From IMG/VR virus record IMGVR_UViG_3300042340_000394, positions 1 through 64,000 of that record: a DNA stretch of 64,000 nt. One strand, written 5' to 3'. This document shows positions 1 through 64,000 of the stretch, piece after piece. The notes under the pieces are model-generated. The model had not been told where the DNA came from, did no database searches, and saw only the letters and a list, made by a program, of their open reading frames with translations. Position numbers and translations under genes: made by a program. Every line of letters starts with the position of its first letter. The first letter of the stretch is position 1. The DNA is from a virus.

Positions 1-177
1 CCGGTTCGGTGGTGTACCCCGACATCGCCACCGCGACGCTCGCGCCGGGGTCGTCGTCGTACCTGCGCATGCGCGACATCGCGACGGGCCGCGACGTGGC
101 GCTGGCGCCCGTGACGCTCCCGTCGGGGCAGACGGCGAACCTCCCCACGAACGCGAACGTGCCGCCGCCCGTGTCGC
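1..177 (+). repeat. Direct repeat A, copy 1
   Basis: Nearly identical to 1322-1498 (about one mismatch seen). Similarity stops abruptly after the codons for NVPPPV. Confidence 0.9.
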
Positions 178-899
178 CGACGCCCGTGCCGGTGGCTCCG
201 ACGCCCGCTCCCGCGCCCGCTCCCGCGCCGGTTCCCGCGCCGGTTCCCGCGCCGGTTCCCGCGCCGGTTCCCGCGCCGGTTCCCGCGCTCCCGCCCACAC
301 GCACCGAGGAGCGAACGCTCACGGACGCCGATCGTCGTGTGCTCAACATCGGTGCGCAGGTAGCGCCCGCGCAGCAGAGTCTCGCCAGAGCCTTCGTGAG
401 TTCGACCGCGCCCGCGAACATCACCGTGCGTCCGTGGGCCGTGCAGCCCCCGTGGCGCATGCTCTCGCAGGAGCCCACGGGCAACTCGTTCCGCGCGCTC
501 GCCGAGGGGCCTCCCGACTCGGCGGGTTCGATCACGATCACGATGGACAACGGTCGCACCTCGCGCGTGCCGATTTCCACGACCGCGGGCCAGCAGACGA
601 ACGTGGTGGTGGCGATCGATTCGCAGGGCAACGCCACGATCCAGTCGGAGTGGCGCACGCCCATCGGCACCGATGCCGCGGTCGCGACGCCCACGTCGGG
701 CACGCGCCCCGAGTCGGTTCCCGGCAACAACAACGCGCTGGCCCCCGGACCCGCGCCGACGTACCCCGTGGCGCCCCCGCAACAGCCCACCGCACCGCCG
801 CAGCCGATGGGCACCGCGACGAAGGTCGGCATCGCCGTCGTCGGCGTCGCCGCCATCGGTGGCCTCGCGTGGTACGCGAAGAAGCGCCGCTGGATCTGA
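1..899 (+). CDS. Tail-anchored spike-like protein, 5' end outside window
   Basis: The frame is open from base 3 to TGA at 897-899, about 298 residues seen. In order it holds a short conserved region, a Pro-rich linker built from five 12-bp repeats (225-284), a variable domain, a second Pro-rich linker (PVAPPQQPTAPPQP) and one C-terminal membrane helix (VGIAVVGVAAIGGLAWYA) followed by KKRRWI. The next gene has the same plan and near-identical DNA at both ends of the shared part. I recognise no family. A surface protein held in a membrane by its C-terminus is an inference from the architecture. Confidence 0.75.
   Translation, partial: GSVVYPDIATATLAPGSSSYLRMRDIATGRDVALAPVTLPSGQTANLPTNANVPPPVSPTPVPVAPTPAPAPAPAPVPAPVPAPVPAPVPAPVPALPPTRTEERTLTDADRRVLNIGAQVAPAQQSLARAFVSSTAPANITVRPWAVQPPWRMLSQEPTGNSFRALAEGPPDSAGSITITMDNGRTSRVPISTTAGQQTNVVVAIDSQGNATIQSEWRTPIGTDAAVATPTSGTRPESVPGNNNALAPGPAPTYPVAPPQQPTAPPQPMGTATKVGIAVVGVAAIGGLAWYAKKRRWI
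225..284 (+). repeat. Tandem repeat, 5 x 12 bp (gcgccggttccc)
   Basis: Five consecutive exact copies of a 12-bp unit coding for Ala-Pro-Val-Pro. It forms the rigid linker of the spike-like protein and could change copy number by slippage. Confidence 0.95.
721..899 (+). repeat. Direct repeat B, copy 1
   Basis: Nearly identical to 1991-2169 (a few mismatches). It encodes the second Pro-rich linker and the C-terminal membrane anchor of both spike-like proteins. Confidence 0.9.
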
Positions 900-910
900 G
901 GAGAACGAAC

Positions 911-946
911 ATGGCAGCGAAGAAGAAGACGAAGAAGCCGAGATGA
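911..946 (+). CDS. Possible 11-residue lysine-rich leader ORF
   Basis: ATG at 911 lies 6 bp after GAGGAG (899-904), the best ribosome site here, and encodes MAAKKKTKKPR. Its TGA (944-946) overlaps the ATG of the next gene at 943 (ATGA). It may exist mainly to deliver ribosomes to the spike-like gene. Similar mini-ORFs occur at 53538 and 60504. Whether the peptide is made is unknown. Confidence 0.4.
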   Translation: MAAKKKTKKPR

Positions 947-2169
947 CTCCCTCCGAACAGGCAGAATTCAATCGCGTCGTAAGCGACTTCGTGATCGGTC
1001 CGTACGAGGTCGTCTCCGTCAACGGGCGGAAAACGTCGTCGTTCGTCTCCGGCGCGCAGGGCTCCGCGGTGTTCTTCTGGCGCGCTCCCGCGGGCCGCAT
1101 CTACATCGTCAACACGCAGGCGCCGTGGCTCATCCGTCTGATCCAGCAGGCGGTGGGCGCTCACGTCGATGGACGTTTCGGCGACAACACGCGCATCGCG
1201 ATCGTGAATGACGCACGTTCGCGCGGCGTGAACTTCGCCAACAACGAACCCGTGCTCGCGCCGCTGATGTCGTACGCGATCTGCCGCGCGCTGTTCGGCG
1301 GCATCGGCGACGTGGGCCTCCCCGGTTCGGTGGTGTACCCCGACATCGCCACCGCGACGCTCGCGCCGGGGTCGTCGTCGTACCTGCGCATGCGCGACAT
1401 CGCGACGGGCCGCGACGTGGCGCTGGCGCCCGTGACGCTCCCGTCGGGACAGACGGCGAACCTCCCCACGAACGCGAACGTGCCGCCGCCCGTCACGACG
1501 AACCCCGTGCCGGTGGCGCCCATCACTCGCACGGAGACGGCACCGCCCGAACTGCTCATCGCGGAGTGCTTGGTGACGTTCCTCCCGCCTCCCGCGAGCG
1601 AACTCGGTGGCCCCCCCGCGGGGTTCACTCCGTGGGCCGGTTCTGGCAACGTGCGCATCGTCTCGCAGTCCGCGGACGGCACGAACTCCACGAGCGCGCT
1701 GATCGAAGTGCGCCTCGCTCCCGGCGCCAGTGACACGCTGCCGGGGACGGTCACGCTCACGCGATACGACGGGTCGAGGGTCGTGTTCAACCTCACGCTG
1801 CCGTTCACGGCGGACCGGCGCACGATCGTTCGCCTTCAAGGGCACGTAACCCCCGCGGGCGTCACCAGCGTGACGGTGCTCTCGCAGACGAGCGAGGAGA
1901 TCCCGCCGCACGTCATCGCGCCCGTCATCCCGCCCGGTCCCGGTCCCGGTCCCGCGCCCGGTCTCCCGCCGACGCGCACTGAAGGGCTCCCCGGCAACAA
2001 CAACGCGCTGGCCCCCGGACCCGCGCCGACGTACCCCGTGGCGCCCCCGCAACAGCCCACCGCACCGCCGCAGCCGATGGGCACCGCGACGAAGGTCGGC
2101 ATCGCCGTCGTCGGCGTCGTCGCCATCGGTGGCCTCGCGTGGTACGCGAAGAAGAACCGCTGGATCTGA
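943..2169 (+). CDS. Tail-anchored spike-like protein, tandem paralog
   Basis: A 408-residue protein. Start ATG 943 is chosen because it overlaps the mini-ORF stop as ATGA. Residues 1-125 form a globular N-domain; the stretch VDGRFGDNTRIAIV faintly recalls a peptidoglycan-binding repeat. After a conserved stretch shared with the upstream gene comes a beta-rich variable domain of about 150 residues, a Pro linker and a C-terminal membrane helix ending KKNRWI. Only the middle differs strongly from the upstream copy, as if the receptor-facing part had been swapped. Function unknown; a virion spike is an inference. Confidence 0.7.
   Translation: MTPSEQAEFNRVVSDFVIGPYEVVSVNGRKTSSFVSGAQGSAVFFWRAPAGRIYIVNTQAPWLIRLIQQAVGAHVDGRFGDNTRIAIVNDARSRGVNFANNEPVLAPLMSYAICRALFGGIGDVGLPGSVVYPDIATATLAPGSSSYLRMRDIATGRDVALAPVTLPSGQTANLPTNANVPPPVTTNPVPVAPITRTETAPPELLIAECLVTFLPPPASELGGPPAGFTPWAGSGNVRIVSQSADGTNSTSALIEVRLAPGASDTLPGTVTLTRYDGSRVVFNLTLPFTADRRTIVRLQGHVTPAGVTSVTVLSQTSEEIPPHVIAPVIPPGPGPGPAPGLPPTRTEGLPGNNNALAPGPAPTYPVAPPQQPTAPPQPMGTATKVGIAVVGVVAIGGLAWYAKKNRWI
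1322..1498 (+). repeat. Direct repeat A, copy 2
   Basis: Second copy of the sequence at 1-177, at an offset of 1321 bp. Confidence 0.9.
1991..2169 (+). repeat. Direct repeat B, copy 2
   Basis: Second copy of 721-899, at an offset of 1270 bp. The offset differs from repeat A because the swapped middle parts differ in length. Confidence 0.9.
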
Positions 2170-2182
2170 TCCCACGCCGCGC

Positions 2183-2211
2183 TTGAAACGTTCCGACGTT
2201 TCGCGCATTCT
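2183..2211 (+). promoter_or_regulatory. Class II promoter of the 2219 gene
   Basis: TTGAAA, 17 bp, CATTCT, then 7 bp to the ATG at 2219. The mRNA would be leaderless or nearly so. Confidence 0.6.
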
Positions 2212-2218
2212 GCGGTGT

Positions 2219-2938
2219 ATGCACAACCGCCGCCGCCCCGCCCGACGATCCGTCCGCAACTCCAACCACGACGCAACGCCCTCCGCGATCATCAAGCGGT
2301 ACGGGCTCGCGCCCGAGTACGCCCACGTCACGACGGTGCCCTACCCCGAACTCCCGAACGAGGCCGACGTTCGCGCGTTCGGCCCGCTCGTGTGGCTCGA
2401 AGTCGAACGCTTCGACGGCAAGAAGGAGTTCTGGGACTTCGCCGCGCAGCCGAACCACGTCACCGACGCCGACCGGCAGTTCATGCCGCGCGTGTTCTAC
2501 GATCGCCGGAACGAGCAATACTGGTTCGTCGGCGGCGTGTTTCAAGTCGACGGCAAGGGGTTCCACCGCACGAAGAAGGGGCCGTGCGCTGCGTTCAAGC
2601 ACCGCGCGTGCGACCTCGACGCGGCGAAGCGCAAGCACCGCGCGCAGAACGACGATTACGCCTCGCACCACGGCGGACTCGAACCGCACGAGTGCGCTGA
2701 AGCCGAGATCGTTTTCCCCGAACGTGTGATCTGCGTCGGTCGGTGCCTCGCCGCCGCGTACGAAGCGAACCGCAACAACGGTAAGGGGCTCGTGAACTAC
2801 CGCCACGAGATGGCCGAAGACCACCCCGAGAGCGAACGTCACGAGAACCTCCCGTTCGTGGACGTTTCGGAGAGCGGGTGCCGCGTGTTTCTGCGGGGCG
2901 GCTCGATGCGCGTCAAGGACGGCTGGATGATCGACTGA
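2219..2938 (+). CDS. Tagged protein of unknown function (239 aa)
   Basis: Start ATG 2219 follows a class II promoter by 7 bp, and the in-frame sequence upstream is not protein-like. The N-terminus MHNRRRPARRSVRNSN carries the RN tag common to many proteins in this window. The rest is soluble, rich in Asp, Glu and His, with an aromatic stretch around ERFDGKKEFWDF and several Cys and His (for example HECAEAE and VGRCLAA). No family recognised. Confidence 0.75.
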   Translation: MHNRRRPARRSVRNSNHDATPSAIIKRYGLAPEYAHVTTVPYPELPNEADVRAFGPLVWLEVERFDGKKEFWDFAAQPNHVTDADRQFMPRVFYDRRNEQYWFVGGVFQVDGKGFHRTKKGPCAAFKHRACDLDAAKRKHRAQNDDYASHHGGLEPHECAEAEIVFPERVICVGRCLAAAYEANRNNGKGLVNYRHEMAEDHPESERHENLPFVDVSESGCRVFLRGGSMRVKDGWMID

Positions 2939-2982
2939 ACGCGCTTGACGGACGCCGCGAAGTGTGGTTGTCGCGGCGCTTC

Positions 2983-3351
2983 TCAGCCTCCGGTCACGGA
3001 TCGCTTGTTCGGCGACGTGATCGCGTTCCCTCCCGCGGACCGCATCGCTTTACGCAGTGAAACACGCACAAAACGAGTCACGTCGTACGGGTCGTCCGGG
3101 TGCGACGTGTTGATCTTCTTGACGTGCGCGGACACCTCCGCGATGAGCGTTTCGTCGAGGATCACGTCGTCTACGCGCACCATTCCCGCGAGGTACGCGC
3201 GCAGCGCTGCGCGCATGAACGAGGCGAGCGTCATCGGGTCCGATTGCGGGTGCGCGACGTTCCACGCCGAAATCGCCACGTCGACCTTCGCGCGCAGCGG
3301 GGCGTCCAGAAGCGAGAACGACGTTGCGGAATTCTGCGGTTTTCGCGGCAT
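2983..3351 (-). CDS. Small protein with an internal repeat, possible DNA-binding regulator
   Basis: A 122-residue protein. Start ATG 3351 is 8 bp from a TAGCGT hexamer with TTGCGA 17 bp further upstream. Two helical repeats can be lined up, each ending in a basic helix (SFMRAALRAYLAG and RFVRVSLRKAMRSAG), and a strand-like N-terminus precedes them. This is compatible with a tandem ribbon-helix-helix fold, but no family was recognised firmly. Its divergent promoter region contains an inverted repeat (3386-3407), so autoregulation is possible. Confidence 0.65.
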   Translation of the reverse strand: MPRKPQNSATSFSLLDAPLRAKVDVAISAWNVAHPQSDPMTLASFMRAALRAYLAGMVRVDDVILDETLIAEVSAHVKKINTSHPDDPYDVTRFVRVSLRKAMRSAGGNAITSPNKRSVTGG

Positions 3352-3359
3352 TTGAACCG

Positions 3360-3388
3360 ACGCTAACCCAACGAAACTCAATTCGCAA
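3360..3388 (-). promoter_or_regulatory. Class II promoter of the 2983-3351 gene
   Basis: On the minus strand TTGCGA, 17 bp, TAGCGT, then 8 bp to the ATG at 3351. Confidence 0.55.
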
Positions 3389-3407
3389 CAACGTTTGAGT
3401 TTTGTTG
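3386..3407. promoter_or_regulatory. Inverted repeat CAACAA / TTGTTG, possible operator
   Basis: CAACAA (3386-3391) and TTGTTG (3402-3407) are 10 bp apart in the divergent promoter region between the 3351 and 3547 genes and overlap the minus-strand -35 box. No evidence of a specific binder. Confidence 0.4.
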
Positions 3408-3546
3408 TGAATAGACTGCGGGCATGGCGTTCGCAATCGTAGACGCGATTGCGGCGAGTCGGTATCTACGCTTCACACCGATGGCGCACGACAACCGCAA
3501 CACCCGAACCGTGACGCTGCTCAACCCCGGTGGGAGGTCAGACAAC

Positions 3547-4059
3547 ATGGCTCATCGTTCGCTCCGCAACCCGCCCGAGGGCGGCTACCTCAAGACGGCC
3601 CTGCGCATGCTCGGCGTGACCGCCGTCGCCGCCGTGGGCGCTGGCGCCGCCTCGTACCTCGTCGCTCGCTTCGCGGGCACGGAGGGCGAGGGGACGCAGG
3701 ATCTCATCATCGGCCTGAGCGGCTTCGGCATCGGCGCCGCGCTGATGCTGCTCGGCACCCCCGGCATGGTGCGCTCGTCCGTGGGCCTCGGCATCGCCGC
3801 GGGCACGGGCACGCTCGCGGTGCTCCGCTACAGCGCGTACAAGCTCGGCGGCGATCAGGTCGCCGCGGCCCTCGACGCGCAGCGCACCGCGATGGCCGCG
3901 AGCTACGGCTCCGCCTCCGGCGTCTACGGCGCGGGCGGGCTCCCCGTCGGCAGCAACGCCTACATGGGCCTCGGCGCGGGCTACCCGTACTCGACGATCC
4001 CCGCGGGCGCTCCCGTGGGCGACAACGCGTACCGCGGGTGGGGCACCGCCGCCGCCTGA
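3547..4059 (+). CDS. Tagged three-helix membrane protein
   Basis: A 170-residue protein. Start ATG 3547 is preceded by GGAGG (3532-3536) and gives the tag MAHRSLRNPPEGGYL. Three membrane helices follow (MLGVTAVAAVGAGAASYLVA, LIIGLSGFGIGAALMLLG, VGLGIAAGTGTLAVLRY), then a Gly/Ala/Tyr-rich tail with a repeated VG(S/D)NAY motif. An upstream in-frame ATG at 3424, 6 bp after TAGACT, is an alternative start. Position just before the capsid-like gene suggests a virion membrane protein (inference). Confidence 0.75.
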   Translation: MAHRSLRNPPEGGYLKTALRMLGVTAVAAVGAGAASYLVARFAGTEGEGTQDLIIGLSGFGIGAALMLLGTPGMVRSSVGLGIAAGTGTLAVLRYSAYKLGGDQVAAALDAQRTAMAASYGSASGVYGAGGLPVGSNAYMGLGAGYPYSTIPAGAPVGDNAYRGWGTAAA

Positions 4060-4151
4060 GCAACCACGCCCGACCGCGTGAGTGAGTCGGGCACGCACAA
4101 GTCTTCAACGGGCCGATGGCCCACAAACGTTCGCAGAAGAAGGATCAGACA

Positions 4152-5063
4152 ATGGCTCAGTGGATTTCCAAGAACGGCACGTCGAGCGTCAACCTGAACG
4201 ATCGCGTCTCGTCGCTCCGCGTTCATCACCAGAAGATGGCGTTCGTGTGGCAGTACGACCTGCCGACGAACACCTGCATCCCCCTCACCAGCCTCCTCAC
4301 CGCCTTCACCAGCGGCATCGACGACACCACGGCCCTCCCGTTCGCGCAGGCGGGCTACTCGACGGCGACCGTGCCGAACAACTCGATCGACGTGACGTCG
4401 ACCTACAAGGGCGGCGCGTTCTCGATCACCGACCCCTGCATCATCCTCTCGGTGGGCCTCATGCCCGAGCAGACGCTCCGCGTGATGCCCCTCGCGAGCG
4501 GCACGTCGCTCGACTCGGGCACCCCCCAGGTTCCCCGCTTCGGCGGCACCGTGACCGACCTGTCGGCGCAGTTCGACGACTTTTGGGGCGCGATGGTGCA
4601 CCAGTCGTTCGCGAACGTGCTGCCCCCCGGCAACAACACGATGTGCTCGGCGTTCCTCGGTCTGCCCCAGTTCTTCAACTCGGGCATGGGCCAGTCGAAC
4701 TCGCCGAACCTCTCGACCCCCGGCCAGAACCGGCCCGAGGCGCGGTACACGTTCGCCAACGAGATCTTCGTCGAGCCGAACCTGCGGAACATGGGCGACT
4801 TCAACCCGAACCGCCTTCAGTTCACGTTCGGCCCGAGCGTCGCTTCGACGTCGGTCCCCGGCACCGCGTCCCTGAACGTGCAGAAGCTCCCCGCGCTCTC
4901 GGCCCTCACCGACAACGACCTCATCGTGCTCGACCTGATCGTGAGCGTCGAGTACGCGCGCGTGAAGTTCTCGGCCGACGAGTCGGAGTACGACGGCGTC
5001 GAGGAGATCGACAAGCGCAAGATCGCGTACTTCCGCGGCGCCAACTCGTTCTGCGGCATCTGA
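4152..5063 (+). CDS. Capsid-like structural protein, paralog 1
   Basis: A 303-residue protein. ATG 4152 has AAGGA 8 bp upstream and is preferred over ATG 4116. The sequence is beta-rich, low in charge and Cys-poor, as in many capsid proteins. It shares several blocks with the 13293-14147 product: GIDDT..(F/W)..AGYST, (V/D)TSTYKGGA, (L/Q)PPGNN, and near the end (E/D)IDKRK. First of three consecutive structural-looking genes. Capsid identity is inferred from composition, paralogy and context; no named family was recognised. Confidence 0.6.
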   Translation: MAQWISKNGTSSVNLNDRVSSLRVHHQKMAFVWQYDLPTNTCIPLTSLLTAFTSGIDDTTALPFAQAGYSTATVPNNSIDVTSTYKGGAFSITDPCIILSVGLMPEQTLRVMPLASGTSLDSGTPQVPRFGGTVTDLSAQFDDFWGAMVHQSFANVLPPGNNTMCSAFLGLPQFFNSGMGQSNSPNLSTPGQNRPEARYTFANEIFVEPNLRNMGDFNPNRLQFTFGPSVASTSVPGTASLNVQKLPALSALTDNDLIVLDLIVSVEYARVKFSADESEYDGVEEIDKRKIAYFRGANSFCGI

Positions 5064-5146
5064 TCGCGCACTGCTGACATGGCGGCGGGCGGGAGCGATC
5101 ACGATCGCCCTGTACCGCCGCCGCGTCGCAATGAAGGAGCAACGAA

Positions 5147-5662
5147 GTGGACACGCGTGGCGCACTGATCGTAGACCTTTCGGGCAACAACAAGATGTCC
5201 CCGGTTGCTCCCTACGTGGTGCGCAACATCCCCGCGCTTGTCCCCGCCGCCCCGCCCGCCGCCGACACTGCGTTCGCCAACATGGTATTGTGGTACAACG
5301 TCCCGCAAGGCGCCACCACGATCTACGTCGGCGACAAGTTCGATCTGATGGGCGTGCCATTCACGTTCCCGTTCCAAATCGACTGGCGCCTCTACCACGG
5401 CGTCGGATGCGAAGGTTCGGGCGCGGTGTTCGATCAAGAGCCCGCCGCGGGCACGACGAACGTCAAGTCGGCGTCGGACTTCTCGCGTGAGGGTATGCTG
5501 TTCCAGTTCGGCGGGCTGCAAGCGGACCAGTTCCTACTGCAAGCCCGCGTCCGTGTCGCCGCCGCGAGTGCCACGCAACTCAAGGCGACGATCTTCGCTC
5601 GATTTCAACCGGGATTGCAGCAGGGCGCACCCGCAATTTCGGTCGGTTCCGTCATCGGCTAG
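5147..5662 (+). CDS. Probable structural protein (171 aa)
   Basis: GTG start at 5147 with GAAGGAG ending 7 bp upstream. All-beta looking, rich in Ala, Val, Pro, Phe and Gln, with almost no Lys in the body. It begins with DLSGNNKMSPVAPYVVRN and has no signal peptide or membrane segment. Sits between the capsid-like gene and another beta-rich gene and is presumably co-transcribed. Could be a minor capsid or vertex protein (inference). Confidence 0.6.
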   Translation: MDTRGALIVDLSGNNKMSPVAPYVVRNIPALVPAAPPAADTAFANMVLWYNVPQGATTIYVGDKFDLMGVPFTFPFQIDWRLYHGVGCEGSGAVFDQEPAAGTTNVKSASDFSREGMLFQFGGLQADQFLLQARVRVAAASATQLKATIFARFQPGLQQGAPAISVGSVIG

Positions 5663-5682
5663 CGCCAGAAAAAGGCAATCAA

Positions 5683-6126
5683 GTGAGAGACATCAAGTTT
5701 CCCGAAGCCCTGCCCGATCGCATCTTCACGCTGTCGAACACCGCGAACGCGGCGTCGGCCGTGCGTCCCGTGATCCGCACCGTCGATGCGACGACCAACT
5801 TCGTCACCGACGGCGGTTCGCACATCGTGACGCTCAACCTCAAGTTGGTCAACGCGAGCGGCGCGGCGACCCGCGGCACCGTGAACTTCGCTGTCGTGCC
5901 GTCCGGTACAACGCTCGCGAACAACGCGTTCGGCGTGAGCGTCGGCGTGCTGGCAGGCCCCAACAACGGATCGACGACCCCCGCGGGCGGCTCGATCAAC
6001 ATCGTCTCCGCCGCGACCGGCATTATCACGGCAACGTGCACGCTCTCGGGCGCGTCGGCCACGACCCAGATCATCATTTCGTACGGTGGCTACCAGATCG
6101 TCGTGACCGATCTGCCGATCGCCTGA
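5683..6126 (+). CDS. Probable structural protein with an Ig-like C-half (147 aa)
   Basis: GTG start at 5683 after an A-rich, AAAAAGG ribosome site. The C-terminal half reads like a bacterial Ig-like or fibre domain, with alternating Thr/Val strands ending in QIIISYGGYQIVVTDLPIA. Third gene of the structural run; its stop lies 5 bp from the convergent lipoprotein gene. Confidence 0.6.
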   Translation: MRDIKFPEALPDRIFTLSNTANAASAVRPVIRTVDATTNFVTDGGSHIVTLNLKLVNASGAATRGTVNFAVVPSGTTLANNAFGVSVGVLAGPNNGSTTPAGGSINIVSAATGIITATCTLSGASATTQIIISYGGYQIVVTDLPIA

Positions 6127-6131
6127 TCCGG

Positions 6132-6650
6132 TCACCACACCCACGCCTTCCCGCACGAATCGCTGCGCGGACCGATTCGCCTTCCGAAAACGCAGCGGTC
6201 GATCCCCACGCACCACCCACACCCGGTCCCGTCGGCGTACCGCACGGCGGTGCACTCCGCGATCGTAGAGATGCGCTCGCAGACGGCGAACACGTCCACG
6301 TCTGCGGGCGCGTCCACCGCGTCGCTGGCATCCACCGCAGCGTCGCCCGCGTCGAGCGCCACGTCGCCCGCGGAGGCGTCGCTGGCGTCGTCCGTCGCGT
6401 CGGCAACCTGCACGTCGGCGTCGGCCACCGCCGTCTCGGTCACGTCGGCATCGTTGCTGGCGTCGTCCGCGAGCACCACGTCGGGCTGCGCGGCATCGGC
6501 GGGCGCGGCATCGTCCGCGCCGTCGCGGACGTCCGCGTCGCCGCGTGCGTCGTTCGGGGCGGCGTCGGGCGAGGTGACGGCTGAGAGCACGAAGGCGTCG
6601 GGCGCGTTGCACCCGGCGACGAGAGCGATGATGGTGAGGTGCTTGAACAT
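6132..6650 (-). CDS. Lipoprotein with Asp/Ala-rich linker and Cys-rich C-domain
   Basis: A 172-residue protein. ATG 6650 is 7 bp from a class I box pair; the ATG at 6659 lies inside the box and is rejected. MFKHLTIIALVAGC is a lipoprotein signal with Cys14 as the lipidation site. About 90 residues rich in Asp and Ala follow, then a Cys-rich domain (CERISTIAEC, CGWC, CVFG) resembling a PSI-type fold. Lipoproteins with such linkers are typical of Myxococcota, which suggests acquisition from a host (inference). Confidence 0.75.
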   Translation of the reverse strand: MFKHLTIIALVAGCNAPDAFVLSAVTSPDAAPNDARGDADVRDGADDAAPADAAQPDVVLADDASNDADVTETAVADADVQVADATDDASDASAGDVALDAGDAAVDASDAVDAPADVDVFAVCERISTIAECTAVRYADGTGCGWCVGIDRCVFGRRIGPRSDSCGKAWVW

Positions 6651-6657
6651 GGTGGGC

Positions 6658-6685
6658 ATTCTACGCCTCCCGCGTAGTGAACCTT
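6658..6685 (-). promoter_or_regulatory. Class I box pair (6650 gene)
   Basis: Minus strand AAGGTT, 16 bp, TAGAAT; ATG follows after 7 bp. Confidence 0.65.
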
Positions 6686-6977
6686 ACGCCGCCCCGCCGA
6701 TTTCCTCCGCCGCGAGCGGGTGCCTCGCGCGCCACCACCGCCGCCACGCGGGGTAGGCCAGAAACAACGCGCACCCGACCAGCGCGGACCAGCAACGTCC
6801 CGTGACGAAATACGCGAACCACGCGGCCTCGCGCATCACGAAGTACCGCACGATCCACTTGTGGTAAGACACGGTGGGCAAGGCGCGCGATGCCTTCCGC
6901 TCCGCGAGACGGTCGGAGAGCACGACCGCGGCGAGCACCACGGCGACGACGACGGCCTCGACGTGCCACGTTTTCAC
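6684..6977 (-). CDS. Two-helix membrane protein (97 aa)
   Basis: GTG at 6977 overlaps the upstream stop as GTGA and has GGAGG 5 bp before it. Helix 1 is VEAVVVAVVLAAVVLSDRLA, helix 2 spans about WFAYFVTGRCWSALVGCALF. Last gene of the operon that begins at 8102. Function unknown. Confidence 0.7.
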   Translation of the reverse strand: MKTWHVEAVVVAVVLAAVVLSDRLAERKASRALPTVSYHKWIVRYFVMREAAWFAYFVTGRCWSALVGCALFLAYPAWRRWWRARHPLAAEEIGGAA

Positions 6978-7591
6978 GTCGCCTCCAGTTTCGCGCGCCA
7001 CGCCTCTTGCTCGCGGACGAGTGCGTCGCCGACGATTTCGGGCCGCTTGACGGTGACCTTGACGTTCCACGCGGAACCGAAGTCCCACTGCGTCTCGCGG
7101 TAGCCGGTGTCTTCGAGCACGTACCGCCCGTCGCGCTTCACCTCGCGCTTGCGGGCGACGGTGAACGTCACCGTCGACTCACCCGAGAGTTCGTATCCTT
7201 GCAGTCCCGTGCGAGCGTTTTCGAGCGCGATGCGGCTCAGAAAATTCTCCGCGAGCGTGTGGATCGCGAAGCCCTCCTCGGCGCTCCCGTCGATGTAGTA
7301 GCGATAGATCGCCTTGTCGCCGTTCGCCGCAGTGCCGACCCACACGGTGTCGCACGCGAGCCCGCTCCGCATCGTGAGGTCGCGCACCCCGTGGCGCGCT
7401 CGCACGAGACGCTCCCACTCGCGGAGCCACTCGATGCCGTGCGCGTCCGCGGCGTCCGACGCCTTGCGCTTGCCCTTCGCGAGCAAGCGGTCGCGTTCGT
7501 CGAAGTACGCGCGGCGCATGGCCCACGCGTGATCGCACGGGGCGAGCCCCGCCTTGTTCCATTGCAGTTCCGCGATCGTTCGCTTGCTCAT
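6974..7591 (-). CDS. Unknown soluble protein (205 aa)
   Basis: ATG 7591 overlaps the previous stop as ATGA. The N-terminus MSKRTIAELQWNKAGLAPCDHAWAMRRAY resembles that of the preceding gene product (SKRTIGDPQNIGRLTPAEHA). The C-half is beta-rich with charged strands (STVTFTVARKREVKRDGRY). No family recognised. Confidence 0.7.
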   Translation of the reverse strand: MSKRTIAELQWNKAGLAPCDHAWAMRRAYFDERDRLLAKGKRKASDAADAHGIEWLREWERLVRARHGVRDLTMRSGLACDTVWVGTAANGDKAIYRYYIDGSAEEGFAIHTLAENFLSRIALENARTGLQGYELSGESTVTFTVARKREVKRDGRYVLEDTGYRETQWDFGSAWNVKVTVKRPEIVGDALVREQEAWRAKLEAT

Positions 7592-7806
7592 CGCCCCATC
7601 CTCTTGCCTTCGCCGTTGCCTACGAGGTCGTTGTAGCGCGCGAGCCACCACGACGACTTGCGGTACGCCTCCGCTGCACGCTTCGCGTTGCCGACGGCCT
7701 CCGCCTCGTTGTGCTCGCCGAGCCACGCCGCGCTCATGTTCATCGCGTGCTCCGCGGGCGTGAGCCGCCCGATGTTCTGCGGGTCGCCGATCGTTCGCTT
7801 GCTCAC
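7588..7806 (-). CDS. Small unknown protein (72 aa)
   Basis: GTG 7806 overlaps the upstream stop (GTGA) and its own stop overlaps the next ATG (ATGA). Helical, with the N-terminal motif SKRTI..P..IGRLTPAEHAMNM related to the start of the next gene, so the two may share an N-terminal module. Confidence 0.65.
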   Translation of the reverse strand: MSKRTIGDPQNIGRLTPAEHAMNMSAAWLGEHNEAEAVGNAKRAAEAYRKSSWWLARYNDLVGNGEGKRMGR

Positions 7807-8102
7807 GGCGCGTGCATCCAATCGTTCGCGTTGGGCGCCGGGAACGCCCACCGCTCGCCGCGTTCGGCGCCGATCCACGGAGCGATGGCGGCGTCTACCG
7901 CGTCGTCGTGGCGCTTGTAGGTCGGCGTCTCGGCGGTGCCGCCGTCGGGCAACTGCACGGTCGCGACGTACGCGCCGCGATTGCCGCGGATGGTGGCGAG
8001 CACTCGCGCGTGGCGATCGGTCGAGACGATGTTCCACGTTGCGCCGTCGCGGCTCACGCGAGCGCCTACGGTGCGAAGGTCGTGTGCGGTGTCGGCGTTC
8101 AT
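7803..8102 (-). CDS. Unknown protein (99 aa), first gene of operon
   Basis: ATG 8102 lies 7 bp from a class I box pair. A small beta-rich domain with charged strands (RVSRDGATWNIVSTDRHARV) and PDGG turns. First of four overlapping genes ending at 6684. Confidence 0.65.
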   Translation of the reverse strand: MNADTAHDLRTVGARVSRDGATWNIVSTDRHARVLATIRGNRGAYVATVQLPDGGTAETPTYKRHDDAVDAAIAPWIGAERGERWAFPAPNANDWMHAP

Positions 8103-8109
8103 AGTGCCT

Positions 8110-8137
8110 CTTGTACGGCGCGGGGCGACCGATTCTT
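8110..8137 (-). promoter_or_regulatory. Class I box pair (8102 gene)
   Basis: Minus strand AAGAAT, 16 bp, TACAAG; ATG after 7 bp. The first box contains the stop codon of the upstream gene. Confidence 0.7.
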
Positions 8138-8367
8138 TACGGCGAAACGACCGCGCCATCGCCGCACTTACCGCAGAGTCGATTCATGCGACATTTGCCG
8201 TTGGTGAGCGGTCGCCAAGCGACGTTTCCCTTCGCAATCGCGACGTGGCATCGGATGCGCTCGTGCGCCTTGCGCGCCACGCCAGCGTTCCACACCATGC
8301 CGCAGTACCGCGCGAGCCCGCGGTCGACTACGGTGCGGAGGCTGCGTGCGGAGTCATCGTTCGTCAC
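8137..8367 (-). CDS. Small Cys-containing protein (76 aa)
   Basis: GTG 8367 overlaps the upstream stop as GTGA. Ends with a Cys cluster (NGKCRMNRLCGKCGDG) that could bind zinc. Last of four overlapping genes starting at 9303. Confidence 0.6.
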   Translation of the reverse strand: MTNDDSARSLRTVVDRGLARYCGMVWNAGVARKAHERIRCHVAIAKGNVAWRPLTNGKCRMNRLCGKCGDGAVVSP

Positions 8368-8852
8368 GACAACCTCGCGCGGTCGCCGAGAAGCGTCGCG
8401 ATCATCCTCGGGCCGACGCCGTTCTTCCGCAGCGCGGCGTCGTACCGGATCATGGCATCGTCGAGGCCATCCAGCGCGCGGTCGAGCGTCCGATCGAGCG
8501 TCGTCAGGACGTGGCGCCAGCGCATCGCGCAGTGAATGCTCCATGCTTGGTCGCGCACCAGCAACCCGCGCTTGATGCCCTCGCCGACGTGCCGCGCGGG
8601 GAGGCCCGCGAGCGCCGCCGTGTGCATCGCGACGGCCCGTGCGAGAACGTTCGCGTCGCAGTCCTTGACCCACACGCGTATCGTAGACGGCGTGGGGAAC
8701 GGCGACTCGCCCGCGAACGCCCGCAGCACGTCGCCGAACGCGATCAGTCGCGCGAGGGCTACGTCGTCGGTCACCGGGGCGTCCGCATCGTCGGCGAGCG
8801 CGAGCGCGAGGGCGGCGTCGAGAACCTGTTGCTGGAGTGCGGTGGTCACCAT
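8364..8852 (-). CDS. Helical unknown protein (162 aa)
   Basis: ATG 8852 overlaps the 3' end of the upstream gene by 7 bp. Predominantly helical, Ala-rich N-half; no motif recognised. Confidence 0.65.
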   Translation of the reverse strand: MVTTALQQQVLDAALALALADDADAPVTDDVALARLIAFGDVLRAFAGESPFPTPSTIRVWVKDCDANVLARAVAMHTAALAGLPARHVGEGIKRGLLVRDQAWSIHCAMRWRHVLTTLDRTLDRALDGLDDAMIRYDAALRKNGVGPRMIATLLGDRARLS

Positions 8853-9085
8853 TTGCCTGCCTTCTGGATCGCTTCGATTTGCGCCTTGTGCGCGTCGGTG
8901 AGCGCGACGTTCGACGTGCTCGTCGCGGCCTTGCCGCTGCCCGTGCAGTAGGCGCCCTTCGGCCCGTGGTTCGTTGCGCGGTAGCGACCGTAGGGGTCGC
9001 CCTTCGCGCGGAGTGGCTTGCCCATCATGTTCTGAGCGCGGACGACGCGCTGGCAGAACGGGCAGACGACGTGGATCTTGTTCAC
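8846..9085 (-). CDS. Small zinc-finger-like protein (79 aa)
   Basis: GTG 9085 overlaps the upstream stop as GTGA. Starts NKIHVVCPFCQRVV, a CxxC knuckle, with a later His and Cys (NHGPKGAYCTGSG) that could complete a zinc site. Probably a nucleic-acid or protein binding accessory factor. Confidence 0.65.
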   Translation of the reverse strand: MNKIHVVCPFCQRVVRAQNMMGKPLRAKGDPYGRYRATNHGPKGAYCTGSGKAATSTSNVALTDAHKAQIEAIQKAGKW

Positions 9086-9303
9086 GCCGCGCTCCCGTCG
9101 AGGTTCGGGAGCACGATCACGCGCGCTTCGAGGCGACGGGAGAGTTCTTCGCGGATCGCGACGATGCGCGCGCTGGTCGCCGCGTCGAAGCCTGTGAACC
9201 CTTCTACGTCGTCGGCGTGGGCGCCGTCGAGCACGTCGAGAAGGGCGCGGGCCGCGATGGCGGCGAGTTCGTCGTTGCGGCGATGCTTGAGTTCGTTGTG
9301 CAT
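9082..9303 (-). CDS. Small unknown protein (73 aa), first gene of operon
   Basis: ATG 9303 follows a class I box pair by 7 bp. Helical and Ala-rich; no family recognised. Heads the four-gene run 9303 to 8137. Confidence 0.6.
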   Translation of the reverse strand: MHNELKHRRNDELAAIAARALLDVLDGAHADDVEGFTGFDAATSARIVAIREELSRRLEARVIVLPNLDGSAA

Positions 9304-9310
9304 GGTGCCT

Positions 9311-9338
9311 CTTCTACGTCGCCCGCGTTGGTGATCTT
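9311..9338 (-). promoter_or_regulatory. Class I box pair (9303 gene)
   Basis: Minus strand AAGATC, 16 bp, TAGAAG; ATG after 7 bp. Confidence 0.65.
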
Positions 9339-9450
9339 GCGCGGCGTCGCCGATTTCTTGCGGAGGCCAAATAAACAACGGGCGCCGAAACGTTCGACGC
9401 CCGATGCCCCAAGAACTGCGGAACTTGGCTTGTCGTTCGCCGAAGCGAAC

Positions 9451-9823
9451 TGGTGGAGTCGCGGGGAATCGAACCCCGGTCCTGCACAACTAAGAGTCAG
9501 AGCATTTGCAGCGTTTCCAGTGGTTTATCAGCTACCGCGTCGCGCCCACTGGCAGGCTCAACACGATCGGCTCGACTGTTAGGTTTTCATCTGCGGCGCC
9601 CGTCGGCGGCGTCGCGGCCTAGCTCACTTTATTTGCACTCCGGGTCACCATGAGCGGGGTGACGATCGGAGAGGCTTTCGCGGGTCGCTCTCAGGCAGCG
9701 GCGGCGAAGGCGGGAACGAAGTTATCGTTCGCATTTGAGGCTTCCGCGCGTGTTTACGTTGTGCGCGAACTCAACGGCTGCACCTCAATCGTCGTCGCTG
9801 CCCAGTCGAAACCTTTCGACCCC
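9451..9823 (-). ncRNA. ssrA: tmRNA (transfer-messenger RNA)
   Basis: A one-piece tmRNA of 373 nt on the minus strand. The 5' end GGGGTCGAAAGGTTTCGAC pairs over 7 bp with 3' CGACTCC followed by A and an encoded CCA. The third pair is G-U, the alanine identity mark. The T arm is GGGG-TTCGATT-CCCC. The tag frame (9732 down to 9691) reads ANDNFVPAFAAAA then TGA, a standard degradation tag ending in hydrophobic and Ala residues. It would rescue stalled ribosomes and tag products for proteolysis. ORFs overlapping this region on the plus strand are spurious. Confidence 0.95.
9577..9589. repeat. 13-bp inverted repeat, arm inside tmRNA
   Basis: TGTTAGGTTTTCA, exact inverse complement of 9828-9840. 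Lies at tmRNA nucleotides 235-247. Confidence 0.8.
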
Positions 9824-9827
9824 GTGG

Positions 9828-9840
9828 TGAAAACCTAACA
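9828..9840. repeat. 13-bp inverted repeat, arm in tmRNA 5' leader
   Basis: TGAAAACCTAACA, 4 nt beyond the mature tmRNA 5' end, complementary to the arm at 9577-9589. Confidence 0.8.
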
Positions 9841-9952
9841 CACACCCGACGTTGTGTCCGCCGAGAACATTCACCCGATGCGAGAAGTCGGCTCGGCTGG
9901 AGACGCAGAATAGACAGCGTGCGACACTGTTAAGTGACGCCCGCGGGAAATA

Positions 9953-10720
9953 CTACGGGATACCAGCCTCGTATCCCCGTCGCATCGCCTCGGCGTCCCC
10001 GTTGAAGCATCGGCGGCAGGCGTCGCACGCCCCGGTGCAGTCTGTGAGGGTGTTGAGCGGGCAGACGGCGGGATCGGAGATGTCGCTGCCGGTCGTCGGA
10101 GTGTATCGCTTGTAGAAGATCACCGAGACGCCGAGCGTCGCACCGGGCGGCGGGACTTCGTTCTTCTCGCACTGGTAGCTAAAGAAGTAGTTCCGGCTCT
10201 TCGGGGAGTTCGCGAGGAATGCGTCCTTCCGATCCAGCGACGTTTTGTCGAGCGAGAAGTGTACGTGCGCGTTTTCCCCGTGATCGATTTGTGCGGCGAG
10301 CGCAGGGATGCGCGTGACGATCCAGAGCGTGATGTCGGGCCGCGTCGCGATGATGCGGTTGATCGCGACCACCGCTGACGGGGTGAGGTCGCCTACGCCG
10401 TTCCACCTCAGATACGGGAGCTTGCCCTTGTCGTACTCTCTGATGATCCGCTCTGCGAACGCCACCGGGTCGGCATCCATCGTGCGTTGTGTGCGAGACT
10501 GTTTTCGGAGCGAAGACGGCCACGATTGGCTGTTGTTACCGGCGTAGCAGTCGCGGATACAGAGCTTACTCGGCTGACACGTACCTGCGATCGGAACGTT
10601 GACAGTCGCTCCGGCGACGCGGTTGGAGGATAGAACCTTCTCGCTCGGAGCGAGCATCGGCGACTCTTGAAGAATCGGCAGTGTCTTGCGGATGAGTTTC
10701 GCGACAGTCGGTTCCGTCAT
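9953..10720 (-). CDS. GP88-like Cys-rich phage protein (255 aa)
   Basis: ATG 10720 begins MTEPTVAKL. Cys48, Cys54 and Cys58 lie in AGTCQPSKLCIRDCYAG, followed by YLRWNGVGDLTP and a DITLWIVTR strand. This order resembles the phage GP88 family (TCP..C..CYA, then LRWH..GD, then a strand like VRFYAYTK). A second Cys cluster near the C-terminus (CPLNTLTDCTGACDACRRC) suggests a metal or Fe-S site. Biochemical role unknown. The gene stands alone upstream of the tmRNA. Family assignment is by motif memory. Confidence 0.7.
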   Translation of the reverse strand: MTEPTVAKLIRKTLPILQESPMLAPSEKVLSSNRVAGATVNVPIAGTCQPSKLCIRDCYAGNNSQSWPSSLRKQSRTQRTMDADPVAFAERIIREYDKGKLPYLRWNGVGDLTPSAVVAINRIIATRPDITLWIVTRIPALAAQIDHGENAHVHFSLDKTSLDRKDAFLANSPKSRNYFFSYQCEKNEVPPPGATLGVSVIFYKRYTPTTGSDISDPAVCPLNTLTDCTGACDACRRCFNGDAEAMRRGYEAGIP

Positions 10721-10796
10721 AGGCCGTACCTTTACGTGATTGCGCGTCGAGTTTTCAACTCGCAAACGTAGTCTACGTCTGTAACGTATTAGATAT

Positions 10797-11060
10797 TCAC
10801 GACAATCGGCGATGCTCCGGCTCGATCCCCGACGTGGCGCAGTCGCGGAACGCCGCCTCCCACGTCGCACCGCGCCCGTACGCGATGGTCACCAGCGGGC
10901 GACCGTGCAGCGTGTACCGGACGCCCACGGCGTAGCGCCGCGCGGGCTCCGACGGTCCGAGGTCGAGCGCCATTCCCCCGTCGCCCCACCGAGCGCGTGC
11001 GTCCCGAAGCGCCGCCTCGCGGTCGAAGTTCGGCGGGCGCATTCTGCCACCGCGGCTCAC
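10797..11060 (-). CDS. Small unknown protein (87 aa)
   Basis: GTG 11060 overlaps the upstream stop as GTGA, preferred over ATG 11042. A compact beta-alpha domain (RRYAVGVRYTLHGRPLVTIA, then GATWEAAFRDCA). Last gene of the operon from 12033. Confidence 0.6.
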   Translation of the reverse strand: MSRGGRMRPPNFDREAALRDARARWGDGGMALDLGPSEPARRYAVGVRYTLHGRPLVTIAYGRGATWEAAFRDCATSGIEPEHRRLS

Positions 11061-11335
11061 GACCACGCCTCGCAGAAGCACGCGCCGTTGCCCTGATCGT
11101 CGTCCCAGCACACGTCGTCGGGAACGTTGCCGCCCGCGAGTTCGTGTTGCAGAAGTCCGGGGCACGCGCGCACCTCGCGCCAGCGGCCCGAGAGGTTGCG
11201 CGACCATCGCCCGCCGCGAGCACGGCGCCACCGCTGCCTCGACGCGCCCCACCGGGCGGGCATGATGGCGGCGCAGAAGCGCACGTACGCCCGCACGGGC
11301 GGCATCGTTGGGGTGTCGGTTAGGTCGAGGTTCAC
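11057..11335 (-). CDS. Small Arg/Trp/Cys-rich protein (92 aa)
   Basis: GTG 11335 has AGGAG 6 bp upstream. The C-terminus (VCWDDDQGNGACFCEAW) has three Cys and acidic residues that could bind a metal. No family recognised. Confidence 0.6.
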   Translation of the reverse strand: MNLDLTDTPTMPPVRAYVRFCAAIMPARWGASRQRWRRARGGRWSRNLSGRWREVRACPGLLQHELAGGNVPDDVCWDDDQGNGACFCEAWS

Positions 11336-11344
11336 GTCGTTCTC

Positions 11345-11734
11345 CTAGAACTCCAGTGCGAGAATGCGCTCCGCGAGCGCGAGTGTCTGCGGGCAGTCGA
11401 GGCGCTTGCGCGTGCCTTCGACGATCACGTCGATGGGAACGTCCATGCGGTTCTTGAGCGCCTCCATCGAGGTCAAGAACGCCCACGTCTCGATCGGCGC
11501 CGTCGCCACGCCGAGTCGCGCACAGACGATTTGCTCGACGGCGCGAGCGCGGCACTCCATCGCCACGCGGTCGCCGGGACGCACGTCCATCAAGGCGTAG
11601 TGCACGCTCTCGCGGTCCCACTCGGGCAGCGCGAGTTCGATGCCGTGGCACGCCTCGTGGGCGGCGTCCCGAAGGTCGTGCGGGTTCGACCCGCGCGCCG
11701 CAACAGCGGCGATGATTGCGGCGGCGGTGCTCAC
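11345..11734 (-). CDS. Putative zincin-like protein (129 aa)
   Basis: GTG 11734 overlaps the upstream stop and has GGAGG before it. HEACH at residues 26-30 fits the HExxH zinc signature, and the later AMECRARAVEQIV could supply the third ligand Glu. The arrangement is reminiscent of small ArdC- or M78-type metallopeptidases. Small size and unfamiliar surroundings leave activity uncertain. Part of the 12033-10797 operon. Confidence 0.6.
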   Translation of the reverse strand: MSTAAAIIAAVAARGSNPHDLRDAAHEACHGIELALPEWDRESVHYALMDVRPGDRVAMECRARAVEQIVCARLGVATAPIETWAFLTSMEALKNRMDVPIDVIVEGTRKRLDCPQTLALAERILALEF

Positions 11735-12033
11735 GATGCCTCCTTCCCCGCGTCGCACGCGGGCTCCGCCGCGGGTTCGGCGCTCGCGTCGCACTCGAAG
11801 TACCAGACGCTCGCGCCGTAGACGTTCTCGTCGCGGTGAATGATCCCGCCGACGCGGAACGTCGGGTCGACGGCGCCGCGTACCGAGATGCGGCGGCTGC
11901 GATCGCCGTAACCGCGTTGCGCGATGCTCGCGGGGCCGATGCTTGACTCCGTAACGACGCAGCGCACGATCGTTCCGTCGGAGTCGCGAACCATCACGTC
12001 GGTGCCTACGGGCGGGAGCGGCTTGGTGTTCAT
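11731..12033 (-). CDS. Small beta-rich protein (100 aa), first gene of operon
   Basis: ATG 12033 lies 5 bp from a class I box pair; a GTG at 12039 overlaps the box and is not used. Begins with a small beta barrel-like stretch (GTDVMVRDSDGTIVRCVV) and ends in an Ala/Glu-rich tail. First of four overlapping genes. Confidence 0.6.
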   Translation of the reverse strand: MNTKPLPPVGTDVMVRDSDGTIVRCVVTESSIGPASIAQRGYGDRSRRISVRGAVDPTFRVGGIIHRDENVYGASVWYFECDASAEPAAEPACDAGKEAS

Positions 12034-12038
12034 GCCCA

Positions 12039-12066
12039 CTTCTACGCCCGACGCTCCGCAGTTCTT
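12039..12066 (-). promoter_or_regulatory. Class I box pair (12033 gene)
   Basis: Minus strand AAGAAC, 16 bp, TAGAAG; ATG after 5 bp. Confidence 0.7.
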
Positions 12067-12085
12067 TACGGAGCCGCGTCGATTT

Positions 12086-12859
12086 TCAGAAGCGGCCCGC
12101 GACGACCACGCCGTCGGCCGACACGCTCACCACCACGGGCGTAGGCGAGCGGAGCGCAGTCGCGATCCACCACGCGGCGCCCGCACCGACGGCGCCGAGC
12201 CCGACGCCGAGCGCGACGTTCGCGCCCGTGGCGTAGTCCGTCGAGGTGCGCGCCCGCGCGAGGCCCTCTTGCGTGGCGCACGTCGCCACGTCGTTCTGCA
12301 CCGTGCAGTCGGAGGTCGCGTCGTTCGCGAGCACACCGAACACCACGCTCGCGGCGAGTGACGCGGCACCGACGGAGAGCAGTGCCACCGCGGGCGTCGT
12401 CGGGGCGAGACTGCGGGGCGGCGTGACCGCCACCACGCGGCGCACGGGTGCCACCGCTGCGACCGTCGGCGGCGCTGCCACGGGCGGCGGAACCGGCGCG
12501 ACGGGCACCGCGGCACTCAGGGCCGCTCGCGCACGGTCACGGATGCGCTCGCAGTCGGTACGCGCCGTCGCGGCGAACGCCTCCGTCGAGTGCGCCGCCG
12601 TGTCGAGGCACACGCCCGCCGCCGTGTTCGCGTCGGCGTTGCGCTCGCCGAGAAGAAGCGCCTGCGCGCGTGCCCACCGCGACCGCAGCGACGGCCCGCT
12701 CGCGCGTTCCAGTTCGTCGATCAACGTCACGGCGTCGGCGTACCGCGACTCGGCCATCGCAGCGCCGATACGCTCCGCGATCGTAGGATTGACGGCGTGG
12801 GCGACGCTCGGGAGTGAGCACGCGACGGCGAAAATGATCGAGGCGATCGAGTGGCGCAT
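12086..12859 (-). CDS. Secreted TPR-like protein of host type (257 aa)
   Basis: ATG 12859 gives a signal peptide (RHSIASIIFAVACSLPSVAHA). A helical region follows with TPR-like spacing (AERIGAAMAESRYADAVTLI and WARAQALLLGERNADA), then an Ala/Pro/Val linker and two hydrophobic segments near the C-terminus (ALLSVGAASLAASVVFGVLA and VALGVGLGAVGAGAAWWIA). Myxococcota genomes carry many proteins of this plan. A captured host gene is my inference; role unknown. Confidence 0.7.
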   Translation of the reverse strand: MRHSIASIIFAVACSLPSVAHAVNPTIAERIGAAMAESRYADAVTLIDELERASGPSLRSRWARAQALLLGERNADANTAAGVCLDTAAHSTEAFAATARTDCERIRDRARAALSAAVPVAPVPPPVAAPPTVAAVAPVRRVVAVTPPRSLAPTTPAVALLSVGAASLAASVVFGVLANDATSDCTVQNDVATCATQEGLARARTSTDYATGANVALGVGLGAVGAGAAWWIATALRSPTPVVVSVSADGVVVAGRF

Positions 12860-12912
12860 TTGGTTCTCGTGGACATGGTACGACACTCGCCGAAAAAATC
12901 TTCACGTCGGTG

Positions 12913-12942
12913 TTGAATATGTTTCACGGGTGCGTGTAGAGT
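12913..12942 (+). promoter_or_regulatory. Sigma-70-like promoter of the 12986 gene
   Basis: TTGAAT, 18 bp, TAGAGT. Unlike most class II sites the start codon is 43 bp away and has a GGAG ribosome site. Confidence 0.6.
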
Positions 12943-12985
12943 CGGGTTCTCAGCATCGCAAATCGCGATCACAAGGAGTTACGTC

Positions 12986-13168
12986 ATGGCCCGTGCGAAG
13001 AAGTCCGCGAAGAAGCCCGCCCGCAAGTCCACCAAGAAGGTTCCCGTCAAGACGATCCCCGTGATCGTCGGCGGCAAGACCCACCGCCTCCAGATCAAGG
13101 CGCTGGAGCGCAAGATCAAGGCCGCGAAGGCCGGTCGCAAGCCCGCGAAGCGCCGCTCCGCCCGCTAG
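12986..13168 (+). CDS. Small Lys/Arg/Ala-rich DNA-binding-like protein (60 aa)
   Basis: ATG 12986 with AAGGAG upstream. Extremely basic (MARAKKSAKKPARKSTKK at the start, AGRKPAKRRSAR at the end) with a short central strand-helix part (TIPVIVGGKTHRLQIKALERKI). Resembles H1-like condensing proteins in composition. A role in genome condensation is an inference. Confidence 0.75.
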   Translation: MARAKKSAKKPARKSTKKVPVKTIPVIVGGKTHRLQIKALERKIKAAKAGRKPAKRRSAR

Positions 13169-13292
13169 TCCGCTCCGCCCGCTCCCGCCTCCGCGTCGAT
13201 TTCTCGACGACCGACTGAATAAACCTCGCGCGCAATCGTCGAACCATCAACGCCGCCCCGGCGTGGTCGCGTTTTCGCGCGAGGAGTTCAAC

Positions 13293-14147
13293 GTGAGCGA
13301 TCGAGTTTCGTCCATGCCCCACAAGCACCACGCACTGGCGTTCGGGTTCCGCTTCGACGCGGAGACGCGTTCGCTGGTGCCCGTCACCCGCGAACTGCTC
13401 GCGTTCGAGCACGGGATCGACGACACGGTACGGTTCCCGTGGGTTCGCGCGGGCTACAGCACCGAGTACGTGCCCGACAACAGCACCGACGTGACGAACA
13501 CGTACGCTGGCGGCGCATGGTCGCGCGCGTGCCCCGTGTTGCTCACGGGCGTCACACTGGTGTTCCCGTCGATCGCCCGTGTCGTCGCCGCGAGCGACGT
13601 GAAGCACGTTCCGATCGACGACAAGCGCGAGGCGTTCGCGTTCCCGCGGCACGGTGGCGACGTTCTGCCCGACACGGCGACCGTCGCCGAACTGCAAGGC
13701 GTGCTCACCGACGCGCTCCTGCACGGCGGCGAAGCGCGCATCCAGCCTCCCGGCAACAACTCGTCGTGCTCCCTCTTCGTGGGGCCGACGCGGTTCCTCC
13801 GTGGCGACGACGGCACGATCGCGTGGCGCCCCGCGGGTCACGTCATCGCCGATCCGGTGGACGCGAAGACGCGCCGCGACGCGGAGGGCGCGATGTGCCA
13901 CCCCAACCGCATCGAGTTCGTGTTCCGCGAGAACGTGCGCAGCGTGCCGTGGCCCGTCACCCTCGACGCGCCCGCCGACGGCGCCTACGTGGTGGTCGAC
14001 TTCGACGTTCGCTGCGAGGTGGCGGAGATCGAGTTCTACAATTCGTTCGACGGCGCGAACGACATCGACAAGCGTAAGGTCGCCGCGCACATCGCCGCCT
14101 TCGGCCCCGAAGCGAACGGCCCGCACGCCGTCCCGAAGCGCGGTTGA
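13293..14147 (+). CDS. Capsid-like structural protein, paralog 2
   Basis: A 284-residue protein. GTG 13293 has GAGGAG 6 bp upstream, preferred over the GTG at 13263. The start VSDRVSSMPHKHHALAF matches NLNDRVSSLRVHHQKMAF of the 4152 product, and shared blocks continue to the C-terminal DIDKRK. Divergence is considerable, so the two are old duplicates. Two related capsid-type proteins could build two lattice positions; that is a hypothesis. Confidence 0.6.
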   Translation: MSDRVSSMPHKHHALAFGFRFDAETRSLVPVTRELLAFEHGIDDTVRFPWVRAGYSTEYVPDNSTDVTNTYAGGAWSRACPVLLTGVTLVFPSIARVVAASDVKHVPIDDKREAFAFPRHGGDVLPDTATVAELQGVLTDALLHGGEARIQPPGNNSSCSLFVGPTRFLRGDDGTIAWRPAGHVIADPVDAKTRRDAEGAMCHPNRIEFVFRENVRSVPWPVTLDAPADGAYVVVDFDVRCEVAEIEFYNSFDGANDIDKRKVAAHIAAFGPEANGPHAVPKRG

Positions 14148-14176
14148 TACCTCGCCTCGCTCGCCTCCCTCACCCC

Positions 14177-14205
14177 TTGCGCAGCGCGACGTTTGCGGGC
14201 ATTCT
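14177..14205 (+). promoter_or_regulatory. Class II promoter of the 14212 gene
   Basis: TTGCGC, 17 bp, CATTCT, 6 bp, ATG. The stretch acgtttgcgggCATT is shared with the promoter of the ECF sigma gene at 31530. Confidence 0.65.
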
Positions 14206-14211
14206 CGCCCC

Positions 14212-14769
14212 ATGCCGCGCCACGCCACCCGCAACCCACCCCGCTACGTCGTCGAGTCCGACTACTCCTACGATCGCCCGCACGCCGTCGTGAACGTGCA
14301 GACCGGCGAGCAAGTCGGCCGTCGCTACGCCACGAAGCAGAAGGCGATCGACCTCGCGGAAGCGGAGAACGCGAGTGCCTCCCGACCGCGCCGCGAGTCG
14401 TTCATGTACGCGTACATGCCGAACGGTCGAGCGCAGCGCGCCGGTCGCAAGTCCGCGCGCAACCCGCTCTACCCGTCATCAACGCGCGGCACGAAGCCGC
14501 TCGACGCTCGCACTCACGAGAGTGTGTGGTCCGCGGGATACGAGGCGGCATCGGAGGCGGCGACCTACGCCGCCAAGCACGGGAGGCCCCGCCGTGTCGC
14601 CGCCGATGACCTCTTCGTGATGGCGGCTGGCAAGGACCGGCGTATCCCGTCGGGCATCAACGAGAACCATCCGCAGTTCTGGGGTTACCTCGGCACGTTC
14701 ATCGAGGGAGCGAGGGCGTACGCGAGAGAGCACGCGACGGACCCCGACCGCAGGATCGTCGTCCGATGA
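14212..14769 (+). CDS. Tagged unknown protein with two RNP tags (185 aa)
   Basis: ATG 14212, 6 bp from a class II promoter. Tags at the N-terminus (MPRHATRNPPRY) and again near residue 83 (GRKSARNPLYPS), so the protein may consist of two units. The second unit ends with a helical part (GYEAASEAATYAAKHG; FIEGARAYAREHA). Stop overlaps the next start (ATGA). Confidence 0.7.
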   Translation: MPRHATRNPPRYVVESDYSYDRPHAVVNVQTGEQVGRRYATKQKAIDLAEAENASASRPRRESFMYAYMPNGRAQRAGRKSARNPLYPSSTRGTKPLDARTHESVWSAGYEAASEAATYAAKHGRPRRVAADDLFVMAAGKDRRIPSGINENHPQFWGYLGTFIEGARAYAREHATDPDRRIVVR

Positions 14770-15356
14770 CTACGGCGGCGCGCGATGGCATCATGGCGCT
14801 GCCCGACGATCGCTACCGGCGCGCGATCCTCGCCGCGGTGCGTGCCGTCGGCTCGCTGCACGAGTCGCACGTCGCCGTTCGGCAACTCGGGCGCAGGCGC
14901 TTCATCGCGACGGTGAGCGTGTCGGCTGTTGCGCACAGTCGCATCGGCGACCGCGTGACAACGTGGCGCGACCACGGCGAGGGCGCGACGGAGGCGGAAG
15001 CGATCAACGACGCGATGGCGTCGATCGTCGCCGAACTGCCGCGCGTCGCCCACGCGAACGGCTGCGGGTGCAGCAAGCGCCCGTCGAGTCGCGCGAGCTA
15101 CCGCAACCCGAGCAAGGCAACCGAACTCACGTTGCGCGACAACGCCACCACGCGGGCGATCCTGCGCAAGATCAAGGCGTTCGGCGAGTTCTACGGGGCG
15201 ACGGTCAAGCCGCTTCGTGGCGGCGGCGTCCGCGTGACGCTCACCGTCGAGAACGACCGCAGCCGGGAGTTCGAGCGGTGGAGCGACGTGGGCCGCGGGC
15301 GAACGTCGGCGGAGGCAATCGACGACGCGCTCGAAGGCATCCTCGCGCAGTTGTGA
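14766..15356 (+). CDS. Unknown protein with a duplicated domain (196 aa)
   Basis: ATG 14766 overlaps the previous stop. Two copies of a roughly 70-residue alpha-beta domain: RRAILAAVRAVGSLHES..EAINDAMASIVAEL and TRAILRKIKAFGEFYGA..EAIDDALEGILAQL, joined by a linker with an RNP tag (SRASYRNPSKA). Each copy resembles a ferredoxin-like or double-stranded-RNA-binding-size fold, but none was identified. Confidence 0.7.
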   Translation: MTTAARDGIMALPDDRYRRAILAAVRAVGSLHESHVAVRQLGRRRFIATVSVSAVAHSRIGDRVTTWRDHGEGATEAEAINDAMASIVAELPRVAHANGCGCSKRPSSRASYRNPSKATELTLRDNATTRAILRKIKAFGEFYGATVKPLRGGGVRVTLTVENDRSREFERWSDVGRGRTSAEAIDDALEGILAQL

Positions 15357-15378
15357 TTGCGTTCTGCGCGGCGTTCGT

Positions 15379-15489
15379 GTGCACACGGTCAAGCTCGCGA
15401 AGGCCGCGATCGGCCCGAGCCCCGAGAGCATCCACGGCTGGACGGAGCGCATGGCGCAGTACCGCCCGCGCGTCGGGCTGCGGCTCTAG
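15379..15489 (+). CDS. Possible 36-residue ORF or gene remnant
   Basis: GTG 15379 to TAG 15489, coding for a short peptide containing SPESIHGWTERMAQYRPRVG. The DNA just before it (15357-15380) nearly repeats the promoter region of the 57214 gene. It may be the end of a deleted gene rather than a functional one. Confidence 0.25.
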   Translation: MHTVKLAKAAIGPSPESIHGWTERMAQYRPRVGLRL

Positions 15490-15506
15490 ATTCGCTGTTG
15501 TGACCG

Positions 15507-15541
15507 CCCCTCCCCTGACGCTGCTCGGCTTCGGGGAGGGG
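15507..15541 (+). terminator. Strong hairpin between convergent genes
   Basis: CCCCTCCCC (15507-15515) pairs perfectly with GGGGAGGGG (15533-15541) around a 17-nt loop. No T-run follows, so intrinsic termination is uncertain. It could also protect 3' ends. Confidence 0.45.
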
Positions 15542-15618
15542 CTAACGCGGGGAAGCAGCAGAAATCCGCGAACGGTCGGTCGCCTTCGTAGCAGCAACGG
15601 TACGATCCCGTCAACCGC

Positions 15619-16014
15619 CTAACTGCGAGGGCCGCTGTACGTTCGCGGCGTAGCGCGGTTGCGCCACTTGCTCTTCGGCCCAGTCGGTCGGGGCTGGTAG
15701 GTGTAGCCCGCGACGTACGCCGGGTTACCGGGATGCGCCAGCGGTACGCCAGTCACGGCGTCGATGATGCCGCGAGCGTACGTCACGTCGCCGTTCCATC
15801 CCGCCATGTAGGCCGGGTCTGCGGGGAACTCCGGCGTGCGCTCGCCACGAGCGCGATCCTTCCCGGCGTGGAGGTAGCTCGCAACCTCGTCCTCAGTGCC
15901 CTCTCCGCCCTTCACGTAGCCGATCGGCACGATCGTCCACGCGGCGAACTTCTTGCCGCCGATCGCGGTCATGATGCTGCGCGTCCCCTCCCATGCGTGC
16001 CATCGGATGCTCAT
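15619..16014 (-). CDS. Unknown protein (131 aa)
   Basis: ATG 16014 is 5 bp from a class I box pair. Aromatic and Gly/Pro-rich with repeated (A/Y)MAGWNGDV / YVAGYTYQP type motifs near residues 70-110. No family recognised. Confidence 0.65.
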   Translation of the reverse strand: MSIRWHAWEGTRSIMTAIGGKKFAAWTIVPIGYVKGGEGTEDEVASYLHAGKDRARGERTPEFPADPAYMAGWNGDVTYARGIIDAVTGVPLAHPGNPAYVAGYTYQPRPTGPKSKWRNRATPRTYSGPRS

Positions 16015-16019
16015 GAGCC

Positions 16020-16047
16020 ATCATACTCCTCTCGCGCCGTGAACCTT
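16020..16047 (-). promoter_or_regulatory. Class I box pair (16014 gene)
   Basis: Minus strand AAGGTT, 16 bp, TATGAT; ATG after 5 bp. Confidence 0.6.
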
Positions 16048-16066
16048 ACGCGACGGCGTTGATTTT

Positions 16067-16501
16067 TCACGCCACCGCGGCGGCGTAGTCGCGCTGGCAC
16101 GTCGCAGCGAAACGCTCGCGGTCGGCGATGTGAAACTCGATCGCCGTGGGGTTCCACCCGCGCCGCACCTTCGCTGCCGTTTCAGGCGTCACGCGGGTGA
16201 TCGTCTTCTCGTTTTCGTTGACGATGGCCCACGCGGCACTCGCCTCCTCTGGCGTGCCCGCGAGGAACACGCGCAGCCACTCCGCTTCGGCGAGCGCGAC
16301 GGCGCGCATCACGTCGAGGCGAAACAGCCTGTAGGTCGCCGCGCGGTACACGCGGTCGCGAGGCGAGGGGTCTCGGCCGATCGAGCGCGCGAACGCGCAG
16401 ACGTCGGCCACGTCGTTGCGAGAGGATTTCACGCGCAGCGCGTTGCGCCGGAGCGTGACTTCGACCATCGAGGCGACCTGTTCGGGGCGGTTCGTGTTCA
16501 T
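16067..16501 (-). CDS. Helical unknown protein (144 aa)
   Basis: ATG 16501 is 4 bp from a class I box pair. Begins MNTNRPEQVASMVEVTLRRN. Mostly helical; no motif recognised. Confidence 0.65.
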   Translation of the reverse strand: MNTNRPEQVASMVEVTLRRNALRVKSSRNDVADVCAFARSIGRDPSPRDRVYRAATYRLFRLDVMRAVALAEAEWLRVFLAGTPEEASAAWAIVNENEKTITRVTPETAAKVRRGWNPTAIEFHIADRERFAATCQRDYAAAVA

Positions 16502-16505
16502 GCTG

Positions 16506-16533
16506 GTTGTACTCCGTGAGTCCGCGAGTTCTT
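16506..16533 (-). promoter_or_regulatory. Class I box pair (16501 gene)
   Basis: Minus strand AAGAAC, 16 bp, TACAAC; ATG after 4 bp. Confidence 0.6.
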
Positions 16534-16555
16534 ATCGAGCCCGTGCGAGAAATCG

Positions 16556-16945
16556 CTAGCTCCGCGCGGGGCGCACGTCTCGTCGCGCAACCCACTTCTC
16601 CGACGCGCCGCCGTGGCGGAACACGTACGAGACGCGAACCCGCGTCGCCGTCTCAGCGACGACGGTGCCGAACCGACGCGCGCCGTTCGTCCCCGCCGAC
16701 TTCGACGGGAACGAGACGCGCTGGCCCTCGCGCACGTCGAAGCGCCGGGTGTCGAGCGGGTAGTGGTCGAGCACGACGCCCCATGCGCCGAGGATGCGAA
16801 CCTGCGTGGCGCCCGCGGAGAAGGCCGACTCTTCGATGCCGCGGCGGAGCACGTCGCGCTCGCGGAGAGCCGCCTCGCGGTCGGCGATATCGCCTTCGAC
16901 TGCGGGCCAGCGGACGGTTACGGCGTGGATCTTCTCGGTGAGCAT
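16556..16945 (-). CDS. Unknown protein (129 aa)
   Basis: ATG 16945 lies 4 bp from a class I box pair, well inside a longer open frame. Helical N-half (DIADREAALRERDVLRRGI) and a beta-rich basic C-half (RRFGTVVAETATRVRVSYVF). No family recognised. Confidence 0.65.
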   Translation of the reverse strand: MLTEKIHAVTVRWPAVEGDIADREAALRERDVLRRGIEESAFSAGATQVRILGAWGVVLDHYPLDTRRFDVREGQRVSFPSKSAGTNGARRFGTVVAETATRVRVSYVFRHGGASEKWVARRDVRPARS

Positions 16946-16949
16946 GGCC

Positions 16950-16977
16950 CTTCTACGCCCGCCGAGCGGCGATTCTT
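16950..16977 (-). promoter_or_regulatory. Class I box pair (16945 gene)
   Basis: Minus strand AAGAAT, 16 bp, TAGAAG; ATG after 4 bp. Overlaps the 3' end of the upstream small gene. Confidence 0.7.
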
Positions 16978-17219
16978 GCGGGGCGATGCGACGCGGCGTC
17001 GGATTTGTCTCGCAGGCAGGCGCACACCTTCTCCCGCGCCGCTCGGGCGGTGTTGACGAGGCGTCGCGAGTGCAGCGGAGCCTCCTCGCCTTCGGTGCCT
17101 TCGGCTTCGGCGAGGAGTACGTCGAGCGCCTCACGGATCGCGCGTAACTGCGCGGGCGTGAAGGTGACGCCGTGGTGGGGTTTCGGGGTGGTTGCGGGAC
17201 GGTTGCGCGGAGGGGGCAC
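16953..17219 (-). CDS. Small helical protein (88 aa)
   Basis: GTG 17219. Core helix TPAQLRAIREALDVLLAEAEG; Arg-rich tail. No clear promoter or ribosome site, and its 3' end runs through the class I boxes of the next gene, so confidence is moderate. Confidence 0.5.
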   Translation of the reverse strand: MPPPRNRPATTPKPHHGVTFTPAQLRAIREALDVLLAEAEGTEGEEAPLHSRRLVNTARAAREKVCACLRDKSDAASHRPARIAARRA

Positions 17220-17252
17220 GGCTAGATAGACGGCGCCGAACGGGCGTCGATT

Positions 17253-17663
17253 CTAGTCTTCGCCCGTCCACCACTTGAACTCGCCGGGGTCGCGCGGGTC
17301 GTTCGGGAACTTCGCGCGAACGCGCGCGTTGTGCTCGTTCACGAATTCGCAGATATCGCCCGCAACTTCGTTGATCGCCTCGATGTTGCGATCTCGCTCC
17401 GCACGGGCCTTCGCCATGCGGCGCTCCTCGGCGGATCGCGACGTGGCGAACCTGTTCGGCTTCGGCTCCTCGGCGCGCAGCCCCCATCGCCGTCGCGCCT
17501 CGTACCACTTCAGTCCCTTGCTCGCGAAGAACCCGCGCGAGTCGAAGGTATCGCCCCACGCTTCGAGCGTTCGCGTCTTGCCCCAGTCGTCGCTCTGGTG
17601 CCTGTAGTGCAGGAACGGGTCGGTGTAGAACTGCTCGCGCGTGAGCGGCTTCGTGTTGTTCAC
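17253..17663 (-). CDS. Unknown protein (136 aa)
   Basis: GTG 17663 is set by a class I box pair 5 bp upstream; an in-frame ATG at 17744 lies beyond the boxes and is rejected. Aromatic N-half (EQFYTDPFLHYRHQSDDW), helical charged C-half. No family recognised. Confidence 0.65.
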   Translation of the reverse strand: MNNTKPLTREQFYTDPFLHYRHQSDDWGKTRTLEAWGDTFDSRGFFASKGLKWYEARRRWGLRAEEPKPNRFATSRSAEERRMAKARAERDRNIEAINEVAGDICEFVNEHNARVRAKFPNDPRDPGEFKWWTGED

Positions 17664-17668
17664 GGAGC

Positions 17669-17696
17669 GTCTTACGTCGCGAGACGCGGTGTTCTT
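17669..17696 (-). promoter_or_regulatory. Class I box pair (17663 gene)
   Basis: Minus strand AAGAAC, 16 bp, TAAGAC; GTG after 5 bp. Confidence 0.65.
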
Positions 17697-17836
17697 GCGT
17701 CCGTTCGCGCGAAATGTTACGTCGGCGTTTCGTCGCTGATTCATGAATCCGAAGCTACCCGGTTGCGGCGTTTTCGTCTACCAGCGGCACGGCGCCGCGC
17801 CGATTTCTCCGGCGCCCGCTTCTCCGCGAGGTGTGA

Positions 17837-17842
17837 TACCGT
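17837..17842 (+). promoter_or_regulatory. Class II -10 box of the 17849 lysin gene
   Basis: TACCGT, then exactly 6 bp to the ATG. No convincing -35 box. Confidence 0.4.
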
Positions 17843-17848
17843 CGGCCG

Positions 17849-18565
17849 ATGGCTCGATCGTGGTTCTCCCGTAACGGCGTCGAGGTTGCCGCTGGCGTCG
17901 CCGCGGTGACTGGCCTCGCCGTGCTCCTATGGCCCCGCAACTCCGAGGCGTCCGCCATGCCGCTCAACCGTTCCACCGCCCTCGCCGACCTCCGCGCGGA
18001 GTACGCCGCGATGTACGACGCCGCGCAGATCCGCCCCGAACGTCTCGCATCGGTCGATCGCGTCGTTGACGTGCTCGCCTCGCACCGCGACCGCTACGAG
18101 CGCGCCGGGAACCCCGTCGGCGTGCCGTGGTACGTCGTCGCCGCGATTCACTCGCTCGAAGGCGGCGGGTCGTCGGGACGATTCACCGGGCACCTTCACA
18201 ACGGCGACCCGCTCACGGCGCGAACGGTTCACGTACCTGCGAACCGCCCCGTGGCGCCTCCTACAGCGGGCGAGGGACAACCCTATACGTGGGAGGAGAG
18301 CGCCACCGATGCGCTCGCACGTTTCCGCGGGTGGGGAGACTGGAGCCTCCCGGCGACGCTTTGGCAACTCGAAAAATACAACGGGTTCGGCACGCGCTCG
18401 CGTGGCATCCCGACGCCGTACCTGTGGTCGTTCACCGACCGATACGCGAAGGGCAAGTACGTTCGCGACGGCGTGTGGGATGCGAACGCGGTGAGCGGTC
18501 AAGTCGGCGCCGCCGCGATCCTCAAGCGCATGGAACAGCGCGGGCTCATCGCGATCCCGAGGTGA
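17849..18565 (+). CDS. Membrane-anchored peptidoglycan-lytic enzyme (lysozyme-like)
   Basis: A 238-residue protein. N-terminal MARSWFSRNG is followed by one membrane helix (VEVAAGVAAVTGLAVLLW). The enzyme domain (residues about 85-238) matches a phage lysin family by its motifs: AIHSLEGGG with likely catalytic Glu104, FTGHLHNGDPLT, TWEESATDAL, LEKYNGFGTR and the VSGQVGAAAILKRM end. It would cleave peptidoglycan glycan strands at entry or release. The membrane anchor suggests a virion-membrane or signal-anchor enzyme. The same anchor DNA recurs at 25776. Stop overlaps the next GTG. Confidence 0.85.
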   Translation: MARSWFSRNGVEVAAGVAAVTGLAVLLWPRNSEASAMPLNRSTALADLRAEYAAMYDAAQIRPERLASVDRVVDVLASHRDRYERAGNPVGVPWYVVAAIHSLEGGGSSGRFTGHLHNGDPLTARTVHVPANRPVAPPTAGEGQPYTWEESATDALARFRGWGDWSLPATLWQLEKYNGFGTRSRGIPTPYLWSFTDRYAKGKYVRDGVWDANAVSGQVGAAAILKRMEQRGLIAIPR

Positions 18566-19227
18566 TCGTGTCACAAGTTGTCCCGGCCGTCCGCACCGCC
18601 GCTGGTCTCTCTCGCGAGGCGTGGGTTCGCTCACGCCACGGCGCCGCGTACAACGTTCTCCTCGGTCGCGGACTCGAACCGTCGCTCGCGTGGTGGGTCG
18701 CTGCAACGCTTGTCGCGCAGTGGCTCCGCGAGACGGGCGGCGGGCGAAACGAGTGGGGCTGTAGCGAGGGGAACATCCGCGCGACCGCGGCGTGGACCGG
18801 CGCGGTGCAGTACCTACAGGGCGGCGACGATGCGCGCGAGGCGCCGTACCGCGCCTACCCGACGGAGCCGAACTGCGAGACGGGCGTTGCCGACGCGATC
18901 CGCCTCGCGATCGACGGGCGTCTGTACCACCCCGCCTACTTGCGCTTGCTCGCATCGGCGAGCGGCGGTCCGTACATCGTCGGGTCGAGCGCGCACCAGT
19001 ACGCCGTGCCGCTCGACTCCGTGCAGTGGATGTCGGACGTTCTGCACGCGGGGTGGAGCCCGTGGTCGGAGGCGGCGATCGACGAGTACCGCTCCATCGC
19101 CGGAACCGTCGCGGGCATCGTCGGAGCGCCGCCGTACGTTCCGTCGGCGTGGGGCAAGGTCGCCGTAGGCGCTGGCGTCGCGGCGGTCGGCATGGCGATC
19201 TACGGCGTGCTGCGCGGGCGACGTTAG
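18562..19227 (+). CDS. Second lytic enzyme, C-terminally membrane-anchored
   Basis: A 221-residue protein. GTG 18562 overlaps the previous stop as GTGA; GTG 18568 is an alternative. The motif WLRETGGGRNEWGCSEGNI looks like a lytic-transglycosylase or lysozyme active site with Glu57. The C-terminus ends in one membrane helix (VAVGAGVAAVGMAIYGVL) and RGRR. It pairs with the N-anchored lysin upstream. Its stop overlaps that of the convergent sigma gene. Confidence 0.75.
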   Translation: MIVSQVVPAVRTAAGLSREAWVRSRHGAAYNVLLGRGLEPSLAWWVAATLVAQWLRETGGGRNEWGCSEGNIRATAAWTGAVQYLQGGDDAREAPYRAYPTEPNCETGVADAIRLAIDGRLYHPAYLRLLASASGGPYIVGSSAHQYAVPLDSVQWMSDVLHAGWSPWSEAAIDEYRSIAGTVAGIVGAPPYVPSAWGKVAVGAGVAAVGMAIYGVLRGRR

Positions 19228-19964
19228 CGGGCGATCTTCTTCGCGGCGTCGCTGAGTTTCCGCAGCGCGACGGCCTCGATTTGGCGAACACGCTCGCGAC
19301 TCACGCCGATGCGGTCGCCGATTTCTTGCAGCGTCTCCTCCGGGTCGTTGAGGTAGCGCGCTTCGACGATCAGGCGTTCACGGTCGGTGAGCCCCGACGT
19401 TGCGAGCATACGATGCGCGAGGGCCGATCGCTGCGTCGCCTCGGCGGCTTCTTCTGCGGTCGGCCCATCGTCCGCGAGTGTGTCTTCGAGCGTCTGCGGG
19501 TGCTCCGATTGCTGGTCACCGACGACTTCGGAGAGCGAACGTTCGCCGAGCGAGAACGTGAAGAACGCCCTCGCATCCCAGTGTCCGTGCGAGTCGCCCG
19601 TGAACGCTTGCGCAAGAACATCCTCGACACCCGACGTAGTGTTCGTCCCGCGGCGCTCTAACACGCGGAACACGCGCGCCACGGCGGCGGGAACGACGCC
19701 GATGCAGCGCGAGCGACGCCATTCCTTGATGGCACGTCCGCGCATGCAGGAATAGGCGTAACTCCCGAACTCGACGCCCTCGTCGGGGTCGTATAGTTCT
19801 GCGGCGCGGTACAATTCGAGCCACGCCGACTGCGTGAAATCGTCCCACTTCTCGCGGTCGCGGATCGTCTTGCGGACGGCGGCGTGCATCACGCCGATGT
19901 GCGTGGCGGCGAGCGCAAGCGCCTCGCTCGGGGAACGTTTCGGTTCGCGTCTTGTGAACGTCAT
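19224..19964 (-). CDS. Sigma-70 family sigma factor
   Basis: A 246-residue protein. ATG 19964 overlaps the methyltransferase stop as ATGA, so it is the second gene of that operon. Region 2 is about residues 39-85 (WDDFTQSAWLELYRAA, FGSYAYSCMRGRAIKEWRR). Region 4 is about 190-240 with a clear helix-turn-helix (LQEIGDRIGVSRERVRQIEA). The middle is replaced by an acidic linker. It may direct host RNA polymerase to one of the two promoter classes described here; which one is unknown. Confidence 0.9.
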   Translation of the reverse strand: MTFTRREPKRSPSEALALAATHIGVMHAAVRKTIRDREKWDDFTQSAWLELYRAAELYDPDEGVEFGSYAYSCMRGRAIKEWRRSRCIGVVPAAVARVFRVLERRGTNTTSGVEDVLAQAFTGDSHGHWDARAFFTFSLGERSLSEVVGDQQSEHPQTLEDTLADDGPTAEEAAEATQRSALAHRMLATSGLTDRERLIVEARYLNDPEETLQEIGDRIGVSRERVRQIEAVALRKLSDAAKKIAR

Positions 19965-22531
19965 CGCCGCAGGAACCCGTGATCGTACACGCCGTCTTGC
20001 AGTCGCGCGGCGAGGGCCTTGTGCGCGGCGGTGAGCTCCGCCCACTCCGCGGGCAACAGTTCGCGCCAGAGGTGCTTGCTCTGGTAGCAACCGGAATCCC
20101 ACGCGGCGAGGTGCAGTTCCGGTCGGCCCGACGCGAACGACTCGCGCAGCGGGAGTGACTTCACCCACAAGGCGTCGAGAAGATCGAGCACCTTGCGCGC
20201 GTCGGCGGAGAGCGTGAGCGACGGGAGAACGTGGGCGAAGTACGGGTCGCCCGTCACCTCCCACGGCTGCGCCGTCGCCTCGCCAGTGAAGTGATTGCGC
20301 CCGATCTTGACCGTCGGTTCGGCCTTGCAGTCGCGGTAGAGCGACGACGTTTCGCGCGTGTCGAGCGCGGCGAGCGACGCCTCGCGGGTGCGCCAGAACC
20401 AGTGGTTTTTGATGCGCCACGACTTGCCCTTGTACGGCACGTCGCGCATGGCGGTGCAGTTGTTAGAGCCGTGCAGGAGCGCGTAGACGTGGCAGTCGTC
20501 GACCCAGCGGTTGTAGGCCGCGGACGCCTCGGTTTTCGCAGTCGGCGCGAGGTACTCGTCCTTGTCGTTGATCCAGTTCCCGGTGACGAGCTTGCGGGCG
20601 GCGAAGAGCGAGACGACACGGCGGTAGTTCGCGGGCAGAACGGAGAACCCGGTGGGCGTCATCTTCGATGATCCCCACGCCGAAAGCGTGCCGCTGTCAT
20701 ACACGGCGTTAGAATTATTGACGAGGTATGCGATGTATCCTGACGCCATTTTTCCCGTCGCTGCCGCGCTAATAGTCAACCCGCTGCTGAACTGGGGCGC
20801 GTCGATTTTGCTTGTCAATGCCGCGGACTCTCTAGCCCAGTCCGATGCCGATTGATTGTCCGCGCAGTGCACTCGCTTGACGCCGATAGACTTCACGCGG
20901 AAGGCCACGACGTCTTTCGTCACGAGTGTTACGTTTGATCGCTTGCTCGACGTAGACCCGTCGTTCCATACGGTAAACGAAACGCCCCACGCTCCGCTAA
21001 CATCCGCGAAGTGAGAGGCTTGAAACATGAATCCGCTAACGTACTCGTGTCGTTGATACCACCACTCCCTGAACGGCTGGAAAGAACCACTGAACATAAA
21101 CCTGGGGTTCGAGAAAACCGCGACGGTAACGCAACTGAACCCGTAATGCTCCGCCACGATCGAAGCTCGAAACATGAACTGCGCATAAAGCTGGTGGCAC
21201 GAGGCTCCCATCGAAGCCGACTTCATGGAATCGTTGACAGCGTTCTTCGCGATGCCCGCCCTGCCTGCTTCACTCAACCCGGCGCCCGCGGTCCCGTACG
21301 GCGGGTTCATATAGAACACCAGTCGCTTGCCCGCCTTCGCCGCCGCGCGGAGCACCTTCTCGACCCGCGTCGGCACGCGGTTGTCGCCGTCTTCGAGCGC
21401 GAAGAACGGGGACTGCGCGTTGTCGTTAAGAAAATCGTACTGGAATACGTGCTGCCCGCCCCACCCTTGCTCGCGCATTACGTTCACGTCGGGGCGTTCG
21501 GCGGTGCTCGAAATGAGGCACCCCCAGTCGTTGTAGTCGCGCGTGAGGTTGCCCGTGCCCGCGGCGCAGTCCCACACGACGCACTCGCTCCGCCAGTTCG
21601 CGCCGAGCACACGTTCGAGTTCCTTGTTCGCTTGCTCGGACCAGATGGCCGGTGTGAAGAACGCTCCTTGACGGCGGCGCGCATCATCTTCGACGAGTCG
21701 GTCCTTGTCGGCGTAAAACGCCTCGACTTCGGAGGGCTTGTACCCTTGCTCGAAGTGCGCGAAGAAACTGCGGTACTGGTCCGCGTTGACCAGCACGGCG
21801 TCGTCGTAACCGGGCACCACGAGCACGCCGCGCTTCGTCGGGTGCGGGTGAACTTCGTCGGGGTGGAACAGGCACCGCAGGAACACATCGACTTGCTCCG
21901 TCGGCGTGAGCGCGCCCTTGCCCTTCTCCGGGTTCTTGAAAACGTTGTCGCGCCAGTACACGAAGATCGCGCTCAGGTTCGTGCGCGTCGCGCGGACGTG
22001 ATGCGTGTTGCCCGCCGCGAGTGTCTCGATCTTCGTGAGCACATCACCGAAGTCGAGGTCACCGTTGACGTCGTAGACGTAAGGCAACAAGTTGAACCCG
22101 CTCACCAGCGCACGAGTGAGTTCCGGCGATCCCGCCGACGGCGCGACGTTCCAGTCGAGGCTCATGTTGAGGAACCCACGCACGGCGTCGGTCGCGAGCA
22201 CGAAGCACTCGTTCCTGTCGCCGACGAGGAGCACGTTCGGCATCGCCGCGCCGCTCGCCTCGAACTTCTTGAGGTACAGGATGAGTTGCCCGAGAACCGA
22301 GCACACGGGGCCTCGCGACTTGAAGTCGAGGTCGTACTTCGCTTCGAGAAGCAGGCGCACGCTCACCGGGGGCGTGCTCGCGCTCCACACGGCGAGTCCG
22401 TCGGTGGCGTGCGGCGAAGACCACGAGGCGTCGGGGCGTTGCGCGGAAACCTCCGCGCGGTAGGCGTTCTCGACGTCCTTCTCCACGCGAGAGACGGCGA
22501 GTGCGGCGCTCAATGCAGTACGTTTGCTCAT
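19961..22531 (-). CDS. N6-adenine DNA methyltransferase with nuclease-like N-domain
   Basis: An 856-residue protein. GAFFTP (289-294) and DCAAGTGNLT (321-330, SAM motif I) precede the catalytic NPPYG (409-413), the order of Type IIG/Eco57I-like enzymes. The first 200 residues contain LLEAKYD (Glu63, Lys65) in a strand context, which may be a PD-(D/E)xK nuclease site or a relic. The rest could be target recognition. Either a restriction-modification fusion or an orphan methyltransferase against host restriction. Followed without a gap by the sigma gene. Confidence 0.85.
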   Translation of the reverse strand: MSKRTALSAALAVSRVEKDVENAYRAEVSAQRPDASWSSPHATDGLAVWSASTPPVSVRLLLEAKYDLDFKSRGPVCSVLGQLILYLKKFEASGAAMPNVLLVGDRNECFVLATDAVRGFLNMSLDWNVAPSAGSPELTRALVSGFNLLPYVYDVNGDLDFGDVLTKIETLAAGNTHHVRATRTNLSAIFVYWRDNVFKNPEKGKGALTPTEQVDVFLRCLFHPDEVHPHPTKRGVLVVPGYDDAVLVNADQYRSFFAHFEQGYKPSEVEAFYADKDRLVEDDARRRQGAFFTPAIWSEQANKELERVLGANWRSECVVWDCAAGTGNLTRDYNDWGCLISSTAERPDVNVMREQGWGGQHVFQYDFLNDNAQSPFFALEDGDNRVPTRVEKVLRAAAKAGKRLVFYMNPPYGTAGAGLSEAGRAGIAKNAVNDSMKSASMGASCHQLYAQFMFRASIVAEHYGFSCVTVAVFSNPRFMFSGSFQPFREWWYQRHEYVSGFMFQASHFADVSGAWGVSFTVWNDGSTSSKRSNVTLVTKDVVAFRVKSIGVKRVHCADNQSASDWARESAALTSKIDAPQFSSGLTISAAATGKMASGYIAYLVNNSNAVYDSGTLSAWGSSKMTPTGFSVLPANYRRVVSLFAARKLVTGNWINDKDEYLAPTAKTEASAAYNRWVDDCHVYALLHGSNNCTAMRDVPYKGKSWRIKNHWFWRTREASLAALDTRETSSLYRDCKAEPTVKIGRNHFTGEATAQPWEVTGDPYFAHVLPSLTLSADARKVLDLLDALWVKSLPLRESFASGRPELHLAAWDSGCYQSKHLWRELLPAEWAELTAAHKALAARLQDGVYDHGFLRR

Positions 22532-22565
22532 CGGTTCCCTTGTACGTTAACGTCGCCGTGGCGAT

Positions 22566-22883
22566 TCAGTTCACGCCCGCGTCGGTGGCGTGTTGCTTCT
22601 CCGTCTGCAACGCTTGCAGGCCGTCGATGCAGCCGCCCACGGTGTCGCAGAGGCGTTGAATCGCGAGGTAGCGGTCGCCCGGTTCCAGTCCGCCGTACCC
22701 CTCGCGGATATCGACGGCGGCGCTGTACGACGCCCGCGCGGCGCTCGCGAAGAGGCGCGCGGTGCGGAACCGCTCGACGCCACCGCCAAGGCAATCGTTC
22801 GCGAGTTTCGTCGCGTACTCCGCGCCGCGCTTCATCGCGCGGAGCATCGTATCCATCTCAGTCGCGAAGTTGTCGTTCGTCAC
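22566..22883 (-). CDS. Helical unknown protein (105 aa)
   Basis: GTG 22883 overlaps the upstream stop (GTGA) and has GGAGG 5 bp before it. Helical, with Cys in CLGGG, RLCDTVGGC. No family recognised. Confidence 0.65.
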   Translation of the reverse strand: MTNDNFATEMDTMLRAMKRGAEYATKLANDCLGGGVERFRTARLFASAARASYSAAVDIREGYGGLEPGDRYLAIQRLCDTVGGCIDGLQALQTEKQHATDAGVN

Positions 22884-23110
22884 GTCGGCCTCCTGCATCG
22901 AAACTTGATCCGCTCGCTCGCGCGGCACGTATTGCCACGCTTGTGCCATCCATCGCACCGGCACCACCCGACGAAAACCAGTCGGTGTTCGCCGCCGCAC
23001 GGATTCTCTACGTCGCGCGGCGGGAGCGACTGCAACAGCGGCGGACTCGGGCGCTGTTGCAGTTGCAGGAGGGCGAGTTCCATCCTCGATACCCGATGAA
23101 GTGGCTCCAT
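22880..23110 (-). CDS. Small Cys-rich protein (76 aa)
   Basis: ATG 23110. Begins with a Leu/Gln-rich helix (MELALLQLQQRPSPPLLQ) and ends in a Cys-rich part (NPCGGEHRLVFVGWCRCDGW, GNTCRA, FRCRR) that may bind zinc. Between two other small genes of one operon. Confidence 0.55.
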   Translation of the reverse strand: MEPLHRVSRMELALLQLQQRPSPPLLQSLPPRDVENPCGGEHRLVFVGWCRCDGWHKRGNTCRASERIKFRCRRPT

Positions 23111-23120
23111 CGCTTGCACC

Positions 23121-23468
23121 TTACCCGCGAACCAACCGGGTGACGGCCACGACGTGGCCCTTCTCGTTTCGCACGGCCCCATCGTTCGGGCCGGTGCCGG
23201 GACCGACTACGTCGGGGCGCGAACCGCGAAGCGCCGCGAGCACCATCGCGCTCACGATGAACATCGTGCCCTCCGCAGGGGCCGGGAGCCCCTCGACGCC
23301 GCCGAAGGTCTGCATCCCCGCGACGGGGACCGGAATGCCCGCCACGGTCTCCAGCGCACCGGGGGTGCTGGAGACGCGAGCGACAGTGCCGCTCGGGGGT
23401 ACGATGGTATCGGTGCCGTCGGCGGAGCGGAGGGTGATGGCGTGCGGCGTGAGGTTCGTGAGGTTCAT
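23121..23468 (-). CDS. Conserved phage/plasmid protein of the NLTPH type (115 aa)
   Basis: ATG 23468 is 5 bp from a class I box pair. The start NLTPHAITL, the PSGTVARV strand, the GIPVPVAGM loop and GLPAPAEGTMFIVSAMV are typical of a widespread phage and plasmid protein family of unknown function that I recognise by pattern. All-beta looking, no catalytic motif known to me. First gene of a three-gene run. Confidence 0.75.
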   Translation of the reverse strand: MNLTNLTPHAITLRSADGTDTIVPPSGTVARVSSTPGALETVAGIPVPVAGMQTFGGVEGLPAPAEGTMFIVSAMVLAALRGSRPDVVGPGTGPNDGAVRNEKGHVVAVTRLVRG

Positions 23469-23473
23469 GCCCA

Positions 23474-23501
23474 CTCTTACGAACCGGGTGGCTGAGTTCT
23501 T
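23474..23501 (-). promoter_or_regulatory. Class I box pair (23468 gene)
   Basis: Minus strand AAGAAC, 16 bp, TAAGAG; ATG after 5 bp. Confidence 0.7.
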
Positions 23502-23572
23502 ACAACCCCCGCCTCGTTTTTCTCGAACACTCTATTCTCATGCGGTTTCCAGAAAACATCACGTCGCCGTGT

Positions 23573-23600
23573 CAGAATCGGGTCGCTCCGCACGTAGAAG
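23573..23600 (+). promoter_or_regulatory. Class I box pair (23606 gene)
   Basis: CAGAAT, 16 bp, TAGAAG; ATG after 5 bp. Confidence 0.65.
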
Positions 23601-23605
23601 GGAGC

Positions 23606-24304
23606 ATGAACCCCAACGAACTCAACTGGTCCGACGGCATTGGGCACCGCAGCCGCGCGTCGTGGCTGCTCTTCGTAGACGCGAAGCGCGACCGCGTGAT
23701 TCGCTTCGTGAGCAGTTCGATCGACGGCGTGGTCGCCGTGGTCGGCACGTCCTTCACGCGCAACGGCAAGTGGTCGCACACCACGTACCGCTTGCTCGTC
23801 GCGGACGGAATCCGCGCGATCACGGGTCTCGACGGATGGGAGACCGGGCGTTTCGTCGAGGGTCTCCAGCGCGCGGTAGGCGCGTCCGCTCCCATCGACC
23901 GCTGGCCCGCGGTCGCGGAGGCACTCGGCGTGAGCGTCCCCGCTGCGATGGAGTTCCTCCGGGCGTGGCGCCCGAAGGCCGCGGAGGCGCTCGACGAGGT
24001 CGATGTGAAGCTCGAACTGTTCGAGGCGCAGACCGACGCCGATGCGGCTGCGGTGTCGGAGGTCGAGACCGTCGTGGTGTCGTTCGGTTCGCCGACGCGA
24101 CGCCAGCGCGAGGAGGGGTTCTGGCACGCCCCGAAGGCCATTCCCGGCACCGACGAGGGCGAAGTCGCGCTCATCGCCTCCGACGGCGGGTGGGTTGCTG
24201 GCAACGTCGCGGTGCACGGCGTGAGCGGCGTCGTGACCGACGTGCGGCAGTCCGGTGGCTACGGCGGTGGTTACGTCGCCGTGACGGTCGCGATCCGCAA
24301 GTGA
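23606..24304 (+). CDS. Unknown protein (232 aa)
   Basis: ATG 23606 is 5 bp from a class I box pair; sequence upstream in frame is not coding-like. A beta-rich N-part (RVIRFVSSSIDGVVAVVG), a helical middle and an acidic stretch (DEVDVKLELFEAQTDAD), then Gly-rich strands (GGYGGGYVAVTVAIRK). No family recognised. Confidence 0.7.
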   Translation: MNPNELNWSDGIGHRSRASWLLFVDAKRDRVIRFVSSSIDGVVAVVGTSFTRNGKWSHTTYRLLVADGIRAITGLDGWETGRFVEGLQRAVGASAPIDRWPAVAEALGVSVPAAMEFLRAWRPKAAEALDEVDVKLELFEAQTDADAAAVSEVETVVVSFGSPTRRQREEGFWHAPKAIPGTDEGEVALIASDGGWVAGNVAVHGVSGVVTDVRQSGGYGGGYVAVTVAIRK

Positions 24305-24307
24305 GCG

Positions 24308-24337
24308 TTGCCACGGCGTCGCCCGCCGCGTTACGGT
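24308..24337 (+). promoter_or_regulatory. Class II promoter of the 24344 gene
   Basis: TTGCCA, 18 bp, TACGGT, 6 bp, GTG. Confidence 0.65.
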
Positions 24338-24343
24338 GGCGCC

Positions 24344-25282
24344 GTGGCAAAACGTCGTGCATCCCGCAACAGCGCCCCGTCGTCGTTCTGGTGGATCGCG
24401 CCCGCCGCACTCGCGGTCGGTGGCGTCGCGGTGATCGCGCTCACGGCAACCGCCAGCGCAGCGTCGAGCGCGACGCAAGTGTTGATGCTCGACCTTGCGA
24501 CCGGCCCGTTTCCAGAACAGCGCAAGCCCTCCGCCGTGGTGATCCCCTCGGGCCTCGGTCCCTCCGACCCGCTCGACGTGTGGGTCTACTTCCGCGGCGT
24601 GCTAAAATGCGTCGATCGCGTGCTCGGCGACACCGACGGGCCATGCTCGTCGTCGGGGCACCCCCACAAGGCGTCGCACCTTCTCGCGCAGTTCGTCGGC
24701 TCGGGATCGAAGGCGCTGCTGATCGTGCCCGAACTCCGGTACGACGCCGCGGGGATGGATGCTGGCGCGCTCGCGCAACCGGGCCGATTCGCAGCGATGC
24801 TCGACGAGGTGCTCGCGCATCCCGCGGTCGCCGCACGACTCGGCGCGAGAACATCCGCGAACGTTCGCCGACTCGGCGTGATGGCGCACTCGGGTGGCAT
24901 CTTGCCCGCGGCGGCGGTCGTGCGTGACCGGCCTACCGGCCTCAACTCCGTGGTGCTCCTCGACGCGCTGTACAACTCGGAGGCCGTGTTCGCCGCGTGG
25001 ATCGCCGAGAACGCGCGACGTTTCGGGCCGGGTGGCGACCGTCGGTTCGCGACCGTCTACACCGACAACGGCGGCACGATTACGCGAGCGCAGGCGCTCG
25101 CCGGTACGACGCGAGCAGCGATCGACGCGGTGGGGCTCGGGAGCGAACTCCTCGACGATCGCAGCACGCGAACGCTCACGCCCGCCGACTACGCGAAGCA
25201 CGCGATCTTCAAGCGCAGCGCGCTCGACCACGACGCGCTGGCGCCGTATTACCCGCGCCAGTTCTGGTCCGCAGGGTGGTGA
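24344..25282 (+). CDS. Tagged, membrane-anchored alpha/beta-hydrolase-like protein
   Basis: A 312-residue protein. GTG 24344, exactly 6 bp from a class II promoter. Tag MAKRRASRNS, then a membrane helix (IAPAALAVGGVAVIALTATA). The strand-turn GVMAHSGGILPAA with Ser183 looks like a nucleophile elbow; VVLLDALYN (Asp207) and ALDHDALAPYY near the end could complete a Ser-Asp-His triad. This suggests an esterase or peptidase attached to a membrane. Substrate unknown. Confidence 0.65.
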   Translation: MAKRRASRNSAPSSFWWIAPAALAVGGVAVIALTATASAASSATQVLMLDLATGPFPEQRKPSAVVIPSGLGPSDPLDVWVYFRGVLKCVDRVLGDTDGPCSSSGHPHKASHLLAQFVGSGSKALLIVPELRYDAAGMDAGALAQPGRFAAMLDEVLAHPAVAARLGARTSANVRRLGVMAHSGGILPAAAVVRDRPTGLNSVVLLDALYNSEAVFAAWIAENARRFGPGGDRRFATVYTDNGGTITRAQALAGTTRAAIDAVGLGSELLDDRSTRTLTPADYAKHAIFKRSALDHDALAPYYPRQFWSAGW

Positions 25283-25295
25283 GGCGTGATCGCTA

Positions 25296-25325
25296 TTGAC
25301 TCTGCGATGATCCGACTGGTACGAT
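25296..25325 (+). promoter_or_regulatory. Class II promoter of the 25339 gene
   Basis: TTGACT, 18 bp, TACGAT, then 13 bp to ATG. One of the best sigma-70 matches in the window. Confidence 0.7.
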
Positions 25326-25338
25326 CAAATTCACGACC

Positions 25339-25755
25339 ATGAAAAATCGCAAGTCTCTAAAGAACGGTCACGGTTCTGTCGAAGATGTGCTCTCGCGTTA
25401 CGACGGAACACGCAAGCGCGTGCGGATCTTCCACGGAGACTCCGACACGGGACGTGATTCGATGGAGGAGTGGCGCGTTGCCGGGATCATCAGTCACTCG
25501 ACGGGGCCTTCGCGAGTGTTCCTCCTTATGCCTACGAGGCGTTCGCTCGGGGGCATTCAGGTCACGCCGAGTTCGGTAGTCCGCATGATCGTGGACGGCA
25601 ACGAGGTGTACCGTCACCCGTCCTACCACCTTCCCAAGATGACGATCGACGGAACCACCGTCTACGTCAACGGCGAGGTGCATGCCCGGTTCAAGACCGT
25701 CGCCGCCATGAACCGCTGGATCGCGTTCATGGAAGGCCGTCGGATGGCGAAGTAG
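25339..25755 (+). CDS. Tagged unknown protein (138 aa)
   Basis: ATG 25339. N-terminus MKNRKSLKNGHGS is a variant of the RN tag. Beta-rich body with a Thr/Val strand pair (KMTIDGTTVYVNGEVHARF) and a helical end (AAMNRWIAFMEG). Followed by the 25776 gene after 20 bp. Confidence 0.65.
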   Translation: MKNRKSLKNGHGSVEDVLSRYDGTRKRVRIFHGDSDTGRDSMEEWRVAGIISHSTGPSRVFLLMPTRRSLGGIQVTPSSVVRMIVDGNEVYRHPSYHLPKMTIDGTTVYVNGEVHARFKTVAAMNRWIAFMEGRRMAK

Positions 25756-25775
25756 CCTCTCGCCGCGCCGCTCCC

Positions 25776-26666
25776 ATGCCCCGATCATGGCTCTCGCAGA
25801 ACGGCGTCGAGGTTGCCGCTGGCGTTGCCGCGGTGACCGGCCTCGCCGTGATCCTATGGCCCCGCAGCGCGGCGCCCTCCGTCGCCGTGCCCGCCACTCC
25901 GACGCCCCTCCCCGCCACCCCTCGCCCGCCTACAGTGCCCACGATGCCGTCACCTCCCGCCCCGGTGCTCACCGACTTCGCCGCCGCCGTCGCCTCGATG
26001 ACCGCCGCGCAGTACGAGCGCGCCGTGCTCGACACCGCCCTCGCGGGGAACGTCCCGACCGGCATCGTCGCCCCGTCGCAGTTTGTGCCCGTCACGGCGA
26101 CGGCTGGCGGGCGCACGGGGACGTTCTTCTGCGCGTCCATGCCCTTGTGCGTCGGTCCCGACTCCGCGCCGTTCCACGCCCCCGTGAGCGTCGTTACGGC
26201 GCAGCGCATCGCCGACCACTACGGCGTCTCGCTCCCGACGCGCAAGATGGTGGACGCGATCCACGCCAGCGCGACGGCGCGGGTGCCGTTCCGCGCGTAC
26301 TCCGCCGACCGGCAGTCGCCGCGAACGTTCGTCACGTCGAGCGCCGCCATCGAAGCGAGACGCGCGGGGCGTACCGGAATCGTGAGCGATTTCTCGAAGG
26401 ACTACGTGCTCACGAACATGCGGCGCAACACGCCCGACAAGTGCGCGATCTACGGCGGGTGGGATGCGTCGGGCGCCCGCGTGCAGTCGCTCTCGACGGT
26501 GCACTCGCGGACGTACTACGACTACTCGCAGCAGCCCCGCTTCGTGGCGGGCGTAGTGCTCGTGGATGGTGCGCAGCGGTCGCTGGCGGAGGCGCTGGCG
26601 GACCCCGCGACCGCGCCGCTGTTCTCCGACGAGGGCACGATCACGGGGGCCATGCTGCGGTACTAG
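25776..26666 (+). CDS. Protein sharing the lysin membrane anchor (296 aa)
   Basis: ATG 25776. MPRSWLSQNG plus helix VEVAAGVAAVTGLAVILW is almost the same, also in DNA, as the N-terminus of the 17849 lysin, followed here by a Pro/Thr linker. The C-domain (DHYGVSLPTRKMVDAIHASA, KDYVLTNM, CAIYGGWD, LSTVHSRTYYDYS) resembles a family of uncharacterised secreted bacterial proteins that I know only by pattern. Probably another enzyme delivered by the same anchor. Confidence 0.65.
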   Translation: MPRSWLSQNGVEVAAGVAAVTGLAVILWPRSAAPSVAVPATPTPLPATPRPPTVPTMPSPPAPVLTDFAAAVASMTAAQYERAVLDTALAGNVPTGIVAPSQFVPVTATAGGRTGTFFCASMPLCVGPDSAPFHAPVSVVTAQRIADHYGVSLPTRKMVDAIHASATARVPFRAYSADRQSPRTFVTSSAAIEARRAGRTGIVSDFSKDYVLTNMRRNTPDKCAIYGGWDASGARVQSLSTVHSRTYYDYSQQPRFVAGVVLVDGAQRSLAEALADPATAPLFSDEGTITGAMLRY

Positions 26667-26923
26667 CCGCCGACCCGCTTGCCGCCGAACCTGCGCGCGA
26701 ACTCGTCGGCGAAGTGCTCGCGGCGCCCCGAGTCGTCGTCCGTGATGGTCGCCTCGTACGGGGTGAAACTGATGCTGAACGATCGCTGGCTCCCGATCGG
26801 GAGCACGCGCATCGACGTGAGCCGCCCCATCGTGTGGTGCATCGCGAGCGCCGACCGGAAGTGCGAGTTGCACGCCCGCTCGACGTTCTCCGCGGTGAGC
26901 GGCGTCGCGGTGGTGATGGTCAC
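26663..26923 (-). CDS. Small unknown protein (86 aa)
   Basis: GTG 26923 overlaps the upstream stop as GTGA. Helical N-half (LTAENVERACNSHFRSAL), then a strand pair (RSFSISFTPYEATITDDD). Its stop overlaps the convergent stop at 26666. Confidence 0.6.
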   Translation of the reverse strand: MTITTATPLTAENVERACNSHFRSALAMHHTMGRLTSMRVLPIGSQRSFSISFTPYEATITDDDSGRREHFADEFARRFGGKRVGG

Positions 26924-27363
26924 CCGGTTGTTCGCGCTGCACCGCACACGACCGGGCGAACGCTCAGGGGCGCCTTGTCGTAATACGTGGGGCTTGCGGC
27001 ACGTCCGAGCGCCATGAACGGTTCGTCGTGCAAGAACGTTTCAACGACGATCCCAGCGGCGTCGAGCACGTCGTAGCGCAGAACGCCCTTCGCGCGACCG
27101 AGGATCTCCGCGGAACGTGCGATCGCGAGAATGGCATCGGACGGTTTCTCGACCGCTCCGGTGCTCGCGTCTCGCGAGACGTACCAGCCCTCGTCGCAGT
27201 CGCGCAGTTGCGCAATGCACGACGCGCGGTGGGGGAACTCCGCAGCGAAGCGCAGAAGGTCGATCGCCGCGCCGACCCACGCCGCGGGGACGGCGAAGCA
27301 CTTCGCCGAGTCGAAGGAGGTGGCGATGACGTAGCGGACGGAGGGGGCGTGCGTCGTGTTCAT
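26920..27363 (-). CDS. Unknown protein (147 aa)
   Basis: ATG 27363 follows a class I box pair by 8 bp. Mixed alpha-beta with RYVIATSFDSAKCF at the start and ETFLHDEPFMALG near the end. No family recognised. Confidence 0.65.
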   Translation of the reverse strand: MNTTHAPSVRYVIATSFDSAKCFAVPAAWVGAAIDLLRFAAEFPHRASCIAQLRDCDEGWYVSRDASTGAVEKPSDAILAIARSAEILGRAKGVLRYDVLDAAGIVVETFLHDEPFMALGRAASPTYYDKAPLSVRPVVCGAARTTG

Positions 27364-27371
27364 GGTGTCCT

Positions 27372-27399
27372 CTCTTACGCTCCGAGTGACGGCAACCTT
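27372..27399 (-). promoter_or_regulatory. Class I box pair (27363 gene)
   Basis: Minus strand AAGGTT, 16 bp, TAAGAG; ATG after 8 bp. Confidence 0.7.
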
Positions 27400-27964
27400 A
27401 CGCCGTCGCCGCCGATTTCTTCGCGAGGCTCGCGAGGCACTTCGGGCACGTCGCCGCGTCGGCATTCTCAGTCACGGCGCGGTTCGCATAGAACGACGTG
27501 ATGCGGCGCGCACACGCCGTGAAGCCGCGGTAAGAACCGCGTGCGTGCACGAGCCGCGGCTTCTTCTTGACGGTGACAACCTCCGCGAGAGCCCACGTCT
27601 CGATCGCACGAAGGCAGTACGCCGCGTCGCTGGCGATGTAATCGCGCCGCTTGGTGAGTTCCTGTGCCGCGGCATCGCGGAGGGCGGCCTGCGCATCGAG
27701 CGCGTCGAGTTGCGCACCCGTGTCGAGCGCCATTGGCAGGAGTACATCCGCCACGAACGCGACGGTGCAGTCGGGCGATAACTCGAACGGGAGGCGATTG
27801 CTCCCGAAGCACGGGCCATGATGGTCCGCGTTGCCGTACACCGCCGCTCGGCGCACACCGGGCTCGCGCCAGTCGTGGCGCTTTACGCGACCGTCCACGT
27901 CGAGCGCCATCGGCAGGAAACACGCGCCGCAAGTGCCCTTGACCGTAATCTTCGTGGTTGCCAT
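27398..27964 (-). CDS. Zinc-ribbon protein, tandem paralog 1 (188 aa)
   Basis: ATG 27964 is 4 bp from a class I box pair. N-domain: GTCGACFLPMALDVDG, RHDW, HHGPCFGSNRLPFELSPDC, a putative zinc site of Cys and His. A coiled middle follows, then a C-terminal ATCPKCLASLAKKSA knuckle. The N-domain recurs in the neighbour at 27995 and in the 58277 protein. Known in phages as an uncharacterised ribbon-like module by pattern only. Confidence 0.7.
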   Translation of the reverse strand: MATTKITVKGTCGACFLPMALDVDGRVKRHDWREPGVRRAAVYGNADHHGPCFGSNRLPFELSPDCTVAFVADVLLPMALDTGAQLDALDAQAALRDAAAQELTKRRDYIASDAAYCLRAIETWALAEVVTVKKKPRLVHARGSYRGFTACARRITSFYANRAVTENADAATCPKCLASLAKKSAATA

Positions 27965-27968
27965 GCCT

Positions 27969-27996
27969 CTCGTATGCCGCCAGTTGCAGCAACCTT
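27969..27996 (-). promoter_or_regulatory. Class I box pair (27964 gene)
   Basis: Minus strand AAGGTT, 16 bp, TACGAG; ATG after 4 bp. Confidence 0.6.
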
Positions 27997-28729
27997 ACAC
28001 CGTCGCCGCCGATTTCTTCGCGAGGTTCGCGAGGCACTTCGGGCACGTCGCCGCTTCGACATTCTTCGCGACGTGGATTCTCGCGCCCGACAACGAAATG
28101 AGGCGCCGCCCACACGCCGCGAGCACGGGGTGCGAGCCGTGCGCGTGCACGAGCGCACCCTTCTTCTCGACCGTGGCGACCGCGGCGGGCGCCCACGTCT
28201 CGATCGCGCGGAGGCAGTGCATCGCGTCGCTGGCGATCGCGTCGCGCTTGTCCGTGAGTTCCCGCACGGCGACCTTGTGCAGCGCGGCGTACGACGGGAT
28301 GCGCGCGTTGGAATCTTCGTGAAGCGCCTCACCGTACCAGCGCAGCGGGCGCGTCTCGCCCTCGCCGTGTTGAACACGAACCTCGAACGCTCCCCACTCG
28401 CGCTCCTCGCGGCCATACCCGACGGTAACGCAACCCGTGTATTTGATCGGCGGGTTCGCCGCCAGCGCGTCGATGCGCGTGCCAGTGGCGAGTGCCATCG
28501 GCAGGAGCACCTCCGCGACGAACGCGATGGTGCAGTCGGGCGACACCTCGAACGGGAGGCGTGCGACGCCGAAGCACGGACCCGAGTGGTAGACGTTGCC
28601 GTACGAACCGACACGCCGCCCGCCGACTTCGCGCCACCCGTGGCGCAGAACGCGACCGTTCGCGTCGAGCGCCATCTTGCGGAAACAGGCGCCGCAGGTT
28701 CCCTTGACCGTTTTCTTCGTGGTGGTCAT
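27995..28729 (-). CDS. Zinc-ribbon protein, tandem paralog 2 (244 aa)
   Basis: ATG 28729 is 4 bp from a class I box pair. Same domain order as the 27398-27964 product but with about 55 extra residues in the middle (VTVGYGREEREWGAFEV and following). N-domain GTCGACFRKMALDANG..RHGWRE..GPCFG..RLPFEVSPDC; C-terminal TCPKCLANLAKKSA. The pair arose by tandem duplication, each copy keeping its own promoter boxes. Confidence 0.7.
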   Translation of the reverse strand: MTTTKKTVKGTCGACFRKMALDANGRVLRHGWREVGGRRVGSYGNVYHSGPCFGVARLPFEVSPDCTIAFVAEVLLPMALATGTRIDALAANPPIKYTGCVTVGYGREEREWGAFEVRVQHGEGETRPLRWYGEALHEDSNARIPSYAALHKVAVRELTDKRDAIASDAMHCLRAIETWAPAAVATVEKKGALVHAHGSHPVLAACGRRLISLSGARIHVAKNVEAATCPKCLANLAKKSAATV

Positions 28730-28733
28730 GCCC

Positions 28734-28761
28734 CTTCTACGTGGCGGGCGACGGCAACCTT
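28734..28761 (-). promoter_or_regulatory. Class I box pair (28729 gene)
   Basis: Minus strand AAGGTT, 16 bp, TAGAAG; ATG after 4 bp. Confidence 0.7.
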
Positions 28762-28831
28762 ACGGCGGGCCGTCGGTTTTCTCCCGCACGCTGCGAAACA
28801 AGGCGCTGCGAGAAAACCGACGGGTGACGTA

Positions 28832-28859
28832 AAGAACTCGGCGCCCCGTTGCGTAGAAG
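28832..28859 (+). promoter_or_regulatory. Class I box pair (28867 gene)
   Basis: AAGAAC, 16 bp, TAGAAG; ATG after 7 bp. Confidence 0.75.
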
Positions 28860-28866
28860 GGCCACC

Positions 28867-29457
28867 ATGAAGATCACGAAGGCAGAGGGCAAGACGCGAG
28901 AAAAACTGGCGGACAAGTGCGACGAGGCGCAGAACGCGCTCGCGAGCGCCATCGCCGAATACAACGTCGCGCTGGAGCGCACTGCCGCATACGCGGCTCG
29001 CATCATGCTTACGCCGCTCGACTTCTCCGACGACGAGCGTACCGAAATCGCGTTCGCCGTCTGCACCGCGGCGGATGCACACTCCGACGCGGTGAACGCG
29101 TACAACGACGTGATGACCGAGGCGAAGGAATTCGTCGAGGAGGTCGCCTCGCGTATGCGGGAGGTGTACGACGGGCGCTCCGAGAAGTGGCAGGAGGGCG
29201 ACAAGGGCCAGTCCGCGGACGCGTTCATCCAGACGTGGGAGGATTTCTCGCCCGACGAGGAGAGCGAACTCGACGGCAACGTCGCCGACGAGTTCGAGCG
29301 CCTCCCCGAACCGACGGGCGACGCGGAGTCCGACGTAGACGTCGACCGTGGCGGGTGGCGCGCGGCGTGGGAGGAGTTCGGCCCTTCCGAAGCCGACGAC
29401 CCCGCGGAGGAACTCGCGGACCTTCTGCGCGACCTCCCCGAAGAGAGCGACGAGTAG
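28867..29457 (+). CDS. Acidic coiled-coil protein common in phages (196 aa)
   Basis: ATG 28867, 7 bp from a class I box pair. Helical N-part, then MREVYDGRSEKWQEGDKGQ, a stretch typical of an uncharacterised phage protein family, and a strongly acidic C-terminus rich in Asp and Glu. Role unknown. Confidence 0.7.
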   Translation: MKITKAEGKTREKLADKCDEAQNALASAIAEYNVALERTAAYAARIMLTPLDFSDDERTEIAFAVCTAADAHSDAVNAYNDVMTEAKEFVEEVASRMREVYDGRSEKWQEGDKGQSADAFIQTWEDFSPDEESELDGNVADEFERLPEPTGDAESDVDVDRGGWRAAWEEFGPSEADDPAEELADLLRDLPEESDE

Positions 29458-29516
29458 CCACCGCGCCCCCGATTGCCCACGGCGTCGGGGGCGTCGCAAT
29501 TCAACCGGGGCGACGT

Positions 29517-29544
29517 AAGGTCGCCGCGAGTCGAAGCGTACAAG
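29517..29544 (+). promoter_or_regulatory. Class I box pair (29552 gene)
   Basis: AAGGTC, 16 bp, TACAAG; ATG after 7 bp. The stretch before it (caattcaaccggggcgacg) recurs almost exactly at 29855-29873. Confidence 0.7.
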
Positions 29545-29551
29545 AGGCACT

Positions 29552-29848
29552 ATGAACACCGCCGAAGTTGTCCGAGTCGCAATCATGGAAATGTACGTCG
29601 AGACGGGACGAGCCGTGACGGCGGCGGAGGTCGCGACGCGATGCGGGATGACCAAGACGAAGGTCGCCCGCGCGCTGGTAGACTCGCAGCAGTTCGCGAT
29701 CGAAGGGGTGGAGATGACAGAGGAGTCGCGGCCCTCGTACTCTCGCAACTACCCGTGGATGGTAGTCGGCGAGCGCATGGTGCAAGTGTTCGCGCCGACT
29801 CGCGAGTCGCTGCGCGCGGAGTTGATCCGCGCCCGCGCAGCGCGGTGA
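29552..29848 (+). CDS. Winged-helix-like DNA-binding protein (98 aa)
   Basis: ATG 29552. VVRVAIMEMYVETGRAVTAA, then EVATRCGMTKTKVARAL reads as a helix-turn-helix with recognition helix MTKTKVARAL. Then a wing-like segment. Probably a small transcription regulator. Confidence 0.65.
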   Translation: MNTAEVVRVAIMEMYVETGRAVTAAEVATRCGMTKTKVARALVDSQQFAIEGVEMTEESRPSYSRNYPWMVVGERMVQVFAPTRESLRAELIRARAAR

Positions 29849-29873
29849 ACGAGCAATTCAATCGGGGCGACGT

Positions 29874-29901
29874 AAGGTCGCCTCGGCTGGCGACGTAGAA
29901 G
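29874..29901 (+). promoter_or_regulatory. Class I box pair (29910 gene)
   Basis: AAGGTC, 16 bp, TAGAAG; ATG after 8 bp. Confidence 0.75.
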
Positions 29902-29909
29902 GGGCCACC

Positions 29910-30128
29910 ATGAACACCGCGACCACCGAACCCGTCACCTACTCCGTGACCTTCTCCGCAGGATGGACCGCGGAGGCGAACGACGCGCTCGCCGCCATCG
30001 CGGAGCAGCCTCGCACACTCGAAGAAGTGCGCGATGCGTGCGACGAGTACAACGTGAGCGCGTCGCTGTACGACGCAGCGGGCTTCGGGCGCGGGTTCGT
30101 GCACCGCGCCGCGTACAGGCTCATTTGA
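29910..30128 (+). CDS. Small unknown protein (72 aa)
   Basis: ATG 29910. Starts an operon of four short genes (29910, 30145, 30399, 30542). Helical C-half with AGFGRGFVHRAAYRL. Confidence 0.6.
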   Translation: MNTATTEPVTYSVTFSAGWTAEANDALAAIAEQPRTLEEVRDACDEYNVSASLYDAAGFGRGFVHRAAYRLI

Positions 30129-30144
30129 GCGCGAAGGGGCAACG

Positions 30145-30402
30145 ATGCGAACAGAACAAGAATACATGCGCGAGGCGTACGTCGCCTCGCAAGAGATCGC
30201 GCGCCGCGCGGTCGCCACCGCGGAGCGCATCGGCGCGGAACTCGCTGCCGCCCGCGCGGACTACCTCGCCGAACCCACGGCGATGAAACAAGCGGTGTGC
30301 TACGGGCTCACGCTCAAGCACGGTGCCGCGCTCGACACGGCGAGGAACACACGCGCGCTCGTCGAGCACTACCGCCTCGCACTCGAAGGAGAAAACTCGT
30401 GA
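30145..30402 (+). CDS. Small helical protein (85 aa)
   Basis: ATG 30145 with GAAGGGG upstream. Almost entirely helical (SQEIARRAVATAERIGAELA). Stop overlaps the next GTG. Confidence 0.6.
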   Translation: MRTEQEYMREAYVASQEIARRAVATAERIGAELAAARADYLAEPTAMKQAVCYGLTLKHGAALDTARNTRALVEHYRLALEGENS

Positions 30403-30545
30403 ACAAGACTCGTCGTCGTCTCCAGAAGGCCCGCCGTCGCGGCGAGAAGGCCAACGCATGGTTCCGCGGGTTCCAGAAGCGCCACGCATCGTTCGCGCGA
30501 GACCTCGACGCGCTGGCGATCGCAACCGCAGGGAGCGCGCTGTGA
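30399..30545 (+). CDS. Small basic protein (48 aa)
   Basis: GTG 30399 overlaps the previous stop and has AAGGAG upstream. Begins NKTRRRLQKARRRG. The motif (N)(K/C)TRRRLQK is shared with the 30542 and 43219 products. Possible nucleic-acid binding peptide. Confidence 0.6.
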   Translation: MNKTRRRLQKARRRGEKANAWFRGFQKRHASFARDLDALAIATAGSAL

Positions 30546-30745
30546 ACAAGCGCCGCCGCCACGTTCAGAAGCAGCGCGCCCGTGCGCAGAAGCGCATCGT
30601 CGCCGAGACGCGGCGCCGACTGCGCAACCTCGTGCCGGTGAAGCGTGATGGGATTTCGTCGTTCGACGAGGCTGCGATCAGGTGGTACGGAGCGATCGTC
30701 GGATCGTGTTTCGTCCGCACCGGGTCGATGCTCGAACGCCGCTAG
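30542..30745 (+). CDS. Small basic protein (67 aa)
   Basis: GTG 30542 overlaps the previous stop. NKRRRHVQKQRARAQKR start, related to the gene before it. Its 3' end overlaps the stop of the convergent sigma gene by 4 bp. Confidence 0.6.
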   Translation: MNKRRRHVQKQRARAQKRIVAETRRRLRNLVPVKRDGISSFDEAAIRWYGAIVGSCFVRTGSMLERR

Positions 30746-31530
30746 CCCGCCATCGCTTCGGCGAGCTTCGCACGGATGCGGTTGATCTTCACGTCGACCG
30801 TCCCCGGCGCGATGCCCACGCGGGCCGCGATTTCCTTGGACGGCAGTTCCTCGACGAAGCGCAGCACAGCGAGTTCCTTCTCCGGGTCGCTCAGGTGCCG
30901 CATCACCGACGCGAGTTCCGCGCGCGACGCCGTGCGCATGAACGCATCGGGCGAAGCGTCGGCGAACTCCCGCACGCCCGAGTCGTCGTCGTCGCCCATC
31001 GGCGTGTCGAGGGACGAGGTGCGGCGCCGCTTGCCACCGCGAACGTAGTCCCATGCGGCGTTGCCCGCAATCATGTGCACGAACGAGCCGAGCTTCTGCC
31101 CCCTCGCAGCATCCCACGCACGCAGTTTGTGAAGATCGTTCGCGAGGAGGCTCGCGTACACGTTCCCCTTGATCTCGGCCACCGCGTCGGAGGCGTTGCG
31201 ACCCTTGCTCACGACCTTGTCGGCCGCGCTGGCGATCAGCTTGTCGTACCGCTTGTGGAACTCACGCCATGCGCCCGCGTCGAGGGAGAGCATCGCATCG
31301 CGGAGGGTCACCTCGCTCGCGGTGCCCCAGTCGGGGTTGCGGTGGGCCTTGCGGCGCCCCACGGGGCCACGGGAGAGCGCCGCCACGCGAGTGACGTGCC
31401 CGCGCCCGTCGATCACGCGCGCGGTCTTGCTGCGGTGAATGCGGGCGAGGAGCGACGCCTCAAGGGCGGCGGTGGCGTAGTGGCGGTGGGAAACTGCGGA
31501 AACGTGGCGTCCGATCGCGGCGGTGTACAT
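30742..31530 (-). CDS. ECF-type sigma factor, tagged
   Basis: A 262-residue protein. ATG 31530 is exactly 6 bp from a class II promoter. Residues 59-69 carry an RNP tag (RRKAHRNPDWG). Region 2 is about 85-175 (REFHKRYDKLIASAADKVV, GQKLGSFVHMIAGNAAWDYV). Region 4 is about 210-258 with helix-turn-helix PSKEIAARVGIAPGTVDVKI. Acidic linker between them. Second sigma factor of the window; made from the class II set, so it could drive class I genes or a later set (untested). Confidence 0.85.
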   Translation of the reverse strand: MYTAAIGRHVSAVSHRHYATAALEASLLARIHRSKTARVIDGRGHVTRVAALSRGPVGRRKAHRNPDWGTASEVTLRDAMLSLDAGAWREFHKRYDKLIASAADKVVSKGRNASDAVAEIKGNVYASLLANDLHKLRAWDAARGQKLGSFVHMIAGNAAWDYVRGGKRRRTSSLDTPMGDDDDSGVREFADASPDAFMRTASRAELASVMRHLSDPEKELAVLRFVEELPSKEIAARVGIAPGTVDVKINRIRAKLAEAMAG

Positions 31531-31536
31531 CCCGCG

Positions 31537-31565
31537 AAAATGCCCGCAAACGTCCGCGATGGCAA
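31537..31565 (-). promoter_or_regulatory. Class II promoter of the ECF sigma gene
   Basis: Minus strand TTGCCA, 17 bp, CATTTT, 6 bp, ATG 31530. Lies near the stop of the upstream gene. Confidence 0.65.
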
Positions 31566-31568
31566 GGG

Positions 31569-32234
31569 CTACGTGGGCGGGAACCTGAGCGCCAGCGTCG
31601 AGTTGAGGTTGCGGAGCACCCCGAGCGTGCCGACTTCGGGCACACGTCCGTCGGGCCGTCGGGCGCCGATCACGTAGTCGCAGGCGCGGTCGATCAACTC
31701 GCGTACCGAGTCGGGCGTCGTGCGGAACCAGAACTCGCGCGCATCGTCGGCGGTGAGCGCGACGGCCCGGTTGAAGCGGGCGAACGCGGGCGACTTCGCG
31801 AGGCGAGAGACGGCGAGGATATCGCGTTCGGCGAACGCCTTCGGGGCGATGGCAGGCTCGGGCGGCTTCGGTCGCGAGGATCGCTTCTGCGAAGCCTTGC
31901 GCTCGCGGTTGCGCACCTCGCGCCCCCGCACGTCGAGGTCGATCGCGTGGTTGCGACCCGCCTTCGTCACGCGGAACGTTCCCGGCGCGGGGCGCTCGAA
32001 CCACCGGAGACCGACGAGGCCGTCCTTGCCGCAGAGCCTCGCGATCACCGCGTTCGAGTCGGGGTAAGGGTGTGCTCCGAGTGAGAACGACTCGGGGTAA
32101 CGCTTCCACGCGCACACGACGAGGGTGTCCGTATCGAACGTTTCGGCTTCGAGGGTGATCGCGGCGAGGAGGATCTTCTCGCGAACGTTGAGCTTCTCCG
32201 CGGGCGGAGCGACGATGGTGGCGTGCGTGGGCAT
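31569..32234 (-). CDS. Winged-helix-like protein (221 aa)
   Basis: ATG 32234 is 6 bp from TATACT. N-domain REKILLAAITLEAETFDTDT, LVVCAWKRYPESFSLGAHPY, PDSNAVIARLCGKDGLVG and a final strand FRVTKAGRNH fit a winged-helix fold seen in uncharacterised phage and plasmid proteins. A basic linker (KASQKRSSRPKPPEP) follows, then a C-domain of about 80 residues. Likely DNA-binding. Confidence 0.65.
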   Translation of the reverse strand: MPTHATIVAPPAEKLNVREKILLAAITLEAETFDTDTLVVCAWKRYPESFSLGAHPYPDSNAVIARLCGKDGLVGLRWFERPAPGTFRVTKAGRNHAIDLDVRGREVRNRERKASQKRSSRPKPPEPAIAPKAFAERDILAVSRLAKSPAFARFNRAVALTADDAREFWFRTTPDSVRELIDRACDYVIGARRPDGRVPEVGTLGVLRNLNSTLALRFPPT

Positions 32235-32240
32235 CGCGAG

Positions 32241-32246
32241 AGTATA
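32241..32246 (-). promoter_or_regulatory. Class II -10 box (TATACT) of the 32234 gene
   Basis: TATACT on the minus strand, then exactly 6 bp to ATG. No good -35. Confidence 0.5.
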
Positions 32247-32267
32247 CGCTCCCGCGCAGTCGCGTAT

Positions 32268-32645
32268 TCAGCGTCGCTTCGACTGGCACCCGTCGCACCA
32301 GTCACGGGTGTTCGCTGCGTCGCGCTTCGCGACCTTGAGCGTCTCGTCGGCGAGTGTGTTCGAGTGCGTTTCACACACCACGACGTACTTCGTGTCGGCG
32401 TCAACGCCTTGCTCGCTCGCGAGGTACACCGACCCGACTGCGCCCGTCTCACGGTCCGTCGTGCGGTAGAGCAGCCCCGCGGGTTCGTTCTGCACGGCCT
32501 TGACGCGCTTGCGTTGTGCGGGCGTCGCCTTCGCGAGCAGTTCGATGGCGACCGGCAACTTGAGCACCGCGGCGCCGTGCTTGCGAACGGCGGTGAGCAA
32601 CCGGCGCATCGTGTCCGCACTGAGTCCCTTAGTGGCAGTTTTCAC
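32268..32645 (-). CDS. Unknown protein with putative zinc site (125 aa)
   Basis: GTG 32645, 7 bp from TAGCCT. Helical N-half, then LLYRTTDRETGAVGSVYLAS, YVVVCETHSN and DWCDGCQSKRR, with Cys and His that may bind zinc. The pattern is familiar from plasmid and actinobacterial proteins of unknown function. Confidence 0.65.
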   Translation of the reverse strand: MKTATKGLSADTMRRLLTAVRKHGAAVLKLPVAIELLAKATPAQRKRVKAVQNEPAGLLYRTTDRETGAVGSVYLASEQGVDADTKYVVVCETHSNTLADETLKVAKRDAANTRDWCDGCQSKRR

Positions 32646-32698
32646 GCCGCGCAGGCTATCACGCGAGGCGGGCTCCCGAAATAGTTTCGTCGGCCCGT

Positions 32699-32726
32699 AA
32701 GGTTCGGTCGCCACGAGGCGTAGAAG
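32699..32726 (+). promoter_or_regulatory. Class I box pair (32731 gene)
   Basis: AAGGTT, 16 bp, TAGAAG; ATG after 4 bp. Confidence 0.75.
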
Positions 32727-32730
32727 GGGC

Positions 32731-33018
32731 ATGGCAACCACGAGCACCGAGAAGCCCGTCCCCTCCCCCTTCAGCGGCGCGAACTACTCGAAGAACGAAG
32801 GCAAGTGCGGCGACGACGCGACGCCGTGCGTGATTTGCGGCAAGCCCGTCAAGAACTCCTCGCCCGCGAAGTTCGCGGAGGTCGCCGACGGCGGCAATCG
32901 CTTCGTCCCGATCGGCGAGAAGGCCGACGAGAACGACGATGGCTACATGGGGTTCTACCCCGTCGGGAGTGAGTGTGCGCGGCTGTTCCCCGCGGGCTAC
33001 CTGCACAACCCGAAGTGA
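32731..33018 (+). CDS. Small zinc-finger-like protein (95 aa)
   Basis: ATG 32731. CGDDATPCVICGKPVKN and a later SECARLF give a treble-clef-like set of Cys. No other motif. Likely zinc-stabilised. Confidence 0.6.
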   Translation: MATTSTEKPVPSPFSGANYSKNEGKCGDDATPCVICGKPVKNSSPAKFAEVADGGNRFVPIGEKADENDDGYMGFYPVGSECARLFPAGYLHNPK

Positions 33019-33075
33019 TCGCATCGAGCGATTGACGCCCGACTACAAATCGGGCAACGCCGCGCGGAGGAAACG

Positions 33076-33399
33076 ATGGGCATTCTCAAGTCCGAAGCAC
33101 TCCATTACGTCGCGCGGGCGCTGCGTGACGGGATGGTGATTGTCACCGACGAACTCACCGCGGGGCCGATGGGCAACGCGACCGGCACGGGGCCGGAGTT
33201 CAAGATCCACGTCGATGAGGCGTTCCCGAACGGTATGCCGAAGGGGACGTACCCATTCTTCGACGCGCGCGACGCGGCGATGGTCGTGGTCGACCGCTAC
33301 GGTCGCGGCAAGGCGCGGCTTCTCGTGGTCAACGCTTACGAGCGCAAGGGGCTCCGGGCGCCCGACTACGTTCGCGAGAAGAAGCGCCGCACGCGCTAG
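33076..33399 (+). CDS. Unknown protein (107 aa), paralog of the 43575 product N-half
   Basis: ATG 33076 after GAGGAA. ALHYVARALRDGMVIVTDEL matches AARYVARAIGDGIVPLTDDV of the 43575 protein, and both continue with a strand and an aromatic FFDARDAAMVVVDRY / DFLTVHAAARAFVDF helix. Function unknown. Confidence 0.65.
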   Translation: MGILKSEALHYVARALRDGMVIVTDELTAGPMGNATGTGPEFKIHVDEAFPNGMPKGTYPFFDARDAAMVVVDRYGRGKARLLVVNAYERKGLRAPDYVREKKRRTR

Positions 33400-33427
33400 G
33401 CCATTCCCCTCGCCCCGCGGAGTGGTG

Positions 33428-33433
33428 TACGCT
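33428..33433 (+). promoter_or_regulatory. Class II -10 box of the metallopeptidase gene
   Basis: TACGCT, exactly 6 bp, GTG 33440. No convincing -35. Confidence 0.4.
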
Positions 33434-33439
33434 CGCCGC

Positions 33440-34468
33440 GTGCCCCGCCCTCGCCGACAACGCCACGACGCCTCCCCGCAGCGCGAACTCCCCTTCGCCG
33501 CTACCCCTCGCGCTCGCGGCTCGTGGCACTCCGTCGAGTTGCCCGATGCTCGCGTGTTCGGCGGCGATGCGACGGAGCGCATCCCGCTCACGCCCGCCCT
33601 CGTCGAAGCGTTCCGCCGCGCGTACCTCGCCGCCATCACCGCCGCACGCAACGCGGGCGACTACCGCGAGGCGCTCCGTGCACGCGACACGCTAGCGGAA
33701 CTCGCGGCGACCTACGGCGCCTACCTCCGCGGACTGCGCGCGGGCCTCGACGCTGCGGGCATCGCACCGAAGGCGGTCGCCTCGTTCGTCGCGAAGGTCT
33801 CGCTCGCGCCCGGTGTGTTCTCCCCGCCGATCGAGGAGCGGAGCCTCGCCGCGTGGCAACGCGATGCGTTCCAGACGTTCACACGGCGCCGTGGCGAGTG
33901 GGAGCGCGCGGCGTGGTCGCGGGCGCAAGTGGCGTTCGCGGACCTTGCGTCGCTCGCGTCGAGTCGCCCCGTCACCCTGTACGTTGCTCGCGCGGAACGG
34001 GTCGTCGTCGAGGGCGTGAGCGTCGGCTTGCGACCGATGGCGGAGCGCACCGCGGCGCGGGCGCTCGACGTGCTCGCGGAGGCGCTGCGGCTGCTCCGGG
34101 TGCAGCGGCGCGTGCCGTGGCTCCTCGCGAGGATGCCGCCGCTCGTGCTCACCGTGGAGTGCGTTTCCGACGGCGTGCGGGTGGCGGGTGGCTACGAGCC
34201 GTCGAGGCGCACCGTCGAGGTGTGCGCGTCGCTCGCAGCGGACGAGACGCCGCGGGAACTTGCGCGAACGCTCGCCCACGAGGCGGGGCACCACGTATGG
34301 CGAACGTCGCTCTCCGGGGCTGCGCAGGCCGCGTGGGAAGCGTTCCGCAAGGGCGGGCACTGGATCAGCGACTACGCGCAGAAGAACGCAGAAGAGGCGT
34401 TCTGCGAGGCGCTAGGGTTGCTCGCGGCCTATGGCCCGCGGGCCGTCGGTGCGGAGGTCGCCGCGTAA
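33440..34468 (+). CDS. Zinc metallopeptidase-like protein, 3' end displaced by IscB element 1
   Basis: 342 residues as it stands. GTG 33440 is 6 bp from TACGCT. HEAGH at 280-284 is the HExxH zinc signature, and KNAEEAFCEALGLL supplies a likely third ligand Glu, as in zincins. The TAA (34466-34468) belongs to the IscB element. The original frame resumes at 36208 for 25 codons (WLQTVVPTVRTYANGRR and on) and then overlaps the next gene as ATGA. The enzyme therefore lost a basic tail of about 25 residues but keeps its catalytic part. The sequence before the HExxH does not match a family I know. Confidence 0.8.
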   Translation: MPRPRRQRHDASPQRELPFAATPRARGSWHSVELPDARVFGGDATERIPLTPALVEAFRRAYLAAITAARNAGDYREALRARDTLAELAATYGAYLRGLRAGLDAAGIAPKAVASFVAKVSLAPGVFSPPIEERSLAAWQRDAFQTFTRRRGEWERAAWSRAQVAFADLASLASSRPVTLYVARAERVVVEGVSVGLRPMAERTAARALDVLAEALRLLRVQRRVPWLLARMPPLVLTVECVSDGVRVAGGYEPSRRTVEVCASLAADETPRELARTLAHEAGHHVWRTSLSGAAQAAWEAFRKGGHWISDYAQKNAEEAFCEALGLLAAYGPRAVGAEVAA

Positions 34469-34777
34469 ACGACCTCATCCTGAAGGGTGAGGCTTTCTAA
34501 GGAGACTGAGAAAGCCCATGTTTACCAGTGTTAGCGAGGGTAGGGTTGGCAACCCGTTCGAGCCTCGCTACGTCGATCGGAACGCTTGCCTCGGGCAACG
34601 TACGGATGCTTCCTCAGTCCGTACCCACTTGCAGTGCGTGCAGTAGTCACGTCGGGTCAGACAGAAACGGGTGCGCACATGGGCGACGATCGACATTCAC
34701 GAGGGGAGCACCGCGGGGGAGCCACTCCGCGGTCGTCACGACAAGGCCGCAAGGCCCCAACTGAGGCGGTAACGCCA
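34446..34777 (+). ncRNA. OmegaRNA (HEARO RNA) of IscB element 1, with 5' guide position
   Basis: Directly precedes iscB. The first about 20 nt (34446-34465) lie in the metallopeptidase gene, where IscB guides sit. The scaffold opens with an 8-bp hairpin (34473-34492), has GGGTT-ggc-AACCC and GGCC-gcaa-GGCC hairpins, and a 7-bp stem at 34710-34733. Nucleotides 34493-34709 are identical to copy 2 except for one base, while both flanking stems differ by compensating changes. RNA function is known for this family; the exact 5' end is inferred. Confidence 0.85.
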
Positions 34778-36207
34778 ATGATCGAGAAGAATCGTTCCGA
34801 AGAAGCGTGGGTTCCGGTGCTGGACAAGCGTGGCGTCCCGCTGATGCCGTGCCATCCCGCGCGAGCGCGTCAGATGCTTCGTGCGGGGCGTGCCGTGGTG
34901 GCGCACCACACGCCGTTCGTGATCCGACTCAAGGATCGCGTGGGCGGCGACGTTCAACCCGTCCGCGTCTGCGAAGATCCCGGCAGCAAGACCACGGGCA
35001 TCGCCGTGGTCCGCGAGATTCCCGCCGCCAGCGACGGCGATGGCCCGACCCGCGTCGTGCTGTTCAAGATGGAACTCGCGCACCGCGGCGCCGACGTCCA
35101 CAAGCAGATGGGGCAACGTTCGGCGAACCGCAAGCGCCGTCGCAGCGCGAACACGCGCTACCGTGAGCGACGGTACAGCAACCGCGCATCGTCGCGCCGC
35201 AAGGGTCGCCTTGCACCTTCGCTGCGTACGCGCCTCGACACGACGCTTTCGTGGACGCGGCGCCTCATGCGCTGGTATCCCGTCGCCGCCGTGAGCGTCG
35301 AGCGCGTTCGCTTCGACACGCAACTCATGGAGAACCCGGAGATCAGCGGCGTGGAGTACCAGCAAGGCACCCTCGCCGGATACGAGACGCGCGAGTACGT
35401 TCTGGAGAAGTGGGGCCGCTCGTGCGCCTACTGCGACGCGGGGAACGTGCCGCTCAACCTCGATCACGTCGTCCCGCGAGTGAGCGGCGGGAGCAATCGT
35501 CCGAGTAACCTCGTGCCCGCGTGTGTGCCCTGCAACCAGAAGAAGGGCGCGCAATCACTGACGACGTTCCTCAAGCGCGACCCGAAGCGTGCGGCACGCA
35601 TTCTCGCGGGGCTCAAGAAGCCCCTGCGGGACGCGGCGGCGATGAACTCGACGCGATGGGCGCTGGATCGTGAACTGCGGGCGCTCGGGGTGCCCGTCGA
35701 GGCAGCATCGGGCGGGCGAACGAAGTGGAACCGCCACCGCTTCAACGTTCCGAAGACGCACGCCAACGACGCCGTGTGCGTGGGAAACGTCGGCGGCGTG
35801 ATCGGCGCCGACACGCAGACGCTATACGTGGAGTGCATGGGGCGCGGCACGTATCAACGCCAACACTCGAACGCCTATGGTTTCCCTCGTGGCGCTCCGA
35901 AGATGCGTGAGAAGCGCGTACGGGGCTTCGGCACGGGTGATATCGTGCGCGCCGTGATGCCGAAGGGAAAACACGCCGGTATGCACGTCGGACGTGCCGC
36001 AGTCCGCGCGAAAGGTCAATTCGCGGTCTATGCGCAGGGCAAGAGGATCGACGTGATTTGGAAACACTGCCGCGTGTTGCAGCGCGCCGATGGCTACCGC
36101 TACGCGTGGCGCGAGGAGAAAAACGATGCGGTTACTAACCGATAGGCGCTTCCCCACCGCCATGAATGGCTGTGCACCCGCGCTGGCAAGTCATGACGAC
36201 CACCGCC
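34466..36207 (+). mobile_element. IscB/HEARO element 1 (about 1.74 kb)
   Basis: Ends defined by comparison with element 2: left TAAACGACC, right GACCACCGCC. No terminal inverted repeats and no transposase. It contains only the omegaRNA and iscB. GCCGCG occurs at both junctions (34460-34465 and 36205-36210), so the exact joint is ambiguous by a few bases. Inserted in the metallopeptidase gene. Confidence 0.8.
34778..36145 (+). CDS. iscB: IscB RNA-guided nuclease, copy 1
   Basis: 455 residues, intact. PLMP at 21-24 defines the PLMP domain. RuvC-I EDPGSKTTGIA has Asp67, then an Arg-rich bridge helix (about 108-133), RuvC-II AVSVERVRFD with Glu175, an HNH insertion with CAYC (216-219), DH (229-230), Asn244 and CVPCN (249-253), and RuvC-III THANDAV with His328 and Asp331. 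All catalytic positions are present. With the omegaRNA it should cut DNA matching the 5' guide and next to a 3' flanking motif. No transposase is near, so a homing role is inferred. Confidence 0.95.
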   Translation: MIEKNRSEEAWVPVLDKRGVPLMPCHPARARQMLRAGRAVVAHHTPFVIRLKDRVGGDVQPVRVCEDPGSKTTGIAVVREIPAASDGDGPTRVVLFKMELAHRGADVHKQMGQRSANRKRRRSANTRYRERRYSNRASSRRKGRLAPSLRTRLDTTLSWTRRLMRWYPVAAVSVERVRFDTQLMENPEISGVEYQQGTLAGYETREYVLEKWGRSCAYCDAGNVPLNLDHVVPRVSGGSNRPSNLVPACVPCNQKKGAQSLTTFLKRDPKRAARILAGLKKPLRDAAAMNSTRWALDRELRALGVPVEAASGGRTKWNRHRFNVPKTHANDAVCVGNVGGVIGADTQTLYVECMGRGTYQRQHSNAYGFPRGAPKMREKRVRGFGTGDIVRAVMPKGKHAGMHVGRAAVRAKGQFAVYAQGKRIDVIWKHCRVLQRADGYRYAWREEKNDAVTNR

Positions 36208-36285
36208 GCGTGGTTGCAGACCGTCGTGCCGACCGTGCGGACGTACGCGAACGGGCGGCGGGCAATGAAGGGTAAACGACGATGA
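36208..36285 (+). pseudogene. Displaced 3' end of the metallopeptidase gene
   Basis: GCG TGG TTG CAG and onward reads AWLQTVVPTVRTYANGRR and a basic end, closing with TGA 36283-36285, which overlaps the next ATG (36282) as ATGA. The frame and gene-overlap style match the genome, showing this was the natural end of the 33440 gene before IscB element 1 inserted. Confidence 0.75.
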
Positions 36286-37211
36286 AATCGCGTAGGCACG
36301 AGGGCGCATTGAGCATCACGTCGCTTCGCGGGGCGAGAATCGCCGTCGATGTTCGCGATGGTCGCACGACCGTATCCGTCGGAGTTCCGCGTCACGGGTG
36401 CGCCAGCGTCGGCCACACAACGCTGCGCGACAACGCATGGGAGTCGCTGCGGGCACTCGCGCGATCATTGATCGCGGACGGCATCAAGGTGAAGTTCGGG
36501 CGCGAAGAAGCCACGGGGCAGCGCCGCGCGAACAGTCCCGAGTCGATCATCGTCGCAGCGGAACTCGATGCAGCGATCGTCGCGGAGCGACTCGCGGGTC
36601 GCTTCGATGCTGCGGTGGAGCGGGTGGCCCGCTCGATCGCAACGCCCATCCCGCGGGCGCAGTCGGTTCCGCTCGAAGAGGTTGTCGAGGAGGCGCGGAG
36701 GCAGGAGCAGTTCCAGTTGCCGCGACGCTTCGGGATGTACGAAGGTCGCCCACCGCAGACGCAGGAGTCGGCAGCGAAGATGGCGCGCGGAACCACGCGC
36801 ATCATCGAACGCGACGGGCGCGAAGGCGGCGGCTACGTGCTCGTGAACGTGCCGATCGACTGGTTGCACACGTCATCGTCACACGTCGACCCCGACCGGC
36901 AATCGAGGCAGGGGACCATCGGCGGGACGGCGGACCCCGCGTTCTCGACGAGTTACTACGGGCACGCGAGCGGCATGAGCGCAAGCGACGCGGCAGGGCC
37001 GTGTCTCGGTCTGGAGAACGGCAACAACCGCGTGTTCTTCGCGCGAGCGCATGGGCGTTCCAGTTACCCGGTGTTCGTCGTGCGATCGGCGTGGGAGCGA
37101 CTGGTGCGTGAGGTGCGGGACGCCCGACGTTCGGCGAGCGATGCGCCGTGCGAGACGCGCAAGTCGTCGCCGAACGGACGGCGGGCGATGAAGCGCCGCC
37201 GACGGCGCTAG
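36282..37211 (+). CDS. Unknown protein (309 aa)
   Basis: ATG 36282 overlaps the natural metallopeptidase stop, so it was probably coupled to that gene and is now behind the IscB element. Arg-rich start, beta-rich first 80 residues, helical middle, Gly/Ser-rich loop (SSSHVDPDRQSRQGTIGGTA), and a C-terminus NGRRAMKRRRRR nearly the same as the displaced peptidase tail. No family recognised. Confidence 0.7.
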   Translation: MKSRRHEGALSITSLRGARIAVDVRDGRTTVSVGVPRHGCASVGHTTLRDNAWESLRALARSLIADGIKVKFGREEATGQRRANSPESIIVAAELDAAIVAERLAGRFDAAVERVARSIATPIPRAQSVPLEEVVEEARRQEQFQLPRRFGMYEGRPPQTQESAAKMARGTTRIIERDGREGGGYVLVNVPIDWLHTSSSHVDPDRQSRQGTIGGTADPAFSTSYYGHASGMSASDAAGPCLGLENGNNRVFFARAHGRSSYPVFVVRSAWERLVREVRDARRSASDAPCETRKSSPNGRRAMKRRRRR

Positions 37212-37735
37212 GCCGCGACGACCTTCGCGTGCGTGAGCCCGTGCTCGATCGCCACCGCGGCGGTCATGCGGGCGCCGTTGAGCAGCGACGCGGGGAGCGT
37301 GCTCGGGGCGATCGGTTCGCCGGGGTGGAACGTGAACACGATCTCGTGCCCCTCGTCGGTGCCGAGGATGATAACCGCGAAGTCGACCGGCGTGGTGGCG
37401 GCGCCGGGAACGGTCGCCTCGACGTAGCCGGTGCGCTTCGCGTCGGCGAGCACGACCGTCGTGTCGGCGGGGAGCGACGCGAGCGCCACGATGCCCACGC
37501 GGCCCGCCATCGGAGCGCGGAACGCGGCGCAGCCCGCCATGATAGCGGGGTGCTCGTACGCCTCCCACGCGGCCGACTGGAGGGCGTGCAGAAGGGCGGC
37601 GGGGTCGCTGTAGTCGGCGAACACCGACCCGCAGGCGTCGGCGCCGCGGCACCGCTGCGCGAGGCAACGGGCGAGGTAGTCGGCGGGGGTGGCGAGGAGG
37701 GCGGCGGCGATGCGCGAGGCAGTCGAGGTGTGCAT
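37208..37735 (-). CDS. Conserved phage-type protein of unknown function (175 aa)
   Basis: ATG 37735 is 4 bp from a class I box pair. Helical N-half with a Cys pair (RCLAQRCRGADAC), then VVLADAKRTGYVEATVPGA and IVFTFHPGEPIAPSTLPAS, a stretch I know from uncharacterised phage proteins. Stop overlaps the convergent stop at 37211. Confidence 0.65.
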   Translation of the reverse strand: MHTSTASRIAAALLATPADYLARCLAQRCRGADACGSVFADYSDPAALLHALQSAAWEAYEHPAIMAGCAAFRAPMAGRVGIVALASLPADTTVVLADAKRTGYVEATVPGAATTPVDFAVIILGTDEGHEIVFTFHPGEPIAPSTLPASLLNGARMTAAVAIEHGLTHAKVVAA

Positions 37736-37739
37736 ACCG

Positions 37740-37767
37740 CTTATACGCTCGGGGGCGGCGAGTTCTG
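37740..37767 (-). promoter_or_regulatory. Class I box pair (37735 gene)
   Basis: Minus strand CAGAAC, 16 bp, TATAAG; ATG after 4 bp. Confidence 0.65.
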
Positions 37768-37805
37768 ACACGGGGGCGGTGATTTGTTTTCGACGCGGTG
37801 GCGTA

Positions 37806-37833
37806 AAGAACTGCGGGGCGGCGGGCGTATGAG
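37806..37833 (+). promoter_or_regulatory. Class I box pair (37839 gene)
   Basis: AAGAAC, 16 bp, TATGAG; ATG after 5 bp. Divergent from the pair at 37740. Confidence 0.7.
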
Positions 37834-37838
37834 GGTGC

Positions 37839-38219
37839 ATGAACCCCGTAAACATCACCGTTTCCGACGTGAACGGCGTCGAGTCGCCGTACGAGTTCTG
37901 CTTCGCTGGCGGTCGCAAGGCCGTGGTTCCGCGCGAGGAACTCACCTCCGCGCTGGTAGCGCGCATCGACGCCGCGCTGGCGTTCGCGAAGTGGGAGGAG
38001 TACGCGGACGTGGGTGGCCCCGACGAGCCCGTGTTCGTCGAGCACTACGCGACGGTCTCGCTCGAAATGAGCGACGAAGAAGTGAGGTCGGTGTTCTCGC
38101 CGCCGCCGCCTCCGATCAGCGCGCAGCCCGCGACGTGCCGTGGCGAGATGATCTGCCGCGAGTTCTCGACGGGCGACGGCGACTGCTGCTGCGGGATGCG
38201 CTACCCCGGCGAGGGGTGA
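37839..38219 (+). CDS. Unknown protein with Cys-rich end (126 aa)
   Basis: ATG 37839. Beta-rich start (NITVSDVNGVESPYEFCF), acidic middle, Pro run, and a Cys-rich end (ATCRGEMICREFSTGDGDCC). No family recognised. Confidence 0.65.
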   Translation: MNPVNITVSDVNGVESPYEFCFAGGRKAVVPREELTSALVARIDAALAFAKWEEYADVGGPDEPVFVEHYATVSLEMSDEEVRSVFSPPPPPISAQPATCRGEMICREFSTGDGDCCCGMRYPGEG

Positions 38220-38222
38220 GCG

Positions 38223-38251
38223 TTGACGGGCGCGGCGCGGGCGTGTATTTG
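38223..38251 (+). promoter_or_regulatory. Class II promoter of the 38258 gene
   Basis: TTGACG, 17 bp, TATTTG, 6 bp, ATG. Confidence 0.65.
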
Positions 38252-38257
38252 TGGCCC

Positions 38258-38686
38258 ATGCCCACCCGCAAGCGAACGTCCATCCACAATCCAAAGCGTC
38301 TCACGCTGGCAGAGCAGTGGGATGCCTACGACGCTGCCGTCGCGGAAACTTACCGCAGAAACATTATCCAAATGCAGTGGGTCGATCAGGGCGAGAAGTG
38401 GGCGCGTGAGTTCGTGTCGAGGCCGTATGCGGCGAAGATGATGAGCGCCCCGTCGTTCGACCCCGAAGAAGAAGCCACGGAGTGGTGGATCGAGGCAGCG
38501 ACGGAAGAAGAGGTAAAGGATAGCCTCGGATTTATGGGGGTGCAGGTCGGTTTCGCTGATGAACTGGAGCGTCTCACGGGCCGCAAGTTCTTGCGTTCCA
38601 GTACGTCACGCGAGCAGTGGAACATCCCGTTTCATGAGGTCCAGAAGATGTTCAAGCGACCGCGCGGGGCGAGGCCGAACTACTGA
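38258..38686 (+). CDS. Tagged protein, tandem paralog 1 (142 aa)
   Basis: ATG 38258, exactly 6 bp from a class II promoter. Tag MPTRKRTSIHNPKRL. Shares with the next gene LAEQWDAYDA, W(V/I)D.G(E/K).WA..FV, FDPEE, a helix ending D(S)(L/I)G, and ELERLTG(R/H)KF. Unknown function; likely the same role twice. Confidence 0.7.
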   Translation: MPTRKRTSIHNPKRLTLAEQWDAYDAAVAETYRRNIIQMQWVDQGEKWAREFVSRPYAAKMMSAPSFDPEEEATEWWIEAATEEEVKDSLGFMGVQVGFADELERLTGRKFLRSSTSREQWNIPFHEVQKMFKRPRGARPNY

Positions 38687-38777
38687 GTCGGCACGCCTCG
38701 CGGGAACCTCTCGCACGTCGAGGGTGAGCGCGAAGTTGAGCCAGCGGCAGCATCCACCGCACACGAAGGAAACGTCA

Positions 38778-39221
38778 ATGCCCGCCAGCAAGCGTCGCTC
38801 GCTCCGCAACCCGCCGTCGAAACGTCCGTCGCTCGCGGAGCAGTGGGACGAGTACGACGCCATCGTGCACCGCATCTTCCACGAACACGGTCAAGAGTTG
38901 TGGTGGATCGACGAGGGCAAGGCGTGGGCGCAGCGGTTCGTGACGAACCCGGTGGCGATGGCCCGACTTGACCGTGGGAAGTTCGACCCGGAGGAGTACG
39001 CTGCGGACCGATGGACGGACACGGCGTCGGAGGCGGAGGCGCGCGACTCGATCGGACACATGGGCGCGATGATCGGGTTCACCACTGAACTGGAGCGCCT
39101 CACCGGGCACAAGTTCCACCGCTTCAACACCGCGGATGCCGCCGACTACATCAAGACGTGGAGCGTGCCGATGGCGCAGATCCAGAAGTCGGTCAAGAAG
39201 CCGCGCGGTCCGCGACCGTAA
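38778..39221 (+). CDS. Tagged protein, tandem paralog 2 (147 aa)
   Basis: ATG 38778 with AAGGA upstream. Tag MPASKRRSLRNPPSKR. Same domain as the previous gene. No class II promoter directly before it, so it is probably read through from 38258. Confidence 0.7.
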   Translation: MPASKRRSLRNPPSKRPSLAEQWDEYDAIVHRIFHEHGQELWWIDEGKAWAQRFVTNPVAMARLDRGKFDPEEYAADRWTDTASEAEARDSIGHMGAMIGFTTELERLTGHKFHRFNTADAADYIKTWSVPMAQIQKSVKKPRGPRP

Positions 39222-39302
39222 CGTTCCGCGGCAAACGACGCCGAACGAGAACGTCGCGTTTTCCTCCCCATCGCGCCGCGCATGGTGTAACGTGAGGGCG
39301 CG

Positions 39303-40565
39303 ATGACCATTTTTCTCGACCACCACTCGACCACCCCTCCCTCCGAAGCCGTGATCGACGCCGTGGTGCGGGCGATGCGCGTCGCTGGCAACGCCTCGTC
39401 GTCGCACGAGGGTGGGAAGGCGGCGTCGAAGATCGTCGAGGATGCCCGCCGCTGCGTCGCCGAGACGATGGGCGGCGTCGATCCGGCAGACATCTACTTC
39501 ACTTCGGGCGCTACAGAATCGAACGGCATCGTACTCAGGTCAATCGTCGATGGCGAGAACGAGCGCGGGCGGCGCCCTCACATCGTCACTTCTGCGATCG
39601 AGCACAGCGCCATTCTCGTGCCCCTGCGTCAACTCGCGAAGCGCGGGCAATGCACGTTCACGGCAGTCCCCGTGGGCGCGTCGGGCATCGTGAACCCCGC
39701 CGACGTGGCCCGTGCGATCCGCCCCGACACGGTGCTCGTTTCCGTGATGGGCGCGCAGAATGAACTCGGCGGTATCCAGCCGATCGAAGAAATCGCAGCG
39801 GTCGCGCACGCTTACGGCGTGCCGATGCACTCCGATCTATGCCAGTCGTTCGGCAAGATTCCGCTGCGCGGCTTCGACTTCGCGAGCGCGAGCGCGCACA
39901 AGCTCAACGGACCTACCGGCGTGGGCTGCGTTCTGATTCCGCAACGTTTACTCGCGCGTATGTCGGTGCCTGCGCTCGGTGGCTCGCAGCAAAACGGCGT
40001 GCGCGGCGGCACGCTGAACCTGCACGGCATCGCCGGTTTCGGCGCCGCGTGCCGCGAAATGCGAACGTGGAACGTGGGGCCGCAGAACGTCGGCGGGCTC
40101 GCGGGTGAGGCGCTGCGACTCTGCCGCCTGCGCGACCTTATGCTCCGACTCCTGCGCGAGTCGCTCGGCGACGAAATCGTTCAGGTGAACGGCGCGATCG
40201 ACGCTCCGATCGGTTCGCCGCAAGCGACGAACGATCCGGCGCGACGACTGCGACTCCCGCACTCGCTCTCGGTTCGTCTCGTGGGCGTGTGCCCGATTTC
40301 GCTCGACGCCGCGGTGCGGAGCAAGATCGACGTGTCGGCGGCGGCGGCGTGCAAGTCGCTCGGCGGCGAGCGGAGTCACGTTCTCGAAGCGATGGGCATT
40401 CCCGACGATGGCGCGGTAGTTCGCATCGGCCTCGGCAAGTGCAACAACGAAGAGAACGTTCGCATGGCGGCGAAGGTGATTGCCGACGCGGCGATGCCGC
40501 TCGTGGGCGTAGGGTGCGACGTTCCCGCGGGCTGCGACGGCGGCGTGTGTCCGGCGCGGCGGTAG
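39303..40565 (+). CDS. Cysteine desulfurase (NifS/IscS type)
   Basis: 420 residues, full length. LDHHSTTPP start, SGATESNG, IEHSAI (His101), Asp178, and SASAHKLNGPTG with PLP-binding Lys200. The catalytic loop carries Cys350 in SAAAACKSLGGE, where IscS has SSGSACTS. It moves sulfur from cysteine to an acceptor. No scaffold, thiolation or phosphorothioation gene is next to it here, so the acceptor (tRNA, Fe-S or DNA modification) is unknown. Unusual in a virus. Confidence 0.9.
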   Translation: MTIFLDHHSTTPPSEAVIDAVVRAMRVAGNASSSHEGGKAASKIVEDARRCVAETMGGVDPADIYFTSGATESNGIVLRSIVDGENERGRRPHIVTSAIEHSAILVPLRQLAKRGQCTFTAVPVGASGIVNPADVARAIRPDTVLVSVMGAQNELGGIQPIEEIAAVAHAYGVPMHSDLCQSFGKIPLRGFDFASASAHKLNGPTGVGCVLIPQRLLARMSVPALGGSQQNGVRGGTLNLHGIAGFGAACREMRTWNVGPQNVGGLAGEALRLCRLRDLMLRLLRESLGDEIVQVNGAIDAPIGSPQATNDPARRLRLPHSLSVRLVGVCPISLDAAVRSKIDVSAAAACKSLGGERSHVLEAMGIPDDGAVVRIGLGKCNNEENVRMAAKVIADAAMPLVGVGCDVPAGCDGGVCPARR

Positions 40566-40566
40566 G

Positions 40567-41022
40567 CTAGCGCGAGGAGCGACGGGCGCGGCGCGCGGGG
40601 GCGTCGGCCACCGCATCCTCGACGCTCTCGCCCATTTCCATAAGCCTTCGCGCGCACGCGAACGAGAAGGCGGTCTCCGCTTCGAGACCCTCCTGAATCC
40701 ACGCCTTGCCGATGTAGGCACGCTCCTCGGCGCTGCACCCACCGATCACGGCGCCGAAACACCGCTCGGTATGCAGGATCGCGATGGCCGTTGTCGCCGT
40801 CGAATAGGCGGTGAGAAGCGCCACGAGGGCGCCGCCCGCGGCGGGAACCTCGTCGAGCACGATGCCGGGGATCGCCTCACCGTAGATCCTCGCCACGTCC
40901 GCCCACTGGCGCTTGCCCGCGTCGACCGCTTGCCCCGCTCGGTACACGAAAACATGAAGCGGGTTCTCTCGCATGATGGCGACGAACTCGGGGTCGGGAG
41001 CGGTGCGGGCGGTGTTCTTCAT
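40567..41022 (-). CDS. Helical unknown protein (151 aa)
   Basis: ATG 41022 follows a class I box pair by 7 bp. Mostly helical with scattered Cys (ERCFGAVIGGCSAEERAYIG). No family recognised. Confidence 0.65.
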   Translation of the reverse strand: MKNTARTAPDPEFVAIMRENPLHVFVYRAGQAVDAGKRQWADVARIYGEAIPGIVLDEVPAAGGALVALLTAYSTATTAIAILHTERCFGAVIGGCSAEERAYIGKAWIQEGLEAETAFSFACARRLMEMGESVEDAVADAPARRARRSSR

Positions 41023-41029
41023 GGTGAAC

Positions 41030-41057
41030 CTTCTACGGCGGTGGCGACCCGATTCTT
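41030..41057 (-). promoter_or_regulatory. Class I box pair (41022 gene)
   Basis: Minus strand AAGAAT, 16 bp, TAGAAG; ATG after 7 bp. Confidence 0.7.
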
Positions 41058-41102
41058 GCGCGGCCACACTGATTTCTCCTGCACGCACCGTGCGGCGGTA
41101 GG

Positions 41103-41330
41103 TTACCCGATCACCGCGTCGAGCGCGTCGACTCCGCTCTTGATCCGCGCCTCGATCGCACACACCGATGCGCCCTTGGTGGCGACGGTGAGTTCCGTGG
41201 CCTCGCACGGGTCGGCAACGTACTCCGCGATTGCGCTGCGGAGGCACCGACGCGCGGTTTCGAGTTGCGCGCGGAGCGTGCGGAGGTTCTGGCGAGCGGC
41301 TTCGAGTTGATTGCTGAATTGGTCTCGCAT
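41103..41330 (-). CDS. Small coiled-coil protein (75 aa)
   Basis: ATG 41330 follows a class I box pair by 7 bp. Heptad-like helix (NQLEAARQNLRTLRAQLETA). No family recognised. Confidence 0.65.
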   Translation of the reverse strand: MRDQFSNQLEAARQNLRTLRAQLETARRCLRSAIAEYVADPCEATELTVATKGASVCAIEARIKSGVDALDAVIG

Positions 41331-41337
41331 GGTCCCC

Positions 41338-41365
41338 CTTCTACGTCGCCAGCACGACGGACCTT
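41338..41365 (-). promoter_or_regulatory. Class I box pair (41330 gene)
   Basis: Minus strand AAGGTC, 16 bp, TAGAAG; ATG after 7 bp. Confidence 0.7.
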
Positions 41366-41434
41366 ACGCCGCGTCGCCGATTCCTCTCGCGCGCCGCGCA
41401 GCAAGCGGTGCGGCGGAAACCGACGGTGCGACGT

Positions 41435-41462
41435 AAGAACTCCGCGGCGCGAGGCGTAAGAG
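41435..41462 (+). promoter_or_regulatory. Class I box pair (41471 gene)
   Basis: AAGAAC, 16 bp, TAAGAG; ATG after 8 bp. Divergent from the pair at 41338. Confidence 0.7.
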
Positions 41463-41470
41463 TGGGCACC

Positions 41471-41863
41471 ATGAACACGAACCCGATGGTTTCCGCAGTG
41501 TCCCGCTACGAAGATGCCGCCCGCGCCGCCGATGCCGCGCTCAACGCGATGTTCACGGCGTTCGGCATCGTCGGTCGCAAGGTCGTGTCCGTCGGTGGTG
41601 CGTACATCCCCGGCACCGAAGTCGGCGTGCGTGAGGCGAACGTCCTTCGCGGTCAACCGTGGAGCGTCCGCAAGGCCGACGGGTGCCTCGCCCGCCTGTA
41701 CGTCGGCGCGGGCGAAGCGGAGGTGTGCGTCGGCACCGTCGAGTCGGCGCGGTTGCGCGACGAGTTCGGGCACGTTGGCATCGTGGTCGACGTGACGCAG
41801 TGCATGGAGCACTGGAACGAGTTCGTGCTCGTGGTGCTCACGGGGATGCTTGAGCAGAAGTAG
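41471..41863 (+). CDS. Unknown protein (130 aa)
   Basis: ATG 41471. Helical first 35 residues, then a beta-rich part (GRKVVSVGGAYIPGTEVGV, AEVCVGTVESARL). No family recognised. Confidence 0.65.
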   Translation: MNTNPMVSAVSRYEDAARAADAALNAMFTAFGIVGRKVVSVGGAYIPGTEVGVREANVLRGQPWSVRKADGCLARLYVGAGEAEVCVGTVESARLRDEFGHVGIVVDVTQCMEHWNEFVLVVLTGMLEQK

Positions 41864-41948
41864 TCCGTCGCGAGAAGCGCGCCGTTCGCTATTGCAATCG
41901 CCCGCATAATCGGGCACCGTCGGCAGGGAACACTCGGAGAAAATCACA

Positions 41949-42539
41949 ATGGCAACCACACGCAAGTCCCCCAAGCGCGCCGCTGCTCGCAAGCCCGCCG
42001 CGAAGCGCCGCGCCGTGCGAAACCCCGTCGCCCGCGGCCTCGGCCCGGTCGATCGCGCGCTCAAGAAGATCGAGCGCGAAGTCGGCGAGTACGCCGGTTC
42101 CGACGCCGCGCAGAAGGCGATGGAGGCGCTCATCCTCGCCGTCCCGCTCAAGGGAAACATCGGCGAGTGGAAGAAGCAGATCAAGGACGCCATCATCGCC
42201 GATCGTGGCGAGAGCGACCGCAAGTACGTCACGGAGGCGATGCGCTCCGGCAAACCCGGTGTCTTCGTTCGGGCGACGAACCTCGTCGACTACTGGCAGT
42301 TCGAGGGCGACCTCATTCTGATCCACGGAGGCAAGTTCGGCGGCACCGAGAGCACGGGAGAAGTGGTCGTTCTCACGAAGGATCAACTCGTGCTCAGCAA
42401 GGCCGTCGCCGTGGACGGGAACATGGAGCACTACCCCGTCGAGAAGGCCGCGAAGGCGATCATCGAGGCGTACGGCTTCGGGAGTACCACGCGCGACCCG
42501 TGGTTCGAGGCGCCGAGCGCGCGCAACCGTCGGTACTGA
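41949..42539 (+). CDS. Tagged unknown protein (196 aa)
   Basis: ATG 41949 with CGGAG upstream. A long basic N-terminus ends in the tag AAKRRAVRNPVARG (about residues 17-30). A helical region follows, then strands (GVFVRATNLVDYWQFEGDLI; GEVVVLTKDQLVLSKAV). No family recognised. First of three closely spaced plus-strand genes. Confidence 0.7.
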   Translation: MATTRKSPKRAAARKPAAKRRAVRNPVARGLGPVDRALKKIEREVGEYAGSDAAQKAMEALILAVPLKGNIGEWKKQIKDAIIADRGESDRKYVTEAMRSGKPGVFVRATNLVDYWQFEGDLILIHGGKFGGTESTGEVVVLTKDQLVLSKAVAVDGNMEHYPVEKAAKAIIEAYGFGSTTRDPWFEAPSARNRRY

Positions 42540-42562
42540 GAACGTCGAGCGAGAACACGAAC

Positions 42563-43186
42563 ATGGAAACCGAACGAGAGTACGCCGCGCGCGAGAAGCG
42601 CATGTTTCGTGCGCAGATCGCCGACACGGAGAAGCAGCCCCTCCGCGACCGTCAAGAGGCGCGCAGCGAGTTCCGCGAGGTGATGGCGCAGCACCCCGAT
42701 CGCGTCGCCGAACGCATCGCGTGGATTCTCGAAGGGAACTACGGCTTCGGGGCCTACACCGAGGCCCGCGAAGTGGTCGTGAACAAGCGCATGAACCGCG
42801 CTGCGTGGTTCGTGTCGATGGTCGGCGCGCTCGACCACTCGTGCCCGCCCGAGTTCACGATGGGCGCGTGGAAGACGCTCACCGCCGCGCAGAAGAAGAA
42901 CCTCGACGTCGCCGTGATGGCCGTGATCGAGGAGTACGCGAAGCAACTCGCCCCGGCGCGCAAGCCCGCCGCGAAGCGCAAGGCGTCGCGCAACGGCGCG
43001 AAGCGCGGCAAGATGATGAGCAAGGCCGAAGTGAACCGATCGTTCCGCGAGAACGTGCTCCCGCACCTTCGCCACACGGATCGCGTCTCGGTGCGTACGG
43101 CGTGGCTCGACTACACCGACGAACTGAACCGCGACGGTCGCATCTCGGATCACGCGCGGAACAACTGGGTCAATCCCTACCGCTGA
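42563..43186 (+). CDS. Unknown protein with a phage-type C-domain and internal tag (207 aa)
   Basis: ATG 42563. N-part helical. A basic stretch with an internal tag (PAAKRKASRNGAKRGK, about 133-148) precedes a C-domain SFRENVLPHLRHTDR, RTAWLDYTDELNRDGRIS, NNWVNPYR. That C-domain pattern is frequent in uncharacterised phage and plasmid proteins. Role unknown. Confidence 0.65.
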   Translation: METEREYAAREKRMFRAQIADTEKQPLRDRQEARSEFREVMAQHPDRVAERIAWILEGNYGFGAYTEAREVVVNKRMNRAAWFVSMVGALDHSCPPEFTMGAWKTLTAAQKKNLDVAVMAVIEEYAKQLAPARKPAAKRKASRNGAKRGKMMSKAEVNRSFRENVLPHLRHTDRVSVRTAWLDYTDELNRDGRISDHARNNWVNPYR

Positions 43187-43218
43187 ATCCCGCCGCCCGT
43201 CGCTTCGTCACACGGAGC

Positions 43219-43533
43219 ATGAACTGCACCCGCCGCCGTCTCCAGAAACACCGTCGCGCCGCCATCCGCACGCCCGCGTGGCGGAGCAACGGCACTTCGC
43301 ACGTTTTCCGCTGGTCCCGTGCGCTCGACCTGATCGAGTGCGCCGCGGTGCTCGACGGCGTGCGTGGCGAACCGCTGGCGCTCGGCGCGGGCGAACTCGC
43401 ATCGTTCGTCGGGCGCACCGCGGAGGCCACGGCGTGCCTCGCAGGGGCGCCGCCGTGGTTCGTCGCTGCGGTCGCCCGCCGCGCCGTGCGACTGCGCCTC
43501 GCGGACGAACTGGACGCCTTGCTGGCGTGGTGA
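43219..43533 (+). CDS. Small basic-start protein (104 aa)
   Basis: ATG 43219. NCTRRRLQKHRRAAIR start is related to the small proteins at 30399 and 30542; the rest is helical and Ala-rich. No family recognised. Confidence 0.6.
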   Translation: MNCTRRRLQKHRRAAIRTPAWRSNGTSHVFRWSRALDLIECAAVLDGVRGEPLALGAGELASFVGRTAEATACLAGAPPWFVAAVARRAVRLRLADELDALLAW

Positions 43534-43537
43534 AACG

Positions 43538-43567
43538 TTGCGACTGCGGGCGATCCCGTAGTACGGT
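43538..43567 (+). promoter_or_regulatory. Class II promoter of the 43575 gene
   Basis: TTGCGA, 18 bp, TACGGT, 7 bp, ATG. Confidence 0.6.
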
Positions 43568-43574
43568 GCCACGC

Positions 43575-44186
43575 ATGGCAACCACGAAAACAGAAGCCGC
43601 GCGCTACGTCGCGCGAGCGATCGGCGACGGCATCGTTCCCCTCACCGACGACGTGACCGTCGGCGCTGGCGACCTCACGGGCACGCGCCTGTTCGCCGTC
43701 TACGTCGATCGTGGGCGCAACAAGGGCCGCTACGACTTCTTGACGGTTCACGCCGCCGCGAGAGCGTTCGTCGATTTCGTCGGGGCCGACGAGGCGGTTG
43801 CCGCGGTCGATCGCGCCTACCTCCGCCGCGACGGCGAAGTGCCCGCCCGTGTGTCGGCGACGGCCCGCTACGACGACGTTCTCGCGCAGGCGGGCGTTCG
43901 CCCCGGCGCTCGCGTCGTGGTGGTGAAGGGCTCGCGCGGCATCGGGATCGACAAGGGCGTGACGCTCGCGATCGAGAACACGACGGTGTTGCCCGAGTCG
44001 AGCATGGCGGTCGCGGTGCGATTCATGGCGATGAACGGGAGCGCGTCGGGCCAGAAGCGGGTGCTGTACGCGCGCCACCCGAACCGACTCAGCGACGCCG
44101 ACGTGAGCCTCGCGAGCGGCAACGGCGCCGACAAGATCGTCGTGCGCGTGTCGCGCCCGTCGACTCGCAACGGTCGCTGCCGGTAG
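43575..44186 (+). CDS. Unknown protein (203 aa), related to the 33076 product
   Basis: ATG 43575. N-half shares AARYVARAIGDG and following strands with the 33076 protein; the C-half is an added beta-rich domain (GARVVVVKGSRGIGIDKGVT; DKIVVRVSRP). No family recognised. Confidence 0.65.
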   Translation: MATTKTEAARYVARAIGDGIVPLTDDVTVGAGDLTGTRLFAVYVDRGRNKGRYDFLTVHAAARAFVDFVGADEAVAAVDRAYLRRDGEVPARVSATARYDDVLAQAGVRPGARVVVVKGSRGIGIDKGVTLAIENTTVLPESSMAVAVRFMAMNGSASGQKRVLYARHPNRLSDADVSLASGNGADKIVVRVSRPSTRNGRCR

Positions 44187-44215
44187 CTCCGACGAGAAAA
44201 TCGACGCGGCGGTGA

Positions 44216-44243
44216 TAGGTTCGGCGCCGACCCGACGTACAAG
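44216..44243 (+). promoter_or_regulatory. Class I box pair (44248 gene)
   Basis: TAGGTT (one change), 16 bp, TACAAG; ATG after 4 bp. Confidence 0.55.
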
Positions 44244-44247
44244 CGGC

Positions 44248-44490
44248 ATGAGCAGCAACGAAGTTTCGGTTCGCATTTTCGTCGAAGTAGTCAACGGCAC
44301 GATCGGCACCGGGCGGTACGAGTCGTACGGGCGCACTTCGACGGCGGTCCCGCCCGCCATCGGCGACTCCGTGGTGCTCGAAGACGGACTCAAGCGCCGC
44401 GTGGTCGACCGCGTGTGGTCGTGCCCCGATATCTTCCGGGGCGTCACGCTTTACCTCGACGACCCGCGCATCACGGAGCGGCACGCCTAG
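44248..44490 (+). CDS. Small beta-rich protein (80 aa)
   Basis: ATG 44248. Strands SVRIFVEVVNGTIGTG, SVVLEDGLKRRVVDRVW, GVTLYLDDPR. No family recognised. Confidence 0.6.
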   Translation: MSSNEVSVRIFVEVVNGTIGTGRYESYGRTSTAVPPAIGDSVVLEDGLKRRVVDRVWSCPDIFRGVTLYLDDPRITERHA

Positions 44491-44518
44491 CGGGAGCGAG
44501 AAATCGCCGCAGCGCCGC

Positions 44519-44546
44519 AAGAACACCCGCCCACCGCACGCAGAAG
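44519..44546 (+). promoter_or_regulatory. Class I box pair (44554 gene)
   Basis: AAGAAC, 16 bp, CAGAAG; ATG after 7 bp. Confidence 0.6.
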
Positions 44547-44553
44547 GCACACC

Positions 44554-44838
44554 ATGATCGACACGAAACCGTTTCTGTTCGACACGAGTAAAGACATCAA
44601 GAACCACACCGCGGTGAGTGTGTGGCTTCTCTCGGGCCGCAAGATCCGGGTGACCACTTCGCGGTGGGAGAACTTCGGCAACGAGCCCGACGACGTTAGC
44701 GCGAAAACCGAGCACTTCCACGACGGCCAGTGGCGCGAGGTGCTCCCGTGGCACCGCATCGAGGCCACGGGCGAGAACGAGACCCCCGCCGCGCACCTCG
44801 CCCTCGCAGCGCGCACGATCGAGTTTCTCGATGCGTGA
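44554..44838 (+). CDS. Small unknown protein (94 aa), first gene of operon
   Basis: ATG 44554. Aromatic, mixed fold (TAVSVWLLSGRKIRVTTSRW). Overlaps the next gene by 8 bp. First of a run of six genes reaching 46956. Confidence 0.6.
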   Translation: MIDTKPFLFDTSKDIKNHTAVSVWLLSGRKIRVTTSRWENFGNEPDDVSAKTEHFHDGQWREVLPWHRIEATGENETPAAHLALAARTIEFLDA

Positions 44839-45115
44839 CGCGACCGACACCACCGACACCGCCACGCGCTACCGCATCACGATCGCGGGAGTGAGCGACG
44901 ACTACAAGGTCACCGCCGTGCTCGCGCTTCGCAAGCACTTCGGTCTCGGGTTGACCGATGCCCTCACGATGCTCCGCGAGGGCCGCGTCGGCGACTCGCG
45001 CATCGCGTTCCAGTTCTCGCGCGACGACGCCGAAGCGATGGCGCAGGCGCTCAACTCGATCTTCGCCGCTCACCGCGGCACCGGGCAACCGTTCCGCACC
45101 TCGGAGGCACCGTGA
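44831..45115 (+). CDS. Stand-alone ribosomal L7/L12 C-terminal-like domain (94 aa)
   Basis: ATG 44831. Residues 13-81 follow the L7/L12 C-domain: strand RYRITIAGV, helix KVTAVLALRKHFGLGLTDAL with the G-L-G-L turn, helix and final helix DDAEAMAQALNSI. In ribosomes this domain recruits elongation factors. Here it lacks the L7/L12 dimerisation part. A second such protein is at 55632. Role in translation takeover is a guess. Confidence 0.7.
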   Translation: MRDATDTTDTATRYRITIAGVSDDYKVTAVLALRKHFGLGLTDALTMLREGRVGDSRIAFQFSRDDAEAMAQALNSIFAAHRGTGQPFRTSEAP

Positions 45116-45891
45116 GACACACGATCGACGTTCTCGCAGAACTCGCGAAACTCAACGCCGCCACGCACGCTGCCCGCAAGGAGTCGGAGCGCATCGAGGC
45201 CGTGCTCAACGCTACGGCGAGGAGCATCGCCGACGCTGCGCGCACGGGCAAGGCGATCGACCCGCAAGACCTTCGGCGCGCGAGCGAGTACGGTGCCGAG
45301 AAGGCTCGCAACGACCGCGTAGTCGCCGCAGCGAAGGCTCAGGACACCGCGCGTCGGGCGCCGCTCGTTCGCGAACTGCGCGGCGTGACGGACGACCCCG
45401 CGAGCACGTACGCTGCGATCGTTGCGACGCTCACGGAACGGTACGGCGCCCCGAGCGCCGAGCCGTACCTCTCGGGCAAGGACCGCTGCGGGTGGGAGGT
45501 TCTCACGCATACGACGAAGGCGCCGCGGTGGCGCATCGGTCGCGCGACGTTCATCGTGTCGATCGACGAGCGCGGTGTGGGCGTGTACGCGACAGGCGAC
45601 CACGATCACTTCGGCCCGACCCGAAGCGTGAGGTTCATCGTTCGCCCGAACGCTGAACTGGCGCGTCGCATCGTCACTGGCGAAGTCTCGTTCTCGTCCG
45701 TCGCATCGGTGGGCGAAGTGCAGATGCGTTACGGCTACTGCGCGCCATTGCTCGCGCCCGTCGCCGTTGCGCTCGACGTGATCGATCACTGCGTCCGGTA
45801 CTCCCGCAACGAAGAGTGCGCGTTCCTCGATGCGCAGGCCATCGCAGATTTCGCTGAATACAGGCGCCGCTACAACGTCGGATGGGGATGA
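45112..45891 (+). CDS. Unknown protein (259 aa)
   Basis: GTG 45112 overlaps the previous stop as GTGA. Helical coiled N-part (LAKLNAATHAARKESERIEA), then a mixed domain (GRATFIVSIDERGVGVYATG, RSVRFIVRPNAELARRIV). No family recognised. Stop overlaps the next ATG. Confidence 0.65.
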   Translation: MRHTIDVLAELAKLNAATHAARKESERIEAVLNATARSIADAARTGKAIDPQDLRRASEYGAEKARNDRVVAAAKAQDTARRAPLVRELRGVTDDPASTYAAIVATLTERYGAPSAEPYLSGKDRCGWEVLTHTTKAPRWRIGRATFIVSIDERGVGVYATGDHDHFGPTRSVRFIVRPNAELARRIVTGEVSFSSVASVGEVQMRYGYCAPLLAPVAVALDVIDHCVRYSRNEECAFLDAQAIADFAEYRRRYNVGWG

Positions 45892-46352
45892 TCCCCACCG
45901 TCACACAACTCCTCGCGCTCGCCCCCGACGGCAACGTCACCCTCCGGGTGGTGAGGCGCGAGCACGTCGGCCCCTCGCCGCACGTCGAGGTGACCGCCGA
46001 GGTGGTCTCCGTGAAGCGCGGCATCGTCGTGTGGCGCGACGACGACGGGCGCACGATCACGCCGCGTGACTCGTGGCTGTTCGAGACGCTCCGCGGTGCC
46101 CCCGTCGGGACTCCCGCCGCCACGGTCGCGGAGAAGGCCCGCGAGGCGCGGGAGAGCGCCACCGTCGGGCCGTTCGTGATCGAGTCGAGCCTCACGTCGC
46201 GCAAGGTGACGCTGCGCCACGCACACGGCGGGCTCGTGCCGACGGGCGACGGGCGCACCGAAACGGAGGTGTCGTTCGCGGACTTCACCGCAGCGCGAGA
46301 GCACGCGAAGGCTTGCCTCGACGCGCTCCTCGCGGGGCGGGTGCATCCGTGA
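45888..46352 (+). CDS. Unknown protein (154 aa)
   Basis: ATG 45888 overlaps the previous stop as ATGA, preferred over ATG 45882. Beta-rich with basic strands (EVVSVKRGIVVWRDDDGRTI; LTSRKVTLRHAHGGLV). No family recognised. Confidence 0.65.
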   Translation: MIPTVTQLLALAPDGNVTLRVVRREHVGPSPHVEVTAEVVSVKRGIVVWRDDDGRTITPRDSWLFETLRGAPVGTPAATVAEKAREARESATVGPFVIESSLTSRKVTLRHAHGGLVPTGDGRTETEVSFADFTAAREHAKACLDALLAGRVHP

Positions 46353-46507
46353 TCGTTGTCTCGCTCGAACGTGCGGCGACGAAGTGCCTCTACGCGATCG
46401 ACGGCGCGTTCTTCGCGCTGGCAGCGTCGCGTCTCGACCCGATGGCCTTGTGCTGTTTTCTTCTCACCACCGCCGTGCTAATCGGCATCGAAAACGAGGA
46501 ATCGTAA
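46349..46507 (+). CDS. Small one-helix membrane protein (52 aa)
   Basis: GTG 46349 overlaps the previous stop; its TAA shares an A with the next ATG. One hydrophobic helix (MALCCFLLTTAVLIGI). Function unknown. Confidence 0.55.
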   Translation: MIVVSLERAATKCLYAIDGAFFALAASRLDPMALCCFLLTTAVLIGIENEES

Positions 46508-46956
46508 TGCGTCACGTTCTCACAGCACTCGCGACCGCCGACGCGCTCGGCAAGCCCTTCGAGCAATCGCGCGACGACCGCGCCCGCTACTCGTGGTGCC
46601 ACGACCCCGACAACACGTTTCTCGCGTGCGACGACGGCGGGCGCCAGTTCGGCCTCGGACCCGACGGCGAGAAGGCGGGGGCGTTCACGGACGACACGCA
46701 GATGGCGGTCGCCCTCGCGCAGTCGCTCCTCGCGTGCGGCGGCTTCGATGCCGAACACGCGCGAGGTGAGTACACCGAGTGGTATCGCGGCGCGGGCTTC
46801 GGCGGGCGCGCTCGCGGAACGGGCGGCACGATCCGCACTGCGCTCGAAACGGGTGCCCCCGTCGACCTTCGCGCGGGAGGCCAGTACGTCGGCAACGGCG
46901 CGGCGATGCGTGAAAAGACAAAAAACGAGACATTGCTGGATGGAATCGCGCTATAG
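46507..46956 (+). CDS. ADP-ribosylglycohydrolase, truncated (N-terminal half)
   Basis: ATG 46507. GDALG-type start (TADALGKPFE), the metal-binding FTDDTQMA motif, YTEWYRG and GNGAAMR are those of the ADP-ribosylglycohydrolase (DraG) family, which removes ADP-ribose from proteins or nucleic acids. The family needs about 300 residues; this ends at 149 after GNGAAMR with an unrelated AT-rich tail. Codons for RVAPIGV, the expected continuation, occur 77 bp later next to IscB element 2. The rest is absent, so the enzyme is probably inactive. Confidence 0.8.
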   Translation: MRHVLTALATADALGKPFEQSRDDRARYSWCHDPDNTFLACDDGGRQFGLGPDGEKAGAFTDDTQMAVALAQSLLACGGFDAEHARGEYTEWYRGAGFGGRARGTGGTIRTALETGAPVDLRAGGQYVGNGAAMREKTKNETLLDGIAL

Positions 46957-46989
46957 TGTCGCGAGACATGCACCACGACGCTCCTATTC

Positions 46990-47319
46990 GCGTCGCTCCC
47001 ATCGGCGTGTAATCGACCTCCGCCTTCGGGCGGAGGCTTTCTAAGGAGACTGAGAAAGCCCATGTTTACCAGTGTTAGCGAGGGTAGGGTTGGCAACCCG
47101 TTCGAGCCTCGCTACGTCGATCGGAACGCTTGCCTCGGGCAACGTACGGATGCTTCCTCAGTCCGTACCCACTTGCAGTGCGTGCAGTAGTCACGTCGGG
47201 TCAGACAGAAACGGGTACGCACATGGGCGACGATCGACATTCACGAGGGGAGCGAACCGCGGTGCCTCGCGGTTCCGTCACGACAAGGCCGCAAGGCCCC
47301 AACTGAGGCGGTAACGCCA
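46990..47319 (+). ncRNA. OmegaRNA (HEARO RNA) of IscB element 2, with 5' guide position
   Basis: Guide position 46990-47009 covers the RVAPIGV codons of the broken hydrolase. Scaffold: perfect 8-bp hairpin CCTCCGCC-TTCG-GGCGGAGG (47017-47036), the 217-nt core (47037-47253) shared with copy 1, and an 8-bp stem GAACCGCG/CGCGGTTC (47254-47275) that replaces the different stem of copy 1. The compensating changes show the RNA structure is selected. Confidence 0.85.
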
Positions 47320-48741
47320 ATGATCGAGAAGAATCGTTCCGAAGAAGCGTGGGTTCCGGTACTGGACAAGCGCGGCGTTCCGCTGATGCCGTGCCATCCC
47401 GCGCGAGCACGCCAGTTGCTCCGTGCGGGGCGTGCGGTGGTGGCGCATCACACGCCGTTCGTGATCCGTCTCAAGGATCGTGTCGGTGGTGACGTGCAAC
47501 CCGTCCGGGTCTGCGAAGATCCCGGCAGCAAGACGACGGGCATCGCCGTCGTCCGCGAGGTTCCCGCCGCCAGCGAAGGCGACGGCCCGACGCGCGTCGT
47601 CCTGTTCAAGATGGAACTCACGCACCGCGGCGACGTTATCCGCGGGCAGATGGAGAGGCGATCGTCTAGCAGAAGGCGCCGTCGCCTAGCAAACCTTCGC
47701 TACCGACCGGCGCGTTTCAGCAATCGCCGACCCGCGAAGGGCACGCTGCGACCGTCTCTCAACCACCGCGTCGAAACGACGCTCTCATGGACTCGTCGTC
47801 TCATGCGCTGGTATCCCGTCGCCGCCGTGAGCGTGGAGCGGGTGCGTTTCGACACGCAGTTGATGCAGAACCCGGAGATCAGCGGCGTGGAATACCGGCA
47901 AGGCACGCTCGCAGGTTACGAGACTCGGGAGTGGGTGTTGGAGAAGTGGGGTCGCTCGTGCGCCTACTGCGACGCCGAGAACGTGGCGCTGAACCTCGAT
48001 CACGTCGTGCCGCGGGTGAGCGGCGGAAGCAGTCGCCCGAGCAACCTCGTGCCCGCCTGCGTTCCCTGCAACCAGCGCAAGGGCGCGCAACCACTGGCGG
48101 TGTTTCTCCAACGTGACCCGAAACGCGCGGCGCGCATTCTCGCAGGACTCAAGGAGTCGCTGCGCGACGCGGCGGCGGTGAACTCGACCCGATGGGCGCT
48201 CGATCGCGCGCTGCGGTCTCTCGGGGTGCCCGTCGAGGCGTCAAGTGGCGGGCGAACGAAGTGGAACCGCCACCGTTTCAACGTTCCGAAGACGCACGCC
48301 AACGACGCCGTGTGCGCGGGTAACGTCGGCGGTGTGATTGGTGCCGACACGCAAACGCTCTACGTTTACAGCACGGGGCGCGGCACGTACCAACGGCAAC
48401 ACTCGGACGCCTACGGTTTCCCTCGCGGCGTTCCGAAGATGCGCGAGAAGTCCGTGCGTGGATTCCGCACTGGCGATATGGTCCGTGCTACACCGCCGCG
48501 AGGCAAGTACGCTGGAACGTACGTCGGGCGCGTTGCCGTGCGGGCGAATGGTCAATTCGCCATTTGCGCTAAAGACAAGAGGATCGACGTGATTTGGAAA
48601 CACTGCGGCGTGTTGCAACGCGCCGACGGATACCGATATGCGTGGCAAGAGGAGAAGCGCGATGCCGTCGCGGTCCGAAAATCCGCTCCCCTTCCGCCGT
48701 GAATAGCGGCGCAACCGCTCGGGCAAATCGTGACTACCGCC
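47010..48741 (+). mobile_element. IscB/HEARO element 2 (about 1.73 kb)
   Basis: Left end TAATCGACC and right end GACTACCGCC match element 1. No transposase. Left junction is in the hydrolase gene; the right flank does not continue that gene, so sequence was lost or the right side comes from elsewhere. Confidence 0.8.
47320..48702 (+). CDS. iscB: IscB RNA-guided nuclease, copy 2
   Basis: 460 residues with the same domain order and all RuvC and HNH catalytic residues as copy 1 (PLMP, EDPGSKTTGIA, VERVRFD, CAYC..DH..CVPCN, HANDAV). Highly similar except for the bridge-helix region after residue 100 and the last residues. Start ATG follows GGCGGTAACGCCA as in copy 1. Should be active. Confidence 0.95.
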   Translation: MIEKNRSEEAWVPVLDKRGVPLMPCHPARARQLLRAGRAVVAHHTPFVIRLKDRVGGDVQPVRVCEDPGSKTTGIAVVREVPAASEGDGPTRVVLFKMELTHRGDVIRGQMERRSSSRRRRRLANLRYRPARFSNRRPAKGTLRPSLNHRVETTLSWTRRLMRWYPVAAVSVERVRFDTQLMQNPEISGVEYRQGTLAGYETREWVLEKWGRSCAYCDAENVALNLDHVVPRVSGGSSRPSNLVPACVPCNQRKGAQPLAVFLQRDPKRAARILAGLKESLRDAAAVNSTRWALDRALRSLGVPVEASSGGRTKWNRHRFNVPKTHANDAVCAGNVGGVIGADTQTLYVYSTGRGTYQRQHSDAYGFPRGVPKMREKSVRGFRTGDMVRATPPRGKYAGTYVGRVAVRANGQFAICAKDKRIDVIWKHCGVLQRADGYRYAWQEEKRDAVAVRKSAPLPP

Positions 48742-48743
48742 CA

Positions 48744-48962
48744 ATGGCGGAACCGCAAGTGAGCGGGCAACTCACCGACCGCGAGGCTTCGGCGCTGGCC
48801 GAAGCGAGGCGCCTTCTCGCCGCTGCGGAGGCCGAAATGCGTTACGGCGCGGGGTGCCGCGCGGCGGCTCTCCCGATGCTCTACGACGCCCTCGCCGCCG
48901 TCGCGGCGCTGGTGTCGGCGACCGCGACGGAACTCGAACGATCGCGGGCGCGCGGCGAGTGA
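48744..48962 (+). CDS. Small helical protein (72 aa)
   Basis: ATG 48744 lies 2 bp after the right end of IscB element 2, so its original promoter or 5' part may be lost. Helical, Ala-rich (ASALAEARRLLAAAEAEM). Stop overlaps the next GTG. Confidence 0.55.
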   Translation: MAEPQVSGQLTDREASALAEARRLLAAAEAEMRYGAGCRAAALPMLYDALAAVAALVSATATELERSRARGE

Positions 48963-49192
48963 GAACGATTAGTTCCACCACGTTCGGAGAGTATTTCGCC
49001 GACGCTCCGCCGTCTCTCGCGACGGAGCGACTGCGACGCGTCGTGTTATCGGGCAACCCTCCGCATTCTGAGTACGAGTACGGGTGGATGGCAGACCGCT
49101 TCGGTCGGCACACCGCCGATGCCGAGAAGTCGTGGCTTCGAGCGAACGGTTTCCGGTTCAACGGCGGCAAGTGGTGGCGGAGCGATGGGTGA
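48959..49192 (+). CDS. Small unknown protein (77 aa)
   Basis: GTG 48959 overlaps the previous stop. C-terminal part aromatic and basic (SWLRANGFRFNGGKWWRSDG). No family recognised. Confidence 0.6.
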   Translation: MRTISSTTFGEYFADAPPSLATERLRRVVLSGNPPHSEYEYGWMADRFGRHTADAEKSWLRANGFRFNGGKWWRSDG

Positions 49193-49213
49193 GAAGGCGC
49201 AGCAACAACGAAG

Positions 49214-49242
49214 TTGTGCCGCCCCGCGCTCTCCGGTATGAT
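49214..49242 (+). promoter_or_regulatory. Class II promoter of the 49251 gene
   Basis: TTGTGC, 17 bp, TATGAT, 8 bp, ATG. Confidence 0.65.
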
Positions 49243-49250
49243 CCTACCCC

Positions 49251-49871
49251 ATGAGCAAGAAAAGCAAGACGCGAGTCCGACGTTCGGTTCGCAACTCCGG
49301 CGAGATCACCATCTATCTCAAGTCGTCGGACGGGTACAGTGCGACGCGACACTTCAAGACCCTCGCTGGCGCACGCAAGTTTGCGCGCAAGACGATGGGT
49401 GAGCGTTACAAAATCGGATCGTGGTACGCCGTATCCGGCGGCGGTACGATGCGTATGACGTCCGTAGGCGCGTCGCCCGAATCGCTTCTCGCGCCCGAGC
49501 CGAAGGCCGCTCCGACCGCGTGTGAGTGCGACGCAGGCTACAACGAAGACACCGGGCACTGGGCAGGCCCGTGCGACTACTGCCGTTCGCCCGCGGGGCT
49601 CGCCGCGAAGGCGAAGCAGGAGGCGAAGGCGAAGCTCGACGACGAGAAGTTCATCGAGCTCCGCGCGCTCGCCCGAAAACTCGGGAACGATCGGTACGGC
49701 AACGTGGCTCGCGTAAGCGGAACGGCGCACCATTCCCGCGGGCTGCGGTGGGATGAAGTACACCCGAAGGACCGCAAGGCCATCGAAGCGGCGGCGAAGC
49801 GCATGAAGCTCGACATCAAGCACCGCGAGTACAGTCTCGCGCTCGCCTACGATTTCGACCCCGGATTCTGA
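49251..49871 (+). CDS. Tagged unknown protein (206 aa)
   Basis: ATG 49251. Tag SKKSKTRVRRSVRNSG. A small alpha-beta domain follows (TIYLKSSDGYSATRHFKTLA), a Cys/His cluster (CECDAGYNEDTGHWAGPCDY, CRS) that may bind zinc, and a helical end. No family recognised. Confidence 0.7.
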   Translation: MSKKSKTRVRRSVRNSGEITIYLKSSDGYSATRHFKTLAGARKFARKTMGERYKIGSWYAVSGGGTMRMTSVGASPESLLAPEPKAAPTACECDAGYNEDTGHWAGPCDYCRSPAGLAAKAKQEAKAKLDDEKFIELRALARKLGNDRYGNVARVSGTAHHSRGLRWDEVHPKDRKAIEAAAKRMKLDIKHREYSLALAYDFDPGF

Positions 49872-49899
49872 ACCACTGAATCCACGGCGTCGGCGCGGC

Positions 49900-50421
49900 C
49901 TAGAGGGCGCGGCCCTCGTACGGGTCGATGCGGTTCGCTTCGGCGAAGGCGCGAACGTCGCGCCGAAGTTGCTTGCGCGCGGCTTCAACCGACGCCTTCG
50001 TGCGACCGAGCGAGACCTTCTTCGTGCCCGTGATGTGCGCGAACATTTCGGCGCTGCGACTCACGGCCTCGCGAGGATCATCGTCGGGGTCGAGCAGCGG
50101 CGTGTAAACGCTCTGCACGTCGTATGCAATCCGCTGGCGGTCTACGCGAACGAGGCGAGGCTTCATCGCGAAGAACTCCGCCTCGTCGTGGATGCCCACC
50201 GGCCCCGCGCCTGTCTGCGGCGTAGCGCCAGCACGATCGAGCACGAACGCCGCCCCGCGATACCCCAACCTCAGTACGAAAACGCCATCGACGAAGTTGT
50301 CGAAACTGTACTCGGCGCCGATGATGAACGGGGCTCGCACCGGGCGCATCCCGTCGGGGTAGAGAATCGTCGGCTCCGGGTTGAGGAGCGAACGTCGGCG
50401 AGCGGGCTTGCGGGTGAGCAT
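49900..50421 (-). CDS. Tagged unknown protein (173 aa)
   Basis: ATG 50421 is exactly 6 bp from a class II promoter. Tag MLTRKPARRRSLLNPEP. Beta-rich N-half (FVDGVFVLRLGYRGAAFVLD) and a helical C-half. No family recognised. Confidence 0.7.
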   Translation of the reverse strand: MLTRKPARRRSLLNPEPTILYPDGMRPVRAPFIIGAEYSFDNFVDGVFVLRLGYRGAAFVLDRAGATPQTGAGPVGIHDEAEFFAMKPRLVRVDRQRIAYDVQSVYTPLLDPDDDPREAVSRSAEMFAHITGTKKVSLGRTKASVEAARKQLRRDVRAFAEANRIDPYEGRAL

Positions 50422-50427
50422 CGTGCG

Positions 50428-50457
50428 ACTCTACGCGAGCACGCCGCGCACGGGCAA
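50428..50457 (-). promoter_or_regulatory. Class II promoter of the 49900-50421 gene
   Basis: Minus strand TTGCCC, 18 bp, TAGAGT, 6 bp, ATG. Confidence 0.65.
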
Positions 50458-50506
50458 GCGCCGCGAATCCCCGCCACGCGCTCCCCGCGTAGCGACGTTT
50501 TCGCCG

Positions 50507-50536
50507 TTGACACCCCCCCCCCTCCCGTGCTCCGAT
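50507..50536 (+). promoter_or_regulatory. Class II promoter with a C10 tract in its spacer (50543 gene)
   Basis: TTGACA, 18 bp, TCCGAT, 6 bp, ATG. The spacer begins with ten C (50513-50522). Slippage there would change box spacing and could switch the gene on or off. Confidence 0.65.
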
Positions 50537-50542
50537 GCGGGT

Positions 50543-51046
50543 ATGTTCACACGAGCGATTTGCACGGTCGACTTCACGTTCGAGCAAGACAACTTCGACG
50601 ACGACGCCAAGGGTGATCGCGACGCCGACGCGAAGAAGTTCGCGAAGGGGCTGCTCAAGAAGTACAAGCGTCCGCACATGGACGACCTCACGAGCATGGT
50701 GATGGCGCTCGAACAGAAGGCGTCCGAAGCGGTCGCGAAGAAGGCGAAGGTCCGGCAGATCAACGGCGGCTCGTACGACGGCGGAGACGTGCTCTCCGTG
50801 CCGTACTCCGTCGAGAGCGTGGCCGACGTGCAGCGCCTCCGCGACGTGTTCGACAGCGAAGGTCGCAGCTACGACGAAGCGCCCTACATCACCGCGAGCG
50901 GCATGATCCTCTGGCTCGACGGCTACAACGGCAAGGCGTACGGACTCAGTTCGTCCGTTCGCAACGACTCGGACCTCGACGAGTGGCTCGAAGCGAACAC
51001 GCCCAAGAAGCGCGTCGCCCGCAAGCCCAAGAAGTCGCGCCGCTGA
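50543..51046 (+). CDS. Unknown protein with basic tail (167 aa)
   Basis: ATG 50543. Beta start (RAICTVDFTFEQDNF), acidic helix, then a helical middle and a Lys/Arg tail (KKRVARKPKKSRR). No family recognised. Confidence 0.7.
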   Translation: MFTRAICTVDFTFEQDNFDDDAKGDRDADAKKFAKGLLKKYKRPHMDDLTSMVMALEQKASEAVAKKAKVRQINGGSYDGGDVLSVPYSVESVADVQRLRDVFDSEGRSYDEAPYITASGMILWLDGYNGKAYGLSSSVRNDSDLDEWLEANTPKKRVARKPKKSRR

Positions 51047-51077
51047 ATCCCCGCCCCGTCACTCGCGTCTACTCGGA

Positions 51078-51551
51078 GTGACCGTCTCCCTCCCCACCGC
51101 CCACGCGGTCGCCCTCGCGCTCTCGGCGCTGTTCCCCTCCGTCGCCCGCACGCTGCACGACCCGCTGGCCCGCGACACGTTCGTCGTGCGCGCGAAGATG
51201 GTCGACTACGCTTGCTCCGACGCGGGCGTCACACGTTGCGCCACGCTGCACGCGATCGTGTTCGTCGAGTCGGGCTACCGGCTACGCAACGCGCGGGCTT
51301 CGCTGGCGGCGTGCAACCCGTACGGCACCGACGACTGGCAACAGGCGACGTGCGCCGCCCGGTCGCTCGCGTCGGCCCTGCGCCGTTGTCGCGCTACACC
51401 GCGGGCGTTGAATCGTTACCAGTTCGGTGAATGCGCGGTGCCTCGCGGGCGTAGATATCGTAGAGCGCGCCTACGTTCGGCGATCTACGTTCGCAGCGTG
51501 ACGCGCATCGCAACAGCAATCGAGAGGCAACTTGAACAAGTACGACATTAG
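51078..51551 (+). CDS. Secreted lysozyme-like protein (157 aa)
   Basis: GTG 51078. A hydrophobic N-terminus (AHAVALALSALFPSVA) like a signal peptide, then HAIVFVESGYRLRNA, which fits a soluble-lytic-transglycosylase Glu motif, and an Arg-rich C-part. Third candidate cell-wall enzyme in the window. Confidence 0.55.
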   Translation: MTVSLPTAHAVALALSALFPSVARTLHDPLARDTFVVRAKMVDYACSDAGVTRCATLHAIVFVESGYRLRNARASLAACNPYGTDDWQQATCAARSLASALRRCRATPRALNRYQFGECAVPRGRRYRRARLRSAIYVRSVTRIATAIERQLEQVRH

Positions 51552-52107
51552 CCTTCTGGCCGTGATGCTTGCAGCGGTGGCGGCGGTGTACGCGGTATGG
51601 CGGGCGCGGCAACGACGCGCGAAGGCCACTGCGCGCCCCACGGCGGCGCTCCCGAGCCTCGACGCGACCACGGCGACGGAGCCCTCCGTGCCGCCACCGC
51701 AGCGGGCGCTCACCGTCCGCGAGCGACGGCGCGAGGAGATCGTGACGCTCGCGCAGGCCGACCGATGCCTGTACTGCTCCGCGGAACCGACCGCGCCGCT
51801 CCCTTACGCGCAATTCACCCGTCCGTCGGTCGACGTGACGGCGCTCCTCACGGGCGACCTCCCGAAGCACTGGCGGGTGCATAACCCGACGGAACTCGAT
51901 GCGATCCCGCTTGTCTGCGACGCCCACGCCACGATCGCACGTTCGGCAGTGGAACTGCGCGCCGCGAAGGCGCACGCCGCCTACGCCGAGTTCGTGAGCG
52001 CGCAGAAGGAGGAAATGCACGAGTTCACGGCGCACGGGCTCGACGAACAGATGCGAGCGGAGGCCGATCGTGTCCGCAAGGGCGTGGCCCGCGGAGGGGC
52101 GTCGTGA
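51532..52107 (+). CDS. One-helix membrane protein with CxxC site (191 aa)
   Basis: TTG start at 51532 with GAGG upstream, overlapping the previous gene by 20 bp. N-terminal helix (ISLLAVMLAAVAAVYAVW), Pro linker, then CLYCSAEP and CDAHATI, which may bind zinc, and a long helix. Function unknown. Confidence 0.6.
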   Translation: MNKYDISLLAVMLAAVAAVYAVWRARQRRAKATARPTAALPSLDATTATEPSVPPPQRALTVRERRREEIVTLAQADRCLYCSAEPTAPLPYAQFTRPSVDVTALLTGDLPKHWRVHNPTELDAIPLVCDAHATIARSAVELRAAKAHAAYAEFVSAQKEEMHEFTAHGLDEQMRAEADRVRKGVARGGAS

Positions 52108-52658
52108 GACACGCATGGAAACGCTCCGGTGGCGTGTGGCAATGCGCGAACTGCGCGCTGGCACGGTGGGCGGAGCGCCTCGACAACGGGCGCAAGTACC
52201 GCACGTTCAACGTCTACTCGCGCGACGCAGTAACGCGATTCAGCGCCGACGATCAACCCGTGCCGCCGTGCGAACCGGCGACGCTCTCGTCGTGCGTGCT
52301 GATCGAGCGCAACGGACGTTTCGCGACCATCAAGTCGCGCAAGCACAACGGGCAACCGGAACTCCTCGGCGGCAAGGCCGAACCCGGCGAGTCGCCCGAA
52401 GAGACGGCGGTGCGAGAGGCACGCGAAGAGGGCGGCGTCGAGGCGATCAACCTGCGCCTCGTGCTCGTGGCGAGCATCGGCGGGCACCGCTGCTCGGTGT
52501 TCGCTGCGGAGGTCGCCAGCGGCGCACGACTGCGTGGCGGCGCCGAAGGCGAGGCCGTGTGGAGCACGCGCGAGCAACTGCTCACGGAGGGCACGTACCG
52601 CGCCGACTTCCCGGCGATCGTCGAAGCGTACGATCGGGTGACTCGCGCGCCGCGATAA
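52104..52658 (+). CDS. Nudix hydrolase with zinc-knuckle N-terminus (184 aa)
   Basis: GTG 52104 overlaps the previous stop. The Nudix box at residues 90-112 is perfect (G at 90, E96, then REAREEGG), so it should hydrolyse a nucleoside diphosphate linked substrate, for example oxidised nucleotides, ADP-ribose or RNA caps. N-terminal CANC with flanking Cys may bind zinc. Lies before the PP2C gene. Confidence 0.9.
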   Translation: MRHAWKRSGGVWQCANCALARWAERLDNGRKYRTFNVYSRDAVTRFSADDQPVPPCEPATLSSCVLIERNGRFATIKSRKHNGQPELLGGKAEPGESPEETAVREAREEGGVEAINLRLVLVASIGGHRCSVFAAEVASGARLRGGAEGEAVWSTREQLLTEGTYRADFPAIVEAYDRVTRAPR

Positions 52659-52681
52659 TCGGTGTTATCGTGGTCGCCATT

Positions 52682-53368
52682 ATGAGACAACTGCGACTGC
52701 CCGTCGCGCCCGCTCCGAGAATCGTCCGCGAGACAAACGCCGTCGCGCTCACGGGGGTGGGTCGCGTGCGCACGAACAACGAAGACTGCGTGGGCATCCG
52801 CGAAGAGCTTCTCGTTCTCTCCGACGGCATGGGCGGGCACGCTCACGGCGAAGTCGCCTCCGAGGCGGCGGTGCGAACGTTCCTCGACTACGCGAAGCGC
52901 GTGCGGTCGCAACGTGCGGAGGGCGTGCTCGAAGAGGCGTTCCGACTCGCGCAGCGCACGGTGGCGCTCGTGCCCGATGATGCGGGCTGCACGCTCGTGG
53001 CGGTGCGCGTCGAAGAGCGATGCGTCGTCGTGGGTCACACGGGCGACTCGCGGGCGTACCTTCTGCGGCGCGGAAACGCGATCTCACTCACGCGCGACCA
53101 CGCGGTGCAGAGCATGCTCACGCGATGCCTCGGTGGCGGTTGTCGCGTCGCGTGGGAACCGACGATCGCGCGCATCGCCACGCTCCCCGGTGACGCCGTG
53201 ATGCTATGCTCCGACGGGCTGCACGGCATGATCGACGACGAAACGATCGCGTCGCTGTGGGATGCGTCGGGCGGCGATATCGAACGTTTCGCCGTCGATG
53301 CGCACAACGAAGCGATGGCGATGGGCGGCGACGACAACTGCTCGATCGTCGTGGCGAGGTGCCGGTGA
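52682..53368 (+). CDS. PP2C-family Ser/Thr phosphatase (228 aa)
   Basis: ATG 52682. All PP2C metal motifs are visible: GRVRTNNEDCVG, SDGMGGHAHGE, HTGDSRAYLLR, CSDGLHGM and GGDDNCSIVV. No extra domain. It would remove phosphate from host or viral proteins; no partner kinase is seen. Stop overlaps the next GTG. Confidence 0.9.
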   Translation: MRQLRLPVAPAPRIVRETNAVALTGVGRVRTNNEDCVGIREELLVLSDGMGGHAHGEVASEAAVRTFLDYAKRVRSQRAEGVLEEAFRLAQRTVALVPDDAGCTLVAVRVEERCVVVGHTGDSRAYLLRRGNAISLTRDHAVQSMLTRCLGGGCRVAWEPTIARIATLPGDAVMLCSDGLHGMIDDETIASLWDASGGDIERFAVDAHNEAMAMGGDDNCSIVVARCR

Positions 53369-53541
53369 GCCTCGCGCTGCGAGTGACGATGGCGGTGTTC
53401 CGCGAGGGGTGGCGCCCGTGCGACGCGCGATGCGAGCGGTGGCGCAACTGCGTTTCGGGCGCCGTCGGTACGCGGGCCGACGTGCTCCGGTGCGGGCTCG
53501 CGCTGCTAACGGCGGGCGGAGAGAATCGCACGGCGTCGTGA
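53365..53541 (+). CDS. Small Cys-containing protein (58 aa)
   Basis: GTG 53365 overlaps the PP2C stop. WRPCDARCERWRNC looks like a metal or disulfide cluster. Its stop overlaps a 12-codon mini-ORF. Confidence 0.55.
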   Translation: MSLALRVTMAVFREGWRPCDARCERWRNCVSGAVGTRADVLRCGLALLTAGGENRTAS

Positions 53542-53576
53542 ATAATCGCGGGGCGCGGGCCGTCGCAAGGGCGTGA
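53538..53576 (+). CDS. Possible 12-residue coupling ORF
   Basis: GTG 53538 overlaps the upstream stop and its TGA overlaps the next GTG (53573). Encodes MNNRGARAVARA. Continuous coupling across a short gap suggests a translational bridge rather than a functional peptide. Confidence 0.35.
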   Translation: MNNRGARAVARA

Positions 53577-53833
53577 CAAGCAAGCCCTTCAACACGATCC
53601 CTCCGCTGGATCGAAAACTCGTGACCATCCCGGTGTACGGTGCTCCGTCGCAACCGCGTCAACCGCCGTTCGTGCGCCACGTCGAGCCTCTCTCGCCGAC
53701 TGCCGCGCAGGCCGTCCGCGAGCAAGTCGAGCGCCTCGTCGCGCTGCGCCTCTCGCCGACGATCACGTCGCCCGCCGACCGGGCGGAACTCGACTCGATC
53801 ATCGGCGCCCTCACGGTGGCGGTGGCCTCGTGA
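53573..53833 (+). CDS. Small unknown protein (86 aa)
   Basis: GTG 53573. Pro-rich first half, helical second half (AAQAVREQVERLVALRL). Stop overlaps the next GTG. Confidence 0.6.
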   Translation: MTSKPFNTIPPLDRKLVTIPVYGAPSQPRQPPFVRHVEPLSPTAAQAVREQVERLVALRLSPTITSPADRAELDSIIGALTVAVAS

Positions 53834-54117
53834 GCGATCGGACGATAACGCCGCCGAAGGCCGAGTCGTACTACGACGCTCACGCGCTCGTCGCGTTTCT
53901 CGAACGCCGACGCGGTGCCGAAGCAGGATCGTTACTCGACGAGTCTCTGCGAGAAGTGCTCAAGCACTACGGCGCGAAGAACAGGGAGCTCGTCCGTCTC
54001 GATCGCAAGTACCGCAAGGAAAACGAAGACGACTTCTTGAGCCCTTACGACGGCCCGCTTCTCAACGAACTGCACGACGTTCTCAGCGACGCCTTTTGCG
54101 TCCACGTTTACTGGTGA
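53830..54117 (+). CDS. Unknown helical protein (95 aa)
   Basis: GTG 53830 overlaps the previous stop. Helical, charged (VLKHYGAKNRELVRLDRKYR). Stop overlaps the next GTG. Confidence 0.6.
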   Translation: MSDRTITPPKAESYYDAHALVAFLERRRGAEAGSLLDESLREVLKHYGAKNRELVRLDRKYRKENEDDFLSPYDGPLLNELHDVLSDAFCVHVYW

Positions 54118-55349
54118 GCACGATGAACATCGCATTCAAGTGGCGGAGCAACGCCGAAGGCGAGCGCGACGGCGGGAGCATCACCCTGCGCGTCGGCGCG
54201 GCGTCGGTCTGCGCGACGATCGTTCGCCCCGCCGTGGGGCGCGAGGTGATGCGCGGCGCGTCGTTTCTGGAGTACCTGCGCGGGCGAGGCTTCACGGCGA
54301 CGTTGGCCCCCGCGCCGCGTCTCGGCGTCGCGCTCGCGGGCGCGATCGGTCCCGCGCAGTTCGTCGAAGGCTGGCGATGGCGCAAGAACCCGGAGAACGT
54401 CCGCAACGCGCGCGAAACGTCGCTCTGGTTCACGCGCGATATGGTCGGGTGGCGCTGGCGTGCGGAGCCTCGCGAGCGGAGCCTGTACCAGCGCAACACG
54501 CCGACCGACGGGTTTGCAACGTGGGCACGGGTGATCCTCGGGGAGCGCGACGTTCGCGAGGTGCATCGTTTCACGCGAGACGTGGTGGTGCCGATGCCCG
54601 AAGGCGACTATGCCGCGACGGCAACGACGATCGTCACCGAAGAGGTGCGGGCGCGTGTGCCCGCGTGGTTGCGGGAACTCGCGCCGCAGTTCACTCGCAC
54701 GACGACGGTCACGACGGAGCGCGTGATCGAAGCGCCGATCGGCATGTTCCGGTCGCACACGATCGACGGCGACGATCCCGAAGCGGCGGCGCGGGCGTTC
54801 GCCGAACGTGTCGAGGCGAGGCGCGCGGAGCGCTCCGGGTGGGCACTCCCGCTGCGCATGCGGGCGTCGGGCGACGACGTGTGGGAGGCGTACCATCACG
54901 CGAGCGGCGAGTGGCGCTCGTGGGGCACTGCGAAGCGCGAGGCGCTCCCGAAGGAGGCGCGCGTCGAGGAGTGCCGCCCGTGCTCCGACGAAGCGATCGC
55001 GCGGGTGCTCACGCCTAAGACGTACGGCGTCGAGGTTGGCGAAATGCGCAAGCGTCTCGGGCGCGAGGCGCTGGAGCACGTCGCGGAACTCGCGGAGGGC
55101 CTCGTGTCCGCGAACGAAGTGACGCGCCACGCCGCGCAAGTCGAGGTGGCCCGCGCCCGTGCCGAAGCGCAGGCGAAGATCGCGGCGCTCGGGCCGAACG
55201 CGGCGAAGGATGCCTTGGCGGGCGTGCTCGCGGCGACGCTGGTGCCGCCGCTCCCGTCGTGGGCGAAGTATGCGGTGCTCGGCGGGCTCTTCTCGCTCGG
55301 GGTGATGAACATGGCGATGCTCGGCGTCGCGAACGTGGGGCGCGTGTGA
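54114..55349 (+). CDS. Large C-terminally anchored protein (411 aa)
   Basis: GTG 54114 overlaps the previous stop. Long soluble part with strands (TTTVTTERVIEAPIG) and a repeated Ala/Glu helix near the end (AAQVEVARARAEAQAKIAAL), then one membrane helix (YAVLGGLFSLGVMNMAMLG). Possibly a virion membrane or channel component; no family recognised. Confidence 0.7.
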   Translation: MSTMNIAFKWRSNAEGERDGGSITLRVGAASVCATIVRPAVGREVMRGASFLEYLRGRGFTATLAPAPRLGVALAGAIGPAQFVEGWRWRKNPENVRNARETSLWFTRDMVGWRWRAEPRERSLYQRNTPTDGFATWARVILGERDVREVHRFTRDVVVPMPEGDYAATATTIVTEEVRARVPAWLRELAPQFTRTTTVTTERVIEAPIGMFRSHTIDGDDPEAAARAFAERVEARRAERSGWALPLRMRASGDDVWEAYHHASGEWRSWGTAKREALPKEARVEECRPCSDEAIARVLTPKTYGVEVGEMRKRLGREALEHVAELAEGLVSANEVTRHAAQVEVARARAEAQAKIAALGPNAAKDALAGVLAATLVPPLPSWAKYAVLGGLFSLGVMNMAMLGVANVGRV

Positions 55350-55582
55350 GTGACTACCGAACGTCGCCCGACGACACGGTGCCGCGCACCGACTACGAGC
55401 GCGTGGTCGCGGAGAACGTCGCGCTGCGGGCGGAACTCGACCGCGAGCGCAGCATCGCGCCGGAGTTGCAGCGCATCGTGCAGCACAACGTCTCGCCCGC
55501 GCGAGTTATCTTCTACGCCACGCTGGCGCTCGTGGTGGGCAACAACATCGTGTACGCGCTCGGCTGGTTCGCGGTGCAGTAA
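55346..55582 (+). CDS. Coiled-coil plus membrane-helix protein (78 aa)
   Basis: GTG 55346 overlaps the previous stop. Coiled coil (YERVVAENVALRAELDRE) and one helix (VIFYATLALVVGNNIVYALG). Companion of the preceding anchored protein. Confidence 0.65.
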   Translation: MSDYRTSPDDTVPRTDYERVVAENVALRAELDRERSIAPELQRIVQHNVSPARVIFYATLALVVGNNIVYALGWFAVQ

Positions 55583-55599
55583 ATCGCCGCCGCGCCGTG

Positions 55600-55627
55600 A
55601 AGAACGGCGGCGCTGGCGACGTAGAAG
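55600..55627 (+). promoter_or_regulatory. Class I box pair (55632 gene)
   Basis: AAGAAC, 16 bp, TAGAAG; ATG after 4 bp. Confidence 0.75.
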
Positions 55628-55631
55628 GCGC

Positions 55632-56021
55632 ATGAACACGCCGAACCTCACCGAACTCGCAACCGCGATCGCCTGCCTCACGCCCGCCGACCGCGACGCC
55701 GTGCTCGCGGAGGCGTACACGCTCGCGGCGAAAACCCACGCCGGGACCGTGTACGTCGTCGCGTTCACGACGCCCGACTACACGAACTGCACCGGGCGCT
55801 ACAGCAGGGTCGACGCGATCAAGGCGCTCCGCGCGGCGACCGGCTTCGGTCTCGGCGAGGCGAAGGCCGCGATCGAAGCGGGGGTGTTCCACGGCAAGCG
55901 CACGGCGCTCGACGCCACCGCCCTCGCGAGCAAGATCAACGCGGAGTGGGCGAAGATCGCCCACCACACGATGGCGACCGTCGCCATCGCCGCCGCGGTT
56001 CCCGCTCCGGTGGCGCCGTGA
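55632..56021 (+). CDS. L7/L12 C-terminal-like domain protein (129 aa)
   Basis: ATG 55632, class I promoter. Helical first 33 residues, a strand (GTVYVVAFTT), then residues 60-115 follow the L7/L12 C-domain closely: DAIKALRAATGFGLGEAKAA (compare the ribosomal VIK.VRE.TGLGLKEAK), EAG turn and a last helix. The same fold at 44831 suggests a family used by this element. Overlaps the ATPase-like gene (GTGA), so the two are made together. Confidence 0.75.
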   Translation: MNTPNLTELATAIACLTPADRDAVLAEAYTLAAKTHAGTVYVVAFTTPDYTNCTGRYSRVDAIKALRAATGFGLGEAKAAIEAGVFHGKRTALDATALASKINAEWAKIAHHTMATVAIAAAVPAPVAP

Positions 56022-57175
56022 TCGGCTCGCTCCGGCTGCACAACATCGGCCCGTTCGCCGACGTTCGCGTACGGTTCCCGCCCGCTCGCGGCGGGCAGTT
56101 CCTCGCGCTCGTCGGCGAGGGCGTCACGTCCGCGCTGCGAGGCGCCGCCGTCGCGCTCGCAGGGCCGAACGTCTACGCGGGTGCGCCGACGCGACCGATC
56201 TACCCGATCGTACGCGACGGGTGCCGCGAGGGCATGGCGATCATCAATACGGGCGAAGAACCGTTCGCGACGTACTTCTCCCGCGACGGCGCCCACTGGA
56301 ACCCGGTGCAGTCTCGGGAACCGACGTTCTGCGGGTTCTTCGTCGCGTACGGCGCCGACCGCGTGCGCGACGACAACGTGGGCGACAACCGCCTCGACGA
56401 CTGCGACGGCTTCAACGGGTGGCGGCATATCGGTTCCGTGTTCGGCGACCGGGCGTGCCTTCTGCGACCGCGACACGTTCTCGCGGAACTGCTACGCATC
56501 GCCTCGTTCGTCGGCGAGTCGGAGTGGGCCGCGCTCTACGGCGGCGCGTACGACGGGACGTGCGGCGCGCTGGCGGCGATTCTCGGCGCGGAGCGAGTCC
56601 GCATGGGCGAGGATCACGTCGAGGTCGACGGCGTGCCCCTGCGGCGCCTCGGGAGCGGCGCGAACGGCATCGCCGCGTGGGTCGCCGACTTGTGCGCCCG
56701 GTGGGTGGTGCGCGAGGTCAAGGCGGGGCGCACGGTGCCCGCCGACTTCTACGCCGCGATGGATGGCGTGTGCATCATCGACGCGATCGACGCGCACCTC
56801 CCGCCCGCGGAGCAAGTCACGCTCGTCGAGCGCGTGCGGGCCACGTTCCCGCGCATGACGTTCATCGCGGGCGTCGAGGCGCCGCTCACGCTGTGCGGCC
56901 TGCGCGGCGACGAGGTGGTGGTGCTCCGCGACGGCAAGGCGATGCACAACGTCGCGGACCCTCGGTTGCAGACGGCCAGTGAGCTCTACGAAGCCTTCTA
57001 CGGCATCGACCGCCTGCACCCCGAAGGTCTCAGCAACACGCTCGACCTCTACACGCGGCTCGCCCGAAACCCGCGTCGCGACGATGCGGACGAACGCGCG
57101 CTCGAAGAACTCGCGGCGGTTCTGCACGAGGCTGGCATCAAGCGTTCGCCACCGTGCCGACGCAGAAGCGACTGA
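56018..57175 (+). CDS. Degenerate ABC/SMC-type ATPase (pseudo-ATPase)
   Basis: A 385-residue protein. The fold order fits OLD/RecF-like ATPases: start SLRLHNIGPFADVRVRF, P-loop region at 31-43, signature-like LGSGANG (211-217), Walker B region VCIIDAIDAH (251-260), H-loop region GVEAPL and a final RGDEVVVLRDG. But the P-loop reads GEGVTSALRGA without the GK(S/T), the Walker B catalytic Glu is Ala256, and the H-loop His is Glu287. All three changes predict no ATP hydrolysis. Made with an L7/L12-like protein. Confidence 0.75.
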   Translation: MIGSLRLHNIGPFADVRVRFPPARGGQFLALVGEGVTSALRGAAVALAGPNVYAGAPTRPIYPIVRDGCREGMAIINTGEEPFATYFSRDGAHWNPVQSREPTFCGFFVAYGADRVRDDNVGDNRLDDCDGFNGWRHIGSVFGDRACLLRPRHVLAELLRIASFVGESEWAALYGGAYDGTCGALAAILGAERVRMGEDHVEVDGVPLRRLGSGANGIAAWVADLCARWVVREVKAGRTVPADFYAAMDGVCIIDAIDAHLPPAEQVTLVERVRATFPRMTFIAGVEAPLTLCGLRGDEVVVLRDGKAMHNVADPRLQTASELYEAFYGIDRLHPEGLSNTLDLYTRLARNPRRDDADERALEELAAVLHEAGIKRSPPCRRRSD

Positions 57176-57179
57176 GCGG

Positions 57180-57207
57180 TTGCGTTCTGGCGGCGTTCGT
57201 GTAGCGT
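57180..57207 (+). promoter_or_regulatory. Class II promoter of the 57214 gene
   Basis: TTGCGT, 16 bp, TAGCGT, 6 bp, ATG. Confidence 0.6.
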
Positions 57208-57213
57208 CGCAGC

Positions 57214-57789
57214 ATGGCAACCACGAAGAAGTCTCCGAAGAAGCGCCCCGCGAAGTTCGCCTCCGTCCGCAACGGTAGCGTCTACGACGCGAGGTTCGCT
57301 GAACGAACCGATGGTATGACGCGAGACGAAGCGCAATCGCTCATGCGAAGCATCGAGTTCGGTGACACTGTGTCATATGCGTCGAAGAATGGTCGCGTGT
57401 ACTCCGCAACCGCGTGGATCACTGATCGTAGCAATCCGAGCGAAGGCATCAAGTGGTTGCTCGCCCGTCGAACGTCATCGCGCAAGCGCAGCGAGGCAAC
57501 CGGCGTCAAGCAGAGGGCTCTCGGGCATACTCCGATCGTCGGATGGAAGAACGTCGTGTCGGTTCAGAAGCGCACCAGCGTCCGCAACGGTCGCGCGAAG
57601 TACGGCTACTACGTCGTCGACAAGGTCACCGGGCTCGTGCACGCGGGCAACGAGTTCCGCGAGGATGCGGTCGACGAGCGCAAGGCGATGGTCGAAGAGG
57701 GCGTGCCCGCGAGCCGCGTCGCGGTGATGACCGCGGCCAGCGTGCGGAGCAAGTTCGGCCAGATCCGGTGGGGCACCGGGCGCCCCTGA
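57214..57789 (+). CDS. Tagged unknown protein with two RN tags (191 aa)
   Basis: ATG 57214, exactly 6 bp from a class II promoter. Tags at about residues 16-21 (FASVRNGS) and about 113-118 (KRTSVRNGRAKY), dividing the protein into two units. The C-unit YYVVDKVTGLVHAGNEF and a helix with RKAMVEEG look like a small alpha-beta domain. No family recognised. Confidence 0.7.
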   Translation: MATTKKSPKKRPAKFASVRNGSVYDARFAERTDGMTRDEAQSLMRSIEFGDTVSYASKNGRVYSATAWITDRSNPSEGIKWLLARRTSSRKRSEATGVKQRALGHTPIVGWKNVVSVQKRTSVRNGRAKYGYYVVDKVTGLVHAGNEFREDAVDERKAMVEEGVPASRVAVMTAASVRSKFGQIRWGTGRP

Positions 57790-57837
57790 TGCCGCGCTCC
57801 CGCTGAATACGGCGCTCGCAGCGCACGTCGGTAGCGT

Positions 57838-58230
57838 ATGCCGACCACACGCGAGCGCCTCGCCGCCCGACTCAACACCATCGTCGCCGCACTCGGGATC
57901 ACCGACGTTCGCATCGAGCCCGACGACGTGCGCCGCGTTCACGCGGGGCGACACCAGCGCAGCGAAGGTGCGTTCTCGTGGTTCGCGCAACCACGGAGCA
58001 TCACGGGGCGACTGGTATCGCTCGGCAGTCAATTCACCGCCGCGGAGTGCGTGCGCTTGCCCGTGATCGTTTCGCCGTCGTTCGATGGGTGGGTGCTCGA
58101 CCCCGTGTTCCGCGAGCATCGCGCGCACAACGGCGTGCCGCAAGGCGCGGCGTTCGGCACCATCGACGACCTCACGTTGTCGGGCGTCGGCGCCGTGCGG
58201 TGGTACGACGCCGCGGGCGTGGCGTTGTGA
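57838..58230 (+). CDS. Unknown protein (130 aa)
   Basis: ATG 57838. Helical start, then a mixed domain with aromatic residues (GAFSWFAQPRSITGRLVSLG) and a beta end (GVGAVRWYDAAG). No good promoter; TAGCGT directly abuts the ATG. No family recognised. Confidence 0.6.
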   Translation: MPTTRERLAARLNTIVAALGITDVRIEPDDVRRVHAGRHQRSEGAFSWFAQPRSITGRLVSLGSQFTAAECVRLPVIVSPSFDGWVLDPVFREHRAHNGVPQGAAFGTIDDLTLSGVGAVRWYDAAGVAL

Positions 58231-58276
58231 TCGGCCATTGCGGGCGCACTGCGCATCGGGCATAAAGGGGACGGAC

Positions 58277-59326
58277 ATGAAGAACACGCGACACCACGTC
58301 CGCAACGGCAAGCCGCTCTCCGACGACAAGTTGCGCGAGGTGATGCTCAAGATCCGCAAGGGCGCGACGGCATCGCTCACGTTCGCGCAACTGGCGGCGG
58401 TTCTCGAAGCGATCGGTGGGCACGCGGAGGAGTTCGTCGCGCTCGCTCGCGTCGGAGACAACAGGCCAGCGCACGCATACGCCGACGACGAAGAGAGTTT
58501 CGCGACGCTCGCCAGCGCGCTCCGCACTCGCGTGGTCGACAAGATCCCCGCGAAGTTCAAGTCGGGCGCCGTGTTCCTCTCCGACGTTCGCCGAAGCGCC
58601 GAAGACGTCGCGCATGGCTACTGGTACGTCACCTACGAGGGCGTCGTCGCGGTCGACGCGATCCGCGCATCGCTCGACGGCAAGTCCGTGGAGCTTCTGC
58701 CGATGCGGGGCCACGGCACCTACGTCGTAGACGTAACCAGCGGTCGCAAGCGTCGCGCGCCCGGTGTCTCGACGTACGAGTTGACCTCGTGGCTCGACGA
58801 AGAGACCGACTGGGTTGCGCGCGTGAATCGTTTCCTGAACGTCGAGGAGCACGTTCCCGCGGAGGCGCGGACTCGCGACAACACCGGAACGTGCCCCGTG
58901 TGTTTCCGCAACATCAAGCTCGAAGCTGGGCGCGGCGACCTCCCCGTGATGGTGCTGCACGGCTACGAGCGCCCCCGCTATCAGGGCGGCATCGAGGGAC
59001 GTTGCGACGGCGTTGCGTTCCCGCCCTTCGAGTTGTCGCCCGCGGGCACGGTGAAGAACGTCGCCGCGCTCGGCGAGTTGATCGAGTCGATGCAGCGCGC
59101 CGCCGAGAACGCGACGAAGAAGTTCGACCGCGAGCGCATCGAAGCCACGATCGCGTCTGCGCAGCGGGAACTCGATGCGTTCCGTCGCCTCGTGATGTAC
59201 TGGCGCAAGCGCCCGCTCCCGCGCGAGGGCGAACCCGACCGCAACCTGTTCTCGGTGGGCCAGTTGCCCGACGACCGCAGGAGCGAGCAGAACGGTCGCC
59301 GGTCCGTGCGGCGCCGCACGCGGTAG
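58277..59326 (+). CDS. Tagged protein with a zinc-ribbon module (349 aa)
   Basis: ATG 58277 after AAAGGGG. Tag MKNTRHHVRNGKPL, helical N-part. At about 210-255 a ribbon GTCPVCFRNI..HGYERP..GRCDG..FPPFELSP matches the N-domains of the 27398 and 27995 proteins. A long helix follows, then a region ending NGRRSVRRRTR. Probably a larger relative carrying the same metal-binding module. Confidence 0.7.
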   Translation: MKNTRHHVRNGKPLSDDKLREVMLKIRKGATASLTFAQLAAVLEAIGGHAEEFVALARVGDNRPAHAYADDEESFATLASALRTRVVDKIPAKFKSGAVFLSDVRRSAEDVAHGYWYVTYEGVVAVDAIRASLDGKSVELLPMRGHGTYVVDVTSGRKRRAPGVSTYELTSWLDEETDWVARVNRFLNVEEHVPAEARTRDNTGTCPVCFRNIKLEAGRGDLPVMVLHGYERPRYQGGIEGRCDGVAFPPFELSPAGTVKNVAALGELIESMQRAAENATKKFDRERIEATIASAQRELDAFRRLVMYWRKRPLPREGEPDRNLFSVGQLPDDRRSEQNGRRSVRRRTR

Positions 59327-59395
59327 GCTCTGCCCGCTCGAAGAAAACTTCGGGGGCGTGTAAGAAGCGGGTCGTTGCGGTGCGTATAACTGCGC

Positions 59396-59623
59396 ATGCG
59401 CAATCCTACGAAAACGAAGTCGTGGCAGAAAATCCTCGCGCACCCGCGCGTTCTCTCGGCGTGGGACGAGACGGTCGATGAAGTGCCTAGCTTGTGGGCG
59501 GAGTTGCGTCCGGGGTGGGCGTACGAGGGGACGCACTGCGTACACCGCGAGTCCGTAGCGGCGCTCCTGCGCGACGTGGTGAGCGCCGAGCCGTGCGACT
59601 GCGAGCACTGCGCGGAAAAATGA
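59396..59623 (+). CDS. Tagged small protein (75 aa)
   Basis: ATG 59396 is 5 bp from TATAAC. Starts MRNPTKTKSW, the shortest form of the tag. Ends with a His/Cys cluster (PCDCEHCAEK) that may bind zinc. Confidence 0.6.
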   Translation: MRNPTKTKSWQKILAHPRVLSAWDETVDEVPSLWAELRPGWAYEGTHCVHRESVAALLRDVVSAEPCDCEHCAEK

Positions 59624-59635
59624 TCGGGCGTCGTA

Positions 59636-59663
59636 AAGAACGGCGCCCCGACGGGCGTAGAAG
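59636..59663 (+). promoter_or_regulatory. Class I box pair (59671 gene)
   Basis: AAGAAC, 16 bp, TAGAAG; ATG after 7 bp. Confidence 0.75.
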
Positions 59664-59670
59664 AGACACC

Positions 59671-59874
59671 ATGAAGAACACGACCGACACGGTTTCGCTC
59701 GCGAAGGCACTCGAAGATATGCGCGGTTGCTTCGGCCGCGCCCCGAAGGCCGGGTGGATCGCCGCCATCGACGAGAGTGGCAAGGTCCGCATGACGGCGG
59801 GCAAGGCGGCGCACGGCCTCCTCCGCATGAACGCCAGCGTGCAGGGGTGGAAGGTCGTCCGCATCACGAAGTGA
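59671..59874 (+). CDS. Small unknown protein (67 aa)
   Basis: ATG 59671. Strands WIAAIDESGKVRMT and a basic end. No family recognised. Confidence 0.6.
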   Translation: MKNTTDTVSLAKALEDMRGCFGRAPKAGWIAAIDESGKVRMTAGKAAHGLLRMNASVQGWKVVRITK

Positions 59875-59946
59875 GGCACGCCGCCGCCACGACGCCCGTA
59901 CCTGCGCAACTCGCGCGGTGCGGGCTCGCGGCGTTGGGAGAGCAAG

Positions 59947-60507
59947 ATGAGTGAGAACCCGCGCGAAACGTTCCGCCGCCTGCACGCCATCGCGTCGTGC
60001 GAAACCGCCACCGCCGAGGAGCGCGAGAACGCGCGCCGCGTGATGGATCGCTACATCGCGAAGTACGGCGCCGAAGTGTCGATCCCCGAGAGCGAACCGC
60101 AGATCGAGCAGTGCGTAACGTACGCGCACGAGTACGAGGAGCGCCTCTCGGTTCACTGCGCGGTGTTCGCGGGCTGCGCGGCATTCAGCATCGGGCGGAC
60201 CCTCTACCGTGGGCGAGCGAACGAGAAGTTTCGCACCGACGGCAAGACCACGAAGTTCCGCGGCTCGGAGTCGGCGGTTCTCTCCGCGGTGGAACTCTAC
60301 GAGCACCACCGCGCGAAACTCGCGGAACTGTTCGAGACGGTGGAGAACGGCTACCGTTTCGCAGCGATGCCGCTCCCGCCCGTCGAGGGCCGCAAGAGCG
60401 GCGTGGTGGCGCCGCACCTCCTCAGTGCGCTCCGCGCCGCGCAGAACGTCGGGCGCACGCACTCGCTCACGAACACGCTGCCCGCCACCGCGGGCGGCAA
60501 GCGATGA
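59947..60507 (+). CDS. Unknown protein (186 aa)
   Basis: ATG 59947 with GGAGAG upstream. Helical with Cys in HCAVFAGCAAFSIG and an aromatic part (NGYRFAAMPLPP). Stop overlaps a mini-ORF ATG. No family recognised. Confidence 0.65.
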   Translation: MSENPRETFRRLHAIASCETATAEERENARRVMDRYIAKYGAEVSIPESEPQIEQCVTYAHEYEERLSVHCAVFAGCAAFSIGRTLYRGRANEKFRTDGKTTKFRGSESAVLSAVELYEHHRAKLAELFETVENGYRFAAMPLPPVEGRKSGVVAPHLLSALRAAQNVGRTHSLTNTLPATAGGKR

Positions 60508-60536
60508 CCGCCGACGAAATCGGCGAGGCGACGTAA
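60504..60536 (+). CDS. Possible 10-residue mini-ORF before class I boxes
   Basis: ATG 60504 overlaps the previous stop as ATGA and encodes MTADEIGEAT. Its TAA forms the T-A-A before the next class I box. Probably a coupling artefact; not assumed to be functional. Confidence 0.3.
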   Translation: MTADEIGEAT

Positions 60537-60563
60537 AGAACTCGCTCGCTCCGCTCGTACAAG
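60536..60563 (+). promoter_or_regulatory. Class I box pair (60568 gene)
   Basis: AAGAAC, 16 bp, TACAAG; ATG after 4 bp. Confidence 0.7.
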
Positions 60564-60567
60564 TCGC

Positions 60568-60798
60568 ATGGCATTCACCGTAACCGAGGCTCGCGGCAAC
60601 CGCCGCGCCGCAATGCACTGCGTCCGCGGGCACGTATTCACCCTCGCAACCGCGAACACCGACGACTACGGGTCGTGGTGCCCGCAGTGCGGCGGCACCG
60701 CGCACTCCGACGTGCGCAAGGGCTGCACGTTCTGCGAGGAGCACGACGCCTCGCCCGACGAGTGCCACGAGCACTGCGCCCACGGAGCGCGGACGTGA
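60568..60798 (+). CDS. Zinc-ribbon-like Cys/His-rich protein (76 aa)
   Basis: ATG 60568. MHCVRGHVF, CPQCGG, CTFCEEHDASPDECHEHCAH give at least eight candidate metal ligands in two knuckles. First gene of the run to 62070. Likely zinc-binding. Confidence 0.65.
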   Translation: MAFTVTEARGNRRAAMHCVRGHVFTLATANTDDYGSWCPQCGGTAHSDVRKGCTFCEEHDASPDECHEHCAHGART

Positions 60799-61142
60799 GC
60801 GACGAACGCAAGCAGGCCGAGCTCGTGGCACCGTTCTTCGCCGCGCTGTACGACACGCTGGCGGCGAACGGCGCGGAACTGCGCATCCTCTCCCGCGAGG
60901 AGTACGTGCGGCACGAGTCTGAACGGGTAGCCCGCGGCGAGCGTCCGTCGACCGAGTTGCGCATCGTCGGCGCGCTCGGGCACGGAGGAAAACTGCGCTA
61001 CGTCTCGTACCAGCGCAGGTTCTACGTTGACGGCTACCCCGAAAACGAGACGCCGAAAACGCGCGCGATCGAAGCGCGATGCAACGATGCGCTGCGCGAC
61101 TTCTGCGCTGCGTGGGAGGGAGCGACGCCGTGGCGGGACTGA
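60795..61142 (+). CDS. Unknown protein (115 aa)
   Basis: GTG 60795 overlaps the previous stop. Helical N-part and a beta pair (STELRIVGALGHGGKLRYV). Its TGA shares an A with the next ATG. Confidence 0.65.
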   Translation: MSDERKQAELVAPFFAALYDTLAANGAELRILSREEYVRHESERVARGERPSTELRIVGALGHGGKLRYVSYQRRFYVDGYPENETPKTRAIEARCNDALRDFCAAWEGATPWRD

Positions 61143-61663
61143 TGCGCCTCTACGCGATCGACCCCGACGAGACGCGCGTGTTTCTCGGCGAGCACACCGC
61201 GGAGTCGGCCGACGCGCGCCTCGCCCGCCGCAAGCGCCCGTGGGTCGAAGCCGTGCTCCGCGAGGGCGACTCCGTTGTCGCTCGCAGGTTCCCGGCGACA
61301 CCGTGGGTTCCCGCGCTGCACTGGCCCGACGAGAAGCCGGTGGTGTTCGAGCACGAGGCACGGCGCATCGTCGCGTGGTTGCGCGAGGCGGGCGTGAAGG
61401 CGACGATCAAGGGGCTGCGTCGCGCACCGTGGCCCGGTCGCGAGCCGAGCGCCGGGTGCATCGGCGAGCAGAACCGATACCTCCGTGACGAGTCCGACGG
61501 CGTGTGGGCGCTCGTGGTGCTCTTGCTGCAAGAGGGCATCGTGCAGGGCGGGTTGATTGAGCGCGAGCAGTCGAAGCCGATCAGGCTGATGCTCGCGATG
61601 GCCGAGGAGGCGAACGATCTTCTCAGGGCCGAGATCGCGAGAATCGAGGGGCAGAAAACGTGA
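61142..61663 (+). CDS. Unknown protein (173 aa)
   Basis: ATG 61142 overlaps the previous stop by one base (TGATG). Beta-rich first half, helical second half (WALVVLLLQEGIVQGGL). No family recognised. Confidence 0.65.
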   Translation: MRLYAIDPDETRVFLGEHTAESADARLARRKRPWVEAVLREGDSVVARRFPATPWVPALHWPDEKPVVFEHEARRIVAWLREAGVKATIKGLRRAPWPGREPSAGCIGEQNRYLRDESDGVWALVVLLLQEGIVQGGLIEREQSKPIRLMLAMAEEANDLLRAEIARIEGQKT

Positions 61664-62070
61664 GCAATCGACTCGACGCCGTCGCCAACCGACTGATCGA
61701 CGCTGCGGTCGCCGCGGGGTTCAACAACCCGTACGTGAGAGCCGCTGGTGACGTGTGGATCAAGGCGTATGTTATCCACACCTCGGTCTGCGCATCGCGT
61801 GGCGATAGCGGCGAAATTCCTCCGCATCGGACGCCAACGATCGGCGTGATGCCTGCGATCGATGCGGACCTGTACGTCGCTCTCGCGGAGTACCTCGACT
61901 GCATAGCAGTCCGCTCGCCACCGACACGCCCGATGTTCGCGTGGGAGGGCGACGTAGTGAGCCTGAGCGACCTTCGAGCGGCGATGCGCGACCGCTTGCC
62001 CGTAGCGGAGGCGTGGGTGGCGATGGTGTGGCGTCTCGCCGCCGACGGCTTCGGTCTGAGAACGGGGTAG
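61660..62070 (+). CDS. Unknown protein (136 aa)
   Basis: GTG 61660 overlaps the previous stop. Helical with a Pro-rich middle loop. No family recognised. Confidence 0.65.
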   Translation: MSNRLDAVANRLIDAAVAAGFNNPYVRAAGDVWIKAYVIHTSVCASRGDSGEIPPHRTPTIGVMPAIDADLYVALAEYLDCIAVRSPPTRPMFAWEGDVVSLSDLRAAMRDRLPVAEAWVAMVWRLAADGFGLRTG

Positions 62071-62091
62071 ACGTTCGGCACGATTCCGCGG

Positions 62092-62097
62092 TAGTGT
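62092..62097 (+). promoter_or_regulatory. Class II -10 box of the helicase gene
   Basis: TAGTGT, exactly 6 bp, ATG 62104. No convincing -35 box. Confidence 0.4.
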
Positions 62098-62103
62098 CCC
62101 GCC

Positions 62104-64000
62104 ATGCGTCGCTCCGCCCGCCGTTCGCCCCGCATCGTCCGCTCGCGCAAGTCGCACCGCAACGGGAGCACCCCGACGGTGTGGACGCGCAACTTCGGGT
62201 TCCCGACGTCGTGGAGCACGACGATCGGCGACAACGTGGTCGCAGTTACGATGATCGCTGGCGAGCCGCTCGTTCGTCCCGCGGGCTTCGTGGCGCTCCT
62301 GAACGGTTCCAGCATCGGAGTGTTCTCGCAAGCGGACAAGGCGAAGGACGCAGCCGAGCGCGCCGCGATCCCCACGGTTCCCGTCGCGCGACAAGTGACG
62401 GTGGTCGAGCCCGCGATTCCCGTGAACGAAGCACCGTCGAGTCGGGAACTGGCAATCGTGCCCGACGCTCCGAAGGATGCGATCGTCAAGGAGGCTTCAA
62501 CGCCCGTAGGCGCGGTGCTCGAAGCGCGCCCCGAAGACTCGCGCAGCAAGGCCGTCGCAACAGCCGAACGCAAGTGGTCGCACTACCAGACGGCGATCTT
62601 CGATGAGATCCGCAACGGCGTCGGACACCTCGTGATCGAGGCAGTCGCAGGGGCGGGAAAAACTACGGTTTTGATCGAAGCTCTCAAGCACATCGACCCT
62701 TCCCTCTCCGTTCTCGTGGTGGCCTTCAACACGAGCATTCAGAAGGAACTCGACGCTCGCATTCCCGCGAACCTCACGAACGTTACGGTCGCGACGCTCT
62801 CGGCGCACGGTTACTCGATCCTGCGGCGATACTGGCACGCTCGCTACGCCGCGGGCAAGAAGCACAAGAGCTCCGGCATCCTCGACTACCTTCGCGACAA
62901 GGCGGTGATGAGGGCTGCGGTGCCCGAACAAATCGGCGGCGACAAGCTCCGTGACGTTCTCGAAGGCATCGAGAAGTTGTGCTCGCTCTGCGAGTGCTAC
63001 GTCGCCCTCAGTGACGACGAAATCCGCGCCGTGCAAGTCGACCACGACCTTCTTCTCCCCGAGTCGGGCGACCCGCGAGAGTGGGAGTACATCGGCGGCA
63101 CGCAGGCGAAGCCGCAGCGGTTCACGCACGCGAACGTGCTGCGGTGGGTTCATGCTGCGCAGCGCGCGCGACTCACAGAGCCGCCCGCCAATGCCAAATA
63201 CGCTCGCAGCATCGCGAGGCCGCAAGACCTCGCGGCGTACGACGAGATCACCGAGAACGGTAGACTTCCGTTCATTTCGTTCCGCGACATGACGTTCGTG
63301 GTCGCGGCGACGCCTGACATGGAACCCGAACGTCGGTACGACGTGATCTTCGTCGATGAAACGCAGGACATGGACAAGGCGCAACTCGCGCTCGTGTTCC
63401 GCAGTCTCGCGCCCGGTGGACGCGTTGTCGTCGTGGGCGACTCCAAGCAGGCGGTGTATCGATTCCGCGGAGCAGACTCGGACGCCATCAAGCGCCTCAT
63501 CAAGCAGTTGAATGCGACGGTTCTGCCGCTCTCCGTATCGTATCGCGTGCCCGCGTGTTCCGCAGCCGAAGCGCGAAAACTGGTGCCGCAGTTCGAGGTG
63601 CCCGAAGGCACCCCCGAAGGAACGTGCGCTCGCATCGACTCGCGCCAAATGGTTCAGATGTGGGGCCGCGGCGATATCGTAATCACTCGCGTGAACATGG
63701 CGCTCGTGCCGATGGCGCTCATCGCGATTTCGCAGGGCATCACCCCGTGGATTCTCGGAGAGGGCAGTTCGATCGCGAAGGAACTCAAGGAGATCATGTA
63801 CAAGATCCGAGCGCGCACGCGCGACTCGGACGATATGGGCGTGTTCATCGAGGCGCTCCAGAACTGGCACGAACGTGAGCGCGCCACGCGATCCGCGGAG
63901 GTAAGGGAGCGCCTTACGGAACTGCAACGTCGAAGCGGGAAGGAGTTCCGCAACATTTCGCAGATGATCGACGAAGATCACGAAGTCGTGATGGTCGACC
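62104..64000 (+). CDS. UvrD/Rep-type superfamily 1 helicase, tagged, 3' end outside window
   Basis: Open to the window end (at least 632 codons). The tag RKSHRNGSTPT lies about 15 residues from the start. The first 150 residues are an unfamiliar extension. Then AVAGAGKT (180-187) is Walker A, DVIFVDETQD (about 413-422) is Walker B, VVVVGDSKQAVYRFRGAD is motif III, and LSVSYRVP is motif IV. It should translocate on DNA 3' to 5' by family rule. Helicases of this type in viruses act in replication or repair. The missing end should hold motifs V and VI. Confidence 0.9.
   Translation, partial: MRRSARRSPRIVRSRKSHRNGSTPTVWTRNFGFPTSWSTTIGDNVVAVTMIAGEPLVRPAGFVALLNGSSIGVFSQADKAKDAAERAAIPTVPVARQVTVVEPAIPVNEAPSSRELAIVPDAPKDAIVKEASTPVGAVLEARPEDSRSKAVATAERKWSHYQTAIFDEIRNGVGHLVIEAVAGAGKTTVLIEALKHIDPSLSVLVVAFNTSIQKELDARIPANLTNVTVATLSAHGYSILRRYWHARYAAGKKHKSSGILDYLRDKAVMRAAVPEQIGGDKLRDVLEGIEKLCSLCECYVALSDDEIRAVQVDHDLLLPESGDPREWEYIGGTQAKPQRFTHANVLRWVHAAQRARLTEPPANAKYARSIARPQDLAAYDEITENGRLPFISFRDMTFVVAATPDMEPERRYDVIFVDETQDMDKAQLALVFRSLAPGGRVVVVGDSKQAVYRFRGADSDAIKRLIKQLNATVLPLSVSYRVPACSAAEARKLVPQFEVPEGTPEGTCARIDSRQMVQMWGRGDIVITRVNMALVPMALIAISQGITPWILGEGSSIAKELKEIMYKIRARTRDSDDMGVFIEALQNWHERERATRSAEVRERLTELQRRSGKEFRNISQMIDEDHEVVMVD

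What the first reader, a model, noticed from the sequence alone, without database searches (positions are those of the whole stretch)
9451..9823. A complete tmRNA inside a virus-like region
All features of a one-piece tmRNA are present, including G3-U70, CCA and the tag ANDNFVPAFAAAA. Viral tmRNAs are uncommon. It may rescue ribosomes on leaderless or degraded host mRNA late in infection, or support the unusual translation of this element.
Basis: partly seen in the sequence, partly recalled or inferred. Interest (0 to 1): 0.7.

Follow-up and report, generated by a model that had tools for sequence, protein, structure and literature searches.

The report
Complete ribosome-rescue RNA (tmRNA) in phage-like DNA
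The DNA carries one complete, normal-looking gene for tmRNA, the bacterial RNA that frees stuck ribosomes, inside a large mobile phage-like genome rather than a bacterial chromosome; this is an uncommon but already well-known kind of viral cargo.

Summary
Minus strand 9451-9823 is a complete one-piece tmRNA: ARAGORN, and Rfam RF00023 at 113.9 bits over all 374 positions. It has G3-U70, CCA, the tag ANDNFVPAFAAAA, and resolvable crossing helices for PK1, PK2 and PK4.

The refuting condition, a host chromosome, is not met. The window is part of an 87.6-kb IMG/VR virus record. Two sibling contigs match its last 53 kb, and one runs 34.8 kb further. Both siblings begin at 34546, inside an exact IscB-omegaRNA repeat, so the join to the tmRNA arm could be an assembler choice. 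However, a roughly 56-bp start-site element recurs about 42 times in all arms, and tetranucleotide profiles agree at 0.81-0.90. The arms therefore belong to one kind of replicon. Virus status is probable, not proven: no terminase or capsid family matched.

Phage tmRNAs are known (2.3% of phage genomes, PMC9004378). A truncated IMG/VR scan gave 69 ARAGORN tmRNA calls. No SmpB is encoded, so host SmpB is needed. The tag ending AAAA is unusual and was not found elsewhere. Most likely role: extra trans-translation capacity. The proposed link to leaderless translation is unsupported.

The parts
9451..9823 (-). One-piece tmRNA gene (ssrA), 373 nt, 3' CCA encoded
   Evidence: ARAGORN; Rfam RF00023 113.9 bits, full length
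9798..9823 (-). 5' part of the tRNA-like domain (acceptor 5' strand GGGGUCG with G3, D-loop GGUUUCGAC)
   Evidence: ARAGORN domain limits; pairing check
9451..9489 (-). 3' part of the tRNA-like domain (T-arm CGGGG-UUCGAUU-CCCCG, acceptor 3' strand with U70, CCA)
   Evidence: ARAGORN domain limits; P1 7 bp GGGGUCG/CGACUCC
9691..9732 (-). Tag reading frame: resume codon GCG to stop TGA, ANDNFVPAFAAAA*
9743..9776 (-). Pseudoknot PK1 (CGUUG/CAACG crossing UUCGCGC/GCGCGGA)
9622..9663 (-). Pseudoknot PK2 (GUCACC/GGUGAC crossing GCUCAU/GUGAGC)
9517..9567 (-). Pseudoknot PK4 (AUCGUGUUG/CGACGCGGU crossing CCAGUGG/CCACUGG)
9379..9403 (-). Intrinsic-terminator-like hairpin just downstream of the tmRNA (11-bp stem, tail TTGTTTATTT)
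   Evidence: consensus scan; function not tested
9301..9356 (-). Copy of the element-wide start-site motif, upstream of the next gene (9082-9303); it separates that gene's start signals from the tmRNA
   Evidence: nhmmer
9953..10870 (-). Upstream neighbour: GP88 family protein (PF17338, a family named from a phage gene), same strand
   Evidence: Pfam E 1.6e-17; PHROG phrog_1392
34517..34710 (+). Exact repeat (omegaRNA region of IscB copy 1, near-identical to 47061-47254) in which both sibling contigs begin (34546): possible assembly join between the tmRNA arm and the rest

Best explanation
It is an intact, probably functional tmRNA gene carried as cargo by a large (at least ~122 kb if the contigs are joined), integrase-bearing phage or phage-like element. 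Inferred mechanism: host alanyl-tRNA synthetase charges it through G3-U70; host SmpB and EF-Tu deliver it to ribosomes stalled on broken mRNAs; translation resumes at the GCG codon; the tag ANDNFVPAFAAAA is added; UGA releases the ribosome; and host proteases remove the tagged product. The gene dose adds ribosome-rescue capacity while the element's genes are heavily expressed or host mRNA is decaying. Shown here: the RNA anatomy, its location in a non-chromosomal replicon, and the absence of SmpB from the contigs held. Inferred: expression, charging, tagging and benefit.
For: Complete structure and tag. IMG/VR virus record. Neighbours are phage-type genes: GP88, sigma factors, a virion structural repeat protein and an integrase on the element. 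The tmRNA arm shares the element-wide start-site motif with the other arms: 14 copies in the tmRNA arm, and a model built only from those finds 29 in the other arms, 0 in shuffled sequence and 0 in unrelated high-GC phage contigs; tetranucleotide correlation 0.81-0.90. No SmpB. [quoted passage not shown]
Against: No expression data. No terminase, capsid or secure portal gene matched, so the element could be a plasmid-like relative. The join at 34546 lies in a repeat and the siblings do not contain the tmRNA arm. The tag's C-terminus AAAA departs from the usual LAA, so degradation by ClpXP is uncertain.
Confidence: 0.78

Rival explanations
1. The tmRNA works as such, but the element is a conjugative or plasmid-type replicon or integrative island and not a virus.
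For: No terminase, major capsid or strong portal match among 142 scanned proteins. Megaplasmids with expressed tmRNA exist, such as pMP7017 (PMC10832533).
Against: IMG/VR classes the record as viral. PHROG virion structural protein (6.9e-32), GP88 family and integrase matches. A family of its 841-aa protein occurs on many IMG/VR contigs. No relaxase or conjugation family surfaced in the Pfam tables.
Confidence: 0.2
2. Assembly chimera: the arm with the tmRNA comes from another replicon (host chromosome or other element) joined at the IscB repeat.
For: Both sibling contigs begin at 34546, inside an exact repeat of about 184 bp, and the tmRNA is not in either sibling.
Against: The shared start-site motif and oligonucleotide signature run through all arms. 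A paralogous gene pair links the arms (33076-33399 and 43575-44186). No housekeeping genes lie in the tmRNA arm.
Confidence: 0.06
3. The RNA is a decoy or inhibitor of host trans-translation, as reported for the tRNA-like-domain-only molecule of phage DS6A.
For: A phage tmRNA-like domain can inhibit host tmRNA (PMC4131195). The tag end AAAA is atypical.
Against: The reading frame, stop codon and pseudoknots are kept, which a decoy would not need.
Confidence: 0.07
4. It is an attachment-site relic or duplication: the element integrates in host ssrA and carries a copy to restore it.
For: The element has a tyrosine integrase, and tmRNA genes are common integration sites (PMC3203893).
Against: The whole gene is present, not just a 3' core. 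The integrase lies on the far arm (G001 743-1807), not beside the tmRNA.
Confidence: 0.06

Closest known systems
Bacterial one-piece tmRNA, ssrA (Rfam RF00023)
   Same: Full-length model match, tRNA-like domain with G3-U70 and CCA, resume codon, tag frame starting AND, pseudoknots
   Different: Located on a mobile phage-like element; tag ends AAAA, not LAA; no smpB alongside
Mycobacteriophage tmRNAs (Bxz1, Wildcat and relatives; PMC4131195, PMC7474061)
   Same: Complete one-piece tmRNA on a phage genome; the Wildcat one is highly expressed in lytic growth
   Different: No sequence similarity beyond the 3' tRNA-like end; different tag and probably a different host group
Methylophage Melnitz and pelagiphage tmRNA (PMC9004378)
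   Same: Phage-carried ssrA proposed to support translation during infection
   Different: Those are two-piece permuted and riboswitch-associated; this one is one-piece with no such riboswitch found
Huge-phage tmRNAs (PMC7162821)
   Same: tmRNA among phage translation genes; a 380-kb IMG/VR contig with a homologue of this element's 841-aa protein also has a tmRNA (tag GEDEYAMAA)
   Different: Some huge phages also encode SmpB; this element does not, as far as held
Megaplasmid tmRNA of pMP7017 (PMC10832533)
   Same: tmRNA on a large extrachromosomal replicon
   Different: A conjugative megaplasmid of Bifidobacterium; no conjugation genes were seen here

Membership tests
tmRNA (RF00023) | Full-length covariance-model match above the gathering score | tested here: met
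   113.9 bits against 47, positions 1-374
tmRNA (RF00023) | Alanine-accepting tRNA-like domain: 7-bp acceptor with G3-U70, T-arm, CCA | tested here: met
   P1 GGGGUCG/CGACUCC; encoded CCA
tmRNA (RF00023) | Resume codon and short tag frame with stop | tested here: met
   ANDNFVPAFAAAA* at RNA positions 92-133
tmRNA (RF00023) | Pseudoknots PK1-PK4 | tested here: met
   Crossing helices for PK1, PK2 and PK4; PK3 only partly resolved
tmRNA (RF00023) | Tag C-terminus of ClpXP-type (LAA-like); usual but not strictly defining, since tags vary | tested here: not met
   Ends AAAA; none of 69 ARAGORN calls on viral contigs ends so, most end xLAA or xMAA
tmRNA (RF00023) | Alanylation, SmpB binding, trans-translation | not testable with these tools
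   Needs biochemistry or genetics
Phage-encoded tmRNA | Gene lies in a viral genome, not host chromosome | tested here: inconclusive
   IMG/VR virus record and phage-type genes, shared motif across arms; but no terminase or capsid found and the join at 34546 is in a repeat
Host chromosomal ssrA | Flanked by chromosomal genes, often smpB nearby | tested here: not met
   No housekeeping gene in the arm; no SmpB in any of the three contigs
Two-piece (permuted) tmRNA | Permuted gene order matching RF04321 | tested here: not met
   RF04321 only 31.9 bits, below its cut-off of 47

The most novel reading that the evidence does not exclude
The element's tmRNA is a specialised variant: its AAAA-ended tag is handled differently by host proteases from the host's own tag, so the element rescues ribosomes while sparing, slowing or redirecting degradation of the tagged proteins.
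Probability: 0.1. Interest if true: 0.6.

Novelty: new member of a known kind. Interest (0 to 1): 0.3.

Why it matters
It adds a tmRNA with a tag not found in the collections searched, from a poorly known high-GC phage-like lineage with no close DNA relative outside two sibling contigs. If the tag is functional and differs from that of the host, it offers a direct way to ask whether phages carry tmRNA for extra rescue capacity or to change the fate of tagged proteins, a question still open for phage tmRNAs.

Tried and rejected
(1) Host identification by tag: the degenerate DNA pattern for ANDNFVPA gave 2 viral and 7 genome stretches, none a tmRNA. (2) Host identification by tmRNA DNA: no hits in phages at 1e-5; at E up to 10 mostly the 3' tRNA-like end; 5 of 398 genomes from the phylum of a gammaproteobacterial MAG, again only the last ~35 nt. 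Myxococcota genomes could not be reached with the tools left. (3) Relatives through the helicase and the 303-aa protein: only two siblings, or none. (4) Relatives through the 841-aa protein: 12 contigs, but the five examined share almost only that gene, so it is a mobile phage gene, not proof of kinship. (5) Structure prediction of the 303-aa paralogue pair: pLDDT 41, fold hits to jelly-roll capsids without significance, not used as evidence. (6) Att-site relic and decoy readings considered and ranked low. (7) sigma-70 promoter scan upstream of the tmRNA: nothing found.

Full report
Check of the observation. ARAGORN finds one tmRNA in the window, at 9451-9823 on the minus strand, with tag ANDNFVPAFAAAA. 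Rfam's tmRNA model RF00023 matches it over its full length with 113.9 bits (gathering score 47), while the permuted form stays below its cut-off. The acceptor stem is GGGGUCG/CGACUCC with G3-U70, CCA is encoded, and crossing helices corresponding to PK1, PK2 and PK4 can be written out; PK3 is only partly resolved. Folding energy by itself is not exceptional (z = -1.40).

Is it viral? The window is bases 1-64000 of an 87,611-base IMG/VR virus record. The rest of that record and two sibling contigs were read. Both siblings match the record from base 34546 onwards, at 100% in all stretches compared except the repetitive end of the shorter one. The 87,860-base sibling agrees to the record's end and runs 34,794 bases further with no match to the record. 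If the contigs are joined the element is at least ~122 kb. Proteins on it include a UvrD-like helicase, sigma factors, a tyrosine integrase, a PHROG virion structural protein (phrog_23837), a GP88-family protein directly upstream of the tmRNA, PP2C, NUDIX and an ADP-ribosylglycohydrolase. No terminase or capsid family matched, so 'virus' is probable but unproven.

A weak point found here. Both siblings begin at exactly base 34546, and this base lies in an exact repeat (stretch of about 184 bp) between the omegaRNA regions of two IscB copies. The join between the tmRNA arm (1-34545) and the 53-kb core could therefore be an assembler decision, and the siblings do not contain the tmRNA. Three tests speak for the join, or at least for one kind of replicon. 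First, a ~56-bp motif recurs immediately upstream of start codons in all arms: 42 matches, 36 of them at or close to predicted starts. A model from the tmRNA-arm copies alone finds 29 in the other arms, none in shuffled sequence and none in unrelated 70% GC phage contigs. Second, tetranucleotide profiles of the arms correlate at 0.81-0.90, against 0.12-0.53 for other loci. Third, a paralogous pair links arm and core. The arm has no housekeeping gene.

Surroundings of the tmRNA. Reading along the minus strand: a GP88-family gene (10870-9953), 129 bases, the tmRNA (9823-9451), a terminator-like hairpin with a T-rich tail (9403-9379), then a copy of the start-site motif (9356-9301) before the next small gene. 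The tmRNA is thus probably transcribed alone or with the GP88 gene and ends at its own terminator. It is not preceded by the element's motif. This is inference from sequence.

How it works. The anatomy is that of a working tmRNA. The contigs held encode no SmpB (the same search found SmpB in the control bacteria), so it most likely uses the host's SmpB. The most likely role is added trans-translation capacity.

How common. ARAGORN made 69 tmRNA calls in the 95 loci held (some are doubtful or may be prophage flanks). None has a tag ending AAAA. A 380-kb contig that shares the 841-aa protein also has a tmRNA, with a different tag, whereas the closer homologues of that protein (61% and 57% identical) lie on contigs without one; those contigs share almost only that gene.

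Host. Neither the tag nor the RNA sequence identified a donor. The aspartate- and alanine-rich lipoproteins resemble, from memory, those of Myxococcota; this was not tested.

Verdict. A real, complete, well-placed tmRNA on a phage-like element: a new member of a known kind. The unusual tag end is the only feature that could make it more than that.

Noticed in passing
about 42 places in the window, L002/L003 and L020/L021, e.g. 9301-9356 (-), 27361-27418 (-), 29860-29912 (+), 41328-41382 (-): A ~56-bp conserved element (AAATCGGCGG..CGGCGTAAGGTCGCC..GGCGACGTAGAAGGGGCACCATG) sits directly before start codons across the whole element: probably an element-specific promoter and/or 5' leader.
   Followed up: partly
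34465-36145 and 47061-48702: Two IscB genes, each with an omegaRNA region (HEARO RNA at 34465-34714), about 84% identical overall with a near-exact 194-bp omegaRNA stretch; sibling contigs break there.
   Followed up: partly
G001 contig 1-34794 (L020, L021): Sibling contig IMGVR_UViG_3300044730_001993 extends the element 34.8 kb past the record's end, with a tyrosine integrase and a 711-aa protein with an ECF-type sigma domain.
   Followed up: partly
4152-5063 and 13314-14147: Two paralogous 303- and 277-aa proteins (36% identical) with no family match; a poor model resembles jelly-roll capsid proteins without significance. Possible virion protein.
   Followed up: partly
55632-56021 and 44831-45115: Two small proteins with weak matches to the ribosomal protein L7/L12 C-terminal domain (5.9e-5 and 0.0035, below the cut-off).
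   Followed up: no
39303-40565: Cysteine desulfurase, best NCBIfam match DndA (3e-72), on a phage-like element; no other DNA-phosphorothioation gene was noticed.
   Followed up: no
15501-15578 (-): CyVA-1 RNA (RF02965, 52.9 bits), an RNA whose function I do not know, on this element.
   Followed up: no
16653-16742 (-): ARAGORN's tRNA-Gly(ccc) overlaps a predicted gene (16556-16945) and is not among the Rfam matches; probably a false call.
   Followed up: partly
19961-22486 (-): An 841-aa protein without any PHROG or Pfam match whose homologues (29-72% identity) occur on 12 IMG/VR contigs of very different size, up to 380 kb; five examined differ widely in GC and otherwise share almost nothing: a widely exchanged phage gene.
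   Followed up: partly
many ORFs, e.g. 2219-2938, 17849-18565, 38778-39221, 41949-42539: Many proteins carry a short basic motif of the form RRSxRN(P/G/S), often near one end: 30 of about 200 predicted proteins over the three arms match a loose pattern. Possibly a sorting or processing signal.
   Followed up: no
L003:32-2203, L003:2418-4373: Two long proteins of NPMTTxGD...GG repeats matching a virion structural PHROG; the shorter sibling assembly diverges inside these repeats.
   Followed up: no
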